Source: Siansivirga zeaxanthinifaciens CC-SAMT-1
GTDB taxonomy: Bacteria; Bacteroidota; Bacteroidia; Flavobacteriales; Flavobacteriaceae
Direction: 5' to 3'
DNA: 64,000 nt
NCBI RefSeq assembly: GCF_000941055.1
Contig: NZ_CP007202.1
Location: forward strand, 1,670,001-1,734,000
Made by a program: the position numbers and the translations under genes. This document shows positions 1 to 64,000 of this stretch, piece by piece; position 1 is the first letter of the stretch, and the number at the start of each line of letters is the position of its first letter. The notes beneath the pieces were generated by a model. The model did no database searches, was not told the origin of the DNA, and saw nothing but the letters and a program-made list of their open reading frames with translations.

Positions 1-133
1 TAACATGATTTAAAATAGATGCTTCATTTTTATGTGCACCACCATCGTAAAATGAATCGGGTGTAATGTTTAAAATGCCCATGACTTTTGGGCTAGATAA
101 ATCGATGAGTGTTCCTTTGCAATTTATAGTCAT
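1..133 (-). CDS. folP: Dihydropteroate synthase, N-terminal fragment
   Basis: Only the first 44 codons lie in the window; the ATG is at 131-133 on the minus strand and the gene continues to the left. The translation begins MTINCKGTLIDLSSPKVMGI and continues with the family hallmark NITPDSFYDGG, the pterin-binding loop near the N-terminus of dihydropteroate synthase, which condenses p-aminobenzoate with the pterin diphosphate in folate synthesis. It is divergent from the DUF1599 gene across 216 bp of AT-rich DNA, the usual arrangement in Flavobacteriaceae. Identification is secure despite truncation by the window edge. Confidence 0.93.
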   Translation of the reverse strand, partial: MTINCKGTLIDLSSPKVMGILNITPDSFYDGGAHKNEASILNHV

Positions 134-349
134 AAGTTTATAGCCTCTAATTGATATTTTTTTAAGATAAGGCTTTTATTTTTTATAGAAATTGAGATAA
201 TAATAGCTTAACCATGCTATTTAAAATTATGTAAAATTAATTATTTGTGCATTGGCGACAACAATTATCTATTAATTATTAAAGTTTATACAACAGGTTT
301 TGCACTTTAAACAATTTAAGCGAAATTTACGCAAAATTCAATTTAATAC

Positions 350-886
350 ATGCAAGATACTTCAAAACAATACGACGCTGTTATAGATACCTGTAAAGGT
401 TTATTTATTAAAAAAATGTCCGATTACGGAAGTGCCTGGCGTATTTTACGTTTGCCCTCGTTAACCGACCAGATTTTTATTAAAGCACAGCGTATTCGTG
501 GACTTCAGGAAAACGATGTAAGAAAGGTTGATGAAGGCGAAGTAAGTGAGTTTATTGGCATTATAAATTATTCGATAATGGCCTTAATTCAGTTAGAAAA
601 AGGCGTGGCAGAACAACCCGATTTATCTACCGAAGAAGCTGCAAAATTGTATGAAAAGCAAGTGGCAATCACCAAAAAACTGATGGAAGATAAAAATCAT
701 GACTATGGTGAAGCTTGGCGCGATATGCGTGTAAGTAGTTTAACCGACTTAATTTTGCAAAAGTTACTACGTGTAAAACAAATTGAAGATAATAAAGGTA
801 AAACATTGGTTAGTGAAGGAATTGATGCTAACTATCAAGATATGATTAATTATGCGGTTTTTGCATTAATTCATTTAAACGAATAA
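350..886 (+). CDS. DUF1599 domain protein
   Basis: This 178-aa protein consists of two tandem copies of the same motif: an SDYGSAWR / HDYGEAWR box followed by SLTDxIxxKxxR and ending in an INY..xALI helix, at about residues 20-85 and 108-178. This is the DUF1599 pattern, a Bacteroidota family of all-helical proteins thought to be related to nucleotide pyrophosphohydrolases; the catalytic role is not established. It ends one base before the ATG of the DoxX-like gene, so the two are translationally close and co-transcribed. It is conserved beside folP in this family, suggesting a housekeeping role. Confidence 0.85.
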   Translation: MQDTSKQYDAVIDTCKGLFIKKMSDYGSAWRILRLPSLTDQIFIKAQRIRGLQENDVRKVDEGEVSEFIGIINYSIMALIQLEKGVAEQPDLSTEEAAKLYEKQVAITKKLMEDKNHDYGEAWRDMRVSSLTDLILQKLLRVKQIEDNKGKTLVSEGIDANYQDMINYAVFALIHLNE

Positions 887-887
887 C

Positions 888-1994
888 ATGAAAATTTTAG
901 TAGCATTAAGTAGAATATTTGTTGGTGTATTATTTATTATTTCCGGATTAATAAAATTAAACGACCCGTTAGGGTTTTCTTATAAACTGCAAGAATATTT
1001 TAGTGCAGAGGTTTTAAATATCCCATTTTTAGAGCCCTATGCCTTAGCTATATCTGTTTTAGTTGTAATTTTTGAAGTGGTTTTAGGAGTGTTTTTACTT
1101 ATAGGTTACAAACCAAAATTTACGGTATGGAGTCTTTTGGCTATGATTGTGTTTTTTACCTTTTTAACCTTTTATTCGGCGTATTTCGATAAGGTAAAAG
1201 ACTGCGGATGTTTTGGTGATGCATTAAAATTAACACCTTGGGAGAGTTTTACAAAAGACGTGGTATTGTTGTTTTTTATTCTCATTTTATTTTTTGGAAT
1301 AAAATATATTACGCCTGTTTTTAGTAAGTTACAAACCACGGTTCTAGCACTACTAGCTTTTATTTTTAGTTTATGGTTAGGATTTCATGTTTTAGAACAT
1401 TTACCTGTAATAGATTTTAGAGGCTATGCCATTGGAAAAAATATTGAAGAAGGCATGACTATTCCAGACGATGCCCAAAAACCAATTATAGAATACGCAT
1501 GGAAGTTTCATGTTAACGGAGAAGATAAGGTCATTACCACCAACGGTGATTACCCTACAGTTGATGGTAAATTTGTAAGTGTAGAAACTAAAATAATTGA
1601 TGAAGGTTACCAACCACCAATTTACGATTTCTCGATAGAAAGTGAAGATGAAGATTTAACAACTCAATATTTATCAGAAGAAAATCTAATTGTAATCGTG
1701 TCTTACAGTTTAGAAAAAATAGAAAAAGCAGGCGCCGAAAAATTAAAAGCTCTTTCCGAACGAGCTCTTAAAATGGGATACAAAGTCATTGGTTTAACCG
1801 CATCTGGCGCCGATACCAAAGCAAAAATTAAATCGACCTATAATTTGAATTTCGATTTCTATCTCTGCGACGAAAAAGCTTTAAAAACCATTGTTCGTTC
1901 CAATCCGGGGGTTATAGAATTAGATAAAGGTACAGTTAAACAAAAATTACACTGGAACGATTTCGAAGATTTAAAATTACCTAAAGTTAACTAA
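888..1994 (+). CDS. DoxX-like (BT_3928 family) membrane protein
   Basis: The 368-aa protein begins with a DoxX-type four-helix membrane domain (about residues 1-145; RIFVGVLFIISGLIKLNDP near the start) containing a KDCGCFGD motif after the third helix. A fifth membrane segment near 150-170 is followed by a soluble C-terminal region of about 200 residues that resembles a thioredoxin-like fold without an obvious CxxC. This is the BT_3928 family layout of Bacteroidota. The Cys pair and the neighbouring TlpA-type lipoprotein suggest a link to envelope redox chemistry, which is inference. Confidence 0.85.
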   Translation: MKILVALSRIFVGVLFIISGLIKLNDPLGFSYKLQEYFSAEVLNIPFLEPYALAISVLVVIFEVVLGVFLLIGYKPKFTVWSLLAMIVFFTFLTFYSAYFDKVKDCGCFGDALKLTPWESFTKDVVLLFFILILFFGIKYITPVFSKLQTTVLALLAFIFSLWLGFHVLEHLPVIDFRGYAIGKNIEEGMTIPDDAQKPIIEYAWKFHVNGEDKVITTNGDYPTVDGKFVSVETKIIDEGYQPPIYDFSIESEDEDLTTQYLSEENLIVIVSYSLEKIEKAGAEKLKALSERALKMGYKVIGLTASGADTKAKIKSTYNLNFDFYLCDEKALKTIVRSNPGVIELDKGTVKQKLHWNDFEDLKLPKVN

Positions 1995-2053
1995 CGCTAA
2001 ACAACAATAATTAACAACTGATTTCCTATCTTCTAAATAAAATCACGTATGCC

Positions 2054-3094
2054 TTGCTCACATTATTTGGTGTGGTCACGGTAATATTTTTTTTATTTAA
2101 TGTGCTGCCCGGCGATCCGGCGCAAATGATGTTGGGACAAAACGAAGACAGCAATCAATTAGCGCTTGTAAAACAAAAATACGGATTCGATAAGCCCATA
2201 AGTACGCAGTATTTATATTATTTAAACGATTTATTTCCGGTTTCTTTTCATTCAACACAACCCGACGATTATACCTTTTTAAGCCCGAATAAATACAACG
2301 CCCTACAATTATTCACTGTTGGCGAAACTACAACGGTTTTAAAGCTGCCTTATCTCCGTGAATCTTTTACAAAACAGGGTAAAAAGGTTAGTGCCGTTTT
2401 AAAAGAAACATTGCCAAATACTTTTGTCTTAGCCGTGTCGTCTATCGTGATTGCTATTGTTTTAGGCGTGTTTTTAGGAATTATTTCGGCTTTGTATAAA
2501 GACCACTGGCTCGATAAAAGCATTCAAATATTTAGTACGTTGGGCATGAGTATTCCCTCGTTTTTTAGTGCCATTTTATTTGCCTGGTTGTTTGGTTATG
2601 TGCTTCACGAGATTACAAATTTAGAAATGACAGGAAGCCTATACGAATTAGACGATTTTGGCGAATCCATGCATCTTAAGTTAAAAAATTTAATATTGCC
2701 AGCTATTGTTTTGGGTATTAGACCCTTGGCGGTGGTTATTCAATTAATGCGAAATTCGTTGCTAGAAGTTTTTAATCAAGATTACATAAGAACCGCCAGA
2801 GCCAAAGGCCTTAGTGAAATTCAAATTATAAAACGCCATGCTGTTAAAAACGCATTAAATCCTGTGGTAACAGCTATTTCAGGGTGGTTTGCTTCCATGT
2901 TGGCGGGTGCTGTTTTTGTAGAATATATTTTTGGGTGGAATGGCTTAGGAAAAGAAATAGTAAACGCACTAAATACCTTAGATTTACCCGTAATTATGGG
3001 ATCTGTTTTAATAATAGCTATACTCTTCATAATAATTAATATTTTTGTAGATATTATTTACGTTTGGCTAGACCCAAAAGTAAAACTTCAGTAA
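2054..3094 (+). CDS. ABC transporter permease, DppB/OppB type
   Basis: Inner-membrane permease of a peptide/nickel-type ABC importer, with about six membrane segments and the permease signature around ARAKGLSEIQIIKRHAVKNA (EAA loop, about residues 245-265). The start is doubtful: 2054 is a TTG, but the same frame is open upstream to a stop at 2012-2014 and encodes LISYLLNKITYA, which matches the expected N-terminus of this family. Translation may therefore start at the CTG at 2018 or the ATT at 2021, neither a standard choice. No ATPase or binding-protein gene is adjacent, as is usual for this isolated flavobacterial permease. Confidence 0.88.
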   Translation: MLTLFGVVTVIFFLFNVLPGDPAQMMLGQNEDSNQLALVKQKYGFDKPISTQYLYYLNDLFPVSFHSTQPDDYTFLSPNKYNALQLFTVGETTTVLKLPYLRESFTKQGKKVSAVLKETLPNTFVLAVSSIVIAIVLGVFLGIISALYKDHWLDKSIQIFSTLGMSIPSFFSAILFAWLFGYVLHEITNLEMTGSLYELDDFGESMHLKLKNLILPAIVLGIRPLAVVIQLMRNSLLEVFNQDYIRTARAKGLSEIQIIKRHAVKNALNPVVTAISGWFASMLAGAVFVEYIFGWNGLGKEIVNALNTLDLPVIMGSVLIIAILFIIINIFVDIIYVWLDPKVKLQ

Positions 3095-3112
3095 TTTTAT
3101 AAAAAAAAATAA

Positions 3113-3601
3113 ATGAAAAGAATAATAGTAATACTTGCTTTAGTCATTGGCTTTTTAAGTTGCAAAGCACAAATAGAACCCACAGAATTTTCAGAGGCCG
3201 CTTTAAACGATACTTTTGTAACCTTAAGTGGCGACAATATTACTTTTAAAGACATTTTAGAAACATATAAGGGGCAAACCATTGTTATCGATGTTTGGGC
3301 CTCTTGGTGTAAAGATTGTGTAGGAGGTATGCCAAAAGTAAAAGCGTTACAAGAAGCAAACACTAATGTAACCTATGTGTTTTTATCTTTAGATAAAAGT
3401 CAGGAAGCATGGAAAAAAGGCATCGAAAAATACAATGTTGTAGGCAATCACTATTTCATGCAATCGGGTTGGAAAGGCGCTTTTGGTGAGTTTATTCAAT
3501 TAGATTGGATACCAAGATACATTGTAGTAGATAAAACAGGAAACATTGCATTATTTAAAGCTATCGAAGCAGACGATAATCGCATTAAAAATATTTTATA
3601 A
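3113..3601 (+). CDS. TlpA-type thioredoxin-fold lipoprotein
   Basis: The 162-aa protein starts with a short lipoprotein signal (hydrophobic core, then LSCKAQ, lipid attachment at Cys17) and carries the redox motif WASWCKDC at about residues 63-70, with WIPRYIVVDKTG as the cis-proline region. It is probably a periplasmic, membrane-anchored thiol-disulfide oxidoreductase of the TlpA/ResA group. It lies 18 bp after the permease gene and 42 bp before tpiA, all in one direction. The physiological substrate cannot be read from sequence. Confidence 0.88.
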   Translation: MKRIIVILALVIGFLSCKAQIEPTEFSEAALNDTFVTLSGDNITFKDILETYKGQTIVIDVWASWCKDCVGGMPKVKALQEANTNVTYVFLSLDKSQEAWKKGIEKYNVVGNHYFMQSGWKGAFGEFIQLDWIPRYIVVDKTGNIALFKAIEADDNRIKNIL

Positions 3602-3643
3602 ACATCTAATAAAAATCCCTTATAATAAAAAGGGTAATACAAC

Positions 3644-4393
3644 ATGAGACAACAAATTGTAGCCGGAAACTGGAAAATGAATAATGATTTATCTCAAACC
3701 GAATCATTACTTACAGCATTAAAATCGCAAACAAAAACAACACAAGCCGAAGTTATGGTGGCACCAGCCTTTACTAACTTATATCAAGCCTATAATAGTC
3801 TAAAAGGCTCTGGTATTGAGGTGATTGCCCAAAACATGCACTTTGCTGCAAACGGTGCGTATACAGGCGAAATTAGTGCTAGTATGTTAAAAAGTGTTGG
3901 TGTTAAAACCGTTATTTTAGGACATAGTGAGCGTCGCGAATACTTTAACGAAACCGACGAAAGTTTAGCAAAAAAAGTAGACGCAGCCTTAGAAAATGAC
4001 CTACGTATTATTTTCTGTTTCGGAGAAGTTTTAGAAGACAGAAAATCGGGTAACCACGAAAATGTTGTAGAAACACAAATTAAAAACGCCCTTTTTCATT
4101 TAGAAGCTGCAGCATTTAAAAACATCGTTTTAGCTTACGAGCCCGTTTGGGCTATTGGTACTGGCGAAACTGCAAGTCCAGAACAAGCGCAAGACATGCA
4201 CGCATTTATTAGAAAAACATTAGCCAATAAATACGGTGCCGATGTAGCTAATAGCGTATCAATTTTATACGGCGGTAGCTGTAAACCAAACAATGCCAAA
4301 GAAATTTTCTCTAAACCCGATGTCGATGGCGGATTAATAGGAGGTGCTGCACTTAATGCAGACGATTTTTTCGCAATTGTAAATGCATTTTAA
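3644..4393 (+). CDS. tpiA: Triosephosphate isomerase
   Basis: A 249-aa cytoplasmic TIM-barrel enzyme that interconverts dihydroxyacetone phosphate and glyceraldehyde 3-phosphate in glycolysis and gluconeogenesis. The substrate-binding lysine is in AGNWKMN, the electrophilic histidine in GHSERRE and the catalytic glutamate in AYEPVWAIGTG; the phosphate loop is YGGSCKP...GGLIGGAAL. Length is normal for the family. A structured intergenic element follows immediately. Confidence 0.98.
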   Translation: MRQQIVAGNWKMNNDLSQTESLLTALKSQTKTTQAEVMVAPAFTNLYQAYNSLKGSGIEVIAQNMHFAANGAYTGEISASMLKSVGVKTVILGHSERREYFNETDESLAKKVDAALENDLRIIFCFGEVLEDRKSGNHENVVETQIKNALFHLEAAAFKNIVLAYEPVWAIGTGETASPEQAQDMHAFIRKTLANKYGADVANSVSILYGGSCKPNNAKEIFSKPDVDGGLIGGAALNADDFFAIVNAF

Positions 4394-4406
4394 ATAACAA
4401 ATTTTG

Positions 4407-4503
4407 GCGTTACCCTTATACTGATTTTAAGTCAGTATAAGGGTGGCGCTTTCACTACTCGCTCTCTTCGAGGAGCTCAAACAAACCGTTCAATCGCTAA
4501 CGC
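4407..4503 (+). repeat. Structured intergenic palindromic element (REP-like)
   Basis: The element is closed by GCGTTA (4407-4412) and its complement TAACGC (4498-4503). Inside is a perfect 13-bp hairpin (4412-4424 with 4432-4444, 7-nt loop) and a smaller GCTCT/GGAGC hairpin at 4461-4476. There is no T-run, so it is not a plain terminator. From memory, similar GCGTT...hairpin...AACGC elements occur repeatedly between genes in Flavobacteriaceae, but only one copy is in this window. It could be a REP/BIME-like repeat or a structured RNA at the tpiA 3' end. Confidence 0.6.
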
Positions 4504-4560
4504 ATCAGCCTAAGTTAAGTCCAAATTAATTAAGGTCATTAAAACATCAAACAGTCTTAA

Positions 4561-5397
4561 ATGTCAAATAACATATATATAGGTTACGAATTTACAGTAA
4601 CACCACTTCAACCAGGCGTAGAAATATTAATAGCAGAACTTGGTTATGCAGGGTTTGAAAGTTTCGTAGAAACCGAAACCGGCGTTACAGCTTATATTCA
4701 AAAAGACGAATGGCATGACACCATTTTAGAAGATGTTCAAATTTTAAATTCAGACGAATTTAAAATAGACTACACCTTTAACGACATTGAACAAACCAAC
4801 TGGAACGAAGAGTGGGAAAAGAATTTTAATCCTATAGTTGTAGACGATGTTTGCGCCGTTCGAGCGCCATTTCACGATAAATTTAATACCCAATACGATA
4901 TAATTATCGAACCCAAAATGAGTTTTGGCACGGGGCATCATGAAACCACACACATGATGATTCAGCATATTTTAGCCAATAATTTCGAAGGAAAATCGGT
5001 TTTAGATATGGGCTGCGGCACAGGTGTTTTAGCCATTTTAACCGAAATGAAAGGAGCAAAACCCATTGATGCTGTCGATTACGATAACTGGTGTTATTTA
5101 AACAGTTTAGAAAACGTAGAGCGTAATAACTGTGAACATATAACAGTTATAGAAGGCGATGCCAGTGTTTTACATGGCAAAACTTACGATGTTATTATTG
5201 CTAACATAAACCGTAATATCTTATTGCAAGATATGGCAACTTACGCAGCCTGTTTAAACAAAGGCGGCGAATTGTATTTAAGCGGATTTTACAGCGAAGA
5301 CATTCCTGTAATTCAAGAAGCCTGTGAAGCGCAAATGTTAAAATTTGCCGAAAAATTAGAAAGAAATAACTGGGTTGCTCTAAAATTTTTAAATTAG
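4561..5397 (+). CDS. prmA: Ribosomal protein L11 methyltransferase
   Basis: A 278-aa SAM-dependent methyltransferase with the N-terminal L11-recognition domain (residues 1-95), the PrmA signature IEPKMSFGTGHHETT, SAM motif DMGCGTGVLAI and the catalytic-site motif IIANINRNIL. It methylates ribosomal protein L11. It is followed by clpS 14 bp downstream, a common flavobacterial pair. Confidence 0.96.
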   Translation: MSNNIYIGYEFTVTPLQPGVEILIAELGYAGFESFVETETGVTAYIQKDEWHDTILEDVQILNSDEFKIDYTFNDIEQTNWNEEWEKNFNPIVVDDVCAVRAPFHDKFNTQYDIIIEPKMSFGTGHHETTHMMIQHILANNFEGKSVLDMGCGTGVLAILTEMKGAKPIDAVDYDNWCYLNSLENVERNNCEHITVIEGDASVLHGKTYDVIIANINRNILLQDMATYAACLNKGGELYLSGFYSEDIPVIQEACEAQMLKFAEKLERNNWVALKFLN

Positions 5398-5411
5398 TAA
5401 AAACTTTTTTT

Positions 5412-5687
5412 ATGAGTACCAAAGAAAAAACATTAGAAGAGTTACTATTACAAGAAGAAGTTTTAACACAAAACGAGATTGTACTTTACAATGACGATGT
5501 TAATACCTTCGATCACGTAATTGATACCTTAATCTATGCTTGCGATCACACACCAGAGCAAGCAGAACAATGTTCGTTACTAGTACATTATAAAGGGAAA
5601 TGTACTGTAAAAACAGGTGATTACGAAGATTTAAAACCGCGTTGTTCTATGCTTTTAGATGCAGGTTTAAGTGCAGAAATCGTTTAA
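5412..5687 (+). CDS. clpS: ATP-dependent Clp protease adaptor ClpS
   Basis: A 91-aa adaptor that binds N-degron substrates and passes them to ClpA/ClpC with ClpP. The signature LYNDDVNTFDHVIDTL and the later HYKGKCTVKTGDYEDL match ClpS; Asp residues of the NDD motif form part of the N-terminal amino-acid pocket. Probably co-transcribed with prmA. Confidence 0.95.
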   Translation: MSTKEKTLEELLLQEEVLTQNEIVLYNDDVNTFDHVIDTLIYACDHTPEQAEQCSLLVHYKGKCTVKTGDYEDLKPRCSMLLDAGLSAEIV

Positions 5688-5704
5688 TTTTATTTTAAAC
5701 AGTA

Positions 5705-5908
5705 TTATTTCTTCTTGCAAGTATTTATGCCTAGTGGTAAATAAAGCGGACAAAAACTAATCATGCTAGTTAGTAAAAATATAATGGCAAAAGCCATTAA
5801 AACATAGGCTAGCATACCTTCTATAACATTAAAATAGTATAACAGGGCTATTGCTATGGCAATTAAAGACCTAATACTTTTATCGGTGTTTCCCATATTT
5901 TTTTTCAT
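5705..5908 (-). CDS. DUF2892 (YgaP-like) small membrane protein
   Basis: The 67-aa protein has two adjacent membrane helices (about 13-30 and 34-52) and a conserved FCPLY motif plus a C-terminal Cys, the layout of DUF2892, the membrane domain of YgaP-type rhodanese proteins. It is convergent with clpS and lies downstream of the two YeeE/YedE genes, supporting a sulfur-related role, but no rhodanese domain is present here. Confidence 0.8.
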   Translation of the reverse strand: MKKNMGNTDKSIRSLIAIAIALLYYFNVIEGMLAYVLMAFAIIFLLTSMISFCPLYLPLGINTCKKK

Positions 5909-5954
5909 AATAAAAAAGTTTAGTTGTACTTAAATGTAATGAAATTAAAAATAT

Positions 5955-6368
5955 TTAATGGGGTAATTTATCTTTTATAATGCCGTAAATAAAAGTGCCA
6001 AAAATAGCAGCAATAATTACAATAGCCATACTATATACGCCCGTACCTAAAAGTATATACAACGGACCCGGACAGGCTCCTATAAGCGCCCACCCAAAAC
6101 CAAAAATAATACCACCAAATATATAACGCTTAAACCCGTTCTCTTTTAAGGGAACAACAATAGGCGATCCGTTGGCGCCTTTAATAATATTTCTTTTTGA
6201 TAATTGTAAAAGAATTATACCACTTACAATGGCCGTGCCAATAATGCCATACATATGAAACGATTGAAATCTAAACATTTCATATATTCTATACCAAGAT
6301 ACAGCTTCAGATTTCACTAAAACAATCCCAAAAAACATCCCAATTAATAAAAACTTAATGTATTTCAT
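5955..6368 (-). CDS. YeeE/YedE-type transporter half, C-terminal-like (DUF6691)
   Basis: A 137-aa integral membrane protein with four hydrophobic segments and the motif FGFGWALIGACPGPLY, which carries the conserved Cys and Gly of YeeE/YedE (TsuA-type) transporters for thiosulfate or related sulfur compounds. It starts 3 bp after the longer half (6372-6929); the pair together makes the full transporter, as in other Bacteroidota with split YeeE genes. Confidence 0.86.
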   Translation of the reverse strand: MKYIKFLLIGMFFGIVLVKSEAVSWYRIYEMFRFQSFHMYGIIGTAIVSGIILLQLSKRNIIKGANGSPIVVPLKENGFKRYIFGGIIFGFGWALIGACPGPLYILLGTGVYSMAIVIIAAIFGTFIYGIIKDKLPH

Positions 6369-6371
6369 TAT

Positions 6372-6929
6372 TTAAAAAATTAAGGGTAAAATAAAATTAG
6401 TCATAATTAGTCCACCAATAAAAAATCCAATAACGGCAATTAAAGAGGGGCGTTGTAAGCTACTAAGGCCTGTAATAGCATGGCCCGAAGTACAGCCGCC
6501 AGCATATCGAGTACCGAAGCCAACCAATAAACCGCCAACTATAAGTATGGCAATTCCTTTTAAAGATAATAAGGCTTCTAAGTTGTAAATTTCATCGGGG
6601 ACTAATGATGCTCCAGCATTTGAAAAACCTAAAGTTTTTAATTCTTCAACGGTTTTTATATTTAAATCTGTAACCACATCATTCGATAAAAAGTGAGTTG
6701 CTATAAACCCTCCAATAATAGCTCCAATAACCACGGCCAAATTCCAGGATTGTTCTTTCCAATCGAATTTAAAAAATTCAGAAATTTTACCACCACCCAA
6801 AATAGAGCACATAGTACTAAGGTTAGAAGACATACCAAACGTTTTGCCTAGATATAATAATAGCATCATGGTAAAGGCAATTAAGGGTCCAGAAACATAC
6901 CATGGCCAGGGATTTAATAAATACTCCAT
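6372..6929 (-). CDS. YeeE/YedE-type transporter half, N-terminal-like
   Basis: A 185-aa polytopic membrane protein. It contains GFGTRYAGGCTSGHAITGLS, the Cys-containing signature of the YeeE/YedE family, and a second conserved Cys in NLSTMCSIL. Likely moves thiosulfate or another sulfur compound across the inner membrane. First gene of a three-gene minus-strand group (with 5955-6368 and 5705-5908). Confidence 0.88.
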   Translation of the reverse strand: MEYLLNPWPWYVSGPLIAFTMMLLLYLGKTFGMSSNLSTMCSILGGGKISEFFKFDWKEQSWNLAVVIGAIIGGFIATHFLSNDVVTDLNIKTVEELKTLGFSNAGASLVPDEIYNLEALLSLKGIAILIVGGLLVGFGTRYAGGCTSGHAITGLSSLQRPSLIAVIGFFIGGLIMTNFILPLIF

Positions 6930-6944
6930 ATTTTAAAATTTATG

Positions 6945-6952
6945 CAAATGTA
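6945..6952 (-). promoter_or_regulatory. -7 box upstream of the YeeE/YedE genes
   Basis: On the minus strand this reads TACATTTG, a match to the Bacteroidota -7 consensus TAnnTTTG, 16 bp upstream of the ATG at 6929. No clear TTTG -33 box is present at the usual distance. Confidence 0.4.
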
Positions 6953-7087
6953 ATTAGAACATATTTTTATTAACGAATAAAATCAATGAAACTTTTATTA
7001 GTGAAAAAGCTTGATTCGGGTTAACTTTTTAAATACAAGGCTTTTAAGCTGAAAGTCTAAAAATCAATCAAAAAAATAAAAATTTTA

Positions 7088-7120
7088 TTTGGTTATTTTT
7101 TAATAAAAGTTCTATATTTG
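7088..7120 (+). promoter_or_regulatory. Promoter of tRNA-Arg
   Basis: TTTG at 7088-7091, 21-bp spacer, then TATATTTG at 7113-7120: a good Bacteroidota primary-sigma promoter. Transcription would begin a few bases later, just ahead of the tRNA at 7134. Confidence 0.7.
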
Positions 7121-7133
7121 CACCCACAAAAAT

Positions 7134-7207
7134 GGCCTCGTGGCGCAACTGAATAGCGCACTTGATTACGGCTCAAGAGGTTACAGGTTTGAATCCTGTC
7201 GAGGTCA
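7134..7207 (+). tRNA. tRNA-Arg (anticodon ACG)
   Basis: A complete cloverleaf: acceptor stem 7134-7140 pairs with 7200-7206 (one G-U), D-arm with GCGC stems, anticodon stem CTTGA/TCAAG around the loop TTACGGC (anticodon ACG at 7168-7170, reading CGU and, after deamination, CGC/CGA), T-arm ACAGG/CCTGT with loop TTTGAAT. CCA is not encoded. It is the integration site of the element to its right; its 3' half is shared with the recombinase coding sequence on the other strand. Confidence 0.95.
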
Positions 7208-8720
7208 CTAGACAGGACAAGTTCAAATTTTCACGAACTTGTCCTTTTCTTTGCTCTAGGAAGTCCTTGGAAATCTGAAAGATATGATTGATTACTGTGT
7301 TGAGTTTTAGGGTTCGACACTCGTTTTTTTCAAAAATCAACTTTTCAGAAAAAATCGAACCCAATATCATTTGTTTTGTTTCCCAACTCCCTGAATTATA
7401 GAAGGTTTTAAGGTTTTTAAGTACGTTTAGACACTTTTTAATATTACTCATAAAGTTTGTGCCTGCACTCTTTAATTCTTCTAATTCAAATCTTAAATCA
7501 GCAATTTTCTGACCATACCTTGCTTTTCCCTTTTCAAATGTGGATGCATCTATTTTTCCTTCAAACAAATTGTCTTCAGCTCTTTCAATTGTTTCTTGCA
7601 GGGTTTCTATTTCGGCTTCAATCTTAGAGATCTTTCTTGCTCTGCTAGCTTTGTCGTCTCCATATTGCTCTTTTATTACATCAAGATACAAGTCTGCTAC
7701 ACCTTGATCAATAGTTAAATTGGAAATTAAGTTGTCGAATAATTCATGTGCTTCGTTCACTTTAAATCTTTCACGACACCCTTTTCTGCAATGGTAATAG
7801 TAATATTTACCTCCAAGTCTACCGGTTGAGGCACTCCCTGTTAATGGCTTTCCACATCTTGAACATTCGATATGTCCTCTCAATGGTAAGTTTTCATCTT
7901 TAATAGACCATTTCTTAGTAATACGTTTTCTGCCGGTTAGTATATCCTGAACTTTATTGAAAAGCTTTTCAGAAACAATTGCCTCATGCAAGCCTTCAAC
8001 AACCATTTCATCTTCTGTTTTATAAGCAGGAACCTTTACCTTACCTATGTAAACGGGATTTCTGACGACCATGTGAAATCTTGATCTTGATATTTTCAAG
8101 CCTTTCTTTAACATGATTCTTCTCACTTCATCCACAGGTTTTTTAGTTTGTGCAATTATTTCAAATGCTTCTCGAATTAATTCTGCTTTATCCGAAGGAG
8201 TTAAACTTGCCTTGCCATTCTCAGTTCTTTGGTTCTTGTAACCAATTGGAGCAGTGGAAGTCCAACACCCCTCCTTGTTTGCTCTCCTTGAACCTTCGGT
8301 TACTCTTATTGATATTTTATCGTTTTCAACTTCTGGTACAGCTAAATAAATAGCTAACATTATTTTATTATCAGGCTGATCAAAGTCTAAAGGTTGTTCT
8401 ATTGAGTTTACTTTGATCCCTAATCGTCTTAGAGAGTCTATTACTTGATAAGCTTCTCCAGCATTCCTTGAAAACCTATCCCATTTTGTAAAAAGTATTT
8501 GATCGACATTTTTTCGATTTGCCTTACAGTAACTCATTAGCTTTGTCCACTCAGGTCTATCGAATGTTTTAGCTGAATAGTCGTCCTGAAAATGTTTGAT
8601 AATATTGAGATTTTTTAGATTACAATACCTCTCTAGCACTTCCTTTTGATAGGGAAGACTAAATCCTCTATCCGCTTGGTCGTCCGTTGATACCCTTGTG
8701 TAAATTATTGCGTTTGTCAT
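7173..8720 (-). CDS. Large serine recombinase (integrase)
   Basis: A 515-aa site-specific recombinase. The resolvase catalytic domain (residues 3-145) has the nucleophile Ser11 in YTRVSTDD and the arginines of WDRFSRN (82 and 85); the DNA-binding recombinase domain follows (about 155-265), then a zinc ribbon with Cys 286, 289, 311 and 315, and a coiled coil (about 365-425) typical of phage serine integrases. It probably integrates and excises this element. The last codons (TSTGFKPVTS, stop at 7173-7175) are read from the T-arm, variable loop and anticodon stem of tRNA-Arg. Serine integrases rarely use tRNA genes, so the arrangement is notable. Confidence 0.93.
   Translation of the reverse strand: MTNAIIYTRVSTDDQADRGFSLPYQKEVLERYCNLKNLNIIKHFQDDYSAKTFDRPEWTKLMSYCKANRKNVDQILFTKWDRFSRNAGEAYQVIDSLRRLGIKVNSIEQPLDFDQPDNKIMLAIYLAVPEVENDKISIRVTEGSRRANKEGCWTSTAPIGYKNQRTENGKASLTPSDKAELIREAFEIIAQTKKPVDEVRRIMLKKGLKISRSRFHMVVRNPVYIGKVKVPAYKTEDEMVVEGLHEAIVSEKLFNKVQDILTGRKRITKKWSIKDENLPLRGHIECSRCGKPLTGSASTGRLGGKYYYYHCRKGCRERFKVNEAHELFDNLISNLTIDQGVADLYLDVIKEQYGDDKASRARKISKIEAEIETLQETIERAEDNLFEGKIDASTFEKGKARYGQKIADLRFELEELKSAGTNFMSNIKKCLNVLKNLKTFYNSGSWETKQMILGSIFSEKLIFEKNECRTLKLNTVINHIFQISKDFLEQRKGQVRENLNLSCLVTSTGFKPVTS
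7214..7251 (+). terminator. Intrinsic terminator after tRNA-Arg
   Basis: A perfect 11-bp stem (7214-7224 with 7235-7245, 10-nt loop) followed by a T-rich stretch. It lies inside the 3' coding end of the recombinase on the opposite strand, so the same DNA serves as tRNA terminator, recombinase C-terminal codons and element end. Confidence 0.75.
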
Positions 8721-8856
8721 ATCTTCCGCTTTTTAAATCTTTTAATTGGCAGGTAGCAAAACGATAAAGAATTTCTCTAATCTCTATAATCTCTTCATCG
8801 GTGTACTTCTTTCCATATTTTTCTAATTTCTTTCTACAATGTTCAATTGATAGCAT
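8668..8856 (-). CDS. Small hypothetical protein upstream of the recombinase
   Basis: A 62-aa ORF, mainly helical and charged at the N-terminus (KKYTDEEIIEIREILYRFA), a pattern I associate with small genes beside Bacteroidota serine recombinases. It overlaps the recombinase start by 53 bp in another frame, so translational coupling is likely. Possibly a recombination directionality or accessory factor, but nothing in the sequence proves this. Confidence 0.55.
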   Translation of the reverse strand: MLSIEHCRKKLEKYGKKYTDEEIIEIREILYRFATCQLKDLKSGRYDKRNNLHKGINGRPSG

Positions 8857-8935
8857 TTTCCTTCACTTCGCCAATCCCTCAAATCTTTTGATAAGACCAG
8901 TGTTTGTGATGTTGCCTGAATATTTCTCAAAGCTT

Positions 8936-9598
8936 TCATAACTTTTGTTTTACTACTCTATTAATGTGTACCGCCTTTCCGTCCTCCTGGTTGATGGAAA
9001 TACTTTGGAAGGCTGCATCTCTCATTATATCAATCACCCTTTTGTCAATGGGCATTTTCTCTTCGCATTCCACTCTATCAAGCTGACCTTTGCGTTTGAT
9101 TACTTTAACACTGTGGTAGTTCTTGTTTTGTATAAAATCCAAAGCTTTTGATTCCTTTTGTTCAATTGCTATCAGATTCAATTCCTTTACCCAATGGTAT
9201 ATTCCCGGAAAAGCCCTCTTAATTAATTCAGCAAGATGGATTACAAAACAGCCTATTCCATGTAAACTTTCAATCAGCTTTCCACTCTTATCAAACGTGA
9301 TTAGGATGGATTTATCATTCACCAACACATCCAATACACGGCTTTCTAAATAACTAAGCCATATACCATTTCTGTTAGTTTGTTCGTTAAGCGATGACGA
9401 TAATTTCTGAACGGCAGTTTGATTCAAATTAAAATCGGATGCCTGAAATAGAATTGCTTCATTAATACCATCAATAAATGAAAGGCTTACATTTTGATCA
9501 GAAGACAATAAAACACAGTCCACCTTTTTGTTTCGCAAACAAAAAAGCAATTGTTCCAATGGGGATTGACCAGTTACTATGTGATTATTGCTCTTCAT
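8936..9598 (-). CDS. Hypothetical protein downstream of the repressor
   Basis: A 220-aa protein of unknown family. The ATG at 9598 (MKSNNHIV) is preferred over the one at 9628, because the latter overlaps the repressor gene by 26 bp while 9598 leaves a 4-bp gap. No membrane segment or catalytic motif stands out. The C-terminal part (VKVIKRKGQLDRVECEE onward) is basic and could bind nucleic acid. Its position directly behind the repressor suggests a lysogeny-maintenance or superinfection role, which is inference. Confidence 0.65.
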   Translation of the reverse strand: MKSNNHIVTGQSPLEQLLFCLRNKKVDCVLLSSDQNVSLSFIDGINEAILFQASDFNLNQTAVQKLSSSLNEQTNRNGIWLSYLESRVLDVLVNDKSILITFDKSGKLIESLHGIGCFVIHLAELIKRAFPGIYHWVKELNLIAIEQKESKALDFIQNKNYHSVKVIKRKGQLDRVECEEKMPIDKRVIDIMRDAAFQSISINQEDGKAVHINRVVKQKL

Positions 9599-9602
9599 AG
9601 TC

Positions 9603-10208
9603 CTATTTGTTCTTTTTGTAAACTTCAATCAATTCACATTGTGCATGATACAAACGCTCGTCTTTCTCTTTGATCTGAGCATGTGCGTCATTGAGCTGTG
9701 AAGTCATGTTTGTGATTATTTTTTTTAAATCACTGACCTCTTCACTAAATCTGTTGTTCTCTTTTTCAAGTAACTCATACTTTGATTGAAGTTGTTTGAT
9801 GTGATCTCTTAATTCAGGTGGAGCCTGATTGATTAGCTTCTCTACATTGTAGAAGTCTCCATGAACAACTCCGTCATTTTTGGACACATTCTTACCAACC
9901 ATCACATCCTGATTATCCCCTGAAATTGTTGGATTAATGTTCAGCTTGCTGTATTCGATTGGCTCCTTTTGATTCTCAAACTTTAGAAAATAGTTTGCAT
10001 TCAGGTCAAAATCGTTTACGATTTTAGTTAACTGTGTAAGCGAGGCATTCCTATTTCCTGACTTAATTTGAGAGAATACCGTGGGATTCTCTTCCATTTT
10101 AGCAGAAAATTCACGCTGATTTTTAAGTGTATGCACTCGCATAAGATGTTCTATTGCAGATACATATCGCTCATTCAACATCTCTCTGGTAATTTCTTTA
10201 TCAACCAT
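9603..10208 (-). CDS. Phage-type XRE repressor with coiled-coil tail
   Basis: A 201-aa regulator. Residues 10-75 form an XRE-like helix-turn-helix of the Bacteroidota phage type (RYVSAIEHLMRVHTLKNQRE, then SQIKSGNRNASLTQLTKIV); residues 125-190 are a long coiled coil, probably for dimerisation. There is no LexA-like protease domain, so induction must work differently from lambda CI. It is divergent from the Cro-like gene across 116 bp holding mirrored promoters and repeated GTTTAC sites, making it the likely lysogeny repressor. Confidence 0.8.
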   Translation of the reverse strand: MVDKEITREMLNERYVSAIEHLMRVHTLKNQREFSAKMEENPTVFSQIKSGNRNASLTQLTKIVNDFDLNANYFLKFENQKEPIEYSKLNINPTISGDNQDVMVGKNVSKNDGVVHGDFYNVEKLINQAPPELRDHIKQLQSKYELLEKENNRFSEEVSDLKKIITNMTSQLNDAHAQIKEKDERLYHAQCELIEVYKKNK

Positions 10209-10324
10209 AGTTTACCATTTTTATCAATTTGATTTGTATAAGTTTACTAAATTAGTATATCTTTGCAGCAAAGATAGATGTTTTTATTTATCAAAGGTAA
10301 ACAAATTTACAAAATATTTACAAC
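10209..10324. promoter_or_regulatory. Divergent lysogeny-switch region with mirrored -7 boxes
   Basis: A 19-bp palindrome at 10258-10276 places TATCTTTG on the plus strand (10258-10265) face to face with TATCTTTG on the minus strand (10269-10276). The plus promoter has a TTTG -33 box at 10233-10236 (21-bp spacer); the minus one has only a poorly spaced TTTG. The half-site GTTTAC occurs at 10210-10215, 10242-10247 and 10327-10332, and inverted at 10297-10302, suggesting repressor/Cro operators. Opposing transcripts would overlap at the core promoters. Confidence 0.6.
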
Positions 10325-10567
10325 ATGTTTACACAAGAAGAAATAAAAGGGTTCAAAGATGAGCTTCCTTTGAAAGGAATACAGATGATAAAAAGCCGTA
10401 CAGGCATCTCACGTCCAACAATTTATAAGTTTTTGGAAGGAGAAGAAATACGTCTTCATCTCGCTGAAAAAATTTGGAAAGAGGGCTGGTTAATCATCCA
10501 AGAAATGAAAGAAAAGCGTGCCGAATTAAAACGTCATGCCGAAGAAGTGCTAAACAAAGAATACTAA
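10325..10567 (+). CDS. Cro-like small HTH protein
   Basis: An 80-aa protein with a clear helix-turn-helix (KGIQMIKSRTGISRPTIYKFLEG, residues about 17-40) and a basic, helical C-terminus. As first gene of the rightward early operon opposite the repressor, it is the natural candidate for a Cro-type antirepressor or early regulator. Confidence 0.75.
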   Translation: MFTQEEIKGFKDELPLKGIQMIKSRTGISRPTIYKFLEGEEIRLHLAEKIWKEGWLIIQEMKEKRAELKRHAEEVLNKEY

Positions 10568-10575
10568 TTCTGCTT

Positions 10576-10680
10576 ATGAAAGTTATACAAAATAGTAAAT
10601 ATCATGCTTTCCTTTCAGAGCTGAAGGCATTGATTGAACAGGTAAAGGAAACAAGCCCTTCTTATGGTCAGACCTGCTAA
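10576..10680 (+). CDS. Very small hypothetical protein
   Basis: A 34-aa ORF (begins MKVIQNSKYHAF) 8 bp after the Cro-like gene and overlapping the start of the next gene by 17 bp in another frame. Helical and soluble. Its spacing fits an operon member; length alone makes it uncertain. Confidence 0.4.
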   Translation: MKVIQNSKYHAFLSELKALIEQVKETSPSYGQTC

Positions 10681-10993
10681 CATATATTTCAAGGTTTTGA
10701 CAAAAGACGGTCTCTCATTAGAGGAAGACCAAATACGTTATAGTCTTCCAACGGGTGTGAAGGACGGAAACTGGCATAGCTTCCACTCCGAGCAAGGCTG
10801 TATGCTTTACAAAAATCCGTTACCCTTCTATAAGCAAGGTTACCTCATTTATGTTGCTCATTTCGATGCAGCAGACATCACTACTACTTATCAGGAAATT
10901 ATTTGGGTGAAACGATTCAGGTTGGTAAGGCAAGCCACGAATCTGGACTTAAAGCCCTTTGGAATATATCGAGCTATTGCTCAGGTCATTTAA
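10664..10993 (+). CDS. Hypothetical early protein
   Basis: A 109-aa protein with alternating beta-type segments (NIYFKVLTKDG, GYLIYVAHFD) and no family I recognise. It sits between the Cro-like gene and the winged-helix protein, in the same direction with tight spacing, hence an early gene. Confidence 0.6.
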   Translation: MVRPANIYFKVLTKDGLSLEEDQIRYSLPTGVKDGNWHSFHSEQGCMLYKNPLPFYKQGYLIYVAHFDAADITTTYQEIIWVKRFRLVRQATNLDLKPFGIYRAIAQVI

Positions 10994-11004
10994 AATCTAT
11001 CAAT

Positions 11005-12273
11005 ATGTTGGTCATTAATTATTCAATCTCTTATAAAGCCTTAGATCAGTTCGTGGAATACCACAACGATAAAAACGAGGCGTTACCCGATAAAATTAAA
11101 GCAGGAGTACTTTTTACCGCAAAGGAAATCATTCGTGTTTATGGAGCTTTCTTAATTAAGGCAAATGGTATTATGGAGTTCACCGCAGAGACATTGCCGG
11201 CTCTAAAGACAAACAACTCTCAATTAGCGGGTTTGGTAAAAGTTAGCCCAAGAACCATTCAAAGACATATCATCAAACTACAAGAAGCAGGTATTATCAC
11301 TAACAAGGAATTTTGCGGAAGTAATAGCGGATATGAGTTGTTGATAAACCCTAAAATACTGTTAGCAAGGTGTCGAAAAGACCTTTTGGAAGCCGAAAAG
11401 GAGTTGCAGGAAGCAAAACAAAAAGACCTTGAAAATCAATCAATTAAAAATAAGGGTACGACAAATTGTCCTCATACATACACTAGAAACAATAGTTACA
11501 ATAAAAATAATTTAATAATAGGTGTAGATAACTCCAACGGTTCATCTCCTGATCAGAGAAGAACTGGCAACCAAAGAAATCGGAGTTCACTATCGCTCAC
11601 GGAAATTTTAAGTAAAGCAGGTTACCCTACTGGAAACATTTTAACTGGAAACACCGGGGAAAAAGTTGCGAAAATTTCTAAAGATACCGGGGGAAAAGTG
11701 CGAAAGCGAGCCAATAATGAACAAAACTGGAAACAACAGGACGGTTCGGCTCGCAGCACTTCCCTTAATTTTTATGCAGAAAGCTTGTGGAAACTGGCGA
11801 AAAACCTTTTGTACAGGGATGTTTTTCTAACTGAATTTCAGGAAAACCAAGCCAAAGAGATGCTTGTTAAGTGGTATGAGCCTGTTTCCGACAAGTTTTT
11901 ATCCAATGTGCATCAGAATTATTGTGAACGGGTTTACCTCGTTCGAGATTTTGTTGCTAAGGATCCCGAAAAGCGTTTCGTTCAACTACCATATCGCTAT
12001 TTCGATACCAATAACCCTTCCGGATTCACCGGAACCAAAAAGTGGCTCCAAAAACACTTGGAACGCAAAGAAGAAGTCCGCAAGAAGCTCATTCTCCACG
12101 CTCAAATCAAAAAGTACCTGAACAACCAGAAAAAGACGGATTCCAATCGAAAGTCTTCGCTTCAGGTATATCGAGAATGTGAAACACGAATCGGCAAACT
12201 AGGCGACCAATCCCTGTTACACCTATTTCATGCTGCGGTACTCAAACCGGAAGTTATTCATCAAATCAGATAG
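11005..12273 (+). CDS. Winged-helix replication-initiation-like protein
   Basis: A 422-aa protein when started at the ATG at 11005; an earlier GTG-type start would overlap the upstream gene by 91 bp. Residues about 45-110 contain a wHTH (NSQLAGLVKVSPRTIQRHII then LQEAGIITNKEF), a pattern seen in phage and plasmid replication initiators. A low-complexity Asn/Thr/Lys-rich linker (about 150-250) leads to a basic C-terminal region. Most likely binds the element origin or an early promoter; no primase or helicase motif is visible. Confidence 0.65.
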   Translation: MLVINYSISYKALDQFVEYHNDKNEALPDKIKAGVLFTAKEIIRVYGAFLIKANGIMEFTAETLPALKTNNSQLAGLVKVSPRTIQRHIIKLQEAGIITNKEFCGSNSGYELLINPKILLARCRKDLLEAEKELQEAKQKDLENQSIKNKGTTNCPHTYTRNNSYNKNNLIIGVDNSNGSSPDQRRTGNQRNRSSLSLTEILSKAGYPTGNILTGNTGEKVAKISKDTGGKVRKRANNEQNWKQQDGSARSTSLNFYAESLWKLAKNLLYRDVFLTEFQENQAKEMLVKWYEPVSDKFLSNVHQNYCERVYLVRDFVAKDPEKRFVQLPYRYFDTNNPSGFTGTKKWLQKHLERKEEVRKKLILHAQIKKYLNNQKKTDSNRKSSLQVYRECETRIGKLGDQSLLHLFHAAVLKPEVIHQIR

Positions 12274-12275
12274 AA

Positions 12276-12755
12276 ATGCTAGGAAAGAAAAAAGGAATCA
12301 AAGAGAGTCTTAAAAACTATATGAAGAATGTAACCATAGATGTTTTCGGTTACGAAAAGAAAGTAATCAGCAACGTCCACGGCTACTTTCAGGTGCAATC
12401 CAAGAATTATCGACTGTCTAAAGAAGATATGATCGTGGAAATCGGTTTGCAAAACAAACTGTGCAAAGCCCGATTGATAACAGACAAGGCATTATTATAT
12501 GCCATTCCCACCCCTGAATTAATCGACTTTTTTGCAGGTGAAGGTATGGCTGCTGCATTGGGTTTGCAGCCCATCGTTGAGAAGCGAGTGAGTGACTATT
12601 TACAGCACCTCGCCATTGCACATGCCATCCCAGTTGAAAAGGTCAATGCTAAAATTCAGCTTCAAGACAACCTTGTAAAGGTTTTTCTGTGCTATGGTGA
12701 AAAGTACCATAGCCTTATTCCATTAAAAACATTAATAAAACAATTCAAACCATGA
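12276..12755 (+). CDS. Hypothetical protein
   Basis: A 159-aa basic soluble protein starting 2 bp after the wHTH gene. No recognised domain. The next gene starts inside its stop region (4-bp overlap), so it is a firm operon member. Function unknown. Confidence 0.6.
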   Translation: MLGKKKGIKESLKNYMKNVTIDVFGYEKKVISNVHGYFQVQSKNYRLSKEDMIVEIGLQNKLCKARLITDKALLYAIPTPELIDFFAGEGMAAALGLQPIVEKRVSDYLQHLAIAHAIPVEKVNAKIQLQDNLVKVFLCYGEKYHSLIPLKTLIKQFKP

Positions 12756-13030
12756 CAGCACCCCAGGGAGGATGGAAATTGAAAAGGGATTCCCTTTCAA
12801 AACTGCTCATCTATTTCAAAGATGGCAATGTGAGAACACTATGGTCACTAGACTGGAAGCATAAGTATTCCAAGTTCCTGGACCGAAATTTAGGTCTAGC
12901 AAGACTTAGAAAGAAAGTAACGGAATACGGCACAAAAGCCGATGCAGCCATCATTTATGACAAACAAACCGGTAACGAGATTGAAAAGTATTTCGAGGGA
13001 ACCCCGGTAAAAAAAGACGTGAACGTATGA
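12752..13030 (+). CDS. Hypothetical small basic protein
   Basis: A 92-aa lysine-rich protein overlapping both neighbours by 4 bp. It ends with a beta-type stretch (AAIIYDKQTGNEIEKY). No family recognised; translational coupling with 12276-12755 and the glycosyltransferase indicates a shared operon. Confidence 0.55.
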   Translation: MTAPQGGWKLKRDSLSKLLIYFKDGNVRTLWSLDWKHKYSKFLDRNLGLARLRKKVTEYGTKADAAIIYDKQTGNEIEKYFEGTPVKKDVNV

Positions 13031-14187
13031 GAAATGTAAACGAACTATTGGAGCGATTAAACAGTTCGCTTTCATTCGAGGAAAAATACCCTGAACTACA
13101 AGATGAAGCTGAAAAAGTGCATGTGTTGTATGTGGCTCCTTGCATGAATGCTTCGGGTTATTACCGAATGATTGCCCCTGCCTTGGAGATTAACAAAACC
13201 AAGTCGCATAAAGCTATTGTTAATCAAATTCACAAATGGAATTTCAACAAGAAGCATGATGAATACGATACGCCAGTTGATGAACGATTAATTCGTTGGG
13301 CTGACTATATCGTATTTCCTGCCTTCTTTACAGATATTCAACCTAGCATTGAAGGCATCGTTTCCATTAATGACCGTATTCAGTTTGTAATGGATATTGA
13401 TTGTCATTATTTCAATTTCCCTGACTATCATCCCGGAATAAAAAAGTACCCAAAGGAGCAACTAGAAAAGCTATTGGAGAACCTTTCTAAAATGGATGTA
13501 ATAACAGCTCCTACTAATGGCATACTGGAAACCATTGAAGATAAGTTGGAAGAAACCTATCCTGATGCAGATCCGATGTTTGCTTTTGTTCCCAACTTAC
13601 TTTCCAATCAAGCCTATGCAGAAGTACCTCAAATTAATAAGAACAATGGCAAAACCGTTCGACTGGGAATTATTACTAATCCTTCCCAATCGGAAGATGT
13701 TAAAAGCATTTTACCTGTTTTACAGAAAGTATTGAAAGACCAAAATGCGGAACTCTTCATTTTTGGTTGGAATGGAAAGCTCAAAGACGAAAATAGCCTT
13801 GGTGATTTGCCATTCAAATTTGTGAAGCCGGTGTCTTTTTTAGAATATCCAACTAAGCTGAATAAGCTCGCCTTGGATGTAATGCTTCACCCCATGAACG
13901 ACCATCCATTTAATACAGAAGGAAAATCATTTGTAAAGTATTTGGAGGCTGCTGCTTTTGCAATTCCTATGATAAGTTCTTCTGTATTTCCATACTCTGA
14001 AATCATCAAGCATGGTGAAAATGGAATGCTTGCCAAAGATGAAAATGAGTGGAAAGAGCAATTGCAGAAATTGATTGCCGATGCTCAATTACGCACCGAC
14101 ATTGGACGAGAAGCTTTAAAGTATGCGTGGAAGAACTGGAGCTACAATAAATCTACAATGGAGGTTTACAAGGAATTGTTTATTTAG
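13027..14187 (+). CDS. GT-B fold glycosyltransferase (group 1 type)
   Basis: A 386-aa protein with the two-lobe layout of GT4/GT1-type glycosyltransferases: N-terminal acceptor lobe (VHVLYVAPCMNASGYYRM at about 33-50) and C-terminal nucleotide-sugar lobe with FIFGWNG and the diphosphate/sugar-binding stretch SFVKYLEAAAFAIPMISS followed by HGENGMLA. No membrane segment. On a phage-like element it could glycosylate phage DNA, a virion protein or host envelope sugar; the sequence does not decide. It overlaps the preceding gene by 4 bp. Confidence 0.8.
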   Translation: MRNVNELLERLNSSLSFEEKYPELQDEAEKVHVLYVAPCMNASGYYRMIAPALEINKTKSHKAIVNQIHKWNFNKKHDEYDTPVDERLIRWADYIVFPAFFTDIQPSIEGIVSINDRIQFVMDIDCHYFNFPDYHPGIKKYPKEQLEKLLENLSKMDVITAPTNGILETIEDKLEETYPDADPMFAFVPNLLSNQAYAEVPQINKNNGKTVRLGIITNPSQSEDVKSILPVLQKVLKDQNAELFIFGWNGKLKDENSLGDLPFKFVKPVSFLEYPTKLNKLALDVMLHPMNDHPFNTEGKSFVKYLEAAAFAIPMISSSVFPYSEIIKHGENGMLAKDENEWKEQLQKLIADAQLRTDIGREALKYAWKNWSYNKSTMEVYKELFI

Positions 14188-14465
14188 AAAAAGTTGTACC
14201 GATGAAACATACCTTAATTTATCCCTGCAATAAATTTAATCCTTTGCTAGTAAAGACTTTACAAAGGATAAGTGTTTATGGTCAATTTTCAATTGTACCG
14301 AGGTACAAATTGGAACCAATTATTTTTGAGCTCTTCCCACTAATTTTAAACCCACAAAAGACCTTCTATAAATAATAAGGAGGTCTTTTTTCGCAGCCTG
14401 TTTGCTATATAGGCTTTGCTTTCCCTGCCTTTAGAAAGGCTTTTTATAAATAATAAAAAGACTGG
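14188..14465 (+). promoter_or_regulatory. Control region before the methyltransferase/helicase operon
   Basis: This 278-bp gap has no ORF. It holds TTGTACCGA at 14194-14202 and again at 14293-14301, the second copy inside a palindrome TTGTACC-GA-GGTACAA (14293-14308). The same 9-mer recurs at 41781-41789 before the virion operon. No good TAnnTTTG box is seen, so an element-encoded regulator may act here. Confidence 0.5.
14356..14391 (+). terminator. Intrinsic terminator after the early operon
   Basis: AAAAGACCT (14356-14364) pairs with AGGTCTTTT (14381-14389), followed by further T residues. It separates the early operon ending with the glycosyltransferase from the methyltransferase operon. 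Confidence 0.75.
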
Positions 14466-17400
14466 ATGAAGGTAGATATTTCATTTAATACAAATAAAAA
14501 CGGTGTAGAGCTTCGTTTTGATGAAAAGCCGGATGAAGCTACAACCTCTCAATTAAAAGCCGTAGGTTTTAAATACAGCTACCGCCAAAATATGTGGTAT
14601 GCTTCTAAAACTAATTCCATTGTAGATTTTGCAAACAACCTTAAAGAAGCTCTCGAATCGGGAGAAACAACCATTGCTATAAATATAAAACCCTCTTTTT
14701 CTGCATCCGAAGAAAACATCGACCATAAGAATTTTAGCTATGTAAGCATTGCAGCCAAAGGTGATGAAGGCAAACTGTTTTGGGAGAACTACATTGTATT
14801 TGAACCAAGTAAAAACATTGCCGAGCAATTGGTGAGTGAGTTTGCCAAAGAAACCTTTAGAGACAAACTCCACTCCATCAACATCTATCCAAGAAACTAT
14901 GTCCGTAAAGCTCGTCAGCTTTTTAAGGAAGGCAATATCATTGGTGAAAAGTCGGAGCAAAAAGAAGTTCAAGCAAAGGAACCTAGTGCAAAGCCACTTG
15001 TTCAATCCGACCGCCCATTAAGCAAAAAGGACAAATTAGAAATCCTCAAAGCCTTTGGGAAGTTTGCTCGAAAGCGACAAGCTGATTTTGGCAATTTAGA
15101 GGAAGAGGAAATGCCTTTGCTGTTTTCAGGTTGGTTGCGTGTGAATCATGCTGATTTAAGCGACCGCAAAAATGAGATTTGGGAAGAATACTATACCATT
15201 CAAAACATCCTGAATCCGGATCCTGAAAAACCTCAAGTTCCACCAAAGGATTACCATTTGTTTTTCAGAAAATTCCGTGAGCAAGTAAATAAGTCGATTG
15301 AAGAACCGGAAAACGAGAGCACTTCCACAGAGGCATTTGCCTCATGGCTTGATGAAAACTACCCCAATATTACCGATGCGGATAAAAAAGCCCTTACCGG
15401 AAATTACGATAACTGGCTAAAGGAAAAGGCTAAGAACTTAAAGGCATTGGAGAATTTATCCAAGCCTAAAAAGATGCAGCCGCATAGTGCCATTTTCAAT
15501 AAGCTTCAAAAACTCATTCCTAATCTAAATGAACATTTGGAGACAGGTACTCCAAGCGGTAAGTCAGTATTGGATAGCAAAGCGTTGATGGATTTATCCT
15601 ATGACTTTTTAGGTCAGGATAAAAAAGGACGTTACCTCATTGCATTGGCTCACTATTTCAGTCAGAATGGCGATTTAGTTCCCGATCCTGATATGCAGAT
15701 TCGTATTGATTTGGAACTGGAAACCGGTGAAGCCATGCACTACCAAGACCAATTTGGTTACCGACCGGTATATGTCTTTGAGGATGGCAAGGAACTGGTG
15801 AACCTCAAAGAGAAAAAAGAGCAAAACAAGTTCTTATCCGGATGGTTGAGCAATCTTTTGAACCAAGGTCATAAACTGGAATTAGAAGCCACTGAAAACA
15901 ATGAAGAAGAAACTATTTCCAAACCTGAAACACCACAAGAACAACCAAAAGACGAAGGCATTCTTGCTCATAGTGGATTAACTCCCGATGGCATATTTCA
16001 AGCATTTGATAAAGCCTACAAACAAAAGAACTACGAAGGAGCCGCCAGGGAACTGGATGTGCTTCTTATGGATATTCGCAACGGACATCACTTAGAAAGT
16101 TTTCCTGAAGCCATACTTCGATCGGAAATGACCGGAATGCGAACACCTATGAAAAAATTAGGTTGGGCTCACTACTATCGAATCATTGATGATGAGCAGT
16201 TTAAAGAAGCTCTCTCTACCAATCTTTGGGAACTCGTTCCACAGGAATACAAACAGGTAAAGGCAATCAAACCACTTGACTGGAAAGCCGATCCGATGGA
16301 TAAAGGCTTGCAAAAGATTGTTGCTTCTTTCGTTTCAAAAGACGAATACCGAACCGCAATGTTGGGGGTGAATTTTGATAAAAACGGCATAGTTGCTACC
16401 AATGGATTCAAGCTTCTTTTCATTCCTGATACCGATCATGTAGCCGAAGGCTTGTATTGTATTTCTCCCAAATGTTGGGAAGCAATCAATATTGATAGCA
16501 AAGACGGCACAGGACTTTCAGAAGTGGATCAGGATCGTGTGGAACAATACCGTACCCAAACTCGATACCCGGATTATAGCTCGGTTATTCCTTCTTCCTT
16601 AAATCATATTCAGCCCATAGATGCAGAAAGCCTATTGAGCTTTTTGGAAGGCATGAAACGCTCCGGATTTTTAAAACCGGACAATTACCCTGTTTGCTTA
16701 AAAGCAGGCAGCTATTTTGTTGGTTTTGCTGTGGATATACTCATTGATTCCATCAAAGCACTATTGCATTTAGGAATCACCGAATTGGAACTAGGCGTAT
16801 TGGAAGCAACCAAAGGTTGTTTACTGGCTGAAAAAGGAAAAACCAAAGATGCTAGAGGGTTACAGCATCCTTTTGTACTGATGATGCCTCTTGTGGTGGA
16901 TGCCGTTTATGAACGTGATTATCCCGATACTGGTGATGTGTATTTTGATACTACTCTTAATTCAGTTGTTACCAAAGGAATTGATGAACCCAAAGAGCAA
17001 GAATCAGAGCTTTTAAAAGATGCCGAGGAAGACATTGAAATCCCTTTTACCAAACAAACCGGATATAGAGGTTCCATTCGATTAAGAACTATTCCTGAAA
17101 AAGGATTTAGTTATGGTAATTCTTCGGGTAAAGAATTTGGTGATTTTTCAGGCTCTTCTTCTCCAAGTACACCGGTTTCAGATAAAGATATTTTTCCAAC
17201 TAAAGAGAAAGCCTTAAAAGCAGCATTTGATGAACATGTAAAAACACTTGCAGCTCATATTCAAAGTAGAGATAGCATTTACAACAATGAAGAGCAAAAG
17301 CTAAAGAAACTTAGAAAAGCTCTTGATGAACTGATTGCCTTTGCCAAAGCACAAGGCATTCCCATTAGTCAAATTCCCGATAAAAGTCCAATAGCCAAAA

Positions 17401-18569
17401 AAGGTTCCATTGATTTTACCCTGCCTGCTGCATGGAAAATGACCGATGACGAATACCCTCAAAACAAAGTGTTGGTATTTGGCAATCCTTACAATCAGTC
17501 GAAGTTACGGACGATTTTGTTAGACCGTATTGAAGCCACTTCCATACAATCTCAATTGGAACTGGTCAAAGATATTCGCAAGCGTTTTAAGGAACGAGCT
17601 CCTATCAAACTGGAATCTTCTTCTTTGGTTACGCAAAGTAAATCAGGCGAGAAAAAACATAAAGCAATCATTCGCAATTACCTCGATGATCTGATTTTAG
17701 ACAATGAGATTTGGAAAGTCCCCGGAGCAACTTCGGGGGTACTGGAATATTTAGTTCGCTATCTACTCAATGAAAAAACACCTGCGGTTAAGTCGGAGCC
17801 TAAACCCGATAAAAAGCCGAGTAATCAGCATGATTTGAATCTTCAAATTGAAGAGTTTATCGTGGAGAAAGATGCCGAAGATGAGTCCTATTCGGAAGAG
17901 GATAAACAGTTTATTACTCAATATACCGGAAGCGGTGGCTTAATCAAGCAAGGAGCTTCGGGTAAAGGTGTGTTGTATGAATACTTCACTCCGGAAGTCA
18001 TTGCACAGAAAATGTGGGGCTTGGCATACAAGTTCGGTTATTCAGGGGGTGCAGTATTAGAACCTTCCTGCGGAACAGGAAACTTTTTCAAATACGCTCC
18101 CAAAGAAGCTGAATTGGTGGGTTATGAAATCAATCCTTATTCAGTCCGCATTGCAGAAATCATTTATCCGAATGCCAGTATCTATCAGCAGCCTTTTGAA
18201 ACCATCTTTTTTGCAGGGAATACTCACCTCAAAGATGATTTTGGTGGAGCGAAGTATGAACTGGTTATTGGTAATCCTCCTTACGGTGAATTTTCCGGAA
18301 AATGGGCAGGCATGGGCGAAAAGAAATGGACTGGAGCTACGGAATACGACCAGTACTTCATTACTCGTGGAATGGATTTATTACTGCCCGGAGGCATATT
18401 GGTTTTCATCATTCCAAGTGCCTTTCTAAGTAACAATTCCAAATACAACAAGCTCAAAGAAAAGGTGGCAGCCAAAGCCGATTTGGTAGATGCTTACAGG
18501 CTTCCTGCCCAAATGTTTAAAACCACCGACATCGGTACAGACATCATAGTATTCAAACGCAAAAACTAA
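14466..18569 (+). CDS. Giant adenine-N6 methyltransferase with clamp-like middle region
   Basis: A 1367-aa multidomain protein. The C-terminal 200 residues are an N6-adenine methyltransferase: SAM motif EPSCGTGNFF near 1198 and catalytic GNPPYGEF near 1268. Residues about 610-780 recall a DNA polymerase III beta-clamp domain (GIVATNGFKLLFIP, later YPDYSSVIP). The N-terminal 50 residues form a small beta/helix module resembling those of antirestriction/replication proteins on mobile elements. With the 1421-aa helicase it looks like a split version of the giant methylase-helicase proteins of phages and conjugative elements (DarB-like), which may protect incoming DNA. Confidence 0.8.
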   Translation: MKVDISFNTNKNGVELRFDEKPDEATTSQLKAVGFKYSYRQNMWYASKTNSIVDFANNLKEALESGETTIAINIKPSFSASEENIDHKNFSYVSIAAKGDEGKLFWENYIVFEPSKNIAEQLVSEFAKETFRDKLHSINIYPRNYVRKARQLFKEGNIIGEKSEQKEVQAKEPSAKPLVQSDRPLSKKDKLEILKAFGKFARKRQADFGNLEEEEMPLLFSGWLRVNHADLSDRKNEIWEEYYTIQNILNPDPEKPQVPPKDYHLFFRKFREQVNKSIEEPENESTSTEAFASWLDENYPNITDADKKALTGNYDNWLKEKAKNLKALENLSKPKKMQPHSAIFNKLQKLIPNLNEHLETGTPSGKSVLDSKALMDLSYDFLGQDKKGRYLIALAHYFSQNGDLVPDPDMQIRIDLELETGEAMHYQDQFGYRPVYVFEDGKELVNLKEKKEQNKFLSGWLSNLLNQGHKLELEATENNEEETISKPETPQEQPKDEGILAHSGLTPDGIFQAFDKAYKQKNYEGAARELDVLLMDIRNGHHLESFPEAILRSEMTGMRTPMKKLGWAHYYRIIDDEQFKEALSTNLWELVPQEYKQVKAIKPLDWKADPMDKGLQKIVASFVSKDEYRTAMLGVNFDKNGIVATNGFKLLFIPDTDHVAEGLYCISPKCWEAINIDSKDGTGLSEVDQDRVEQYRTQTRYPDYSSVIPSSLNHIQPIDAESLLSFLEGMKRSGFLKPDNYPVCLKAGSYFVGFAVDILIDSIKALLHLGITELELGVLEATKGCLLAEKGKTKDARGLQHPFVLMMPLVVDAVYERDYPDTGDVYFDTTLNSVVTKGIDEPKEQESELLKDAEEDIEIPFTKQTGYRGSIRLRTIPEKGFSYGNSSGKEFGDFSGSSSPSTPVSDKDIFPTKEKALKAAFDEHVKTLAAHIQSRDSIYNNEEQKLKKLRKALDELIAFAKAQGIPISQIPDKSPIAKKGSIDFTLPAAWKMTDDEYPQNKVLVFGNPYNQSKLRTILLDRIEATSIQSQLELVKDIRKRFKERAPIKLESSSLVTQSKSGEKKHKAIIRNYLDDLILDNEIWKVPGATSGVLEYLVRYLLNEKTPAVKSEPKPDKKPSNQHDLNLQIEEFIVEKDAEDESYSEEDKQFITQYTGSGGLIKQGASGKGVLYEYFTPEVIAQKMWGLAYKFGYSGGAVLEPSCGTGNFFKYAPKEAELVGYEINPYSVRIAEIIYPNASIYQQPFETIFFAGNTHLKDDFGGAKYELVIGNPPYGEFSGKWAGMGEKKWTGATEYDQYFITRGMDLLLPGGILVFIIPSAFLSNNSKYNKLKEKVAAKADLVDAYRLPAQMFKTTDIGTDIIVFKRKN

Positions 18570-18573
18570 AGAC

Positions 18574-18795
18574 ATGGCAAAAAATTCATCTATACAAGAA
18601 CTGAACAAATTAATCCAATTGGAATTACAGGAATGCGATTCCAATAAATGGCAATACGTGTGTGAAATGCAAAGCACTCCGAAGGGCTATGCCCGAATTG
18701 AGGAGATGATTATCCGCTATGTAGCCAAAGAAGGTATGCCCATTGGCTCTGCCATTGCACTTATTGAACAGGAATTAGCTCATCAAAACGCATAA
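18574..18795 (+). CDS. Small hypothetical protein between methyltransferase and helicase
   Basis: A 73-aa acidic helical protein wedged with gaps of 4 and 3 bp between the giant methyltransferase and the helicase. The arrangement suggests a small partner or adaptor for one of them; no domain recognised. Confidence 0.6.
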   Translation: MAKNSSIQELNKLIQLELQECDSNKWQYVCEMQSTPKGYARIEEMIIRYVAKEGMPIGSAIALIEQELAHQNA

Positions 18796-18798
18796 GGC

Positions 18799-21700
18799 AT
18801 GGCACAAGGATATAAAGGCTTTGCCCAAATCGCACGAGAGGCAAACAAACGATTAGAAGAACTTAAAAAACAAAAAACCATGGATCCACTACTAGAAGAA
18901 CGAGGCTTTATTGGTCCGAACGACATTACTTCTGCTGAGTACGCATGGGAAATGCGAAAAACAGAATACCAACAAATCAAGGCGATTGAAAAAACCGGTA
19001 GCCCAATGGTATTGAATCATGCAGACGGTAAACAGCATGAATACCTGATTACCGAGGCGATAAAAGCAGGCAAGGAAATTCCCGAAGAAGTATTACAGGA
19101 TTATCCATGGCTCAAAGCCGAAATGCAAGAATTGGAAACCGTTAAAGAAAGTGAATCCATAAGCCAAACAGAACAACCTAATTTACTTATGGGTGATGCT
19201 TGGTTTGAGGAAAACCCAACTAAAATTTTGGGAGAGCAATACGAAACAACCGATCGTTTTGGAAAGCCAACTACAAAGGTTAAAGGCTCCATGGATGATG
19301 TAATTACAGGTATTAATGTGCCTTCGGTAGATGTTCCTGTAACACATGTGGAAGCTCTTGAATCCAACATCAAAGACGATGTAGAGCATTTGGTAAAGGA
19401 TAAAGTCTATAAAGAAAATATAGAGCAAGTCGTTCAAAAAACCAAAAAGGAACGAGCGGAAAAAGAACTGCAAAAAGCCATCAATCCGGATGCTCCCATG
19501 GTGGTTGCAAAGGATAATTTCTCTTTTGACGACATCATGCAGCAATACAATAAAGGACTTACCGAAGATGAAATTAAAGCGTGGGTTTGGTACAAACGAA
19601 AAACCAATGGCTACAATGATGAAACGGTGGTTTTGGCTAAGAAAAACGGTTGGTCAAAATATGTGGTTCCTTTAAACGAAGTAGGTAAACAACTGGATAA
19701 GTGGCTCAAAGCCGGAGTGGTTTGCTATTACAATGGCGACTACATGCCAAGCGTACTCTACTATGCTGAAAACATCTACAAACGTCAATCGGTATTGCTG
19801 CGTGAAAAGGAAACCATCATTCAAACCTTTGGTGAAGAACAATACAACCGCCAATGGAAAGGACTGGAAGCGGTTAAACCACCAAAACTTACCCTAACCG
19901 ATCCAAGAAAAGAAAATCGCTTATTTATCAAGCCTACTTCTTCTTTTGGTAAAGAAATTCGTGTTGGAGCATTAACCGATGGAACGGCTTTTACAGAGTA
20001 CAATTCTACGACTGGAAAATGGCAAGAAGGTACAACGGATTTAACCGATGCCTTTAAACAATGGCTTCGCAATCAACCTAAAGATGACTTTAAAAAATCA
20101 AGTGCCTGGGATATTATTTCCTACTATATAGATGGCAGAACACCGTCAAGGCATTACGATAAGGAAGAAAAGCTGCGTATTCGTCAAAATGCCAAACAGG
20201 AAGGTGATACTTTCTTTGTGGAGTTTTTGGCAAAAGGACTTACTCGTGAAGACCAGTTAAAGATTGAGCAACTATGGAACGAGCGTTACAATGGTTATGT
20301 AGAAATCAACTATTTCAAAATTCCGGTCGCTTTTACTTGTTCGGCTACTTTCAAAAATAAACCACTATTTATCCGTCCGGCTCAACGAGAAGGTATTGGA
20401 TTTATCAGTGTGCATGGCTCAGGCTGTATTGCCTATGATGTTGGTGTGGGTAAAACCATGACCGCCATTTTATCGCTTGCACAAGCCTTGGAAAGCGGAC
20501 AATGTAAACGTCCATTTATTGTGGTTCCCAACCAAACCTATAAAAACTGGCTTTCGGAATTACGTGGTGTGGTAGAAAAAGGACAAGTCACTCTTACCGG
20601 AGTATTGCCTCAATATCAGGTAATGGATCTCTACAACCTTGGACGAGATTATTTAGAACCCTTAATGGATGAAAACGGCACGATGCAACCTGTTCCTGAA
20701 TATTCCATTTCGGTACTCACTTATGAAGGTTTTAACCGATTAGCCTTTAATGATGATACATGGGACACTATTGGAAACGAGCTTTTTGATATACTCAATC
20801 AGGGAACCGAAGAAGAGCGTGAAAAAGTGAAGCTCTTTGAGAAGATTGAAGAGATGATGGGGCGTGGTGTAAAAGGTGGAACGGCAAACATCGAAGAGCT
20901 TGGTTTTGATTACATGGTAGTTGATGAAGCCCATGCCATGAAAAAGTCCTTTACTCAGGTAAAAGGTGAACAGCAAGGAAGTGGCAAACGTGAACGAGCT
21001 CCTTATGAAATCAAATCCGGACAGCCCTCCATGACGGCTTTGCGTGGCTTTATGATTAGCCAGTACATTCTTAGAAACAATAAAATGAGAAACGTACTGC
21101 TTTTAACCGCTACGCCATTTACTAATTCTCCGCTAGAGATTTATTCCATGCTTGCCCTGATTGGTTATCAGCAATTGGAAAAATCGGGCGTAAAGAACAT
21201 CAAAGAGTTTTTCGATACCTACATCAAAACCAGTTTGGAATTGGTAATCAATGCCAAGCTCAAACCGGAACGAAAAGAGATTGTGATGGGCTTTGCTAAC
21301 CTCATTGCTTTGCAATCGCTCATATTCAAATTCATCACTTACAAAACTGGTGAAGATGCCAATATCCAACGTCCGAACAAGATTGTGTTACCGATGGTGA
21401 ACAAGCGTGAAGGCGACCAGGTTATTGCTCTTTCACCCGAAGAGCAAATCAGTACCAACTTACCGCTTACCCCAACACAAAGAGGTTTTATGCAGGATGT
21501 TGAGCTGTATGTAACCGGCAGAACAAGTCTTACCAATTTCTGTGTAAACCCAATGGGTATGGAAGAAGAAAGTGAAGACACTTCCAAGGGCGATGCTATT
21601 GATGAAAGCAACATGTCGGCTGATGAAGAAGAAGGTGCAAGAATATTGCGTGGACTGTCTTTTGCAAGGCAATTGGCGTTAAGCCCATACCTCTATGCCT

Positions 21701-23064
21701 GTAATCCGGATAAAAATCCAAGCTACGATCAATACGTGGATTCTTCTCCCAAGCTGAAATACATCATGGAGTGCATCAAAAGTGTGAAGCGATTCCATGA
21801 AATGCGTGGTGAAGATGTGAGCGGACAGGTAATCTATATGAATGCCGGAGTAAGTTTCTTTCCACTTATTCGTGAATACCTGATTAAGAAAATAGGTTTT
21901 AAGGATAGCGAAATTGGTATCATCAAAAGTGGATTGAGTGCTGCAAAAAAGGAAGGCATCAAAGAGAAGTTTTTGGCTGGAACCATCAAAGTATTGATTG
22001 GAAGTGCCACTATCAAAGAGGGCATCAACCTTCAAAACAAAGCCACGACACTTTACAATTGTTGGCTCGACTGGAACCCAACGGATGTAAAGCAGCTCGA
22101 AGGTCGTATTTGGCGATTTGGAAACCGCTATGCCAATGTGCGAATTGTCAATCCGCTTATGGAAGACAGTGTGGATACTTTCATTTTTCAGAAGTTGGAA
22201 GAAAAGACAAGCCGTATCAATGAGATTTGGTACAGAGCCGGAAAAACCAATGCTCTGAATTTAGAAGAGTTCAATCCGGCGGAATTAAAAATGGGATTGG
22301 TTACCGATCCAAAGGCTTTGGCTGAATTGCTACTTATAGAAGAACGTGAGCAAATTCAGGACGAAATCAATAGCCTGAAAAATCAGCAAAATGTACTCAC
22401 CGATATAAAGTCGGCTCGTGATAATTTCAATAGCAATATTGAGCATGTCAATCAGGCGGTGGAACGCTACAAGCCTCAAAAGACTACCGATAAACACGGT
22501 AATCCGATAAAAGTGCAAGCCCGAAGTATTGAAACCGTGCTAAAAATCTATAAGGACTATTTGGAGGATGAAACTACCCAAACCACTTATCGAGATCAAA
22601 ACATCTACGATACGGTGCGAAAAGCCAATGCCACTTTAAAACGTGGATTGGAACAAGTACTGGAGCCCAAAGGCTACGACATCAATTTTGATTTTGAACA
22701 GGTAAATGGCAGAATCAATACAGAAATTGAGGAAAAGCAACGCATTCTGGAAGAACGCACCGGAACCGAAGCGGTAAGTCAAAAGGCAGAGGAAATCATC
22801 AAAGATCGTGAGCAAAAAGGCTATAAACCCAAGTCGGTTGCCGAGCGTGTAGAAGAGTTTGCTTCTCTCAATGATAAGGTACTCACTGAACTGATGGTGT
22901 ATGGTGGTGAATCGGAAAAAGCAACCGATACCAAACGAGCCAAGAAAGGTGAAGTACTGGAAAGTTCAGCCGATAAGCTAGATAAAATCAGAAAACTACG
23001 TGGTGCTTTCAAGCAAATGCAAGAACGACTGCAACGCATCAAAGCCCTGAAAAAGGCTGCATAA
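18799..23064 (+). CDS. Giant SNF2-type DNA helicase/translocase
   Basis: A 1421-aa superfamily 2 protein. The N-terminal 500 residues are unassigned; the motor has Walker A GVGKT near 548, the DEAH box VVDEAHAM near 708, motif III LLTATPFTN near 770 and the arginine-finger motif LEGRIWRFGN near 1100, followed by a long coiled-coil C-terminus. This is the SNF2/DarB style found on large mobile elements, often with an adenine methyltransferase as here. Likely roles are DNA remodelling, replication or protection of element DNA against restriction. Confidence 0.85.
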   Translation: MAQGYKGFAQIAREANKRLEELKKQKTMDPLLEERGFIGPNDITSAEYAWEMRKTEYQQIKAIEKTGSPMVLNHADGKQHEYLITEAIKAGKEIPEEVLQDYPWLKAEMQELETVKESESISQTEQPNLLMGDAWFEENPTKILGEQYETTDRFGKPTTKVKGSMDDVITGINVPSVDVPVTHVEALESNIKDDVEHLVKDKVYKENIEQVVQKTKKERAEKELQKAINPDAPMVVAKDNFSFDDIMQQYNKGLTEDEIKAWVWYKRKTNGYNDETVVLAKKNGWSKYVVPLNEVGKQLDKWLKAGVVCYYNGDYMPSVLYYAENIYKRQSVLLREKETIIQTFGEEQYNRQWKGLEAVKPPKLTLTDPRKENRLFIKPTSSFGKEIRVGALTDGTAFTEYNSTTGKWQEGTTDLTDAFKQWLRNQPKDDFKKSSAWDIISYYIDGRTPSRHYDKEEKLRIRQNAKQEGDTFFVEFLAKGLTREDQLKIEQLWNERYNGYVEINYFKIPVAFTCSATFKNKPLFIRPAQREGIGFISVHGSGCIAYDVGVGKTMTAILSLAQALESGQCKRPFIVVPNQTYKNWLSELRGVVEKGQVTLTGVLPQYQVMDLYNLGRDYLEPLMDENGTMQPVPEYSISVLTYEGFNRLAFNDDTWDTIGNELFDILNQGTEEEREKVKLFEKIEEMMGRGVKGGTANIEELGFDYMVVDEAHAMKKSFTQVKGEQQGSGKRERAPYEIKSGQPSMTALRGFMISQYILRNNKMRNVLLLTATPFTNSPLEIYSMLALIGYQQLEKSGVKNIKEFFDTYIKTSLELVINAKLKPERKEIVMGFANLIALQSLIFKFITYKTGEDANIQRPNKIVLPMVNKREGDQVIALSPEEQISTNLPLTPTQRGFMQDVELYVTGRTSLTNFCVNPMGMEEESEDTSKGDAIDESNMSADEEEGARILRGLSFARQLALSPYLYACNPDKNPSYDQYVDSSPKLKYIMECIKSVKRFHEMRGEDVSGQVIYMNAGVSFFPLIREYLIKKIGFKDSEIGIIKSGLSAAKKEGIKEKFLAGTIKVLIGSATIKEGINLQNKATTLYNCWLDWNPTDVKQLEGRIWRFGNRYANVRIVNPLMEDSVDTFIFQKLEEKTSRINEIWYRAGKTNALNLEEFNPAELKMGLVTDPKALAELLLIEEREQIQDEINSLKNQQNVLTDIKSARDNFNSNIEHVNQAVERYKPQKTTDKHGNPIKVQARSIETVLKIYKDYLEDETTQTTYRDQNIYDTVRKANATLKRGLEQVLEPKGYDINFDFEQVNGRINTEIEEKQRILEERTGTEAVSQKAEEIIKDREQKGYKPKSVAERVEEFASLNDKVLTELMVYGGESEKATDTKRAKKGEVLESSADKLDKIRKLRGAFKQMQERLQRIKALKKAA

Positions 23065-23090
23065 TTCATTAACAAATTAATATACAAGCG

Positions 23091-23702
23091 ATGATAAAAA
23101 ATGATCCATACAAATTGCTCGAAAAAGAAGGTGTAGCCAAAAAGGTATTGAGCGAACGCTCCCTGGAGGCTTTGAGCATTTACGATGAAACACTGGAAGG
23201 TTTAAAAGAATTTCCGGACGATAAAACCATGAAGGACATGGCAGAGCAAATTGGTGAAACTGCCATTGAGTTGCTCAAAGAAGATATTGCAACCATCAAA
23301 GATGAGCTAACTGACAAGGCAGAGCAGCAACAAAAAAAGCAGCTCAAAAAAGCTCAATCCAAAAAGATTGTAGAGAAGTCGGAAAAAACCATGGACTACC
23401 TCGCTGAGTGTAGGAGAAAGCTTCGTGAAGAGCGAAAGCAAAAAATGGCTTCGGGGGAAATCAAAAAGCCGGTGAAACGAAAGCTTACTACCAAGCTAAA
23501 GGATAATATGAAAAAGATTGCAGGCATGATGCCCAAGGCAATCAAAGAGGATCCCAATAAGGTAGAGCAAACCGAAAAAGCCGTGCAGAAATTCTTGGGC
23601 GATCTCAAACGCATTTGGGGCATGAATAAAATCAAGCCAATTGAAGATGAATTGCATGAAAAATTCAGTGAGTTAAAGGAAAAAGCAGAACAAACCGCAT
23701 AA
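23091..23702 (+). CDS. Hypothetical Lys/Glu-rich helical protein
   Basis: A 203-aa, almost fully helical and highly charged protein (coiled-coil-like at about 60-115). No catalytic motif. Located 26 bp after the helicase in the same operon; could be a scaffolding or DNA-binding accessory protein. Function not assignable. Confidence 0.6.
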   Translation: MIKNDPYKLLEKEGVAKKVLSERSLEALSIYDETLEGLKEFPDDKTMKDMAEQIGETAIELLKEDIATIKDELTDKAEQQQKKQLKKAQSKKIVEKSEKTMDYLAECRRKLREERKQKMASGEIKKPVKRKLTTKLKDNMKKIAGMMPKAIKEDPNKVEQTEKAVQKFLGDLKRIWGMNKIKPIEDELHEKFSELKEKAEQTA

Positions 23703-23706
23703 AATA

Positions 23707-24339
23707 TTGAACATGAAAAAATATCCGCATCAGGTTTTCCTTGCCGAAAACAAACTAAAAACAGAACAGCTCCCTAAGCAATTGCAAAAACGAATCAAAG
23801 GATTTGAAGAGCTGCAAGAAGATTTGGAACATGCCGTGGACGATGACCATGACCGTTTGGCTAAGAAGCTCGACCATCTCTCTTTGGAATTGGAAGAAGA
23901 CCTTTACGAAGAGTTTGAAGACCAATTGGAAAACAACGAGGGACAAGACGATTTGCAATCGGGCAGCTTATACAGTTTTAGTGATGGATTCACTTGGAAG
24001 ATTGTCTCTAAAAAAGAAGCCAAAGCCCTGTTCAATAAAAATCAGGAAGTATTTGGACTAAATACCGATGAAGAAACCGAAGGAGTAATTGAAGACTTAT
24101 CCGATTTAGATGCCTATGAGGTTTTTGCTGTTGAGTATAAAGCTCCCAAAACAAATGGTAAGGCAAATTCTGATGAAGCCATTTTGGATCTGCTCTATGC
24201 TAAAGGGAAAAGAGAAATTGCCCGAACCGATTTACAGAAAATGGGATTCAAAACACCTTTGGAAGCTTCAAAAGTTAAAGTGGGTAAATATTCCCTATAC
24301 AAAGCCATGTTCTCTTATACCTACACCATTAAACGATAG
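23707..24339 (+). CDS. Hypothetical protein, acidic middle
   Basis: A 210-aa protein with an acidic helical stretch (about 30-80) and a C-terminal alpha/beta part (YEVFAVEYK, later LLYAKGKREIARTDLQKMGF, reminiscent of a small winged helix). Gaps of 4 bp to the upstream gene and 3 bp to the downstream gene. No family recognised. Confidence 0.55.
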   Translation: MNMKKYPHQVFLAENKLKTEQLPKQLQKRIKGFEELQEDLEHAVDDDHDRLAKKLDHLSLELEEDLYEEFEDQLENNEGQDDLQSGSLYSFSDGFTWKIVSKKEAKALFNKNQEVFGLNTDEETEGVIEDLSDLDAYEVFAVEYKAPKTNGKANSDEAILDLLYAKGKREIARTDLQKMGFKTPLEASKVKVGKYSLYKAMFSYTYTIKR

Positions 24340-24342
24340 CCT

Positions 24343-24813
24343 ATGGAAGAAACAAGTACTATCCATGGGAAAACCATGCGTTCGGATTATGAGGATTTGC
24401 AATACCATATCGACATGGTGGTGGGCAAAATCGGTTTGCAAAAAACGGTGGTATTGCTTCGCAGCTTTGTAGAGAAAGCTCAGTTTGAACCGTTAAAAAA
24501 CAATGCTCCTTTGCTGCTTACCTTCCTCACTTCCGAGGCAATTGCATTGTTTGATTTGAAGGAAGAAGATTTTTATACCAACACCACTACCGAGTACCGG
24601 GAAGCTCGCATGGCATGTTATCATTTGTATCACAAATACACCTCATACAGTTACGCCAAAGTTGCCCAGGTATTTGGTACAGGAAAACGCAACATCATTT
24701 ACTACAAACAAAAAGTAGATGAACGCTTGACGATTCCACACTATTACAAGCCCTTCATTCAGTTGTACGACCAACTGGAAGAGCGAAGCATTCAATTTAT
24801 ATCAAAACTGTAA
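24343..24813 (+). CDS. DnaA C-terminal-like DNA-binding protein
   Basis: A 156-aa protein whose second half (about residues 75-130: a short acidic helix, TTEYREARMACYHLYHKYT, then YSYAKVAQVFGTGKRNIIYYK) follows the pattern of DnaA domain IV, which binds DnaA boxes by a helix-turn-helix. There is no AAA+ domain. It may act in replication initiation of the element or as a regulator. The similarity is my own pattern judgement, so treat as tentative. Confidence 0.5.
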   Translation: MEETSTIHGKTMRSDYEDLQYHIDMVVGKIGLQKTVVLLRSFVEKAQFEPLKNNAPLLLTFLTSEAIALFDLKEEDFYTNTTTEYREARMACYHLYHKYTSYSYAKVAQVFGTGKRNIIYYKQKVDERLTIPHYYKPFIQLYDQLEERSIQFISKL

Positions 24814-24819
24814 ACAGCC

Positions 24820-25644
24820 ATGAGCGACATACATTCAGAAGTAGAACAAGTATTGAATTCAGGAGCCGAAAACGTGGCTTTTGAAGAGATTCCGGACGAG
24901 AATAACAGTCCGCTAAACCAACCGGTTGTGGAAGATGAAATCGGTCATGGCAAAAAGGTAGTTACTCCTAAACCAGAAACAGAACCGATGGAGCAAAATG
25001 AAGAGCAGGAAGAATCAGATGAAGAAGAAACGGAAAATGAACCATCCATAAACGATGACTTTGACCAAAACATCTACGATGCTCCTGAACAGGAAATTGG
25101 TTCCTATGAAGAAGGTGAAGATGGTTTGGATGAATTAGACGGAGAAGATTTTGAACTCCCAACTGGACATGCCAAGCAAGCTGCGGATACTTTATTGGGT
25201 ATGACCGACAATGTGCTTGCCGTTGGAAGTGGCTTTTTTGTGAAAATCAAGAAGCACAAAGACTTCTACGACTTTGAAGAGATTGTTCAGGTTATTGACG
25301 AGCAGAATGCTAAAAACGTCAAACGCATCAAGCTTGATGAAGAGGATAAAATCCTTCTTCGTCCACTACTGATAGCCATTCTGAAAAAGAAAGCCAAAAA
25401 GCTTACTCCCGAACAACAATTATTGGGTGCGGTACTCTCTATCCTCATGAAGAAAGCCCAAGTGGTAATGGAAATACGAGCCGAAAATGAAATCCTGCTT
25501 GATCGCATACTGGAAATTATTCGGGAAGAAAAAGCCAATGCCATGCCCGAACCGGCTTATGAACCTACCATGGAACAAGAAGAATCCGAAGAGGATGAAT
25601 TAGAAAATACTGTTACGGAAGAATCAGATACCGATAAGGTTTAA
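24820..25644 (+). CDS. Acidic protein upstream of the packaging-type ATPase
   Basis: A 274-aa protein: residues 1-110 are disordered and strongly acidic, 115-235 are helical with semi-hydrophobic stretches (LLRPLLIAILKKKAKKL, QLLGAVLSILMKKAQVV), and the C-terminus is acidic again. The helices might sit at a membrane surface or form a coiled scaffold. It precedes the ATPase by 75 bp, so a partner role in DNA packaging is possible but unproven. Confidence 0.55.
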   Translation: MSDIHSEVEQVLNSGAENVAFEEIPDENNSPLNQPVVEDEIGHGKKVVTPKPETEPMEQNEEQEESDEEETENEPSINDDFDQNIYDAPEQEIGSYEEGEDGLDELDGEDFELPTGHAKQAADTLLGMTDNVLAVGSGFFVKIKKHKDFYDFEEIVQVIDEQNAKNVKRIKLDEEDKILLRPLLIAILKKKAKKLTPEQQLLGAVLSILMKKAQVVMEIRAENEILLDRILEIIREEKANAMPEPAYEPTMEQEESEEDELENTVTEESDTDKV

Positions 25645-25719
25645 CAATGCCACAATGCTTATAAATAGCAGTATAGCTGGCTCAATAATAAATATGCTTT
25701 AAGCATGAAGTAGCACAGG

Positions 25720-26682
25720 ATGAAGAAGGAAACGACTAATCAAGACATAGAACAAAAGAAATCGACTAGAGGCAGAAAGCCCATTACCTATTCCAAAGAA
25801 GATTTGGAACGCCAACCCATGTTGGTACTTATTTGTGGTGAAACCGGTGTGGGTAAAACCTATCGCAATGTAACCGAGATACGCCACTACATGAAAGACG
25901 ATGCCTCTACCGGACGTAAAGGCAGAAAGGTACTGGCTTTTGATGTGAATGATGACGATTACCCGATGTTTCCAACGGTGAGTCCTTTTCATATCAAAGC
26001 CCTTACCAAAGTACAAGCTCGTAGGATCCGACCAATAGCCAAAAACGGACAGAACATGAGCATTGAAGAAAAGCGTGAAGTGGTACAACGTATGGTAAAC
26101 CAATTCAAAAACGGCTTATTGGTACTGGAAGATTTGGATAAATACATGGTAGGTGCAAAAGGTCAAACCGTAGTTGGCTTGCTCACCACTAACCGTCACA
26201 ATGGACTGGATATTATGATTAGTCACCAGTCCATTGCGAAAATTACCACCACCGAATGGCAAAACTGTACATGGCTCCGTTTGCATCATCAGGTAGATGA
26301 TGTATCGAGGTATGAAAGCAGAATACCTAATTACTTTTTAGTGCGAATTGCCACCTACATTGTAGACGAACAATACAACCTTGCTAACAATGCCTTTGCC
26401 GATGGCAGCATCAGTAAAGACGAATATAAAAAACGCAGAAGCTTCTTTGTGTATGTAGATATGCGAAGGCTTAAAATTCGAGGATGCAGCCGTGATGCTT
26501 TTATCCGTGCCTGCAAGAAGTTTATTGACACCGAAGACCAACGCAAAATCCGCATGATGCTTCAAGAAAGGGATAATCAGGATAAACCCTTATACAAAAA
26601 CCGTTCAGCAGCTACTGTAAAACTCATTACCGAGTACCTACGTCACCACGAAACCGGACCGAATTCTCCTTTTGCATCTTAG
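25720..26682 (+). CDS. A32/HerA-like viral packaging-type ATPase
   Basis: A 320-aa P-loop ATPase. Walker A GETGVGKT spans residues 40-47, Walker B LLVLEDLD about 131-138, followed by TTNRHNGLDIMISHQS, the 'RH...Q' pattern of the FtsK/HerA class that includes genome-packaging ATPases of tailless viruses with internal membranes (PRD1 P9, PM2 P1, SSIP-1 type) and the Zot family. Size fits those packaging enzymes and is too small for FtsK or conjugation couplers. No membrane segment is visible, unlike filamentous-phage Zot. It would pump element DNA into a membrane-lined capsid. Confidence 0.65.
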   Translation: MKKETTNQDIEQKKSTRGRKPITYSKEDLERQPMLVLICGETGVGKTYRNVTEIRHYMKDDASTGRKGRKVLAFDVNDDDYPMFPTVSPFHIKALTKVQARRIRPIAKNGQNMSIEEKREVVQRMVNQFKNGLLVLEDLDKYMVGAKGQTVVGLLTTNRHNGLDIMISHQSIAKITTTEWQNCTWLRLHHQVDDVSRYESRIPNYFLVRIATYIVDEQYNLANNAFADGSISKDEYKKRRSFFVYVDMRRLKIRGCSRDAFIRACKKFIDTEDQRKIRMMLQERDNQDKPLYKNRSAATVKLITEYLRHHETGPNSPFAS

Positions 26683-26685
26683 TAA

Positions 26686-27183
26686 ATGAAGCCACCGCTT
26701 AAAAAAGGAAGTCCGGACGATTTTCAAACACCACCGGAAGCATTAACCCCATTATTACCATTCTTGAAAAAGGACTGGACAATATGGGAATGTGCCAGTG
26801 GTAAAGGAAACTTATCTACCTATCTCAAACAGCAAGGTTTTAAGGTGATTAGCACCGACATACTTGCCGGAAAAGACTTTTTGAGCTATGAACCCAAGCA
26901 ATACGACTGCATCATTACCAATCCACCTTATGCTTTTAAACAAGAATTTTTAGAACGAGCTTACTGTTTAGGCAAGCCCTTTGCCTTTCTACTGCCTCTC
27001 ACCACTTTTGAAACCGCCAAACGCCAACAATATTTTAAGCATTGCGGACTGGAAGTGATATTCCTAGACAAACGTATCAACTTTGAAACTCCTGATGGCT
27101 CTGGAGACGGCTCATGGTTCGCTACCGCTTGGTTTACCAATTGGCTCAAAATTGGTAAGCAGATGAGTTTTACCTCTCTTTAA
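26686..27183 (+). CDS. Small adenine-specific DNA methyltransferase
   Basis: A 165-aa minimal SAM-dependent methyltransferase with motif I CASGKGNLSTYL and catalytic motif IITNPPYAF, as in phage-encoded Dam-like enzymes. It begins 3 bp after the ATPase stop, so it belongs to that operon. Likely modifies element DNA to avoid host restriction; the target sequence cannot be read. Confidence 0.82.
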   Translation: MKPPLKKGSPDDFQTPPEALTPLLPFLKKDWTIWECASGKGNLSTYLKQQGFKVISTDILAGKDFLSYEPKQYDCIITNPPYAFKQEFLERAYCLGKPFAFLLPLTTFETAKRQQYFKHCGLEVIFLDKRINFETPDGSGDGSWFATAWFTNWLKIGKQMSFTSL

Positions 27184-27202
27184 AAATTGATTTTGTGAAC
27201 AA

Positions 27203-27285
27203 TTTGTAAAGCTCTACAAAATAAATTATTTGCTTTTTAAATTTTTTGTAGTATATTTGTCAATAATTTGTAAAATACTACAAAA
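27203..27285 (+). promoter_or_regulatory. Promoter and paired operators of the type I R-M operon
   Basis: A near-ideal Bacteroidota promoter: TTTG at 27229-27232, 19-bp spacer, TATATTTG at 27252-27259. Two dyads TTTGTA-N6-TACAAA lie at 27203-27220 and 27267-27284, bracketing it; TTTTGTAGTAT (27244-27254) and ATACTACAAAA (27275-27285) form a further 11-bp inverted repeat across the start site. The downstream dyad ends at the GTG start, leaving almost no leader. This looks like tight repressor control of the restriction genes. Confidence 0.65.
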
Positions 27286-27849
27286 GTGAACAATGTAAAA
27301 ATATCAGATATTGCACAGCTTCAATTTGGCTTATACTCCAAGTCTTCCGAGGAAGGCGATGTGAAGTATTTACAAGCTAAACACTTTGATGATTCCGGTA
27401 TTTTAGTGGAGGAGATTGATACGCTTCTAACCAAAGACGATAAAAACGTATCTCATCTATTACAGGATGGAGATGTATTATTCGTTGGTAAAGGGTTCCG
27501 AAATTTTGCATGGACTTACACAACTTCAATAGGTGAAGCTATTGCTTCGTCTATCTTCTTTGTAATTCGTCCAAACCAATCTATTGCTTTCCCTGAATTC
27601 CTTGCTACGCTTTTTAATACAGCCAAATACCAAGCTTATTTTCAAAGCATGGGGGCAGGAAGTAAAATCACATCCATTCGTAAATCGGAATTGGAAGCGG
27701 TAACAATCAATCTTCCTGATTTGGAAACGCAGAAAAAAATTGTTGAACTAAAAAGATTGCACCAAAGAGATATGGTGCTTTCAAAAGAGATAATCGAAGA
27801 AAAAGAAATCAGGTTTCAATCTGTAATTAATCAATTGCTAAATACATAA
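27286..27849 (+). CDS. Half-size type I specificity (HsdS-like) subunit
   Basis: A 187-aa protein starting with GTG. It has one target-recognition domain (residues 1-130; IAQLQFGLYSK start, GAGSKITSIRKSELEAVTINLP end) and one coiled-coil conserved region (about 140-185), where a full HsdS of about 400 aa has two of each. Two copies could dimerise into a symmetric specificity subunit, or it could compete with the full HsdS at 29380-30621. It is the first gene of the operon, 2 bp before hsdM. It looks intact. Confidence 0.72.
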   Translation: MNNVKISDIAQLQFGLYSKSSEEGDVKYLQAKHFDDSGILVEEIDTLLTKDDKNVSHLLQDGDVLFVGKGFRNFAWTYTTSIGEAIASSIFFVIRPNQSIAFPEFLATLFNTAKYQAYFQSMGAGSKITSIRKSELEAVTINLPDLETQKKIVELKRLHQRDMVLSKEIIEEKEIRFQSVINQLLNT

Positions 27850-27851
27850 AC

Positions 27852-29378
27852 ATGGGACATAAAATAACACAAAAGGAAATCAATCAGACTGTATGGAAGG
27901 CATGCGACACATTTAGAGGCGTGGTAGATCCTTCGCAATACAAAGACTATGTACTAACAATGCTATTTGTTAAGTATGTCTCAGATGTGTGGAAAGATAA
28001 AAGGGATTTATATACTGAAAAGTATAATGGTGACGAACAGCGAATTGTCAGAGCTTTGAGAAATGAGCGTTTTCAGGTTCCTGACAATTGCACTTTTGAA
28101 TACCTGTTTGACAACCGTAACGCAGCCAATCTTGGTGAGTTGATTAATACCGCTTTGGAAGGCATGGAAGATGCTAACCGAAGCAAGCTTGACCGTGTAT
28201 TTAGAAATATTGACTTCAACTCTGAATCTAACCTTGGTAGAACCGGAGATAGAAACAGAAGATTAAAAAACCTATTGGTTGATTTTGCTAACCTAGACTT
28301 GCAACCTTCACACCTAGAAGGCAACGATATTATTGGCGATTCTTACGAATACCTTATTGCCATGTTTGCTGATTCGGCAGGTAAGAAAGCAGGGGAATTT
28401 TACACCCCTAGCGAAGTATCTACACTACTAGCCAAACTGGTGCAACCACAAGCCGGAGACCGTATCTGTGATCCAAGTTGTGGTTCGGGTTCTTTGTTGA
28501 TTAAGGCTTCAAAAGAAGTAGGAAGCAATAACTTCTCTTTGTACGGACAAGAGATAAATGGAAGTACCTGGGCGTTGGCACGTATGAACATGTTCTTACA
28601 TGAAATAGACAATGCCACTATTGAATGGGGAGATACCTTAAACAATCCTCGATTGATTGAAGGTGACAGCTTAATGAAGTTTAACGTGGTAGTAGCAAAT
28701 CCTCCGTTTTCATTAGACAAATGGGGAGCAGACAACGCTACTGCCGACCAATACAATCGTTTCCATCGTGGCGTTCCTCCAAAAAGTAAAGGTGATTATG
28801 CCTTTATCAGCCACATGATTGAAACGACTTATGAGGACACTGGACGTATGGGTGTAATTATGCCTCATGGAGCTTTGTTTAGAGGAAGTAGCGAGGGGAA
28901 AATCAGAGAACAATTGATTAACGAAAACCTATTGGAAGCGGTAATAGGATTGCCTTCTAACTTGTTTTTTGGAACCGGTATTCCTGCCTGTATTTTGATT
29001 TACAACCGTGCTAAAGGCAGTAACAAAGATGTGTTGTTTTTGGATGCAAGTAATGCCTATGAAGCAGGAAAAAACCAAAACCGATTAAGACCACAGGATA
29101 TTGAGAAAATCCTGAACACTTACATCGCTTTTAAAAATGGTGAGACTGTAACGGGTGATGAAGGAGAAGTGATTGAGGATAAATACGCATACAGGGCAAC
29201 CATCAAAGAAATCAAGGAAAACGACTACAACCTGAACATTCCTCGCTATGTGGACACCTTTGAAGAAGAAGAACCGGTAGATATTGCCGAAACGCAGCAA
29301 AAGATAACTACCCTGAAACAGGAATTAACACAAGTGGAAAGTAAAATGGAAGCTTATTTAAAGGAATTGGGATTTTAA
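27852..29378 (+). CDS. hsdM: Type I restriction-modification methyltransferase subunit
   Basis: A 508-aa N6-adenine methyltransferase: HsdM N-terminal helical domain (about 10-150), SAM motif DPSCGSGSLL near 206 and catalytic VVANPPFSL near 281, with a C-terminal coiled coil that docks HsdS. It methylates the sequence set by HsdS to protect the genome and forms M2S or R2M2S complexes. Confidence 0.96.
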   Translation: MGHKITQKEINQTVWKACDTFRGVVDPSQYKDYVLTMLFVKYVSDVWKDKRDLYTEKYNGDEQRIVRALRNERFQVPDNCTFEYLFDNRNAANLGELINTALEGMEDANRSKLDRVFRNIDFNSESNLGRTGDRNRRLKNLLVDFANLDLQPSHLEGNDIIGDSYEYLIAMFADSAGKKAGEFYTPSEVSTLLAKLVQPQAGDRICDPSCGSGSLLIKASKEVGSNNFSLYGQEINGSTWALARMNMFLHEIDNATIEWGDTLNNPRLIEGDSLMKFNVVVANPPFSLDKWGADNATADQYNRFHRGVPPKSKGDYAFISHMIETTYEDTGRMGVIMPHGALFRGSSEGKIREQLINENLLEAVIGLPSNLFFGTGIPACILIYNRAKGSNKDVLFLDASNAYEAGKNQNRLRPQDIEKILNTYIAFKNGETVTGDEGEVIEDKYAYRATIKEIKENDYNLNIPRYVDTFEEEEPVDIAETQQKITTLKQELTQVESKMEAYLKELGF

Positions 29379-29379
29379 T

Positions 29380-30621
29380 ATGAGTAACGTAACCGAAATA
29401 GAAAAAGGCTATAAAAAGACATCTATGGGAATTCTTCCTGATGACTGGGAAGTAGTTCATATTGAAGATGTTGCTTTTGTTGATAAGGAAAGCCTCAATG
29501 GCAATACTGATCCTGACTATACTTTTGAGTATATATCGCTTTCTGACGTAGATGAAAAAGTTTATTCAACAAATACTGTTCAGTTTAAAAATGCACCTTC
29601 TCGTGCTAGAAGACTTGTGTTTGGCGGTGATATAATTATGTCAACTGTGAGACCTAATTTACAAGGTTTTGCAATGATTAAAGAAGACAAACGTCCTCTA
29701 GTAGCTTCGACTGGTTTTGCCGTAATTACAGCCAATAAAATTGAAAGCACGTATCTTTTTCAGTCACTTTTTAGCGATGTCTTTTCTAAGCAATTTTATC
29801 AGTTAACTGTAGGTTCAAATTATCCAGCAATTAATTCGTCAGATGTTAGAAAACTAAAAGTTCCTTTCCCTCCCGTCCCTGAACAACAAAAAATTGCAGA
29901 AATACTCAGTACTTGGGATGATGCAATTAGAATAACCAAAGATTCCATTCTTGAAACTAAAAAAAGAAACAAAGGTCTTGCACAACAACTTCTTACAGGA
30001 AAAAAAAGGCTGAATGGATTTAGTGAGGAGTGGAACGAAGTGAAATTGGGGGATATTGCTGAAAGAATTACCCGAAAAAATGAAGAATTAGATGATACTG
30101 TAGTCACAATATCAGCTCAACGTGGATTTGTTTTACAAGAAGACTTTTTCAAAAAAAGAGTGGCGAGTGATACCCTTTCAGGGTATTATCTAATTCATGA
30201 AGGAGAATATGCATACAATAAGAGTTATTCAAACGGTTATCCGATGGGTGCTTTTAAACGCCTAGATGATTTTCCAAAGGCAGTTGTAACTACCCTTTAC
30301 ATCTGTTTTAAATTAAAAGAATCTGTTAACTCTGATTTTGTTAATCAATTTTTCCAAGCAGGATTAATGGTTAAAGGCTTATCTAGAATTGCCCAAGAAG
30401 GAGGCCGAGCACATGGCCTTTTAAACATCAGTCTTGGTGATTTTTTTAGTTTAAAACTATTCATACCTGAGGTAAAAGAGCAACAAGCAATTGCCTCCAT
30501 ACTTCAAAATGCAGAACAAGAACTAAAAATTCAACAACAAAAATTAACAAACCTTCAAGAGCAAAAGAAAGGCTTAATGCAAAAGCTTTTGACTGGTGAA
30601 GTGAGAGTTAAAATTGATTGA
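29380..30621 (+). CDS. hsdS: Type I specificity subunit
   Basis: A 413-aa protein with the classic two-repeat layout: TRD1 (about 15-165), conserved coiled coil (about 165-205, ending QQLLTGKKRL), TRD2 (about 210-360) and a second coiled coil ending MQKLLTGEVRV. Each TRD reads one half of a bipartite DNA target. It begins 1 bp after hsdM. Confidence 0.95.
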   Translation: MSNVTEIEKGYKKTSMGILPDDWEVVHIEDVAFVDKESLNGNTDPDYTFEYISLSDVDEKVYSTNTVQFKNAPSRARRLVFGGDIIMSTVRPNLQGFAMIKEDKRPLVASTGFAVITANKIESTYLFQSLFSDVFSKQFYQLTVGSNYPAINSSDVRKLKVPFPPVPEQQKIAEILSTWDDAIRITKDSILETKKRNKGLAQQLLTGKKRLNGFSEEWNEVKLGDIAERITRKNEELDDTVVTISAQRGFVLQEDFFKKRVASDTLSGYYLIHEGEYAYNKSYSNGYPMGAFKRLDDFPKAVVTTLYICFKLKESVNSDFVNQFFQAGLMVKGLSRIAQEGGRAHGLLNISLGDFFSLKLFIPEVKEQQAIASILQNAEQELKIQQQKLTNLQEQKKGLMQKLLTGEVRVKID

Positions 30622-30622
30622 A

Positions 30623-31678
30623 ATGAAAAGAGAAGTAAAAACCTTATTATCTAAATCTACTGATTCTATTCTTGTTGCAATAGAACATTTTAACAGACCT
30701 TTTGATGTCGGACGTCAAGAGACTGTATTAATTATGTTAGACAGAGGTTTTGAACTCTTCCTAAAGGCTTCAATTTTACACAAAGGCGGAGCGATTAGAA
30801 ATAAAGACGAGAAAAACACCTTGGGTTTTGATCGCTGTTTAAGAAAATGTGTAAGCGAGACTGAATTAAAATGCTTTAGTGAACAGGAGGCTTTACAAAT
30901 TCAAATGATTAACTCGCTTCGTGATGCAGCACAGCATTTTTACATGGAAATCTCGGAACAACAGTTTTACATACATACGCAAGCCGGAATAACCTTATAT
31001 GCAAGAAAATTGAATGAAATATTCAAAACAAAGCTTAGTGATTATTTACCTGAAAGAGTTTTGCCGGTTTCAACTCTACCTCCCGATGATTTTGGTGGAT
31101 TATTTACACATGAGTTTAAAGAAATCGTAGAGCTATTAAAACCAAAATCAAGAAAAAAAAGCAACGCAATTGCGAAGCTAAGAGCGTTTGCAATCGTAGA
31201 ATCTTCTTTAGAAGGAGAAACAACTCAGCCTTCTGAAGTAGAGTTGAAAAATATAGCGAAGAGAATTCAAAAGAAAGAAGATTGGAAATCCATTTTCCCA
31301 AATATTAAAACTTTAAGCTTAAACCCATCTGGTAATGGATTTGAAATATCTTTAAAACTTACGAAAGGCGAAGGAGAAGCCATCCATTTGGTTGACGAGG
31401 GAAATCCAAATGCAAAGACAATTGCAATTAGAAAAGTTAATGAATTAGCATTTTACAGTTTAGGATTAAAAAGTCTTGCAGAAAAACTATCGTTAACTCA
31501 GCCAAAACTACTTGCAGTAATAGAACATTTGAAAATTCAAGAGAATCCTGATTTTTTTAAACTTATACAGGTTCGTTCGCAAAAGCATAAATCATACAGT
31601 CCAAAGGCATTGGATTATTTAAAGAAAAAACTCCCTGAGCTAGACATTAAGGAAATCTGGAATAATAGAAAGAAGTAA
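30623..31678 (+). CDS. DUF3644 protein in the R-M operon
   Basis: A 351-aa protein from the ATG at 30623; a TTG nine bases earlier would overlap hsdS. The N-terminal half (DRGFELFLKASILHKGG, then INSLRDAAQHFYMEISEQQFY) matches DUF3644, a family repeatedly linked to defence and restriction loci in Bacteroidota. The C-terminus ends in a small wHTH-like segment. Molecular role unknown; it may be an effector or regulator of the operon. Confidence 0.7.
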   Translation: MKREVKTLLSKSTDSILVAIEHFNRPFDVGRQETVLIMLDRGFELFLKASILHKGGAIRNKDEKNTLGFDRCLRKCVSETELKCFSEQEALQIQMINSLRDAAQHFYMEISEQQFYIHTQAGITLYARKLNEIFKTKLSDYLPERVLPVSTLPPDDFGGLFTHEFKEIVELLKPKSRKKSNAIAKLRAFAIVESSLEGETTQPSEVELKNIAKRIQKKEDWKSIFPNIKTLSLNPSGNGFEISLKLTKGEGEAIHLVDEGNPNAKTIAIRKVNELAFYSLGLKSLAEKLSLTQPKLLAVIEHLKIQENPDFFKLIQVRSQKHKSYSPKALDYLKKKLPELDIKEIWNNRKK

Positions 31679-31681
31679 AAC

Positions 31682-31915
31682 ATGGCAAAGAAAAATAGTA
31701 CAAGACAAGTAGTTCCCAACCAAGATGGAGGTTGGAGTTCTAAAAAAGGTGGAGCAGATAGAGCTTCCAGAAATTTTGAAACTAAAAAGCAGGCTGAACA
31801 ATGGTCTAGAGACCTTAGCCGTAAAGAAGGTTCTGAATTGGTAATCCACAAAAAAGATGGAACCATCCAAAGAAAAGACAGTCACGGAAACGATCCATAT
31901 TCACCAAAAGGTTAA
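31682..31915 (+). CDS. DUF2188 small protein
   Basis: A 77-aa basic protein with the DUF2188 pattern: QVVPNQDGGW..KKGGADRASRNFETKKQAEQWSR and a C-terminal VIHKKDGTIQRKDSHGNDP. The family is widespread as small single-domain proteins; function unknown. It lies 3 bp after DUF3644 and 5 bp before the AlbA_2 gene. Confidence 0.85.
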   Translation: MAKKNSTRQVVPNQDGGWSSKKGGADRASRNFETKKQAEQWSRDLSRKEGSELVIHKKDGTIQRKDSHGNDPYSPKG

Positions 31916-31920
31916 TAGTT

Positions 31921-33306
31921 ATGAGCAAACAACTCACACCCGAAGACATCAAAAGCATTGTGCAATCCGGAGAAGGTTACAATGCCGAGTTTAAAATACG
32001 TGTGCCTAATAAGGTAAAAGAGATTACTGAGGAACTTTGTGCTTTTGCCAACTCTGCCGGAGGTGTGTTGTTAATTGGTGTGAGTGATGACAATGTAATT
32101 CATAGTGTTTCAATAGACAACGGTAAGCGGTCTGCTATTCAAAATTCTATTAATGAGATTAATCCCCATTTGCCTACCGATTTTTATGCTGTTGAAATAG
32201 ATGGAAAAACGGTTTGGGTAATTGAAGTAAACACGGGTATTCAAAAACCTTACGCCCTGTCAGGTGCTATTTATGTAAGGCAAGGACCAAACACGCAAAA
32301 ACTCACCACAGTAGAACAAATGCGTGATTTTTTCCAGCAGTCGGATCGTATTTATTTTGATGAAGCTCCCTGTGCTGATTTTGATCTTGCTAAGGATATT
32401 GACCAAAATTGGTTTGAAGAATTTAGGCTGCAAAGCGGTTTGTCGAAAGCCGTTAGTCAAGAGCAAATCATAAATAACTTAAAATTAGTATTGCCTAATG
32501 GTAGCGTAAAAAACGGTGGAGTTTTGTTTTTTGGAAATGCACCAGAGCAATTTATTGATACGGCTGTAATTCGTTGTATAGCCTTTGATGGGACAAACAA
32601 AACCAACATTATTGACGATAAGGTTTACGGTGGAGCCTTAATGAAGCAATACGAACAAGCCATGCAATGGCTAAAAGGCAAACTTTCTGTTCGTTATGAA
32701 ATTGAAGGCAGTGGACCAAGAAAAGAAATTTGGGAAATCCCCGAAACTGCTTTTAAAGAAGCCATCATCAATGCCTTATCGCATCGAGATTATTACGATA
32801 AAGGAGCAAGAATAACCATAGAGTTATTTAAAGACCGAGTTGAAATCAGCAATCCCGGAGGTTTAACCAGTGCCATTTCTTTAGCTGAATTTGGAACAAA
32901 GAGCCATAGCCGAAATCCACTCATATTTGGTTTGTTTGTACGTATTCAAATGGTAGAGCAAGTAGGTTCGGGTATTGGAAGAATTAGAGATTTAATGAAA
33001 ACAGCCAAGCTCCCTGAACCTCAATTTAAAACAGACGGTATGTTTACGGTGGTGTTCCAAAGAACTATGGAAGACACTGTGGAGAAAACTGTGGAAGAAG
33101 TTAATTTAAGCTCTACCGCAAAAAAAATACTGGATTTAATAAAACAGCATCCTAGTGTTACAACTAAGGAATTAGCTGAGGCTATTGGTATTACAGACAA
33201 AGGGGTTGAGTACAATTTATCAAAACTTCAAAAGGATGATATTATTTACCGAGAAGGCTCAAGAAAATCAGGTGTTTGGAAATTGAAAAATCAAACTAGG
33301 GAATAA
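31921..33306 (+). CDS. AlbA_2/Schlafen-like ATP-binding protein with wHTH
   Basis: A 461-aa protein: Schlafen AlbA_2 domain (about 15-130; YNAEFKI, then FANSAGGVLLIGVSDDN), a GHKL-type ATP-binding region (EAIINALSHRDYYDKGARI at about 280-300, GSGIGRIRDLM later) and a C-terminal winged helix (about 395-455). Such proteins are commonly encoded inside type I R-M operons and are thought to regulate or act as additional effectors. Its 3' end runs into a tandem repeat that supplies three in-frame stop codons. Confidence 0.85.
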   Translation: MSKQLTPEDIKSIVQSGEGYNAEFKIRVPNKVKEITEELCAFANSAGGVLLIGVSDDNVIHSVSIDNGKRSAIQNSINEINPHLPTDFYAVEIDGKTVWVIEVNTGIQKPYALSGAIYVRQGPNTQKLTTVEQMRDFFQQSDRIYFDEAPCADFDLAKDIDQNWFEEFRLQSGLSKAVSQEQIINNLKLVLPNGSVKNGGVLFFGNAPEQFIDTAVIRCIAFDGTNKTNIIDDKVYGGALMKQYEQAMQWLKGKLSVRYEIEGSGPRKEIWEIPETAFKEAIINALSHRDYYDKGARITIELFKDRVEISNPGGLTSAISLAEFGTKSHSRNPLIFGLFVRIQMVEQVGSGIGRIRDLMKTAKLPEPQFKTDGMFTVVFQRTMEDTVEKTVEEVNLSSTAKKILDLIKQHPSVTTKELAEAIGITDKGVEYNLSKLQKDDIIYREGSRKSGVWKLKNQTRE

Positions 33307-33339
33307 ACTAGGGAATAAACTAGGGAATAAACTAGGAAT
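33293..33339 (+). repeat. 12-bp tandem repeat across the AlbA_2 stop codon
   Basis: Unit AAACTAGGGAAT, three full copies (33293-33328) plus an 11-bp variant. Because 12 bp is four codons, each copy places TAA in the reading frame (stops at 33304, 33316, 33328). The remaining gap to hsdR (to 33467) has no convincing gene. Confidence 0.8.
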
Positions 33340-33467
33340 AAAAAATATAGTAATGACAAGTGATGTAGTACAAAGTTCGGGGAATATTACGGGAAAAAGT
33401 TCGGGAATAAATTTCCAGGAATTAGGGATAAAGCTTACTCATCATTCATAATTCAAAACTCATAATT

Positions 33468-36400
33468 ATGGAAATAACACCATCATTTATAGAAGACCAT
33501 ATATCGCAAATTCCGGCACTTAAACTGCTGATGAATTTGGGGTGGAAATATTTAACCCCTGAACAAGCGTTAGAAGGTCGTACCCATAGAACTTCTAATG
33601 TATTACTGGAGGGAGTGTTAAAAGAGCAGCTTCAAAAAATAAATAAGATTGAATACAGGCAAAAGGAATTCCCCTTTTCAGAAACTAATATCAACAATGC
33701 TATTCTGGCACTAAGAGACCTTCCAATTCAGGACGGTTTTATGGCTGCCAATAAATTCTATTATGAGCTGATTACTTTGGGTAAAAGCTTTGAGCAAACC
33801 GTATTGGGTGATAAAAAGAGCTTTTCATTTAAGTATATAGACTGGGAAAATCCGGAGAATAACGTCTATCATGTAACGGAAGAATACAGTGTGTTACGCC
33901 ACGAGCGAAATGACCATTATAGACCGGATATTATTCTTTTCGTGAATGGTATTCCTATGGTGGTGATAGAATGCAAAAGCCCTAAAATTAAGGATCCGGT
34001 AGATAAAGCCATCGAACAACATCTTCGCAATCAGCAGGAAGATGGAATACGTTCTCTCTATTACTATTCTAATTTAACCTTAGCACTTGCAACGAATGAG
34101 GCAAGGTATGGCACAACCGCAACACGAAAAGAATTTTGGGGTGTTTGGAAGGAAGTCTTTAAAAAGAAGGAAAGTCTTGCTGAATGGGAAGATCATATCT
34201 ATGAAATAAAACATAAAAGCCTAGAGGATAACGAACGAACAGCCCTGTTCAAAGAACGCTTCAAATATGTGTGGAGTTATTTTGAAAAACTGGAAGCAAA
34301 CGAACAAACAATTACCGAACAGGATAAACTACTTTTTAGCTTTTGTCAGCCAACTAGATTACTCGACATCGTATTAAATTTCACACTATATGATAGTGGG
34401 GATAAAAAAGTGGCTCGTTACCAACAATACTTTGCAGTTCGCAACACCTTAAAAAAGATAGTTAAAAAAGATAGTAAAGGGAAACATGAAGGAGGTGTAA
34501 TATGGCATACTCAGGGAAGTGGTAAGTCATTAACTATGGCAATGCTCGCTCAATTAGTAGCCTCGCATCCTGAAATAAAGAACCCCAAAATTCTATTGGT
34601 TACCGACCGTATTGATTTGGATGATCAGATAACGGAAACTTTTAAAAAGTGTAACGTGCCGGTGGAGAATGCTCAAACAGGTAAGCATTTAGTAGAACTA
34701 ATTAAAAGTCCGGGAGATGCCGTGATTACAACTTTAATCCACAAGTTTGAAGCAGCAGTTAACCAATCCAAAGAAGGATTTGAATCATCCGAAATATATG
34801 TGCTTATAGACGAAGGACACCGCTCACAATACGGTTCGTTCAACGTGAAAATGCAAAAGGTATTTCCAAACGCCTGTTTTATTGCATTTACCGGAACGCC
34901 ATTGATGAAAAAGGAAAAGAGTACAGCCAGTAAATTTGGTGGAATTATAGATGTTTATTCTATTACCGATGCGGTTGAAGACGGAGCCGTTGTGCCTTTG
35001 CTGTATGAAGGTCGCCATAACCTGATTGAAGTAAACGAAAAGCCCTTAGATGCTTTCTTTGATAAAGTTTCAGAACCGCTCACCGACTATGGAAAAGCGA
35101 ACCTAAAAAGAAAATACAGCTCCAAAAACGTACTGAATAAAGCCGACCAAGTAATATTTGCCCGTGCTTGGGACATTGCGGAACACTATACCCAAAACGT
35201 GCAGGGAATAACTTTTGGAAGTTTAAAGGCAAAAGGGCAATTAGTAGCCCCAAATAAAACCACAGCAATCAAATATAGAGAGTATTTAAAAGAAACAAAA
35301 AAAGTGAGCTGTGAGGTGCTTATTTCCGCACCGGATGTTCGTGAGAATTACGATGATGCGTTTGAAGAAAGTGAAGATTTGGTGTTGAAGTTTTGGAAAA
35401 GCATGATGGACAAATACAACAAGGCAGAAGCCTATGAGAAGTTCATTATAAATTCTTTCAAGAAACAGGAACATCCTGAAATTATCATTGTAGTTGATAA
35501 GCTTTTAACAGGTTTTGATGCTCCAAACAACTATGTGCTTTATTTAACACGCTCGCTTAGAGAACACACCTTGTTACAGGCGATAGCAAGGGTAAACCGA
35601 TTGGCTCCAGGTAAGGAACATGGAGTAATTATTGATTACTACGGAAACCTTGAAAACCTTGATACTGCTCTTGAAACTTATTCAGGTGAAAACGATTATG
35701 ACGAATCTGATCTTCAAGGTACAGTTACCAATATCAATGAGGAAATCGCCAAACTACCTCAAGCTCATTCTGAGGTATGGGATATTTTCAAAGGGATTAC
35801 CAATAAATATGACGAGCCTGCTTACGAAGAATTGTTATCAGATGAAGCAACCCGACATTCTTTTTATGAAAAAGTATCTGTCTTTACTCGCTTGCTAAAA
35901 TTGGCTTTGTCTAGCTATGAATTCTCTACAAAAACACCGGAAAGACAAATTATAAAATACAAGAAAGATGCAAAGTTCTTCCTTGCATTGAGAGTATCTG
36001 TTAAACGAAGATATTCGGATGATATTGACTACAAAGAGTATGAACCACAGGTTCAAAAACTCATTGATAAGCATATTACCACGGATGGTGATATACTTCG
36101 TTTGACTGAGTTGGTAAACATTTTTGATAAGGAAGAACGTGAGGCAGAAGTTGAGAAATTAACGAGTAAAGCTGCCAAAGCCGACCATATTGCAAGTAGA
36201 ACTATTCGAGCCATCAATGTAAAAATGAATGAGGATCCAGTATTCTTTAAAAAACTATCCAAGTTGATTAAAGAAACAATAGAGGATTATCACCAACATA
36301 GAATTGATGAAGCTGAATACCTGAAAAAGGCAAAATCGTTAGAGGATCAGTTCCTAAATGGGCAGCGTGATAATGTTCCGGAGGAATTAAGAGGTAACGA

Positions 36401-36701
36401 TACTGGTATTGCTTTCTACAATTTAATTGGAGAAATATTCGATGCAGAACTTGGAAACCAAAGCAATGTTGGGGCTGAAATGGCAAAAGGAATAGTAGAT
36501 GTAATCAAGTCTATTGTTTACGAAAACAACAAGGTGATTGTCGATTGGCAAAACAAAACAGACATAGAAGGGCAAATAAAAATAGCCATTGATGATTATG
36601 TATTTGACTTGAAATCGAAATATGATATTGAGTTGTCTTTTGATAAAATTGACCAATTCGTTGAGGAAGGTCTGAGTGTTGCTAAAATAAAATTCGTGTA
36701 A
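33468..36701 (+). CDS. hsdR: Type I restriction endonuclease subunit R
   Basis: A 1077-aa motor-nuclease. The N-terminal PD-(D/E)xK nuclease is at about 150-168 (RPDIILFVNG...VVIECKS), followed by the SF2 translocase: Walker A TQGSGKSLTMA near 348, motif II LIDEGHRSQ, motif III FTGTPLM, motif VI QAIARVNRLAPGK, and a helical C-terminus that binds the M2S core. Full length with all motifs, so restriction should be active. It ends in a 1-bp overlap with the YgjP-like gene. Confidence 0.96.
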   Translation: MEITPSFIEDHISQIPALKLLMNLGWKYLTPEQALEGRTHRTSNVLLEGVLKEQLQKINKIEYRQKEFPFSETNINNAILALRDLPIQDGFMAANKFYYELITLGKSFEQTVLGDKKSFSFKYIDWENPENNVYHVTEEYSVLRHERNDHYRPDIILFVNGIPMVVIECKSPKIKDPVDKAIEQHLRNQQEDGIRSLYYYSNLTLALATNEARYGTTATRKEFWGVWKEVFKKKESLAEWEDHIYEIKHKSLEDNERTALFKERFKYVWSYFEKLEANEQTITEQDKLLFSFCQPTRLLDIVLNFTLYDSGDKKVARYQQYFAVRNTLKKIVKKDSKGKHEGGVIWHTQGSGKSLTMAMLAQLVASHPEIKNPKILLVTDRIDLDDQITETFKKCNVPVENAQTGKHLVELIKSPGDAVITTLIHKFEAAVNQSKEGFESSEIYVLIDEGHRSQYGSFNVKMQKVFPNACFIAFTGTPLMKKEKSTASKFGGIIDVYSITDAVEDGAVVPLLYEGRHNLIEVNEKPLDAFFDKVSEPLTDYGKANLKRKYSSKNVLNKADQVIFARAWDIAEHYTQNVQGITFGSLKAKGQLVAPNKTTAIKYREYLKETKKVSCEVLISAPDVRENYDDAFEESEDLVLKFWKSMMDKYNKAEAYEKFIINSFKKQEHPEIIIVVDKLLTGFDAPNNYVLYLTRSLREHTLLQAIARVNRLAPGKEHGVIIDYYGNLENLDTALETYSGENDYDESDLQGTVTNINEEIAKLPQAHSEVWDIFKGITNKYDEPAYEELLSDEATRHSFYEKVSVFTRLLKLALSSYEFSTKTPERQIIKYKKDAKFFLALRVSVKRRYSDDIDYKEYEPQVQKLIDKHITTDGDILRLTELVNIFDKEEREAEVEKLTSKAAKADHIASRTIRAINVKMNEDPVFFKKLSKLIKETIEDYHQHRIDEAEYLKKAKSLEDQFLNGQRDNVPEELRGNDTGIAFYNLIGEIFDAELGNQSNVGAEMAKGIVDVIKSIVYENNKVIVDWQNKTDIEGQIKIAIDDYVFDLKSKYDIELSFDKIDQFVEEGLSVAKIKFV

Positions 36702-37402
36702 TGATGGAGCTTCAAAGTTTACAATATGGCAGCTCTACCATCGAATATGAGTTGAGCTTTCAGGAACGAAAAACGCTTGGAATAAAAGTGTATCCCGATT
36801 GTACAGTTAAGGTTTTGGCTCCATTAGATAGCAATTCTGATAAAATTGAATCCAAGGTCAAGGAAAAGGCTAGGTGGATCATTAAGCAGCAAAATGAATT
36901 CCTATCCTACCATCCGCTAACTCCACCGAGGAAGTTTATCAATGGTGAAACCCATTTATACTTGGGACGACAATACCGACTTAAAGTTGAAATTGGGAAC
37001 AAGAATGAGGTAAAGCTTTATCGAGGAAGATTAATTGTTACTCAAAAGCCTGAAAGTAATACGGAACAGATTTTAAATGATTGGTACAGACAAAAAGCAG
37101 TCATTCACTTTCGAGAAACATTGGAGAAAGTATTCCCGAAATTCACCAAGTACAAGATTGATTTTCCGGAACTGTCAATCCGAATAATGCCAACTCGTTG
37201 GGGAAGCTGTACTCCACAAGGCAAGGTGATTTTAAACCCTGAGTTGATTAAGGCTCCAAAAGGCAGTATTGAGTATGTTATTGTACATGAGCTATGCCAT
37301 TTGATTGAGCATAACCATACTTCGGCATTCTACAACCTACAAGAGAAAATGCTCCCTGACTGGAAAAAATGGAAAGAAGTGTTGGAGCATAGTTTGGTTT
37401 AA
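36701..37402 (+). CDS. YgjP-like (M48-type) metallopeptidase domain protein
   Basis: A 233-aa protein with zinc-metallopeptidase motif VIVHELCHLIEHNHTSAFY (HExxH plus third ligand) and the YgjP signature MPTRWGSCTPQGKVILNPEL. Usual companion of type I R-M operons downstream of hsdR; its substrate is unknown, though controlled proteolysis of HsdR or a host factor is a reasonable idea. Confidence 0.88.
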   Translation: MMELQSLQYGSSTIEYELSFQERKTLGIKVYPDCTVKVLAPLDSNSDKIESKVKEKARWIIKQQNEFLSYHPLTPPRKFINGETHLYLGRQYRLKVEIGNKNEVKLYRGRLIVTQKPESNTEQILNDWYRQKAVIHFRETLEKVFPKFTKYKIDFPELSIRIMPTRWGSCTPQGKVILNPELIKAPKGSIEYVIVHELCHLIEHNHTSAFYNLQEKMLPDWKKWKEVLEHSLV

Positions 37403-37403
37403 T

Positions 37404-37922
37404 TTAATCAACTAAGGATTGTATTGAGGGAGGCAAAACCCTTTCAATCTCATTGTTGTTTGCCTGAATCTTTTCTCTTATTGAGTGAATTATTTGATGT
37501 CGGATTATCTCAAAACGGTTTAAATCGTTGAGAAATTTTGATATTCCAAGCTCATTAAAATCACAAGGAAGTATGGCTCCTTCATCAATAAACCCATGAG
37601 GGTAGTCATTTGTGTAATCATGTTCAAGGTCAAATAATAACCTTGTAGTTTCAGGTGTTATTTGAACAAAATATGGAATGCGAACAACTCTATACCCCAT
37701 ATTGGAATAGCAAATCGTTTTTTCTTCCTCAGACTTAATCTTACTCACTTCACGATAATGTTTATCACCGTCAAACTCAACGATAAGCATTAAGTCATCA
37801 TTTCTATAATCAGGTCGTTTTCTTGTTCCGGAATTTGGAACAATCCTATCATGTATGAACTCGTGTTCGGGAAAAACAATCCCCAAAACATCTCCTAGTA
37901 ATCTTTCTGTTAAATATGCCAT
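37404..37922 (-). CDS. DUF559/Vsr-like PD-(D/E)xK nuclease
   Basis: A 172-aa protein with RPDYRNDDLMLIVEFDGDKHY at about residues 35-55, the pattern of the Vsr/DUF559 branch of the PD-(D/E)xK superfamily (Asp of PD, Glu and Asp of EFDG, His), followed by the helix/strand GYRVVRIPYF. Probably a DNA endonuclease of the defence island. Convergent with the YgjP-like gene (1-bp gap) and directly downstream of the DUF2779 gene. Confidence 0.72.
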   Translation of the reverse strand: MAYLTERLLGDVLGIVFPEHEFIHDRIVPNSGTRKRPDYRNDDLMLIVEFDGDKHYREVSKIKSEEEKTICYSNMGYRVVRIPYFVQITPETTRLLFDLEHDYTNDYPHGFIDEGAILPCDFNELGISKFLNDLNRFEIIRHQIIHSIREKIQANNNEIERVLPPSIQSLVD

Positions 37923-37923
37923 A

Positions 37924-39732
37924 TTATTTCAAATTCCTCCAATGCTCCCAAATAATCACCATGGCAAGCGTATCCAGTTTGCAATAGCGTAATAAAGCCT
38001 CTTTGTAGGCTTTTTTTATTTCCGGTTGGTGTTTACTGATGCCAAAGAGCATATCTTCATAAGCTCTCATAGCTCCGGTTCCTTCGTTAACCTTTTCTGC
38101 ATTTTCCAACAAGTCTATGGGTGGCAAATGTTTGTATGGGTTCTCGATTATTCCGTCTTCGCCACGATGCAATAAATTGATGTTTTCATCAAAATTTGAC
38201 AGCCAGTTTTCGGTGCGTTTAGAATTGTTGGCAGCCAAAACAGCCGGCAGCGTTACTTTGATACTGGTACGTCCCTTCATAACTGGATGGAAGTAATATT
38301 TCAATGCCAAGTCGTTCATGTCCACAAAGGCTCCGGCTCCATTTTTATCAAATTTCACAACGTATTCCAACCATCGTTTTAATCCCGGAATAGATTGGTT
38401 GTACTCTTCCATTTGGTAATAGATGTTTCGCAAGGTGGTATTCTCATGCGAGCTCCACATCAAAAGTGTACCATCATAACCGACTTTATTCATCAAACTT
38501 TCGGCAAAGGCAAAGCTTGGGAATTTCGGATCGGTATTGAGCCATTCACTATGAATCGGTTCCGCTCCGGGTTGTTTAATGGTATGGCAACTCCACTGGA
38601 AAGCACTCATTTCATACGGTCGCATGCCTTTGTGAAAAGGTAATGCCGTAATACAGGTTTCAAAGTCGATAAAATGCAGCGGATATTTCCACGAGTTGAT
38701 TTCCTCTTTCAATTCCCTTGCAATCCATTCTGATTGAGCTTTGGTATTGTTAATCTGTATCAATCTGCGTTCACCCCAAACGCCTTCAAAAGCTTTTTCA
38801 GGCAAGGTATCTACATCTAGTTTCTTTTCTCCAATTAAAGCATTAGCAACGGATTCCTTGTTTTCTTTGATATTCCCCAAACGGTAAACATCTCTGATAT
38901 GTAATTCCGGTTCCGGCATTCCCTTCCAACATTCATGGTAGCCGTTTTTATCTTCTCCTGCATTGTATTCACAAGAGAAGCAACTTATATTCAAATTCTC
39001 CTGAATTTTAGTGCCTTGCTGCAAACTTTCACAATAGACCTTGATGGCATTTTTAATGATGGGGCTGCGTTTTTTTACTTCATCATTTACATCCACCTTC
39101 ACCATAAAATCATCCTTTCGGATAAGTTCAGGATCACCAATAAATTCAATTTCGTAAAACTTAAACTTATTATGAGTTTCAACTTCTTTGAGTTCAAACA
39201 AAGCGTTTAAGCCATCTATTTTGGTTCGTTTGGCTTTGTCCGGAACAAACAGAAAACAGTCGATATGAGCATCCGGAAATACTTCCTGTAAAAGCTCTTT
39301 TTGAAAAGCAATATCCTCTAGATATTCATCCCAACCTTTGTCAAATTTTGGGTTATCGGAATCAAAGCCTTTTGACTTCACCTCTATAATCTCAAAACGA
39401 TTGCCTTGCTTGACTAATATATCAATGGCAGCAACTTTGCCTTCCGTTAACAATGCCGGTTCAAAAAGGATTACGTTTTCTTTTTGTAGTTCTTCTTTGG
39501 TTTGAGTAATTGCACTCTCTAGTCCGAGTTCGTTTTGTATGCGAATACCTTCCGGAAAATGAAGTGTAGCCAATTTACCAACGGCATAACCACCTTCGGC
39601 AAGGTATTCCATGTATTCGTTACCATCATTGGCAGATTGGTAGCCGTTTTTCTTGTAATACAGCTTAGTTGGGCAGCAACGAGCTACCTTAAAATCGGAT
39701 TTGGATAATATTTTTGAAAAATCGGTTTTCAT
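37924..39732 (-). CDS. DUF2779 nuclease: Cas4-like plus RNase H-fold parts
   Basis: A 602-aa DUF2779 protein. The N-terminal half resembles Cas4/Dna2 nucleases: CCPTKLYY near residue 18, IDILVK...IIEVKS (catalytic D and ExK, about 104-120) and a Cys cluster SCFSCEY...YHECW near 245-265 that with the first Cys could hold an Fe-S cluster. The C-terminal half begins HFIDFETCITALPF (about 350), an RNase H/DEDD exonuclease-like signature. A two-nuclease protein between an Abi pair and another nuclease. Confidence 0.78.
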   Translation of the reverse strand: MKTDFSKILSKSDFKVARCCPTKLYYKKNGYQSANDGNEYMEYLAEGGYAVGKLATLHFPEGIRIQNELGLESAITQTKEELQKENVILFEPALLTEGKVAAIDILVKQGNRFEIIEVKSKGFDSDNPKFDKGWDEYLEDIAFQKELLQEVFPDAHIDCFLFVPDKAKRTKIDGLNALFELKEVETHNKFKFYEIEFIGDPELIRKDDFMVKVDVNDEVKKRSPIIKNAIKVYCESLQQGTKIQENLNISCFSCEYNAGEDKNGYHECWKGMPEPELHIRDVYRLGNIKENKESVANALIGEKKLDVDTLPEKAFEGVWGERRLIQINNTKAQSEWIARELKEEINSWKYPLHFIDFETCITALPFHKGMRPYEMSAFQWSCHTIKQPGAEPIHSEWLNTDPKFPSFAFAESLMNKVGYDGTLLMWSSHENTTLRNIYYQMEEYNQSIPGLKRWLEYVVKFDKNGAGAFVDMNDLALKYYFHPVMKGRTSIKVTLPAVLAANNSKRTENWLSNFDENINLLHRGEDGIIENPYKHLPPIDLLENAEKVNEGTGAMRAYEDMLFGISKHQPEIKKAYKEALLRYCKLDTLAMVIIWEHWRNLK

Positions 39733-39733
39733 C

Positions 39734-40789
39734 TTAATTCAACGCCTTATACCAATAGAAAAATGCTGCTTTGTCTCTCGACTTTTTGAGTTTGTTCAGG
39801 AAGTTCAGTTCTCCTGTAATTTCCAGTTTGCTGATGTCCTGACCGTTAAATTTCTCTATGGCTGAATGGTCTTTGTTCTTTAATTGTTTTGCGAGGTAAG
39901 CTGCTTTACCTGCTGCGAGTATAGCATCTTCTATTTTGAAGTTTTCAGCAATTAAAAAGCCTTCAAACCTGCGTATTCCGGTAGTGAGTTCGGTAAACCT
40001 TGTTTTGTCCGGCTCTTCGGTATTTTTGGTTCGTTTGGCTATGAGCAAAGAAGTGGTGAAAATATCATCCAGTATATCCCCTAAGCCAATTTCCAGTTCA
40101 CGGTAGTTGATTTCCTTTGCTCCAATTTTCTCAAAGCTCAATGCAATTTCCTCTACGTTTTCCGCTTCATCAAACAGACAGCCAATATCAAAAAGCTGCT
40201 TAATGATTTCCTGTTCTTTGTCCTTTCCATATAGGATTCCAACGGTATTTGGTGCAAATGCTGTGAGTTTATCTCCTAAAATGGATTCAATAGATGGAAC
40301 AGCTACTTCCAATACATCTTCGGATTCAATCCATTCTGATTGTATAGGAGCTGCTAATAGCCTTGGGTAATCGGTTTGCTCAAAAAGTATGTCCAACAAT
40401 ACAAAGTGAGCACTTTGATTGAGGCTCGATTCATAATCAAATTCGTAATGAGCTTTCGGAACGCCTTCTTTGTAGCTTCTTCTATCTTGCAGCTCCCACT
40501 TGTTGAAATGTGAGTTAGCCACAACTTTGTTCAGGATAGCTTCTACTTCTTCTCGACTTTGGGTGGTAATGATGTCAATATCTACCGAAAATCGTCTTGA
40601 TTTTGCAAGCAATAACACAAGGCTTGTTCCACCTTTAAAAGTGAAATCCAAACCATGAGCTTTGAGCTGCTGCAATAAGGAAAGGGCGTGTATCATTTTC
40701 TCCAGTATCGGAGGATTGATACGCTTCAAATGCCTTTGCTGCTTAAAGCCCTTGATCCATTCTTTGGTAAAACAATGTGCTTTTATCAT
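39734..40789 (-). CDS. AbiEii/AbiGii-type nucleotidyltransferase toxin
   Basis: A 351-aa protein of the AbiEii family: FKGGTSLVLL and RFSVDIDIIT provide the nucleotidyltransferase motif GG(T/S)...D-x-D (Asp residues of the SVDIDI segment), with a helical C-terminus. Known AbiE systems are type IV toxin-antitoxin pairs giving abortive infection. It overlaps the partner gene by 4 bp. Confidence 0.88.
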   Translation of the reverse strand: MIKAHCFTKEWIKGFKQQRHLKRINPPILEKMIHALSLLQQLKAHGLDFTFKGGTSLVLLLAKSRRFSVDIDIITTQSREEVEAILNKVVANSHFNKWELQDRRSYKEGVPKAHYEFDYESSLNQSAHFVLLDILFEQTDYPRLLAAPIQSEWIESEDVLEVAVPSIESILGDKLTAFAPNTVGILYGKDKEQEIIKQLFDIGCLFDEAENVEEIALSFEKIGAKEINYRELEIGLGDILDDIFTTSLLIAKRTKNTEEPDKTRFTELTTGIRRFEGFLIAENFKIEDAILAAGKAAYLAKQLKNKDHSAIEKFNGQDISKLEITGELNFLNKLKKSRDKAAFFYWYKALN

Positions 40790-41556
40790 TCTAAAATATC
40801 TTTTAATAAATCTCCAAAATGCTCACTCATGTACGCTTTCAATTGAGGCTCTTTTTTTCTTCTCTTAGCGTAATTCAGCATTCGACTAAAATTGACGTGA
40901 TACCTTTTCAGGGCATTTTCAAATAGTGTTTCCATTTCACTCCCTTGAACCGTATAAAATGTTACAGGATCGCAAAACACATCCACCAACATTTTTTCTA
41001 AAGTCGGAACCTGAATTTTATCCTTTGATTTGGGTTTTATGGAAACTTTCTGCTTTGGAGAACGACTGATTAGAGGTTTAATAACGATGGAAATTTCACT
41101 TTCCACATACCTTTCCATGATGTCCTCGTTAGGATCGAGATACACCCTAAACTGCTTGGATTCAGAATAGGCATTGAATACTTCTTCTACAAAGTCTCTT
41201 TCCACTTCTAACAAGTAAAAGAAGGTTCCTATTTGATGTCTTGTAAAATCATTAAACCATTCAGTACTCCATAAGCAGTAATCTAGGTCGTCAAATTCCT
41301 TGGCTACAATTTTTGAGAGCTTTACAAGTTTGTCTGAAATGGCAGGAACATACTTTTTACTATTAGAAATACTATAAACCCCTCGTTTTACGGATTTAAT
41401 GATGTTCTTATTTAGTAAGTCATGGATACGCCATGACAAAGCCGTTTCGGTCATTTCCGGATCGAATTGCTTTAAAAAGGCGAATAGCTCATCCCGATCG
41501 AATTGAGTTTCGTTCTTAAAAGTCTCTATTAGCTGTTTCTCTATGAACTTTGTCAT
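40786..41556 (-). CDS. AbiEi-like antitoxin/regulator (DUF6577-like)
   Basis: A 256-aa protein with an N-terminal winged helix (MTETALSWRIHDLLNKNIIKSVKRGVYSI, about 35-65, split here for length) and a C-terminal domain as in AbiEi-type partners. It should neutralise the AbiEii toxin and repress the operon. Upstream are three 46-bp repeats containing dyads, fitting autoregulation as known for AbiEi. Confidence 0.75.
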   Translation of the reverse strand: MTKFIEKQLIETFKNETQFDRDELFAFLKQFDPEMTETALSWRIHDLLNKNIIKSVKRGVYSISNSKKYVPAISDKLVKLSKIVAKEFDDLDYCLWSTEWFNDFTRHQIGTFFYLLEVERDFVEEVFNAYSESKQFRVYLDPNEDIMERYVESEISIVIKPLISRSPKQKVSIKPKSKDKIQVPTLEKMLVDVFCDPVTFYTVQGSEMETLFENALKRYHVNFSRMLNYAKRRKKEPQLKAYMSEHFGDLLKDILE

Positions 41557-41560
41557 TTGC

Positions 41561-41698
41561 TATAATTAACCACTAATTTTAAATAAGTGGCGATATTTAG
41601 TAAAACTATATTTAACCACTAATGCAAATATAGTGGTTATTTTTGATAAAACTATAATTAGCCACCAAAAGCCATTTAGTGACTAATTATAGAATTTT
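41561..41698 (-). repeat. Three 46-bp operator-like repeats before the Abi operon
   Basis: Units at 41561-41606, 41607-41652 and 41653-41698 each start with TATAATTAACCACTAA or a close variant and contain an inverted partner (AAGTGG, TAGTGGTTA, TTAGTGACTAATTATA). Spacing is exactly 46 bp. On the minus strand TATATTTG (a -7 box, 41624-41631 region) lies in unit 2, so the repeats overlap the promoter. Likely AbiEi binding sites. Confidence 0.65.
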
Positions 41699-41953
41699 GT
41701 GTTTTCACACGAATTTATCCCCCTAATAAATTCAATACCCCATTAATTTATACCTAGGATAAATTAAAGACCTTCCTTTTTTGTACCGACCTATATCCGG
41801 TTTCTTCCTTAAAGTTTGTCGATAAACAAACACTCACCAAAGGACAATTTTTGCCCTTTTTCTCGCCTTGTTTTACCCTGACCTTAGCTCCACAATTGGT
41901 TTAAAAACCACACAGTTCAATTCGGAAGATTTAAAAATTTAAAACGATACAAA
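41699..41953 (+). promoter_or_regulatory. Control region before the virion operon
   Basis: No gene is visible. AATTTATCC (41712-41720) and GGATAAATT (41757-41765) form a 9-bp inverted repeat, the second arm being part of a near-palindrome around CCTAGG. TTGTACCGA at 41781-41789 repeats the 9-mer found twice at 14194 and 14293. No standard TAnnTTTG box was found, consistent with a late promoter that needs an element factor. Confidence 0.5.
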
Positions 41954-42109
41954 ATGAAAAATACTGATTGGAAATCAATTGGCATTATGGCAGGCATCTC
42001 ACTAGGAGTTTTTGTGGTAGGAACAATCCTAAACAAGAAAGTAGTAGAACCTGCTCTTGAGAAAGCAAAAGCAAAAAAAATAGCAGCAAGTAGCGAAGAG
42101 AAAAAGTAG
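41954..42109 (+). CDS. Small single-pass membrane protein, first gene of virion operon
   Basis: A 51-aa protein: one membrane helix (about 8-25, IGIMAGISLGVFVVGTIL) then a lysine-rich tail. It starts the series of small membrane proteins and is a candidate virion membrane protein. Confidence 0.65.
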   Translation: MKNTDWKSIGIMAGISLGVFVVGTILNKKVVEPALEKAKAKKIAASSEEKK

Positions 42110-42156
42110 CTCGGTTTGAGCTTCTAGCTGAATATTAACATTAAAAAAGAATTCAA

Positions 42157-43056
42157 ATGAATCCATATAACGATGAGTTGATGGCATATGAAGATGATGC
42201 CGAAGACAGATACGATGACTATGATGGGTATGAAGAAGACGACTTCGATACCGGTTTTGAAGGTCATGAAGATAGCTACTATGATGATGAGGACGACTTC
42301 TATGATGAAGAGGAAGAGGTAGAATATATCCCCGCTGATGATGAAGATGATATGTACGATAGCTACAAGTCAACTTCAATAGGACGTATTGATCCGAACG
42401 ACCGTACCCTGACCGTAGTAGTTAAAAACACTTCCGGAGCTGATGCAGAAGCAGTTCTATTTGGAGCTAACGAAGAAGCAGCACAACCTGCCGGAGTAAC
42501 AGTAACCGTTGAAGAGAGTTCACACAAAGAAGTTAGGGAGGAATCAAAAGCCAACCCTTTCAAGATTGTAGGAATGAAAATGTCGGTTTCCAATCCATTG
42601 CAGTTTGACAATGTATTGAAGGTCAACAAAAGGACAGCAACAGGAAGCAATGCGGTAAGAGTTTATCAGCCAAGAAATGCAACCTCGCCTCAAAATTTCA
42701 CTCAAGGTTTGATTGATGACCACAACTTTGAGATGGATGTTACAGGGCAAGATAGCCTTAGATTACTCATAAAAGATGGTGTAACAGTGGTATTCACCTT
42801 CACAATCAAGGCAAGAGCCAACATGGGTAACCTATTGGATGGTAAAAATGTTGCCGAGCTTTCTACTGCTCCAAGAACGACTGGTCTTCCACAATTGGAT
42901 TTGGTTAGAGGTAAAAAGCCATCTGCATTAGGTATTAAGCCTAAAAAGATGGTGAGAAAAATTATCCGAAAAAGACCTAGACCGATAAGACGAAGACGTG
43001 GTATTTCAATGAGAAGAAGACCGAGAGGAAGAGGCTTTTTACGAAGACGTAGATAG
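42157..43056 (+). CDS. Candidate major capsid/virion protein
   Basis: A 299-aa protein in three parts: an Asp/Glu/Tyr-rich N-terminus (1-65), a beta-strand-rich core (about 80-235; RTLTVVVKNTSGA, FKIVGMKMSVSNPLQFDNV, DSLRLLIKDGVTVVFTFTIKA) that could be a jelly roll, and an extremely Arg-rich C-terminus (about 255-299) suited to binding DNA. No signal or membrane segment. It is followed by a strong terminator, fitting a highly expressed product. I cannot match it to a named capsid family; major capsid protein is the best guess from position and composition. Confidence 0.45.
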   Translation: MNPYNDELMAYEDDAEDRYDDYDGYEEDDFDTGFEGHEDSYYDDEDDFYDEEEEVEYIPADDEDDMYDSYKSTSIGRIDPNDRTLTVVVKNTSGADAEAVLFGANEEAAQPAGVTVTVEESSHKEVREESKANPFKIVGMKMSVSNPLQFDNVLKVNKRTATGSNAVRVYQPRNATSPQNFTQGLIDDHNFEMDVTGQDSLRLLIKDGVTVVFTFTIKARANMGNLLDGKNVAELSTAPRTTGLPQLDLVRGKKPSALGIKPKKMVRKIIRKRPRPIRRRRGISMRRRPRGRGFLRRRR

Positions 43057-43098
43057 TAGCCTTATCCATTATAGGCTCTAGTTGAAAAAGGAATAAGG

Positions 43099-43136
43099 CA
43101 GCCAAAGTTAGCGATAGAGCTCTTTGGCTGTTTTTG
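43099..43136 (+). terminator. Strong intrinsic terminator after the candidate capsid gene
   Basis: CAGCCAAAG (43099-43107) pairs perfectly with CTTTGGCTG (43122-43130), followed by TTTTTG. It probably limits transcription of the downstream small genes relative to the candidate capsid gene. Confidence 0.85.
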
Positions 43137-43157
43137 TAAAACCCAAATTGAAATACG

Positions 43158-43799
43158 ATGAAAAAAAGCTTAACAAGGTCGAGATATGCACAAAATCGCA
43201 TTGCCTATATCGTGTATGGCAATCCTGATGGAGCTCGCAAATTTTTGTTTGACCAAGGGTATCATCCTCCTAAGAACATTCACGATTTGGTTCACGCAAC
43301 CAAAGAACTGGTAAAAACTAAGGGTAAAACCATTGTTCCTCTTTTGTTAAATGTTCACCCTGAAAAAGAGTTGATTCTAAAGCTAAATCAACCTCAAAAC
43401 AAGCAAGGGGAAGATAGCTTTTGCGGTGCATGCGGAAGTAGCTCCTTTAATCCTGAATCCAACTTTTGTGGGGCATGTGGCAGCAGCAATTTTAGTGGTG
43501 ATTCGAGTTTAGATGTTGGCGACTACATTGATCAGTTAGTGGACATGACCACTTCACAATTAGAAAAGCACTACCAGGAAGTATTGGCAGCTTCCAACAA
43601 AAAACCGGAAGACCTATCACTTATGGAAGAAGTCCAATTGGTTTGGAACGAATTACGACAGCGAAAACTAAATGCTGAGATACCTAAACAGGAGGTTGCA
43701 AAAGACAAAGACCGATTTACAGTTTCTAAGGATGGTGTGGTGATTTTAGGATTGACATTGGCAGCAGGTGTACTTATTGGTTCTTCGATTAAAAACTAA
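43158..43799 (+). CDS. Double zinc-ribbon protein with C-terminal membrane anchor
   Basis: A 213-aa protein. Two nearly identical CGACGSS motifs at about 93-113 (FCGACGSSSF and FCGACGSSNF) probably bind one zinc; the last 20 residues are a membrane helix (VVILGLTLAAGVLIGSSI). The soluble part would face one side of the membrane. Candidate virion membrane protein; no family recognised. Confidence 0.6.
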   Translation: MKKSLTRSRYAQNRIAYIVYGNPDGARKFLFDQGYHPPKNIHDLVHATKELVKTKGKTIVPLLLNVHPEKELILKLNQPQNKQGEDSFCGACGSSSFNPESNFCGACGSSNFSGDSSLDVGDYIDQLVDMTTSQLEKHYQEVLAASNKKPEDLSLMEEVQLVWNELRQRKLNAEIPKQEVAKDKDRFTVSKDGVVILGLTLAAGVLIGSSIKN

Positions 43800-43805
43800 G
43801 AAAGG

Positions 43806-44372
43806 ATGATAAGAATTGTACGTGAGGAAAATCCTAATCGACTTGATGAGCGATCAAAATCTACATTGGCTCTTTTGGGTGTTGCTATTTCCAGTAATCC
43901 AAAACTATTCAAACAGCTTTTGGACAAATATGGTATTCAGGTTCCAACATCGGATAAAATATCACTTGCTAATGGCATAATAGAAGGGTTAGCTCAACAA
44001 AGTAAATCCTTTAATCAGGAACTCTCAATTCTTATCAGTCAAGTAATGCAGGAAGAAGCCTCTTTTACTGCGGATGATGAGAGCAATTATGTACAAGCCA
44101 TAGCTGGAGCTATTGCAGGTATATCAGGTGCGGTAGGCAATATTGTTGGGGGTAGAAATAAGCAAAAATTAGCGAAAGAAGAGGCTCGTAGAGAGATGCT
44201 GAATAACATGATCGCCATGAAAGCACAAGAACAGCAGGCGGTATCAGATCAAAAAAAGATGGAAAGTAAAAAGCAGCTCTACTTAGTAGTTGGTGGACTT
44301 GCTTTAGTAGCAACCCTTGGTTTTTTCTATTTCCGTCATCAACAAAACAGTTTAAAGACCAACATCAATTAA
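43806..44372 (+). CDS. Membrane-anchored helical protein
   Basis: A 188-aa mostly helical protein with a Gly/Ala-rich stretch (YVQAIAGAIAGISGAVGNIV, about 98-118), a charged coil and a C-terminal membrane helix (LYLVVGGLALVATLGFFYF). It has the same plan as 44804-45511, with an N-terminal region of similar style (SNPKLFKQLLDKYGIQVP versus TKPSVVESLLSKHGVDFG), so the two may be diverged paralogues. Confidence 0.6.
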   Translation: MIRIVREENPNRLDERSKSTLALLGVAISSNPKLFKQLLDKYGIQVPTSDKISLANGIIEGLAQQSKSFNQELSILISQVMQEEASFTADDESNYVQAIAGAIAGISGAVGNIVGGRNKQKLAKEEARREMLNNMIAMKAQEQQAVSDQKKMESKKQLYLVVGGLALVATLGFFYFRHQQNSLKTNIN

Positions 44373-44384
44373 AAGCATTTAACC

Positions 44385-44783
44385 ATGGAAAATTACAATT
44401 ACGGTATAAGTGGTCAACTCAATAATGAGTGGGATAATTTCTTGTGTTTAGGTAGGAAATGTAAGCAGCGAAAAGCTGAGCGACATAAGCTGAGAATGGA
44501 AAAAAGGAAGCTTAAAAATGACCAAAGAAGAGCAGAAACAGAGGCGTTAAGAGCTGATACGAGTGTTACTAAACAAATGGTTGCTCCTGCTCCCTCTCCT
44601 CAATTGGCTCCTCAAATGATGAGACAAGCACAACAACCAATTAATACAGCACAAGCATCTGCTCCACAGATGCAAAAAGCAGGTGTGGGAAGTCCGGTTA
44701 TGATAGTAATCGGCTTGCTAGTAGTTGGAGGTATTGTGTTTCAATCCATGAAGAAAAAGGGAGCAGTAATTCAAAAGACATAA
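44385..44783 (+). CDS. Basic protein with C-terminal membrane anchor
   Basis: A 132-aa protein: very basic helix (about 23-60), Pro/Gln/Ala-rich linker and a C-terminal membrane helix (SPVMIVIGLLVVGGIVFQS) followed by KKK. The basic part could contact DNA inside a membrane-lined capsid. Family unknown. Confidence 0.6.
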   Translation: MENYNYGISGQLNNEWDNFLCLGRKCKQRKAERHKLRMEKRKLKNDQRRAETEALRADTSVTKQMVAPAPSPQLAPQMMRQAQQPINTAQASAPQMQKAGVGSPVMIVIGLLVVGGIVFQSMKKKGAVIQKT

Positions 44784-44803
44784 GTACATCAAAATAATAC
44801 AGT

Positions 44804-45511
44804 ATGAAAAAAAGCATTCGATATACACAAAAGCAAAATGATGTCATAGAACTCATTAGTCACCTGATACTCACCAAACCTTCGGTTGTAGAAAGTTTGC
44901 TTAGTAAGCATGGTGTCGATTTTGGGTTTCAACCATCAAAGGAGAATTTGATTAACGAGGTGGTTGAAAAGCTTAAAACAAAAAACTTACTCTTTAATAA
45001 AGATCTCGAAGGGTTATTAGATGTCCATGTTAAAAACAAAGGACAAGAGTTAATTGCCCTTAAAAGTCAGGAATACTTTGATAATCAAGTTGAAGATCAA
45101 TTTTTAGGAGGTATTGTAGGTGGATTAGCAAAAGGTGCAATTAGCGGTATTTCCGGACTTTTTGGAAAGAAGAAAAAATCTAGCGGTGGAAGCTCCAATG
45201 CTGCTGCACAACAGCAAGCTGCTATGGCTGCAAAACTCAAAGCGGACATGGATGCTAAAATGAGACGGCTCGAAGATGAAAGACGAAGAGCACGAGAAGA
45301 AGCTGATCGCAGAAGACGTGAGGAGGAAGACCGAAGAAGAAGGGAACGTGAGGAAGATGAAAGAAGACGAAGACAAGAGGAAGAAGATCGAAGAAGACGA
45401 GAATCTGAGAATGCCAACAAAGAAAAGTCCAGTAAGAACATGTTGATGATAGGTGGTGTAGCTGCGGTTCTTTTGGTAGGTGGTGTATTGGTGGTAGCAA
45501 TGAAAAAGTAA
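44804..45511 (+). CDS. Membrane-anchored protein with long charged single helix
   Basis: A 235-aa protein. N-terminal helical domain (1-95), glycine-rich segment (FLGGIVGGLAKGAISGISGL), then about 60 residues of alternating Arg and Glu (from about 147 to 205) predicted to form a stable single alpha-helix, and a C-terminal membrane helix (MLMIGGVAAVLLVGGVLVVA). A rigid rod on a membrane anchor could serve as a structural spacer or DNA-delivery part. Possible paralogue of 43806-44372. Confidence 0.6.
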   Translation: MKKSIRYTQKQNDVIELISHLILTKPSVVESLLSKHGVDFGFQPSKENLINEVVEKLKTKNLLFNKDLEGLLDVHVKNKGQELIALKSQEYFDNQVEDQFLGGIVGGLAKGAISGISGLFGKKKKSSGGSSNAAAQQQAAMAAKLKADMDAKMRRLEDERRRAREEADRRRREEEDRRRREREEDERRRRQEEEDRRRRESENANKEKSSKNMLMIGGVAAVLLVGGVLVVAMKK

Positions 45512-45520
45512 TGAATAAGC

Positions 45521-45748
45521 ATGGATATACTCGCTCAAATAACGGAAGAAGAAGCAACAACCAACGGAAACTTACCCCAAGGTTTTCTCTTCGCTTCCAT
45601 CAAGAACGTGGGAACAAGCACAGCTCTTGTGAACAATGTGCCTTTGCCTCCGGGAGAAGCCAAAAGCTACCCCTTTGTCGGAAAAGGTTATCAGGCGGTA
45701 AACTATGAGCCACAAGGTTCTACGCTTAGAATATTAAGAATCCTATAA
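45521..45748 (+). CDS. Small beta-rich protein
   Basis: A 75-aa soluble protein with beta-strand pattern (FLFASIKNVGTSTALVNN, then EAKSYPFVGKGYQAVNYE), like small phage decoration proteins and similar in flavour to the core of 42157-43056. No membrane segment, which is unusual in this operon; a minor capsid or penton-like role is possible. Confidence 0.5.
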   Translation: MDILAQITEEEATTNGNLPQGFLFASIKNVGTSTALVNNVPLPPGEAKSYPFVGKGYQAVNYEPQGSTLRILRIL

Positions 45749-45758
45749 ATGAATCAAG

Positions 45759-46184
45759 ATGATTGCAGGAGAAACAGAATACATCATACACGGTGGAGAA
45801 GATAATTACGATTACTTCTTAAAAAACCTGTTTAAGAAAGATCCGAACAAACAGGCAAAGCCAAAGCGTACTGCCGAAGAAAAAGCAGCTCGAAAAGAGC
45901 AACGCCAACAATGGTGGTCTAAGCAAAACGAAAATTTTCAAAAAGCAGGAGGACTTCAAGGCTTAGGCAGTACGATTGGAAATATCACAGGATTTTTCAA
46001 AAAGGATAACACCCCTTCGGACTATGACATTTCCATGGGTGGTGGACAACCTACTCCACAACCTGAAAAGAAAGGCATTTCAAAAGAAGTAATGATCATC
46101 GGAGGAATTGCCGTGCTAGTGATTGCTGCATACGGCTTTTCAGTCATGCAAAAGAATAAGAAAGTACAAATCCCGTCCGCTTAA
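45759..46184 (+). CDS. Basic protein with C-terminal membrane anchor
   Basis: A 141-aa protein: basic helical middle (PKRTAEEKAARKEQRQQWW), Gly-rich linker, then a C-terminal membrane helix (VMIIGGIAVLVIAAYGFSV). Same architecture as 44385-44783. Overlaps the next gene by 1 bp. Confidence 0.6.
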   Translation: MIAGETEYIIHGGEDNYDYFLKNLFKKDPNKQAKPKRTAEEKAARKEQRQQWWSKQNENFQKAGGLQGLGSTIGNITGFFKKDNTPSDYDISMGGGQPTPQPEKKGISKEVMIIGGIAVLVIAAYGFSVMQKNKKVQIPSA

Positions 46185-46990
46185 TGTTAGTACCAGTACC
46201 AACATATAACAATCGTTTTGTTTTGAAGGTAGGAATCAAAGCCCTTCGACCGGTCATTGTTGCCCTTAAGGGTTATGATGCCCACAGAGCCAATTCCTAT
46301 TATTTCAGAAGAAAGGTTCCTTTCAAGTCATCGGCATTTAGAGATGGCATGAACTACAAGGAAATCTCTATTCCTATGCCTTTGTCTCCTGAAACCTTGT
46401 TGGTTGAAATTTACAATAGCGAAACTGGTAAAGACAATGGCTATGTGATTGAAAAGTTCGAGGTAGAGAAATTAGAGGCTTCTGAAATATGGGCTCAACC
46501 TGCGATACATAGATTCATTGACTTTGCTCAAAAGTTTTCAAAATATAGCGGTACATACAAGCCAGGTTTTTATGATTCGTCAGACCATGAATTTCTGATT
46601 CATTTACTTCCAGTAATAAAAGACCAATTTGGAAACACTTTAGTAACACCTGCTAGAACGAATCGTCAGACCGGTAGAATACAAGTCTCTAAGCAGGCGT
46701 TCAAGCACTTTACTATTCCGGTAAGGATGTTTGTCCTATTGCACGAGCGACAACACTTTCAGATTCCAACGAGAGAAGAACGTCTGGCAGACCTTGCTGC
46801 ATTAAAACTCTATTTGGATTTACAATACCCAAAAATTGAAGCGGTATATGCTGCTACAAAAGTATTTGCCATGCACCCTGAAACCGTGGGTAGTCAGCAT
46901 GTAACAAGAGCCCAAGACATTATCAATTTCATTGATAGGTATCGCAATACCCAAGAAATCATGTTAAACCACAAAGCCAAAGCCGTATGA
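46184..46990 (+). CDS. Putative zinc metallopeptidase (HERQH motif)
   Basis: A 268-aa protein. LLHERQHFQIPTREERLADL (about 185-205) gives an HExxH zinc motif with a downstream Glu/Asp as possible third ligand. The N-terminal half is beta-rich. It could be a virion wall-degrading or maturation protease; no known family assigned. Overlaps the beta-propeller gene by 4 bp. Confidence 0.5.
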   Translation: MLVPVPTYNNRFVLKVGIKALRPVIVALKGYDAHRANSYYFRRKVPFKSSAFRDGMNYKEISIPMPLSPETLLVEIYNSETGKDNGYVIEKFEVEKLEASEIWAQPAIHRFIDFAQKFSKYSGTYKPGFYDSSDHEFLIHLLPVIKDQFGNTLVTPARTNRQTGRIQVSKQAFKHFTIPVRMFVLLHERQHFQIPTREERLADLAALKLYLDLQYPKIEAVYAATKVFAMHPETVGSQHVTRAQDIINFIDRYRNTQEIMLNHKAKAV

Positions 46991-48723
46991 ACAGCAAGCA
47001 GAAAATAGGGTTATTGGGAGCTTTGGCGGTGGTTGGCACAGGTTATTTCCTTTTCAAAAACGATAAGGACAAAAAGCCAATAACTAACTTGGACAAAGAA
47101 ACTAAGTTGCATGGTGATGATACCGAAAGCAACTTTATTGGCATTTCCAATGCTCGTATTCATCAGGCATTAATGGCTCAAAACCCCAACTATGCTAAAG
47201 CCTATAAAAAGGACTTAAAAACATGGGGAACAGTATCGGGCGTGATAGATGTTTCCAATGACTTTGATGAAGCCAAACGCAAGAAAAGGAAATTAAAAGC
47301 CTTCGCCCAAAAAGCATTGGAAGTTGAAAAGAACTACAAGGAAAAGGCAGCTCATTTACCTGAAATATCCAAAACACAAATTACCCTTACCAATAATGGT
47401 ACTTCGGTTAGAACCATCAATTTGTGGGGATCTAACATGGGTACTTCAATCAGTAAACCATTGCCCGGAGATGTTCAGGATCACAAAGTAAACCAAGAAG
47501 TACAGACTGGTGTACATCCTCAAAATGTAGGCTTCAACCCATTCAATGGCTTGCTGTATGTAGCCAATCAGTTGAGTGATAGTATTACTATCATGGACAC
47601 ATCGGGAGCAATTGTAAAAACCGTTGCTTTGGGTAGTGTTTATCCCGGTTTTGTTTCTCCGGTGGATGTTGCCTTTAACCCTTCCAATGGAGAAGCATGG
47701 GTAGTATGTTCGGTTGAGAATACAGTTAGAATACTGGATGCTACACACAATATTGTTCAAACCATTCCGGTTGGCAATCGACCAACTTCCATTGCCTACA
47801 ATCCTGATAATGAATGTTTTTATGTAAGCAATTTATTGGATAATACGCTTTCCAAAATTGACAGTACTAGCTACAATGTAGTGACAACTTTAAATACTGG
47901 AGAGGATCCAAGAACAGTTTCGGTGTGGAATGAGCAAGGATCGGTTTGGGTAAGCAATTCAAGTTCAGATTCGGTGAGTGTATTCGATACAGCCGACAAC
48001 CTGATTGGTGAAATTAATGCCACAGGAGATTATCCGACTGAGTTTACCACAACCTCAAACAGTCTGTTTTTAATAGCCAAGAACAGTAATGAATTACTGG
48101 AGCTCAATCCACAAACCCAAAATATTGAGAACACTTATCCATTAGGATTTCAACCCAGTGGAATCATTTATAATCCGGTTAATGGATTTTTATACGTGTT
48201 GAGCAATCAAACAGGCTTAACCTATATCTATTCCACTAATGGAACGCTTTCAGAAACATTGTCGCTGAACAATGCATCAAACATTGGTATAACGGCATTG
48301 CCAAGTGGTGAGGTATTTACGACCAACACAAGTGGTAGCAATCTTGCATTTATCGGTTATTCCGAAAGCAGTAGCGACATCACCATTAATGAAAGTTATC
48401 CTGAAAAACGAGCAGAATTTCAGTTCAAACCTGCATTGGTGAAGCATGCCAAGTTTGTGTTTTCAGATGAAAACCGAGCAAGTGGCTTAAAACTGATTCA
48501 CCAAAGTCCAACAGGGAAACAACACGTTACCCCGATTTCATTCAACAATTACAAAAGTCCGCAAAACTACCTCGATGTAGCGGAAATAACAGCCGTTCGT
48601 GGTGATGTGATTGATGGTAAATCGACATGGGAGTTTAAGATAGCTCCCGGACAGACCATTACAATTTTGGTCTATTACAAACAGCTTCAATTCAAATATT
48701 TAATACCAACAATTAAAAATTAA
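46987..48723 (+). CDS. Membrane-anchored YncE-like beta-propeller protein
   Basis: A 578-aa protein: membrane helix at residues 5-22, helical neck (about 50-130), then five or six repeats of about 42 residues of the YVTN/YncE type (NGLLYVANQLSDSITIMDT, NECFYVSNLLDNTLSKIDS, QGSVWVSNSSSDSVSVFDT), followed by a beta-rich C-terminal domain. Such propellers bind other molecules; on a virion this would make a spike or host-contact protein. Enzymatic activity is not indicated. Confidence 0.7.
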   Translation: MNSKQKIGLLGALAVVGTGYFLFKNDKDKKPITNLDKETKLHGDDTESNFIGISNARIHQALMAQNPNYAKAYKKDLKTWGTVSGVIDVSNDFDEAKRKKRKLKAFAQKALEVEKNYKEKAAHLPEISKTQITLTNNGTSVRTINLWGSNMGTSISKPLPGDVQDHKVNQEVQTGVHPQNVGFNPFNGLLYVANQLSDSITIMDTSGAIVKTVALGSVYPGFVSPVDVAFNPSNGEAWVVCSVENTVRILDATHNIVQTIPVGNRPTSIAYNPDNECFYVSNLLDNTLSKIDSTSYNVVTTLNTGEDPRTVSVWNEQGSVWVSNSSSDSVSVFDTADNLIGEINATGDYPTEFTTTSNSLFLIAKNSNELLELNPQTQNIENTYPLGFQPSGIIYNPVNGFLYVLSNQTGLTYIYSTNGTLSETLSLNNASNIGITALPSGEVFTTNTSGSNLAFIGYSESSSDITINESYPEKRAEFQFKPALVKHAKFVFSDENRASGLKLIHQSPTGKQHVTPISFNNYKSPQNYLDVAEITAVRGDVIDGKSTWEFKIAPGQTITILVYYKQLQFKYLIPTIKN

Positions 48724-48727
48724 AACA

Positions 48728-49222
48728 ATGGGAAAATTAAACTATCTGGTCATTCACTGTACCGCAAGTCCTGAAGGAAAAGAGCTTACCAAGGACGATA
48801 TTATTCGCATGCACACAAACCCAAAACATTTGGGAGGAAGAGGTTGGAACCGTCCGGGATATTCGGACATCGTGTACCTCGATGGAGAGCTTGTAAACAT
48901 CATACCATTCAACCAAGACGACCAAGTAGATCCATGGGAAATATCCAATGGAGTGCGTGGTATCAATGGCAATTCAAGGCATGTGGTGTATGTAGGTGGT
49001 GTTGATGAAAGCGGTGAAAAGCCAAAAGACACAAGGACTAAAGAGCAAAAAGGCACTTTGGAAACCTATGTAAAGTTCATGGTATTACGCCATCCGCATA
49101 TTCAGGTTTTAGGTCATAATCAAGCTCCCGGAGCAAGCAAAGCTTGTCCAAGTTTTGATGTTCCTAAGTGGTTGGAAAGCATCGGTATTTCAGAGAAGAA
49201 TATTTACAAAGAAGAAGACTAA
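48728..49222 (+). CDS. N-acetylmuramoyl-L-alanine amidase (endolysin)
   Basis: A 164-aa amidase_2/T7-lysozyme-type enzyme that cuts between MurNAc and the stem peptide. Zinc ligands are His10 (LVIHCTAS), a His in VLGHNQAPGA and the Cys of KACPSFD; the family Tyr lies in the VVYVGG region. No signal or anchor, so it needs a holin or is packaged in the virion. It is followed by a 1-bp overlap with the next gene. Confidence 0.9.
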   Translation: MGKLNYLVIHCTASPEGKELTKDDIIRMHTNPKHLGGRGWNRPGYSDIVYLDGELVNIIPFNQDDQVDPWEISNGVRGINGNSRHVVYVGGVDESGEKPKDTRTKEQKGTLETYVKFMVLRHPHIQVLGHNQAPGASKACPSFDVPKWLESIGISEKNIYKEED

Positions 49223-49407
49223 TGAGAACAGTAATCACATTGGCAATAGGCTTTTGGCTAGGCAGACAAATCTACATTAAATACGACAAGCAAACGGCTC
49301 TTAAAAAGGAAGAGCAAATCAAAAAACGCTTGAAGTCCTTTTTGGAAGATAATGGCTTAACTAAAAGTGAAGTAAAAGAAACCACGGAAGAAATTATAGG
49401 CATATAA
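49222..49407 (+). CDS. Small N-terminally anchored membrane protein
   Basis: A 61-aa protein starting inside the amidase stop codon (TAATG). One membrane helix at the N-terminus (VITLAIGFWLGRQIYI) and a charged helical tail. Function unknown; candidate virion membrane component. Confidence 0.6.
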   Translation: MRTVITLAIGFWLGRQIYIKYDKQTALKKEEQIKKRLKSFLEDNGLTKSEVKETTEEIIGI

Positions 49408-49411
49408 ATCA

Positions 49412-49891
49412 ATGATTATGGTAGGAGCAGTTGCAGGAGCGAAAGCCGTTGAAGGCTTATCACAGAACAAGGCTACCCCTTATATCATAGGGGGAATTAT
49501 CCTCGTGGGTATTGGCATAACCTACTTTGGAGTGATACGCCCGATTCTTTGCAAAACAGGAATAGCCGACTGTAAAAGCAGCAAGAAGATTCGAGACATT
49601 ATGAGCTACAAAGGCTTTGATCCGAATTTTGCTCGTCCGGAAAAGGTTACACTTTCCCACGATAGAGCAAAACAACTGGCTACCCAAATTTATGATGCCG
49701 GTTCCTGGTACAATGATGATGAAGGAGCCATTTATTCTGCTTTAGAAGAAGCCGGAAGTGCCGATAATCTTTCTCTGATTTCTCGAATGTTCAGTGCTAT
49801 GAAATACGGCAGTTTAGCTGAGTACATCACTTATTACTTGGATGATGCCGATGAAGTGGCACGAGTAAAAGACATTTTAGAAAGCTATTAA
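49412..49891 (+). CDS. Membrane-anchored protein with annexin-like helical domain
   Basis: A 159-aa protein: membrane helix (about 24-48, YIIGGIILVGIGITYFGVI) then a helical domain (about 80-159) whose pattern AKQLATQIYDAG...NDDEGAIYSALEEAG...ISRMFSAM resembles an annexin repeat (an initiating helix, a loop with acidic residues then I..L). A role in membrane or virion assembly is conceivable. The annexin link is tentative. Confidence 0.5.
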   Translation: MIMVGAVAGAKAVEGLSQNKATPYIIGGIILVGIGITYFGVIRPILCKTGIADCKSSKKIRDIMSYKGFDPNFARPEKVTLSHDRAKQLATQIYDAGSWYNDDEGAIYSALEEAGSADNLSLISRMFSAMKYGSLAEYITYYLDDADEVARVKDILESY

Positions 49892-49902
49892 CCTTTAGAA
49901 TT

Positions 49903-50310
49903 ATGGATGCAAAGACAAAGAAGTATTTAATCATAGGTGGTGTAGCCACAGTAGTTGTGGCACTTGCAGGATTTGGAGTTCACAAGTTTGTCAAGAACCG
50001 AAAGAACCGCACTACAAGTGGCAAACAAAAGGAACGAGAAGAGCAAAAGCTCATTGGTAAAAAGGTGCATTACGGATCGGAAGGTTATGTGAATGTAAGA
50101 AGCTCTGCCAAGGTAGATAATGAGAATTGGACTACGATGGATTTCTCGCACAACCTTTTAACACAAGCAGAAAGCAATCCGGTAGGAACCATTTTAGAAC
50201 GCCTCAAAGGTGAAGATGGCTATTACTGGTACAGGATAAAACTGACCAAACCTGTGGGAGGAAAAACCGAAGGTTATGTGCGTGAAGATGCTGTTGTAGT
50301 TCAATATTAA
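49903..50310 (+). CDS. Membrane-anchored bacterial SH3-domain protein
   Basis: A 135-aa protein: N-terminal membrane helix (about 6-24, YLIIGGVATVVVALAGFGV), basic linker, then an SH3b domain (about 52-133: YVNVRSSAKVDN, VGTILERLKGEDGYYWYRI, GYVREDAV). SH3b domains bind cell wall; the anchor suggests a virion membrane protein that contacts peptidoglycan at entry. Confidence 0.72.
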   Translation: MDAKTKKYLIIGGVATVVVALAGFGVHKFVKNRKNRTTSGKQKEREEQKLIGKKVHYGSEGYVNVRSSAKVDNENWTTMDFSHNLLTQAESNPVGTILERLKGEDGYYWYRIKLTKPVGGKTEGYVREDAVVVQY

Positions 50311-50322
50311 ACCCCAAAAGAC

Positions 50323-50703
50323 ATGAAGAAAGAGACATTCAAATTAGATAATAAAATGCTATGGATCGGAGCTGGACTGGCAGTTACAGCAGCCGGTTTT
50401 GGCGTATGGTATTTTCTGAAAAAACGAAAAGAGAAACAGCAATTTGCTGCAAGTATTAAGGGAACAACCACTTCGAGCAGTTCATCAGGAGTTCGCTCAT
50501 TTAGTTGCATGTATTCTGATAGCAGCTTCCCATTGAAATTCGGAACCTGTGGAACCAATGTGAAGAAGCTTCAAAACTACCTGAACTCAAAAGGATCGGG
50601 AATAGATACTGATGGCAAGTTTGGTCCGAAAACAGAAGCAGCAGTTCAGAAGGTATTTGGCACTAAAACCGTGTCTCAGGAGAAGTTTAAAACCATAAGC
50701 TAA
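50323..50703 (+). CDS. Membrane-anchored peptidoglycan-binding protein
   Basis: A 126-aa protein with an N-terminal membrane helix (about 10-28, MLWIGAGLAVTAAGFGVWYF) and a C-terminal PG_binding_1 domain (about 65-120: LKFGTCGTNVKKLQNYLNSK, then GIDTDGKFGPKTEAAVQ). No catalytic domain is attached. Same anchor-plus-wall-domain plan as its neighbour at 49903. Confidence 0.8.
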   Translation: MKKETFKLDNKMLWIGAGLAVTAAGFGVWYFLKKRKEKQQFAASIKGTTTSSSSSGVRSFSCMYSDSSFPLKFGTCGTNVKKLQNYLNSKGSGIDTDGKFGPKTEAAVQKVFGTKTVSQEKFKTIS

Positions 50704-50707
50704 TACC

Positions 50708-50908
50708 ATGGAAACAGAAGAAAGAACAGGCATAAAAAACTATTTGGACAATGTGTTCAGCGATGATGGCTTAAAAACCGACATCAAAATCACAATGACC
50801 GATGAGACATTGAGAAAGACAAGCTTGTACCTCGTGGGTTCAGGTTTGGTGATTACGCTAATAGTTTTTGGTATTCGAGGAATTGTAAAAAATATGGAAG
50901 CTCAGTAA
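50708..50908 (+). CDS. Small C-terminally anchored membrane protein
   Basis: A 66-aa protein: acidic N-terminal part and one membrane helix near the C-terminus (LYLVGSGLVITLIVFGIRGI). Ends in a 1-bp overlap with the next gene. Function unknown. Confidence 0.58.
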   Translation: METEERTGIKNYLDNVFSDDGLKTDIKITMTDETLRKTSLYLVGSGLVITLIVFGIRGIVKNMEAQ

Positions 50909-51255
50909 TGAACAAGAAGGTCGTTGCATTATTCGCTATATCCGTTTTTGTCGGAGCCGGTTATGTGGCTTGGGCGTATTCTCCTTTGGGAAAAACGGTC
51001 ATTTCTAAACGCCTATTAAGCCGTTGGGAAAAGGGTTTAAAGGTGGATAAGGCAAACAGAGAGCTTCTTGAAAAAGAGCTCAAAGTATTGGATTACGAAC
51101 AGCACGTTTTGCTATGGAATTTAACTCGATGGCATTTAGCCAAACCTTCCAAGAGGAAAGAGAAAAAGCTCAAAAAATTGGCTTTGCAGCTAAACGAATC
51201 GGGTATAGAAAAGCATGCAGCCCTCAAACAGATAACAGATATGCTCCAATCATAA
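50908..51255 (+). CDS. N-terminally anchored helical protein
   Basis: A 115-aa protein with a membrane helix at 4-24 (VVALFAISVFVGAGYVAWAY) and a basic helical remainder. Function unknown; same small-membrane-protein style as the rest of the operon. Confidence 0.58.
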   Translation: MNKKVVALFAISVFVGAGYVAWAYSPLGKTVISKRLLSRWEKGLKVDKANRELLEKELKVLDYEQHVLLWNLTRWHLAKPSKRKEKKLKKLALQLNESGIEKHAALKQITDMLQS

Positions 51256-51266
51256 ATGCAAGAATT

Positions 51267-51635
51267 ATGGATACAGGAATTATTACGGAAATAGCAACAC
51301 AAATTATGGGATATGTCAAAAGCCTTGATTGGGCTTACATTCTCACTTTTATCATTATCGGATATGGTATCAACTCACAAAAGTTTACCAGTCAGATCAA
51401 GCAGAAAACCAATATTTCTTCCAAGCGAAGATACCGAACGGCATTGGTGGGGTTAGTCTATGCCGTGATTCTTTATTTCATTCGAGGATATGAAGTTAAG
51501 CATATCGAAGTACTGTTTCAGTCCTTCGTATTTGCCTTTGTTTTTCACAAACTCATTTTGGATGGTTTAGTCCGCTATATAACTGGTAAAAGAACGGATT
51601 ACAAAACGCTAAAGGAAAATGGAAATGCGACTTAG
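51267..51635 (+). CDS. Holin-like membrane protein
   Basis: A 122-aa protein from the ATG at 51267; a longer reading from 51114 would lie over the previous gene in another frame and is not supported. Three hydrophobic segments (about 17-34, 56-74, 82-102) with a basic C-terminus match holin size and layout. It is directly followed by two spanin-like genes, and the amidase lies in the same operon, so it is the best holin candidate. Confidence 0.5.
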   Translation: MDTGIITEIATQIMGYVKSLDWAYILTFIIIGYGINSQKFTSQIKQKTNISSKRRYRTALVGLVYAVILYFIRGYEVKHIEVLFQSFVFAFVFHKLILDGLVRYITGKRTDYKTLKENGNAT

Positions 51636-51984
51636 CCATGTTGTCTTGTTGCTTTGGCTGATGACCATTTTAGGTTTTGTATGGTATTGGAGCTCACAGG
51701 ACAGGTCGGTTAATCCCAACCCCAATTACGAGCAAACCATCAAGAAACTGGAACAGCAAAACGACAGCCTCTTAGATATCAATCAGGGTTTACAAGAGCA
51801 AATTGCTGAACAACTGGAAAAACAAGAAGGCATTAAAGAAGAATTGAAAAAACGAAACAAGGATTTAGAACAACTCAAATACAGAAAAAGTGAAAAGATT
51901 AGGGCTATTGGCAATTATGATAATGATGAGCTGTATCGGTTTTTCGCAGAATTTGAAACCGACAGTTTACACCATTCAGAGTGA
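51619..51984 (+). CDS. Inner-membrane spanin-like (Rz-type) protein
   Basis: A 121-aa protein with an N-terminal membrane helix (about 7-24) and a periplasmic coiled coil rich in Glu, Gln and Lys (about 38-90): the plan of Rz-type i-spanins, which help fuse inner and outer membranes in the last lysis step. Its start overlaps the holin-like gene by 17 bp and its end overlaps the next gene by 95 bp in another frame. Confidence 0.55.
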   Translation: MEMRLSHVVLLLWLMTILGFVWYWSSQDRSVNPNPNYEQTIKKLEQQNDSLLDINQGLQEQIAEQLEKQEGIKEELKKRNKDLEQLKYRKSEKIRAIGNYDNDELYRFFAEFETDSLHHSE

Positions 51985-52321
51985 TACACTTTTCTGCTTT
52001 ACTGTTAGTCAAGCAAAAGTAATTGCAATTGAACTGGAAGGCGAAAAGTATCAGGACAGCATTGCAGTTGAGCAATCTACCCAACTGGCTTTGCAAGATT
52101 CTTTGATTCAGCAGCAGGATTCGACTATTAAGTTGCTCCAAAATCAGGTAATCAACTATCAAAGTATCATTGCCAATAATCAAGAGGTGAACAACGAAGT
52201 GAACCTGCAATTGGGTTTTATAAAAACAGAAGTGAAACGACATAAACGAGATAAGATATTCCTAGGAACCGGACTTGGAGTAAGCATTGGAATTATAGGA
52301 ATCTTAGCCATACTTAATTAA
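51890..52321 (+). CDS. Unimolecular-spanin-like protein
   Basis: A 143-aa protein with an N-terminal export signal (LGLLAIMIMMSCIGFSQ, with a Cys at 15 that could be a lipobox, or cleavage after FSQ), a periplasmic Gln-rich coiled coil (about 55-105) and a C-terminal membrane helix (IFLGTGLGVSIGIIGILAIL). Exported N-terminus plus C-terminal anchor is the plan of u-spanins such as T1 gp11. It starts inside the Rz-like gene, an overlap typical of spanin pairs. Confidence 0.55.
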   Translation: MKRLGLLAIMIMMSCIGFSQNLKPTVYTIQSDTLFCFTVSQAKVIAIELEGEKYQDSIAVEQSTQLALQDSLIQQQDSTIKLLQNQVINYQSIIANNQEVNNEVNLQLGFIKTEVKRHKRDKIFLGTGLGVSIGIIGILAILN

Positions 52322-52327
52322 AGAATT

Positions 52328-53668
52328 ATGAGTGCAATTGGTGGATATAGCAGCGATGTAAACCTAAACGATTTAAACTATGTAGGTGATTTTCCGGTGG
52401 AAAATAGCCTCGGTGGTTTTGGTGTTACTAGCGGTGTAACAGATGACTATGTGTTAGAATTAGATCCTGCATTGAAAAATGCCTACCGACAAGGATTGAG
52501 TATTCAGGTGAAATTCAATCATGGTAATTCAGGCGTTTCAACAATCAATATCAATGGTAAGGGAGCGGTTCCAATAATGAAAGCCATGAACGGTATATTG
52601 GTTGATTTAGATACCGATGATTTGGGAACCATCAATCATTATCTATTGCTCTTTGATGGTACTTGCTTTCAAGTGGTGGCAGGTTTGAAGTCAAGTATAG
52701 AAACGGCATCAGAAACCGCAGAAGGAAAAGCAAGAATTGCCACGATTGAAGAGGTTAATGCAGGAACAAGTAACTCAACTTTTGTTACCCCTCAAAAGCT
52801 TGCAAGCTATGTAGCAGATAAGGTAACTGGACTTTGGGAAAACAAAGGAACGATTGACTGCTCAATGAATCCTAATTATCCGGCAGCCTTAGCCGGAGAT
52901 GCCTATACAGTAAGTGCAGGAGGTAAAATTGGTGGAGCTGCCGGAGAAGATGTTCAGGAAATGGATGTCATTGTTTGTTTGGTTGATAATGCCGGAGGTG
53001 ATCAAGCAAGCGTTGGAACTTCATGGAATGTGATTCAAAGTAATGTTTCGCAAGCAACTGAAACGATTGCAGGGATAATAAAAGTAGCTTCACAAGCTTT
53101 GGTGAATGGTGGAACAGATGATTTGAGTGCTATTACGCCTTTGAAGCTAAAAACACTTTTGGATTCAAGACTGGCGACTGAAACACTTATTGGCTTAATA
53201 GAAATTGCTACTCAGGCAGAAACAGATTTAGGAGCCGATAACCAAAGAGCCATTACACCATTGCGACTAAAAACTCGATTGGATAATTACCTCAATCGAG
53301 AATCACTACTTACAATTACCGCTGAACAAATTGGAACGACCATGTATCATACACCTGGAAGAAATCGCTATTCGGTAGTAAATGGAAACATGATACTCAT
53401 AAAAGATATTCGATTAAAGCGTACAGGGGGAGCTGGTTCTGTTTCTGCGTGGGTAATGAATTTTCCAAAACCTAATAATAGTCCAACAGGAGCTTTATCC
53501 GGAACACTTACCAGTAATGGTGGGCAGACTTTCTTTTACAACATCGACAGTAATGGAAGGGTGTCCATAAGCGGAACCTTTATAGATCCCAACGATGAAT
53601 TGCTATTCAATATTCATCCTTATATCGCTAGATACCCGATTGAATACGATGCTACTTCACCTGCTTAA
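52328..53668 (+). CDS. Fibre/spike protein with phage-fibre repeats
   Basis: A 446-aa protein. N-terminal beta-rich domain (1-125); three copies of the phage_fiber_2-type repeat, at about 136-168 (KARIATIEEVNAGT...FVTPQKLASY), 245-280 (GIIKVASQALVNGGT...AITPLKLKTL) and 286-322 (GLIEIATQAETDLGA...AITPLRLKTR); then a C-terminal head (about 330-446) with a YHTPGRNRYSVVNGN start. Such repeats trimerise in tail fibres and receptor-binding proteins, so this is probably the host-recognition spike. Confidence 0.82.
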   Translation: MSAIGGYSSDVNLNDLNYVGDFPVENSLGGFGVTSGVTDDYVLELDPALKNAYRQGLSIQVKFNHGNSGVSTININGKGAVPIMKAMNGILVDLDTDDLGTINHYLLLFDGTCFQVVAGLKSSIETASETAEGKARIATIEEVNAGTSNSTFVTPQKLASYVADKVTGLWENKGTIDCSMNPNYPAALAGDAYTVSAGGKIGGAAGEDVQEMDVIVCLVDNAGGDQASVGTSWNVIQSNVSQATETIAGIIKVASQALVNGGTDDLSAITPLKLKTLLDSRLATETLIGLIEIATQAETDLGADNQRAITPLRLKTRLDNYLNRESLLTITAEQIGTTMYHTPGRNRYSVVNGNMILIKDIRLKRTGGAGSVSAWVMNFPKPNNSPTGALSGTLTSNGGQTFFYNIDSNGRVSISGTFIDPNDELLFNIHPYIARYPIEYDATSPA

Positions 53669-53671
53669 ACA

Positions 53672-54010
53672 ATGACTATGGAACTATGGAAAATAATAAC
53701 GCTGATTTTAGGAGCTACCGGATTTTGGAAGCTGCTTGAAATCCTTGTTCGTCTGCGTACAGATAAGAAAGTGAAGTTGGCAGAGGCTATAAACTTACAT
53801 GCACAGGCGGAGAATCAGATTGTTGCAAATTGGATACAGTGGTCGCAAATGTTAGAAAAGAGAATCAAAGAATCGGAGGAACATACTGAAGCTTTACAGA
53901 AAGTAATAGAGAACCAACGCAAACGCATCCAAGATTTGGAGAAAAAAGTGGTTCACATGGAAAAACAAAACAAGGAATTAATTAACGAGCTAAAACGCAT
54001 AAAACAGTAA
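53672..54010 (+). CDS. Membrane-anchored coiled-coil protein
   Basis: A 112-aa protein: N-terminal hydrophobic helix (about 5-25, LWKIITLILGATGFWKLLEI) and a long coiled coil (about 45-112). Resembles small phage proteins encoded next to lysis genes. Function unknown. Confidence 0.55.
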   Translation: MTMELWKIITLILGATGFWKLLEILVRLRTDKKVKLAEAINLHAQAENQIVANWIQWSQMLEKRIKESEEHTEALQKVIENQRKRIQDLEKKVVHMEKQNKELINELKRIKQ

Positions 54011-54013
54011 GTC

Positions 54014-54163
54014 ATGAAGGAGAATAAAACAATGAACATCTTGTTTGCAACATTTATGGTCTTGTCCATTGCAAACATTTCAATCAACCTATTGAGAATG
54101 AAAAAGAGCTGCAAATGTCAAAGCGGTGAAAGTGGTGGTTGCAGTTGTCAAAAACAAGCATAG
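54014..54163 (+). CDS. Small Cys-rich membrane protein
   Basis: A 49-aa ORF: one membrane helix (about 8-26) and a C-terminal tail with CKC and CSC pairs (Cys 33, 35, 43, 45) that could bind a metal. It fills a gap exactly (3 bp on either side), which supports its being real. Confidence 0.55.
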   Translation: MKENKTMNILFATFMVLSIANISINLLRMKKSCKCQSGESGGCSCQKQA

Positions 54164-54166
54164 TCT

Positions 54167-54703
54167 ATGGCAGTTCAGGTAGATAAAAAGGTAGTCTTTA
54201 TAGGTGTTGGTATCCTTGTCGGTGTCATCGGCATTGCTATTGCAAGTCGTTGGCTATACAAGAAACTGGATATTCAAACCAAGTTAAAGCTCCGTCAGCT
54301 TCGACCTGAAGTAAGAAAGAAGGTCGAGAAGTTTCTCATCAAAGCCCAAAAGGCAGGCATTCCACTTAAAGTAACCAGTGCTTACCGTAATTGTGAAGAG
54401 CAAAACAAACTCTATGCACAAGGACGAACAGCACCCGGAGGAATTGTGACCAATGCCAAATGCGGACAGTCGGATCACAATGTAGGAGTAGCGGTAGATA
54501 TTGTTCCAATTGTTGATGGACGAGCCAATTATAAAGTGCCTGAATCGGTATGGAATACTATTGGAGCCATTGGTGAAAGTGTTGGTTTGTCCTGGGGAGG
54601 GCGATGGACTTCTTTTAAAGACCGTCCACATTTTTACGACCGTGGTGGCAAATCCATCGCACAGCTTTGGACTGAACAACAAAACTTAGCAAACCTAGCA
54701 TAA
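54167..54703 (+). CDS. Membrane-anchored M15 peptidoglycan peptidase
   Basis: A 178-aa protein with an N-terminal membrane helix (about 9-28) and an M15 (L-Ala-D-Glu / D-Ala-D-Ala peptidase) domain: TSAYRNCEEQNKLYAQGRT, zinc motif SDHNVGVAVDIV and RPHFYD with the last His ligand. It should cut stem peptides of the wall. Anchoring suggests a virion entry enzyme more than a soluble endolysin. It overlaps the next gene by 1 bp. Confidence 0.87.
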   Translation: MAVQVDKKVVFIGVGILVGVIGIAIASRWLYKKLDIQTKLKLRQLRPEVRKKVEKFLIKAQKAGIPLKVTSAYRNCEEQNKLYAQGRTAPGGIVTNAKCGQSDHNVGVAVDIVPIVDGRANYKVPESVWNTIGAIGESVGLSWGGRWTSFKDRPHFYDRGGKSIAQLWTEQQNLANLA

Positions 54704-55137
54704 TGAGCGAAGCAACAAGAGTACATAAAAACGCCTATCGAAATGGCAACGCCTCTTCCATGTTGGATTATTTGGAAGAGCTAATACTGATTCAAAGCGG
54801 TGAAAACGGAAGATTCACTATCCCTGAAACGGAACAAGGATATGAAGACTTGTCAGTGAACGATACGGAAGTAGCTCAATTGACTATTCCTGAAAACGCT
54901 ATTTCAGCAACCATATCTATTGAAGCGGATGCAAGCGTATCGGATAAATCAAGAGTGATTCGATTCAAAGAAAACGGTAGCGATCCAAGTGCAAATTCGG
55001 GTATTGCTTTAGGTGATAATGACCTTTATGAAATCACTGGTCGATGGAATTTGGAAAGCTTTCGAGTTATCGGAATTGAGGCAGGAAAAAGCCATGTTTT
55101 AAGAGTTCAATATTATCAATCTCCGCAAAACGCATGA
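54703..55137 (+). CDS. Beta-sandwich virion-type protein
   Basis: A 144-aa protein whose C-terminal 90 residues (QLTIPENAISATISIEADA, VIRFKENGSDPSANSGIAL, FRVIGIEAGKSHVLRVQYYQ) follow a beta-sandwich pattern common in small phage head or fibre proteins. No membrane segment. A 4-bp overlap links it to the next gene. Confidence 0.55.
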   Translation: MSEATRVHKNAYRNGNASSMLDYLEELILIQSGENGRFTIPETEQGYEDLSVNDTEVAQLTIPENAISATISIEADASVSDKSRVIRFKENGSDPSANSGIALGDNDLYEITGRWNLESFRVIGIEAGKSHVLRVQYYQSPQNA

Positions 55138-55601
55138 GGTATATCAATAAACAACGCTTTGTAAAGGCTAGTCAAACCATCGTTGAGCAAACTGGTGGAA
55201 CAGATCCGGGAGGTGGAACTGGAGGTAGTGAAATTCAATTAACCAACCGTTCAGCTCAGATTTTGGAACCCGGAGATGTGGTAATCATTGAAAAAAATAA
55301 TCCTTTATCGGTAACAACTACCAATTTGTATTACAGCGAAGATGTTATTGGTGTAGTGAAAACAGGTGGTGGAATTGGTCAATTGGTAACCATACAAACA
55401 TCCGGAATAGCCGATATTAAAATGACTGTTTTTCCTGTAAACATTGGCGACAACATTTATACCGGTGATGTTCATGGAAGAGGGTATGCTTCATCATCGT
55501 CCTGGCCGGGCACTTTTGCCAAAGCATTAGAATCAAAACCCAATGCAATTTTAGGAACTGTAAAAGCCCTTTTATCGGGAGGCGTTCCTGAAGTCTATTA
55601 A
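55134..55601 (+). CDS. Decoration/fibre-associated type protein
   Basis: A 155-aa beta-rich protein with a Gly-rich linker (about 20-35) and a domain resembling DUF2190-like capsid cement or fibre adaptor domains (RSAQILEPGDVVIIEKNN, IGVVKTGGGIGQLVTIQTSG, NIGDNIYTGD, TFAKALESK). Probably a surface component of the virion. Confidence 0.55.
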   Translation: MRYINKQRFVKASQTIVEQTGGTDPGGGTGGSEIQLTNRSAQILEPGDVVIIEKNNPLSVTTTNLYYSEDVIGVVKTGGGIGQLVTIQTSGIADIKMTVFPVNIGDNIYTGDVHGRGYASSSSWPGTFAKALESKPNAILGTVKALLSGGVPEVY

Positions 55602-55611
55602 CCAAACTACT

Positions 55612-55788
55612 ATGATTGAAATACTAAAACTATCTATTCAGGAAAATAACGGTCAAAAAATGATTGGTGTCCGCTACCAAAAGGATGGTCAAGCCCAACC
55701 ATTCGTAATTTTCCATTATTCCGACCTCGAATCTCCAACTGATAATGTTGAATTGAAGGAGGCGGTAAGGAATTATTTATCTAAGTAG
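55612..55788 (+). CDS. Small hypothetical protein at the end of the virion operon
   Basis: A 58-aa ORF (begins MIEILKLSIQENNGQ), soluble, alpha/beta. It is the last rightward gene and its end overlaps the convergent HTH gene by 16 bp. Plausible but unproven. Confidence 0.5.
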   Translation: MIEILKLSIQENNGQKMIGVRYQKDGQAQPFVIFHYSDLESPTDNVELKEAVRNYLSK

Positions 55789-56057
55789 ATGTTTTCTTCT
55801 AGTCCAAAGAAGAAATCAGGATTAAGATGATAATCATGAATAAAGTCATGAAGCAATCCAATAGGAACGTCCTGATAACCTTGTGATATTAGCGTAATCA
55901 AGGATTTGCTATATCCATATTTATCCGAAATCTCCTTTTTACTTGAAATAACTTCATTTTCTATCAGGTATTCTACTGCTTTGATGAACTTATGACTTAT
56001 CAAGCTTTTCTCTTTGAAATCGCCTGATTCACTTGCCCTATCTCGGTACGAACTCAT
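55773..56057 (-). CDS. Small XRE-type HTH regulator
   Basis: A 94-aa protein with the same HTH type as the repressor at 9603-10208 (KFIKAVEYLIENEVISSKKE, then SKSLITLISQGYQDVPIGL, ending HLNPDFFFGLEE), lacking a coiled-coil tail. It ends the leftward Hsp70/kinase operon and is convergent with the virion operon, so it may regulate either. Confidence 0.7.
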   Translation of the reverse strand: MSSYRDRASESGDFKEKSLISHKFIKAVEYLIENEVISSKKEISDKYGYSKSLITLISQGYQDVPIGLLHDFIHDYHLNPDFFFGLEENIYLDK

Positions 56058-56084
56058 TCGTTTATTTTAAGTAAAACTTAATTT

Positions 56085-56621
56085 TTAAAGTATGATTTGA
56101 AATAATGTATATCCCAAACCTCCTGCAACGGTAATAATTGCAGCTACCATTCCTAGGCAGCCACTATTTTGTTTTTTATTCTTCTTTTCAAGATCTTTCA
56201 AAAAGCCTTTCATTTGACCTTCCATTCCGGAACTCATTGTTCCTGGCTTTCCTTTTAATTCGCCTCGTTCAAATTTTAGAATTGTTTCTTTAAACTCATC
56301 CCAATCACGAACTCTTGGAGCGGTAGCTAAATAATTTCCTTCACCCAACATATTAGCATAACCTGCACTATCCTTGTCTATTTGAGGATCATATTCAGGT
56401 TCCCACCATACAGCAAAATGTTGTTTTGCATTTGTGTAAATAAATGGGAAAACCAACTTTGTTGAATCACCGCAAGATGGACATTTGGCAACATTGATTT
56501 TATCTGACATTACCAGTTCTCTGTTCTCAGGGTATTCTCCCCAAATTGAACGATATAATGTGTAGTCGAACTGATGTTTACATCTAGGACAGGTTATTTT
56601 AGCTTCAATTCTTTTGCTCAT
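56085..56621 (-). CDS. CpXC zinc-domain protein with C-terminal membrane helix
   Basis: A 178-aa protein with a CpXC domain: CPRCKHQFDY (Cys 11, 14) and KCPSCGDSTKL form a zinc site, with an acidic middle and a C-terminal membrane helix (GCLGMVAAIITVAGGLGYTL). CpXC proteins are of unknown function. It overlaps the upstream DUF6804 gene by 4 bp. Confidence 0.75.
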   Translation of the reverse strand: MSKRIEAKITCPRCKHQFDYTLYRSIWGEYPENRELVMSDKINVAKCPSCGDSTKLVFPFIYTNAKQHFAVWWEPEYDPQIDKDSAGYANMLGEGNYLATAPRVRDWDEFKETILKFERGELKGKPGTMSSGMEGQMKGFLKDLEKKNKKQNSGCLGMVAAIITVAGGLGYTLFQIIL

Positions 56622-56926
56622 GAGTTAGTCTTTGGTTTTGCTTTAAAAAGGCTAATTATTAAATAAATAGAAGCTCCAACATCTATAACATTCCATAGCT
56701 CTCTTCCTAATGTGATTTTTGCAAATGGCTGAAACAATAATGCTAACGCACCAAAAACTATTAAATCAACTTTGTTTTCTTGTTGATAGGCAGAAAAAGC
56801 TAAATAACCTAGTCCAATTGAGCCAATAAATCTTACCAATTGATAAAAACCATAAGGGAAGTCGGCTAAACACAGGAGGAATAAAACCGCAAGAGCAATT
56901 TTTACATATTTATTCTTGCTCGCCAT
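56618..56926 (-). CDS. DUF6804-like membrane protein
   Basis: A 102-aa protein with three or four membrane helices (FLLCLADFPYGFYQLVRF, GLGYLAFSAYQ, LIVFGALALLFQPF, IYLIISLF), matching DUF6804-type small membrane proteins. Function unknown. Overlaps the TerB-like gene by 17 bp. Confidence 0.7.
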   Translation of the reverse strand: MASKNKYVKIALAVLFLLCLADFPYGFYQLVRFIGSIGLGYLAFSAYQQENKVDLIVFGALALLFQPFAKITLGRELWNVIDVGASIYLIISLFKAKPKTNS

Positions 56927-57455
56927 CTTCTTCTTTGAGATTCTTTAAAACATTGTCATCAATAGAGCTTATCAATTCAAATTGCTTCGATGTATGTGTG
57001 TCAAAAAAGTCGTCTTGTAATCTCGCTAAATAAGAATCGCTAATAATATCTTGTTCTAAATATTCTTCGAAGTCTGGATGAATTTCAAGAATTGGATCGT
57101 TTTCAATTTTGAGCTTACTTCTAATAACCTTGAAAAATTTGATTTCACTATACTCAACTTTTTCATCTGCTTTTATTGTATCAATCGCAGCTTCAATAAG
57201 TTTAAGTTCTTCCTCTTCGGTAAGCTCATTTGCTGTAAGCTCATTAAAAAACCCTTTTAAAAACTTTTGACCATCATGATTGATTGACAGCAATAATTCA
57301 TCTAACTCCTTCTCAATATCAATATCCCCAAACACTTTCCGGTCATTGTGCATACTTTTAATTAACACAACTTCTCGTTTATCAATATCACCATCACAAG
57401 CCATACAAGAGAAGGCTGTTTTTAGCAATAATTTATTAAAGCTCATTTGTTCCAT
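56910..57455 (-). CDS. TerB-like protein
   Basis: A 181-aa acidic protein with two TerB-type helical repeats: AFSCMACDGDIDKREVVLI (about 14-33) and IEAAIDTIKADEKVEYSEIK (about 85-105). TerB domains bind metals and occur in tellurite-resistance, stress and defence loci, often next to ATPases and chaperones. Adjacent, 1 bp, to the kinase-AAA gene, so it may be a subunit or sensor for it. Confidence 0.75.
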   Translation of the reverse strand: MEQMSFNKLLLKTAFSCMACDGDIDKREVVLIKSMHNDRKVFGDIDIEKELDELLLSINHDGQKFLKGFFNELTANELTEEEELKLIEAAIDTIKADEKVEYSEIKFFKVIRSKLKIENDPILEIHPDFEEYLEQDIISDSYLARLQDDFFDTHTSKQFELISSIDDNVLKNLKEEDGEQE

Positions 57456-57456
57456 A

Positions 57457-59238
57457 TTAATTTCTTTTAAAACCTATTCTAGGTCGTTCGCTACTGGTTG
57501 AATTTTGACCTTCCATTTTCGCCTTTATAGCCTCATAGCTGTGAAGTTCATTAAGAGAAATAGACGGTCTATTATCTTTGATTGTGGATGAAAGAATCTC
57601 CCAAGTTATTCTCGATTTTGTTTTAAGAGCTCTTCGAGATGCTTCATCACATAAAAATTTAATATCACTCGAAACATAATTTTCTGTTATCGTTGCTAAC
57701 TCAGAATAATTTAGTCCAACCTCAGTTGGTCGTTTCTTTAGATAAAGCTCAAACATTAGTTTTCTAGCTTCGTGATCAGGAGGGGGGAGATAGATGTGCT
57801 TATCTAATCTTCCTGCTCTTAGTATTGCCGGATCTATAGAGTTAGGTCGGTTAGTAGCACCAATTATAAATACACCATCCTCTCCAACATTATTCATTTG
57901 AGCAAGAAATTCATTGACAGCACTTGTGTTCATGTGATTGATCCCTGAACTATCCCTATTTGGTACCATTGCATCTAGCTCGTCAATAAAAATAACGCTA
58001 GGAGCATTTTCCCTTGCTTCATCGAAAAGCTTTTTGATATTCTCTTGGGATGCGTTAACCCACTTACTTTGAATGTCTGATGGCTTTATTTGGTAAAAAT
58101 TAAAACCTATTTCCTCTGCCATCTTTTCTGCAAAAAATGTTTTACCACAACCTGGAGGACCATAGAGCAGCATCCCATTCGGAATAGTCAAGCCGTACTC
58201 AGCATATTTTTCCTTCTCATTAAGAGCATCAATAACATCAAGTTTGATTAAATCTTTTAAGTCCTGCATTCCTGCAATTGACGAAAATCCTTTGCCTTGC
58301 TTAACTTTTTTAGGTTTAACAGTTAACTCGGATTCGGTAGTTTCAGAAAGCTGAATTTCTAGTTCGCCATTTACCGCTTTGATAAATTCTTTTACGTTTT
58401 TGAATCTATTTTCTGCTTTTGGTTGAAGAGCCTTAGAGATAACCTTTATAATAGTTTCATCAACTATTACATCAGAATCAGGGAAACTTAATTTCTTTTG
58501 TCTTTCTTCAATGATGGCATCTTCTATTTTTATTCTGTCAGATTTAAACTTGGAAAGTTCCACGAACCAAGGTGGCATTCCAAATAGTAAGTGATAGTAA
58601 AGAGCTCCAACAGAAAAAATGTCGCTTTGAACTGAGAAAACTTTATTGAAAGCTTCATTTGATTGATAAAAAGGATTTAGCCCTTCCTTTAAAAAATCAT
58701 TTGTTGCTTGATCTATCCACCTAGCATACCCGAAATCAATTAGTTTTGGAACAGGAACTTTACCTGAAAGATCGAGCATTACGTTAAGATTCGTAATATC
58801 ATTATGAATCAAAGGTCTATCTATACTATGTAGATGATTTAATCCATTTAAAACACCTAGAATAATATCCTTCGCCTCGTATTGATTCAGAGTATCCTCT
58901 CGTTTCATTTTATCAGCGAGAGTTTCCCCACTAATAAAGTCGAGAATCACATAGCCATATTTTTGATTTTCAATGATGAGTTCTCCCGAATCATGATACT
59001 TCACCACATTAGGATGTTTTATTGATTTTAAAACATCAATTTCTAAAGGTGTACCGGAATTCGTGAACTGTGTTCTATCTAGCTGAGAGTATATGAATAG
59101 CTTTAATAGTTTTGTTATTCCGTCATTTCCTTTGACACGATAAGTTTCAGCATAGCTCCCTTTTTTTAGAAAGAAAGCTATTTGGTACTTATCATCAATA
59201 AGTTCACCTTTTTTTAATATGTGTGAATTAGAACCCAT
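57457..59238 (-). CDS. Protein kinase fused to AAA+ ATPase
   Basis: A 593-aa two-part protein. The N-terminal Hanks-type kinase (about 15-300) has a glycine loop FLKKGSYAETY, catalytic loop HNDITNLN near 144 (Asp and Asn kept; the usual HRD Arg and the Lys two residues after the Asp are replaced) and LIDFGYAR near 168. The C-terminal AAA+ domain (about 330-560) has Walker A GPPGCGKT near 360, Walker B VIFIDELDAM, and arginine fingers in the RAGRLDKH region, of the FtsH/CDC48/katanin class. Stop abuts the TerB gene and start abuts hsp70. Kinase control of an unfoldase, or sensing by a chaperone complex, is a reasonable inference. Confidence 0.88.
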   Translation of the reverse strand: MGSNSHILKKGELIDDKYQIAFFLKKGSYAETYRVKGNDGITKLLKLFIYSQLDRTQFTNSGTPLEIDVLKSIKHPNVVKYHDSGELIIENQKYGYVILDFISGETLADKMKREDTLNQYEAKDIILGVLNGLNHLHSIDRPLIHNDITNLNVMLDLSGKVPVPKLIDFGYARWIDQATNDFLKEGLNPFYQSNEAFNKVFSVQSDIFSVGALYYHLLFGMPPWFVELSKFKSDRIKIEDAIIEERQKKLSFPDSDVIVDETIIKVISKALQPKAENRFKNVKEFIKAVNGELEIQLSETTESELTVKPKKVKQGKGFSSIAGMQDLKDLIKLDVIDALNEKEKYAEYGLTIPNGMLLYGPPGCGKTFFAEKMAEEIGFNFYQIKPSDIQSKWVNASQENIKKLFDEARENAPSVIFIDELDAMVPNRDSSGINHMNTSAVNEFLAQMNNVGEDGVFIIGATNRPNSIDPAILRAGRLDKHIYLPPPDHEARKLMFELYLKKRPTEVGLNYSELATITENYVSSDIKFLCDEASRRALKTKSRITWEILSSTIKDNRPSISLNELHSYEAIKAKMEGQNSTSSERPRIGFKRN

Positions 59239-61770
59239 TTATCCCCTTAAAATTCCTTTAGCACTCTCGTTTTGAGTTGAATCCAAATCATCAGTTAAAC
59301 CTGAGTTTTGTAATAAATCTGCACAAATTGGTCTTAAACTATCGAAGCTCGGATTCTCAACAATAATCTGCTTTCCTCTGTTAAGAAGACTTCTTGCTGC
59401 GTTTCTATCTTTCCATTGAATTGAATCAAAATCTCTATCGAAGCTGTATATCAGTCCCATAGCGTGCTCAAGCTTCTCTAATTCAAATGCCAAATGATTA
59501 ATTATTTCAATAAGCTGAGGAGTGTTTTTACTATCCTTATCTCTAATAGCTTGCTCAACATCAGGTTTTATTTTATTAACTATCTGAGTTGTTTGCTCAT
59601 TTCCTTTTTCTCTATTGATCTCTTCGAGATTGTGGAAAGCCTCTTTTAATTCCTTTTCTAACTCAGGCCACTCTCTGTCTCCAAGTAATTTATCAACCAC
59701 TTTTAGTGATTTTCTTAAATTGGAAAGAGCTTGCTGTTTAGTATCGGTATCATCTTTGGAACTTTCAAAAAGTTTTTTTCCTTCCTGAATTTCCTTTTCT
59801 GCTTTATCTAGTTCTTCCGAACTGATCCCTTTTCTTTTAAGCTCGTTTACGCTTGATAAACCCTTTTTAAATTCATTATCCAACCAAGCAGTTTCAACAT
59901 GATCTGTTACAGTTTCACATTCAAAATCGTATTCAAAATCAATTGCTGTAAAATATGCTTTACCTGTTATCTTTTGGGACTTGTCAATGTTAACTGTTAT
60001 ATCTACATCAGTATTTTCAGGTAAAAGAGCAGGGAAATCGTTTCCAGTAATGTAAATAGTATTTACGTGGTGATTATGAATAGCCCTCGAACCCTCAGCT
60101 CCGTGCTCTCCTTGGAAAATAGAAATTTCCAAATAGTCACTTTCCATTCCTGGACGAATTTGTCTTGGTGTCTTTAAGTTATTTATTGCCCCGATGGCAG
60201 GTAGAGATTTATTCTTTTCTAATCCCGGAACTGTTCTGAAAACGACTTTTCCGGAGTTAATATCCTGAATCTCTATACCCATATTGTAAGGTAAAGTAGC
60301 TGAACCTACTACTGATCCTTGTATTACATTAAATGAGTTTGGTTCGCATTCAAGAAGATTACCTTTGTCGTCATAAAGGGTTACATCAAACACATTGGTT
60401 TTACCTTCGGTGAGTTGTACATCTATAACTTCACCAAGGGTGTTAATTTCAACTTTACCACTTGCCCATGCGTTATCACCTCTTTTTATTTCAGCAAAAA
60501 CTTTTTCAGGAATAGTTCCTTCAGTCTTATCTTCTAAAATCTTAACAGTTACAAACTCTTCTGTTTCTACTGTAGAAGCTTCATGACCAATTTCTAATTG
60601 AATTTTTGTCTTATCTCTAGTTTGATCTTTGATTTCTTCGGATAATTCTACGGTCGAAGCATATAAAGCAGCTCCGGTTGAAACTACTGTCATAGGATCA
60701 ACACTTGTGTCTGGCTTGCAAATTTGCTTCTCCAACATTTCCCTTACGATAGGGGATAAAGTTGGACCACCTACAAGAATTAGAGAGTCTAAAGAAGAAC
60801 CTTGTAAATTATTTCTACTTAAAAGAGTTACTGCACAATCAATTGCTTTTTGAAAAACAGGAGCCAACACTTCTTTTAACTGATCCTGAGTTACTGTTAA
60901 GTCTATCTCAATTTCTTCACCATTATCATCTTCACCACAATCACCCGGATCAACATAAATGTTATGAGAAGAATTGAATGAAAGGTTGTTTTTAATTTCC
61001 TCAGCAAAGAATTTTAAAGCACCCCTGTATTCAGCTTTTTTAGCATCATCACTTAGAATACCATCAATCTCATAATTTTTCTGAATATGAGGAATGATTA
61101 ATTGATCAACGACAGCATAATCAAGATTTTTACCTCCTAAATAATTATCCCCTTCGGTATCAATTACCTTCATGATACCTTCTTCAACTTTCAATAAAGC
61201 TGCATCAAAAGTTCCCCCTCCGTAATCAAAAACAAGCCAAAAACCATCTTTCTTTTTACTATCTAATCCATAAGCCATGGATGCTGCAACTGGTTCTTGA
61301 AGAACTTCTACGTGGTCAAACCCTGCAAGCTTCGCTGCTTTTCTTGTAGCATCAATTTGGTTATTTTTAAATGCAGCAGGTACTGTAATAACAGCAGCAT
61401 TAATATTTTCATCACTTACATACTCCTTCAACCTTTTAAGAACTTCAGCTGATAATTCTTCGGATGTTAAATCTTTAGAAATGTTAGTACTGTGATAAGT
61501 TTTATCAGTACCCATAGTTCTTTTGAATTCTACAAAGGCATTTAAAGGAGCGTTTTTGGCAAGAGACTTTAAACTATCAGAACGATAGGATCTATATGCA
61601 GCATCACCAACCAAGACACTTCCTTTTTTATTATAAGCTACACAAGAAGGGCTAGTATCTTTTTGAGTATCCAAAGATTTGATGATCTTAACTTCTCCTT
61701 TGTCGATTCTTGAGATAGCTGAATTTGTTGTCCCTAAATCTATCCCGTAGTCAATTTTTGTCCTTGCCAT
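59239..61770 (-). CDS. Hsp70/DnaK-family protein with extended C-terminus
   Basis: An 843-aa Hsp70 relative, about 200 residues longer than DnaK. The ATPase domain is intact: DYGIDLGTTNSAIS (phosphate 1), LVFDYGGGTFDAALL (phosphate 2) and SLILVGGPTLSPIVREML (adenosine). The beta substrate domain (about 385-600) is divergent, and residues 620-843 are helical coiled coil. It is not the housekeeping DnaK. One base from the kinase-AAA gene and 12 bp from the upstream coiled-coil gene; no DnaJ or GrpE is encoded here. Confidence 0.9.
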   Translation of the reverse strand: MARTKIDYGIDLGTTNSAISRIDKGEVKIIKSLDTQKDTSPSCVAYNKKGSVLVGDAAYRSYRSDSLKSLAKNAPLNAFVEFKRTMGTDKTYHSTNISKDLTSEELSAEVLKRLKEYVSDENINAAVITVPAAFKNNQIDATRKAAKLAGFDHVEVLQEPVAASMAYGLDSKKKDGFWLVFDYGGGTFDAALLKVEEGIMKVIDTEGDNYLGGKNLDYAVVDQLIIPHIQKNYEIDGILSDDAKKAEYRGALKFFAEEIKNNLSFNSSHNIYVDPGDCGEDDNGEEIEIDLTVTQDQLKEVLAPVFQKAIDCAVTLLSRNNLQGSSLDSLILVGGPTLSPIVREMLEKQICKPDTSVDPMTVVSTGAALYASTVELSEEIKDQTRDKTKIQLEIGHEASTVETEEFVTVKILEDKTEGTIPEKVFAEIKRGDNAWASGKVEINTLGEVIDVQLTEGKTNVFDVTLYDDKGNLLECEPNSFNVIQGSVVGSATLPYNMGIEIQDINSGKVVFRTVPGLEKNKSLPAIGAINNLKTPRQIRPGMESDYLEISIFQGEHGAEGSRAIHNHHVNTIYITGNDFPALLPENTDVDITVNIDKSQKITGKAYFTAIDFEYDFECETVTDHVETAWLDNEFKKGLSSVNELKRKGISSEELDKAEKEIQEGKKLFESSKDDTDTKQQALSNLRKSLKVVDKLLGDREWPELEKELKEAFHNLEEINREKGNEQTTQIVNKIKPDVEQAIRDKDSKNTPQLIEIINHLAFELEKLEHAMGLIYSFDRDFDSIQWKDRNAARSLLNRGKQIIVENPSFDSLRPICADLLQNSGLTDDLDSTQNESAKGILRG

Positions 61771-61782
61771 ATATTGTGATTT

Positions 61783-62724
61783 TTAATTCTGTGAAACTTC
61801 AACTTGTGCTCTTTGAATAAGAATACCATTAAAGTTGACTTGTGGTTTAATAATTTTAGTAATGATTTTCTTGCCTTTTTCAAGGTTGTCATCTTCTAAG
61901 AAGTTGATAACGTCCAAGTTCATACGATCCTCATAATCCTTATTTAAAAGATTAACCATTTCGTAACCATTTGCTGCAAAATTTGCTTGAATCCTTTCAA
62001 TTCCTTTTTCTAAAGGCTTTAATCCCTTGGTACCTTCATCCATTCGTGAAATATTCTTTTGCATTCTGACAATCTCGTCCGCAACTTTTAAAGCTAAAGA
62101 GTGATCTTCCTTTTCAGGTGTAGAGCTTGATGGAGTTGAACTTGATTCTGCTTGTTGTATTTTCAATTGGGACTCTAAAACTTCAACAAGCTTACTATCC
62201 AATTTGATACTTTCTTCTTCAAGCGATTTCTTTGTGTTGTTTATTTGCGATTCAACATCGGTTTTACTCGAAGTAATTCTTTTCCCAAGAAGCCAAAAAA
62301 TAACACCGCCAATTAGTAAAGTAGCTAGCGTACCAATTATCCAGTACAATCTGTTTTTATCTACATCACTATTTAAAGCGGAAATTTTGCTATCAGCAAT
62401 ATCTCCGGTTTCCTGAATTTTCGTACCTAAGTCCTTAGAAATAGCAACAATATTATTTCCATTGGTGCTTACGATATTAGAAACACTATCAAGTTTTCCT
62501 TTTAAGGACTGGTTTTCCTGATTGAGTTTAGAAATAGCATTACCTTTTTCAATCAATGAATTCCTTTGAACTTGGTACTTATCACTTAACTTTTCGATTT
62601 CAATTGATTGTTCTTTTAATTGCTGTTTAAGAGATGTTACCTCTACGTTTATCAAGCTGTCACTTTGAGCCACGGCTACAAATGACGATAAACCTATAAT
62701 TGTTCCTAGTATTACTTTTTTCAT
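61783..62724 (-). CDS. Exported coiled-coil, single-pass membrane protein
   Basis: A 313-aa protein: signal peptide (MKKVILGTIIGLSSFVAVAQ), periplasmic coiled coil (about 25-115), membrane helix (YWIIGTLATLLIGGVIFWLL, about 130-150) and a cytoplasmic coiled-coil C-terminus (about 155-313). This transmembrane rod could link a periplasmic signal to the cytoplasmic Hsp70/kinase proteins. No family recognised. Start overlaps the stop of the CFI-box gene by 1 bp. Confidence 0.7.
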   Translation of the reverse strand: MKKVILGTIIGLSSFVAVAQSDSLINVEVTSLKQQLKEQSIEIEKLSDKYQVQRNSLIEKGNAISKLNQENQSLKGKLDSVSNIVSTNGNNIVAISKDLGTKIQETGDIADSKISALNSDVDKNRLYWIIGTLATLLIGGVIFWLLGKRITSSKTDVESQINNTKKSLEEESIKLDSKLVEVLESQLKIQQAESSSTPSSSTPEKEDHSLALKVADEIVRMQKNISRMDEGTKGLKPLEKGIERIQANFAANGYEMVNLLNKDYEDRMNLDVINFLEDDNLEKGKKIITKIIKPQVNFNGILIQRAQVEVSQN

Positions 62725-64000
62725 TATTTCTTTTTCTTAATAAGCTTTACAAATTGATCCAATGATCTACGGATAGCATTATTTATGCTCTGTTTATTTT
62801 CAAGTTTTTCAACAAGTTTAGGTGAGTACTTATAGTAAAACTTAATGAACTGTTTTCCTAGATAGAACTTATCTAGAAACTCATCTCTAAATTTCCGTAA
62901 TTCAAGAACCTGTGGATGGTCGTAGTCTCCATAAGCCATTGTTGCGATATAACAACCGCCACTTGAAGATGAACTACTGCTAGAAGAACTGTAACTAGAA
63001 CTTGAAGCAGACCTCATTTGCCTTCGCACAGTTTCTAATTGAGTATTCATGCCTTTAATAGTGGATTTGTTGTCATTGAACCTTCTTCTTGTTTCATAGT
63101 TCATATCTAACGCATCCAACATGTTTATTACTTCAACTGCATCAGAAACAACCCCAGGAAGGAGTAGAAGTTTCGAGCGGTTATATTCTAATCCACTTTG
63201 AGCTTCATTTACAACTTCTATCAACATACCTAGTGCATTTCCGACAACTGCACTGCTAATCCCTAAATAGAGTTCATCATCGGAGCCAAGAACACCCCTA
63301 ATTGACTGCAATTTGTATTTACATCCACTAACCAATGATTTAGCATTACTTATAGTGTCTGATTGGTTTTGGAAATTACTTAGCTTATTTGTAATGTATT
63401 CAAGGTCTTCTTTTATAGGAGCAGATTGAGCCCATTCTTCCATGCCTTCGATATTCTCTCTAATTCTATCCTTTGTTTGAGAGCCAATTGCTATCGAATC
63501 AGCATATTTAAGAAGCTTCAATCCTTCATTACTTGGATCTTTTGAATCCTTCCATGCCTGAAAATAATCAATACCACATTGCATAATTTCTTTAGCAAGG
63601 TTATCTGCAATCATTTTGAATTTCAGATCACTTGCTCCCAACATGGATTTTATAGAAGCTAAGTCTTCCTTACTATCAACAAATAACTTTAAACCAAAAT
63701 CATAAGCTTTGAATTTGTCTTGTTTTCTTCTGCTTTTGGCACTTTCTATTCGAGCTTCTAAGTTGTGAATAGGCTTTTCAGTAAACTTCTTAGAGATGTA
63801 CTTTTTCGTTTCTGAATTACATCCACTGAAAAGCTTAGCTGTACTGGCTAAAGTATATTTCCCATTAAGTTGCGATAAAAGTGTATCGACCAGTTTTTCT
63901 GCTTGTTTCTTGTTGTCAATAGAATAGGTTTGATCTGCTACGGAATGAACAAAATCGGCAAAACTATCTGAATCAAGTAGTTTAAACTTTAAAGAAATTC
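62724..64000 (-). CDS. CFI-box-CTERM protein, start outside the window
   Basis: The frame stays open from the stop at 62724-62726 to the window edge, so the ATG at 63644 is internal and at least 425 residues are present. The C-terminal 70 residues carry a CFI-box-type motif: GGCYIATMAYGDYDHPQVLE, LRKFRDEFL and YYKYSPKLVE, preceded by a Ser-rich linker of about 20 residues. The visible upstream part is helical and soluble. CFI-box domains are of unknown function and are often found in stress and defence-like operons. It is the most upstream visible gene of the Hsp70/kinase operon. Confidence 0.75.
   Translation of the reverse strand, partial: ISLKFKLLDSDSFADFVHSVADQTYSIDNKKQAEKLVDTLLSQLNGKYTLASTAKLFSGCNSETKKYISKKFTEKPIHNLEARIESAKSRRKQDKFKAYDFGLKLFVDSKEDLASIKSMLGASDLKFKMIADNLAKEIMQCGIDYFQAWKDSKDPSNEGLKLLKYADSIAIGSQTKDRIRENIEGMEEWAQSAPIKEDLEYITNKLSNFQNQSDTISNAKSLVSGCKYKLQSIRGVLGSDDELYLGISSAVVGNALGMLIEVVNEAQSGLEYNRSKLLLLPGVVSDAVEVINMLDALDMNYETRRRFNDNKSTIKGMNTQLETVRRQMRSASSSSYSSSSSSSSSSGGCYIATMAYGDYDHPQVLELRKFRDEFLDKFYLGKQFIKFYYKYSPKLVEKLENKQSINNAIRRSLDQFVKLIKKKK

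What the first reader, a model, noticed from the sequence alone, without database searches (positions are those of the whole stretch)
55773..64000. Hsp70 / kinase-AAA / TerB / CpXC / CFI-box operon: possible undescribed defence or stress system
Seven or more minus-strand genes with overlaps or 1-28 bp gaps encode a non-housekeeping Hsp70, a kinase fused to an AAA+ unfoldase-type ATPase, a TerB protein, zinc and membrane proteins, a transmembrane coiled-coil rod and a CFI-box protein. A membrane sensor feeding a chaperone/kinase/ATPase core is an attractive model. I know of TerB, kinases and AAA+ proteins in defence loci, but of no named system with this set.
Basis: partly seen in the sequence, partly recalled or inferred. 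Interest (0 to 1): 0.82.

Follow-up and report, generated by a model that had tools for sequence, protein, structure and literature searches.

The report
Mobile membrane-tethered Hsp70–AAA+ chaperone operon
A mobile gene set found sporadically across Bacteroidota encodes a private protein-handling machine (an Hsp70 chaperone, its own likely helper proteins and an unfolding motor, predicted to be held at the cell membrane); it often sits next to known anti-virus genes and is probably an undescribed kind of phage-conflict system, though no function has been tested.

Summary
The operon is real and larger than described: eight genes, window 55773 to about 64424 (the last runs past the window end). 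Six genes are conserved in order in other Bacteroidota; the HTH and CpXC genes are accessory. The set occurs in about 2% of sampled genomes, on unrelated elements, with clear horizontal transfer. In this window it is cargo at the right end of a 57.5-kb phage-like element inserted at tRNA-Arg.

New reading of the parts. The 'coiled-coil rod' is a likely membrane-anchored, GrpE-like nucleotide exchange factor (profile match over 107 columns, P 6e-8; 0 of 150 shuffles as good). The 'CFI-box protein' starts with a J-domain-like fold lacking the HPD motif (suggestive only). So the operon probably carries its own Hsp70 cycle plus an AAA+ unfoldase. The kinase domain has lost catalytic residues in many relatives, while the Hsp70 and AAA+ ATP sites are kept in all main copies: these are the engine, the kinase is not. 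Four-gene versions (J-like, GrpE-like, Hsp70, AAA+) occur in two viral contigs.

Flanks are enriched in known defence genes (11 of 85 proteins against 1 of 85; BREX, Gabija, R-M). No named system matched. Anti-phage or inter-element conflict is the best role, but untested.

The parts
55773..56057 (-). small HTH-like protein (94 aa), accessory last gene; no family match
   Evidence: also in L274 (94.7% identity), not in the other operons
56085..56621 (-). CpXC zinc-ribbon protein with one C-terminal hydrophobic segment; accessory
   Evidence: Pfam CpXC E 1.9e-16; hydropathy; only in window and L274
56618..56926 (-). DUF6804 small membrane protein, frequent but not universal member
   Evidence: Pfam PF20619 E 6e-34; hydropathy; follows TerB in L010-L013, L025, L026, L274-L276
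56910..57455 (-). TerB-like protein (181 aa), core
   Evidence: Pfam TerB E 0.05 in the window, 4e-6 in the L014 homologue; alignment A4
57457..59238 (-). protein kinase domain (about 10-290) fused to a Cdc48/FtsH/PAN-like AAA+ ATPase (about 317-570), core
   Evidence: catalytic-motif table
59239..61770 (-). non-housekeeping Hsp70 (843 aa) with intact nucleotide-binding motifs, core
   Evidence: Pfam HSP70 E 3e-65; motif table
61783..62724 (-). signal-peptide-like N-terminus, coiled-coil rod, one TM helix (129-147), cytoplasmic GrpE-like domain (about 205-313): putative membrane-anchored nucleotide exchange factor, core
   Evidence: hydropathy; hhalign to Bacteroidota GrpE P 5.6e-8; stand-alone 128-130 aa versions in L112, L113, L247
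62724..64000 (-). J-domain-like (no HPD) + helical-repeat-like body + C-terminal CFI box; continues outside the window to about 64424, 566 aa in all; core
   Evidence: NCBIfam CFI_box_CTERM E 9e-22; full gene L003:725-2425; hhalign to DnaJ P 2e-4
7173..8720 (-). serine recombinase at the left end of the carrying element, reading into the tRNA-Arg 3' end
   Evidence: sequence; tRNA at 7134-7208
7195..7208 (+). left attachment-like repeat CCTGTCGAGGTCAC (tRNA-Arg 3' end); its partner, with 2 mismatches, lies at about 64682, outside the window

Best explanation
The operon is a horizontally mobile, self-contained Hsp70 machine tethered to the inner membrane. The Hsp70 works with its own J-like adaptor (J-like/CFI protein) and its own GrpE-like exchange factor (the rod protein), and hands clients to, or acts with, a hexameric AAA+ threading ATPase whose fused kinase-fold domain and TerB partner regulate it. 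The periplasmic coiled coil of the exchange factor is well placed to report an envelope event to the Hsp70 cycle. Most likely use: phage or mobile-element conflict, by catching, unfolding or disassembling foreign proteins, or by releasing a stored response, at the membrane. Shown here: gene content, order, mobility, conservation of both ATP sites, defence-gene neighbours. Supported by profile comparison: GrpE-like and (weaker) J-like domains. Inferred only: physical complex, direction of signalling, targets, defence function.
For: Conserved order J-like/GrpE-like/Hsp70/KinAAA/TerB (with DUF6804 often) in loci from several families, and re-found with an independent Hsp70 query in further genomes. 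GrpE-like: hhalign probability 95%, P 5.6e-8 over 107 columns, 0 of 150 column shuffles reach the score (53 against at most 22); J-like: P 2e-4, probability 46%, 0 of 150 shuffles. AAA+ Walker A (GPPGCGKT) and Hsp70 phosphate motifs kept in all main copies. Rare and patchy: 6 of 299 family genomes, 7 of 395 phylum, 6 of 395 class (each count includes the window's own genome). Transfer: L025 (own family) groups with a Haliscomenobacter plasmid copy, 100/100. Cargo of a phage-like element shared with another family. Defence neighbours: 11 of 85 flank proteins against 1 of 85 controls, Fisher p 0.002; 7 of 12 loci against 1 of 12. BREX next door in plasmid pHALHY02, Gabija in L033. Purifying selection on most genes (omega 0.02-0.08).
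Against: No phenotype. No nuclease, nucleotide cyclase, protease or recognisable toxin is in the core, so the killing or blocking step is unknown. Neighbourhood enrichment also fits any mobile cargo. The J-like match is weak and lacks HPD, so canonical Hsp70 stimulation is not expected. AF2 models of the GrpE-like and J-like regions have pLDDT under 50 with the shallow alignments allowed.
Confidence: 0.52

Rival explanations
1. Envelope proteostasis module: a horizontally spread accessory stress system that keeps inner-membrane or exported proteins folded or extracts damaged ones, with no role against phages.
For: All core parts are proteostasis parts (Hsp70, GrpE-like, J-like, AAA+); membrane tethering by the GrpE-like or the J-like protein.
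Against: Present in about 2% of genomes, on mobile elements, with defence genes in 7 of 12 flanks and in viral contigs; such distribution is unusual for a housekeeping stress module.
Confidence: 0.25
2. Phage or element cargo serving the element itself: superinfection exclusion, virion or tail assembly help, or neutralising host defence for the carrying element.
For: In the window it is the right-end cargo of a phage-like element; L247 has the four-gene version beside phage baseplate and endonuclease VII genes; jumbo phages carry Ter genes and DnaJ, proposed for superinfection exclusion and host Hsp70 recruitment (PMC7824862).
Against: Other copies lie on a plasmid or in chromosomal defence-rich loci without phage structural genes.
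Confidence: 0.15
3. Kinase-driven signalling system in which phosphorylation is the output and Hsp70/AAA+ are regulators.
For: Kinase K46, E66, D147, N152 and DFG are present in the window clade.
Against: Catalytic residues are changed or lost in at least nine relatives that keep the rest of the core, and the domain is unrecognisable in L113 and L247.
Confidence: 0.06

Closest known systems
GAP1-N2 GTPase-centred conflict systems with HSP70, GrpE and a DnaJ fusion (Kaur et al. 2020, PMC7159879)
   Same: Hsp70 with its own GrpE and a J-domain partner in a predicted conflict locus
   Different: Theirs is centred on GTPases with FNIII-repeat proteins, mainly in actinobacteria and firmicutes; here AAA+ with a kinase fold, TerB, a TM-anchored GrpE-like protein and an HPD-less J-like protein, in Bacteroidota
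CoCoNuT Type IV restriction systems with Hsp70 homologues and TerY-P kinases (PMC11090510)
   Same: Hsp70 homologue and Ser/Thr kinase in a defence locus, with coiled-coil parts
   Different: No McrB GTPase, McrC or HEPN here; that paper describes Hsp70 homologues with partly degenerate ATPase motifs, whereas ours are intact
DnaK/DnaJ/GrpE with ClpB disaggregation, and the mitochondrial import motor (Hsp70, Mge1, Pam18 and HPD-less Pam16) (established knowledge)
   Same: Hsp70 with exchange factor, J or J-like adaptor and (ClpB) an AAA+ partner; membrane tethering of the motor
   Different: The AAA+ is a single-ring Cdc48/FtsH-like domain fused to a kinase fold; the exchange factor itself spans the membrane; not housekeeping
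IetAS (IetA AAA+ ATPase), PD-T4-6 kinase, MADS MAD6 kinase
   Same: Domain-level similarity of the AAA+ (IetA 4.5e-35) and the kinase (MAD6 1e-33, PD-T4-6 3e-30)
   Different: Partial domain hits only; no IetS subtilase, no methylation genes, different architecture
bNACHT25 phage sensing through host DnaJ (PMC12169576)
   Same: Precedent for J-protein chaperones in phage detection
   Different: Uses the host DnaJ with an NLR-related effector; here the chaperones are encoded in the operon

Membership tests
Complete Hsp70 (DnaK/DnaJ/GrpE) chaperone module | Hsp70 with intact nucleotide-binding motifs | tested here: met
   DLGTTNS, GGGT and VGGPT motifs kept in all main copies; only the second Hsp70 of L032 is degenerate
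Complete Hsp70 (DnaK/DnaJ/GrpE) chaperone module | GrpE-type nucleotide exchange factor | tested here: met
   Remote homology only: hhalign P 5.6e-8, 107 columns, 0 of 150 shuffles. No Pfam GrpE hit by single-sequence hmmscan among the families listed; AF2 low confidence. Activity not testable
Complete Hsp70 (DnaK/DnaJ/GrpE) chaperone module | J-domain with HPD motif | tested here: not met
   J-like over 60 columns, P 2e-4, but HPD absent in every copy aligned; J-like only
AAA+ unfoldase | Walker A/B, sensor 1, arginine fingers, aromatic pore loop | tested here: met
   Walker motifs and Arg residues kept in all; aromatic pore-loop residue in nearly all (not L035 or L113). Threading not testable
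Active Ser/Thr kinase | Lys, HRD Asp and DFG across the family | tested here: not met
   Intact in the window clade, changed or lost in L025-L027, L029, L031, L033, L112, L113, L247
PADLOC-listed defence system | A set of PADLOC models covering the operon | tested here: not met
   Only generic AAA/kinase hits (IetA, mad6, PD-T4-6); no relevant model hit for Hsp70, the rod, CFI or TerB
GAP1-N2/HSP70 conflict systems | GAP1-N2 GTPase in the locus | tested here: inconclusive
   No GTPase seen in the core operons, but the GAP1-N2 model itself was not run
Anti-phage defence system | Protection against phage | not testable with these tools
   Only neighbourhood and distribution evidence
TerY-P / Ter stress systems | TerY vWA + PP2C + kinase triad, or TerC/TerD genes | tested here: not met
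   None among the operon proteins; TerB alone is present

The most novel reading that the evidence does not exclude
A new class of prokaryotic conflict system in which a private Hsp70 cycle is itself the sensor-effector: a transmembrane GrpE-like exchange factor converts an envelope event (phage adsorption or genome injection) into Hsp70 nucleotide exchange, and Hsp70 plus an AAA+ threading motor capture and unfold phage proteins at the inner membrane, with no nuclease or toxin. Its bare four-gene form is also carried by phages against rivals.
Probability: 0.25. Interest if true: 0.88.

Novelty: new variant of a known kind. Interest (0 to 1): 0.66.

Why it matters
Chaperones are known as host factors that phages use and, recently, as parts of phage sensing (PMC12169576). 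A mobile operon that brings its own Hsp70, a membrane-spanning GrpE-like exchange factor, a J-like adaptor and an unfoldase would be a defence or conflict machine acting on protein folding rather than on nucleic acids. It also gives a ready test of whether nucleotide exchange on an Hsp70 can be controlled from across a membrane, and it predicts which parts (both ATPases, the GrpE-like domain) must be essential and which (kinase catalysis) need not be.

Tried and rejected
Pfam single-sequence scans did not show GrpE or DnaJ; coiled-coil bias swamped the PDB profile search of the whole rod; both were replaced by domain-only profile comparison with shuffle controls. AF2 with 2-4 sequences was too weak to confirm either fold; Foldseek of the CFI model gave only weak helical-repeat (TPR-like) hits, none at E 0.001 or better. 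The genome-contig scan with the AAA+ profile was swamped by generic Cdc48/PAN proteins after the first few true hits; a viral scan with the GrpE-like profile found nothing. GenBank phages held no copy. The TerY-P, CoCoNuT, BREX, IetAS and MADS labels were considered and rejected (membership table). A 'chance cluster' was rejected by the many conserved loci. The empty integration site could not be shown: no other genome of the genus is held. Literature searches for this gene set, for CFI-box and for DUF6804 gave no description.
Full report
WHAT IS THERE. The CFI-box gene continues past the window to about 64424 and is 566 aa long. Beyond it, after the end of the element described below, come CBS-domain, rpe and rpoD-like genes of the chromosome.

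WHAT IS CONSERVED. A search with the kinase-AAA protein gave 6 of 299 genomes of the family, and a profile search 7 of 395 of the phylum (one of these, G669, has the AAA+ part only). Reading the loci showed the same order nearly each time: J-like/CFI, rod, Hsp70, (optional small lipoprotein or SH3-like gene), kinase-AAA, TerB, and often DUF6804. L028 lacks TerB, and L029, cut by its contig end, has the J-like gene last. A Haliscomenobacter plasmid and genome-contig loci L032 and L033 carry it too. A separate search with the Hsp70 profile found five further class genomes (6 of 395 with the window's own); three have the full set, one (L277) is cut off by its contig end inside the kinase gene, and one (L278) has only the rod and Hsp70. 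The HTH and CpXC genes were seen again only in L274. Kinase-AAA genes without the rest occur in gut Bacteroidales (L034, L035, L039).

MOBILITY. On the kinase-AAA tree L025, from the window's own family, groups with the Haliscomenobacter plasmid copy (100/100) and not with its family. L274, from another family, shares both the end of the phage-like element next door and the operon with the window; the DNA match runs to window coordinate 64571. The 14-base end of tRNA-Arg (7195) recurs once in 82 kb, with two mismatches, at 64682, just beyond that point; 0.5 such matches are expected by chance in 82 kb and 0.002 in a 300-bp boundary zone. I conclude that the operon is right-end cargo of a 57.5-kb element that also carries a serine recombinase, endolysins, a tail-fibre-like protein and what reads as a type I restriction system (the restriction genes were identified by reading, not scanned). 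Most operon genes are under purifying selection (omega 0.02-0.08; DUF6804 0.35).

THE ROD PROTEIN. It has a signal-peptide-like start, a coiled coil, one TM helix at 129-147 and a conserved C-terminal domain. In L112, L113 and L247 the gene at the same place is only 128-130 aa, without TM: the C-terminal domain alone. The profile of this domain matches Bacteroidota GrpE over 107 columns with P 5.6e-8 (probability 95%); 150 column shuffles gave at most 22 against 53. AF2 with four sequences shows helices and two strands in the expected order, at pLDDT below 50 in the C-terminal part, so the fold is not independently confirmed.

THE CFI-BOX PROTEIN. The conserved part is the N-terminus (NPYRILG..., then ...LFWF), which matches DnaJ J-domains over 60 columns with P 2e-4, probability 46%, 0 of 150 shuffles; HPD is absent throughout. 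The C-terminus varies: of 15 Bacteroidota copies 5 have a CFI box, 7 a hydrophobic helix near the C-terminus, 3 neither. I read the CFI box as a membrane-association module; this is inference. In L113 and L247 TM segments lie in the J-like protein while the GrpE-like protein has none, so the membrane tether has changed partner.

THE ENGINE. Hsp70 ATP motifs and AAA+ Walker A/B, sensor and arginine residues are kept in all main copies (the second Hsp70 of L032 is degenerate); the aromatic pore-loop residue is kept in nearly all. Kinase catalytic residues are intact in the window clade but changed or lost in at least nine relatives. So ATP-driven Hsp70 and AAA+ work is the conserved activity, and the kinase fold is at least sometimes only regulatory.

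VIRAL FORMS. L113 and L247 are viral contigs with J-like, GrpE-like, Hsp70 and AAA+ in one row; L247 has baseplate and endonuclease VII genes beside it. GenBank phages gave no match to the window kinase-AAA or to the L113 Hsp70.

DEFENCE CONTEXT. Of 85 flank proteins from 12 operon loci at least 11 match PADLOC models at E 1e-20 or better, against 1 of 85 from 12 arbitrary chromosome regions of carrier genomes (Fisher p 0.002); by locus 7 of 12 against 1 of 12 (p 0.014). They include BrxL and PglZ (L031), Gabija (L033), HsdM and a ThsB-like protein (L026), type I/II methyltransferase (L013), type IIG R-M (L025) and PADLOC candidates (L028, L032). The sample is small and the control is chromosome at large, not other mobile cargo, so this supports 'defence-rich mobile DNA' and not defence function itself.

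MECHANISM. Best guess: the periplasmic rod or lipoprotein parts report an envelope event; the GrpE-like domain sets Hsp70 nucleotide exchange; the J-like protein tethers clients or Hsp70 at the membrane; Hsp70 passes clients to the AAA+ ring, gated by the kinase fold and TerB. The closest working analogies are DnaK-ClpB and the mitochondrial import motor, which also uses an HPD-less J-like protein (established knowledge). Every step after 'these proteins are encoded together' is inferred.

KNOWN OR NEW. Hsp70 with GrpE and DnaJ in predicted conflict loci has a precedent in the GAP1-N2 systems (PMC7159879), and Hsp70 with kinases in CoCoNuTs (PMC11090510), but neither has this set. I therefore call it a new variant of a known kind (chaperone-based conflict systems), with 25% for a categorically new mechanism. 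DefenseFinder's latest models and most subscription papers could not be searched.

Noticed in passing
window 7195-64695: One integrated phage-like element at tRNA-Arg with a serine recombinase, two endolysins, a tail-fibre-like protein, a packaging-ATPase-like protein, very large methylase and helicase proteins and many short single-TM proteins; its virus type was not determined.
   Followed up: partly
window 27852-36701: Reads as a type I restriction-modification system (HsdM, HsdS, HsdR and extra genes) carried inside the same element.
   Followed up: no
L274:9795-14783 and L032:5192-9977: Two Hsp70 genes in one operon; the second L032 copy has degenerate ATP motifs, so it may be a regulatory partner.
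   Followed up: partly
L034:9992-11803, L035:9992-11791, L039:9986-11713: Stand-alone kinase-AAA genes in gut Bacteroidales without the rest of the operon; in L034 and L035 beside a small YbjN-like gene.
   Followed up: no
window against L274: Synonymous divergence is about three times higher in the Hsp70, GrpE-like and J-like genes than in kinase-AAA, TerB and the phage genes of the same element, suggesting recombination within the operon.
   Followed up: no
L112:1526-7030: Two J-like proteins, one with Sel1 repeats, ahead of a TM-less GrpE-like gene; L014 also has two tandem J-like genes.
   Followed up: no
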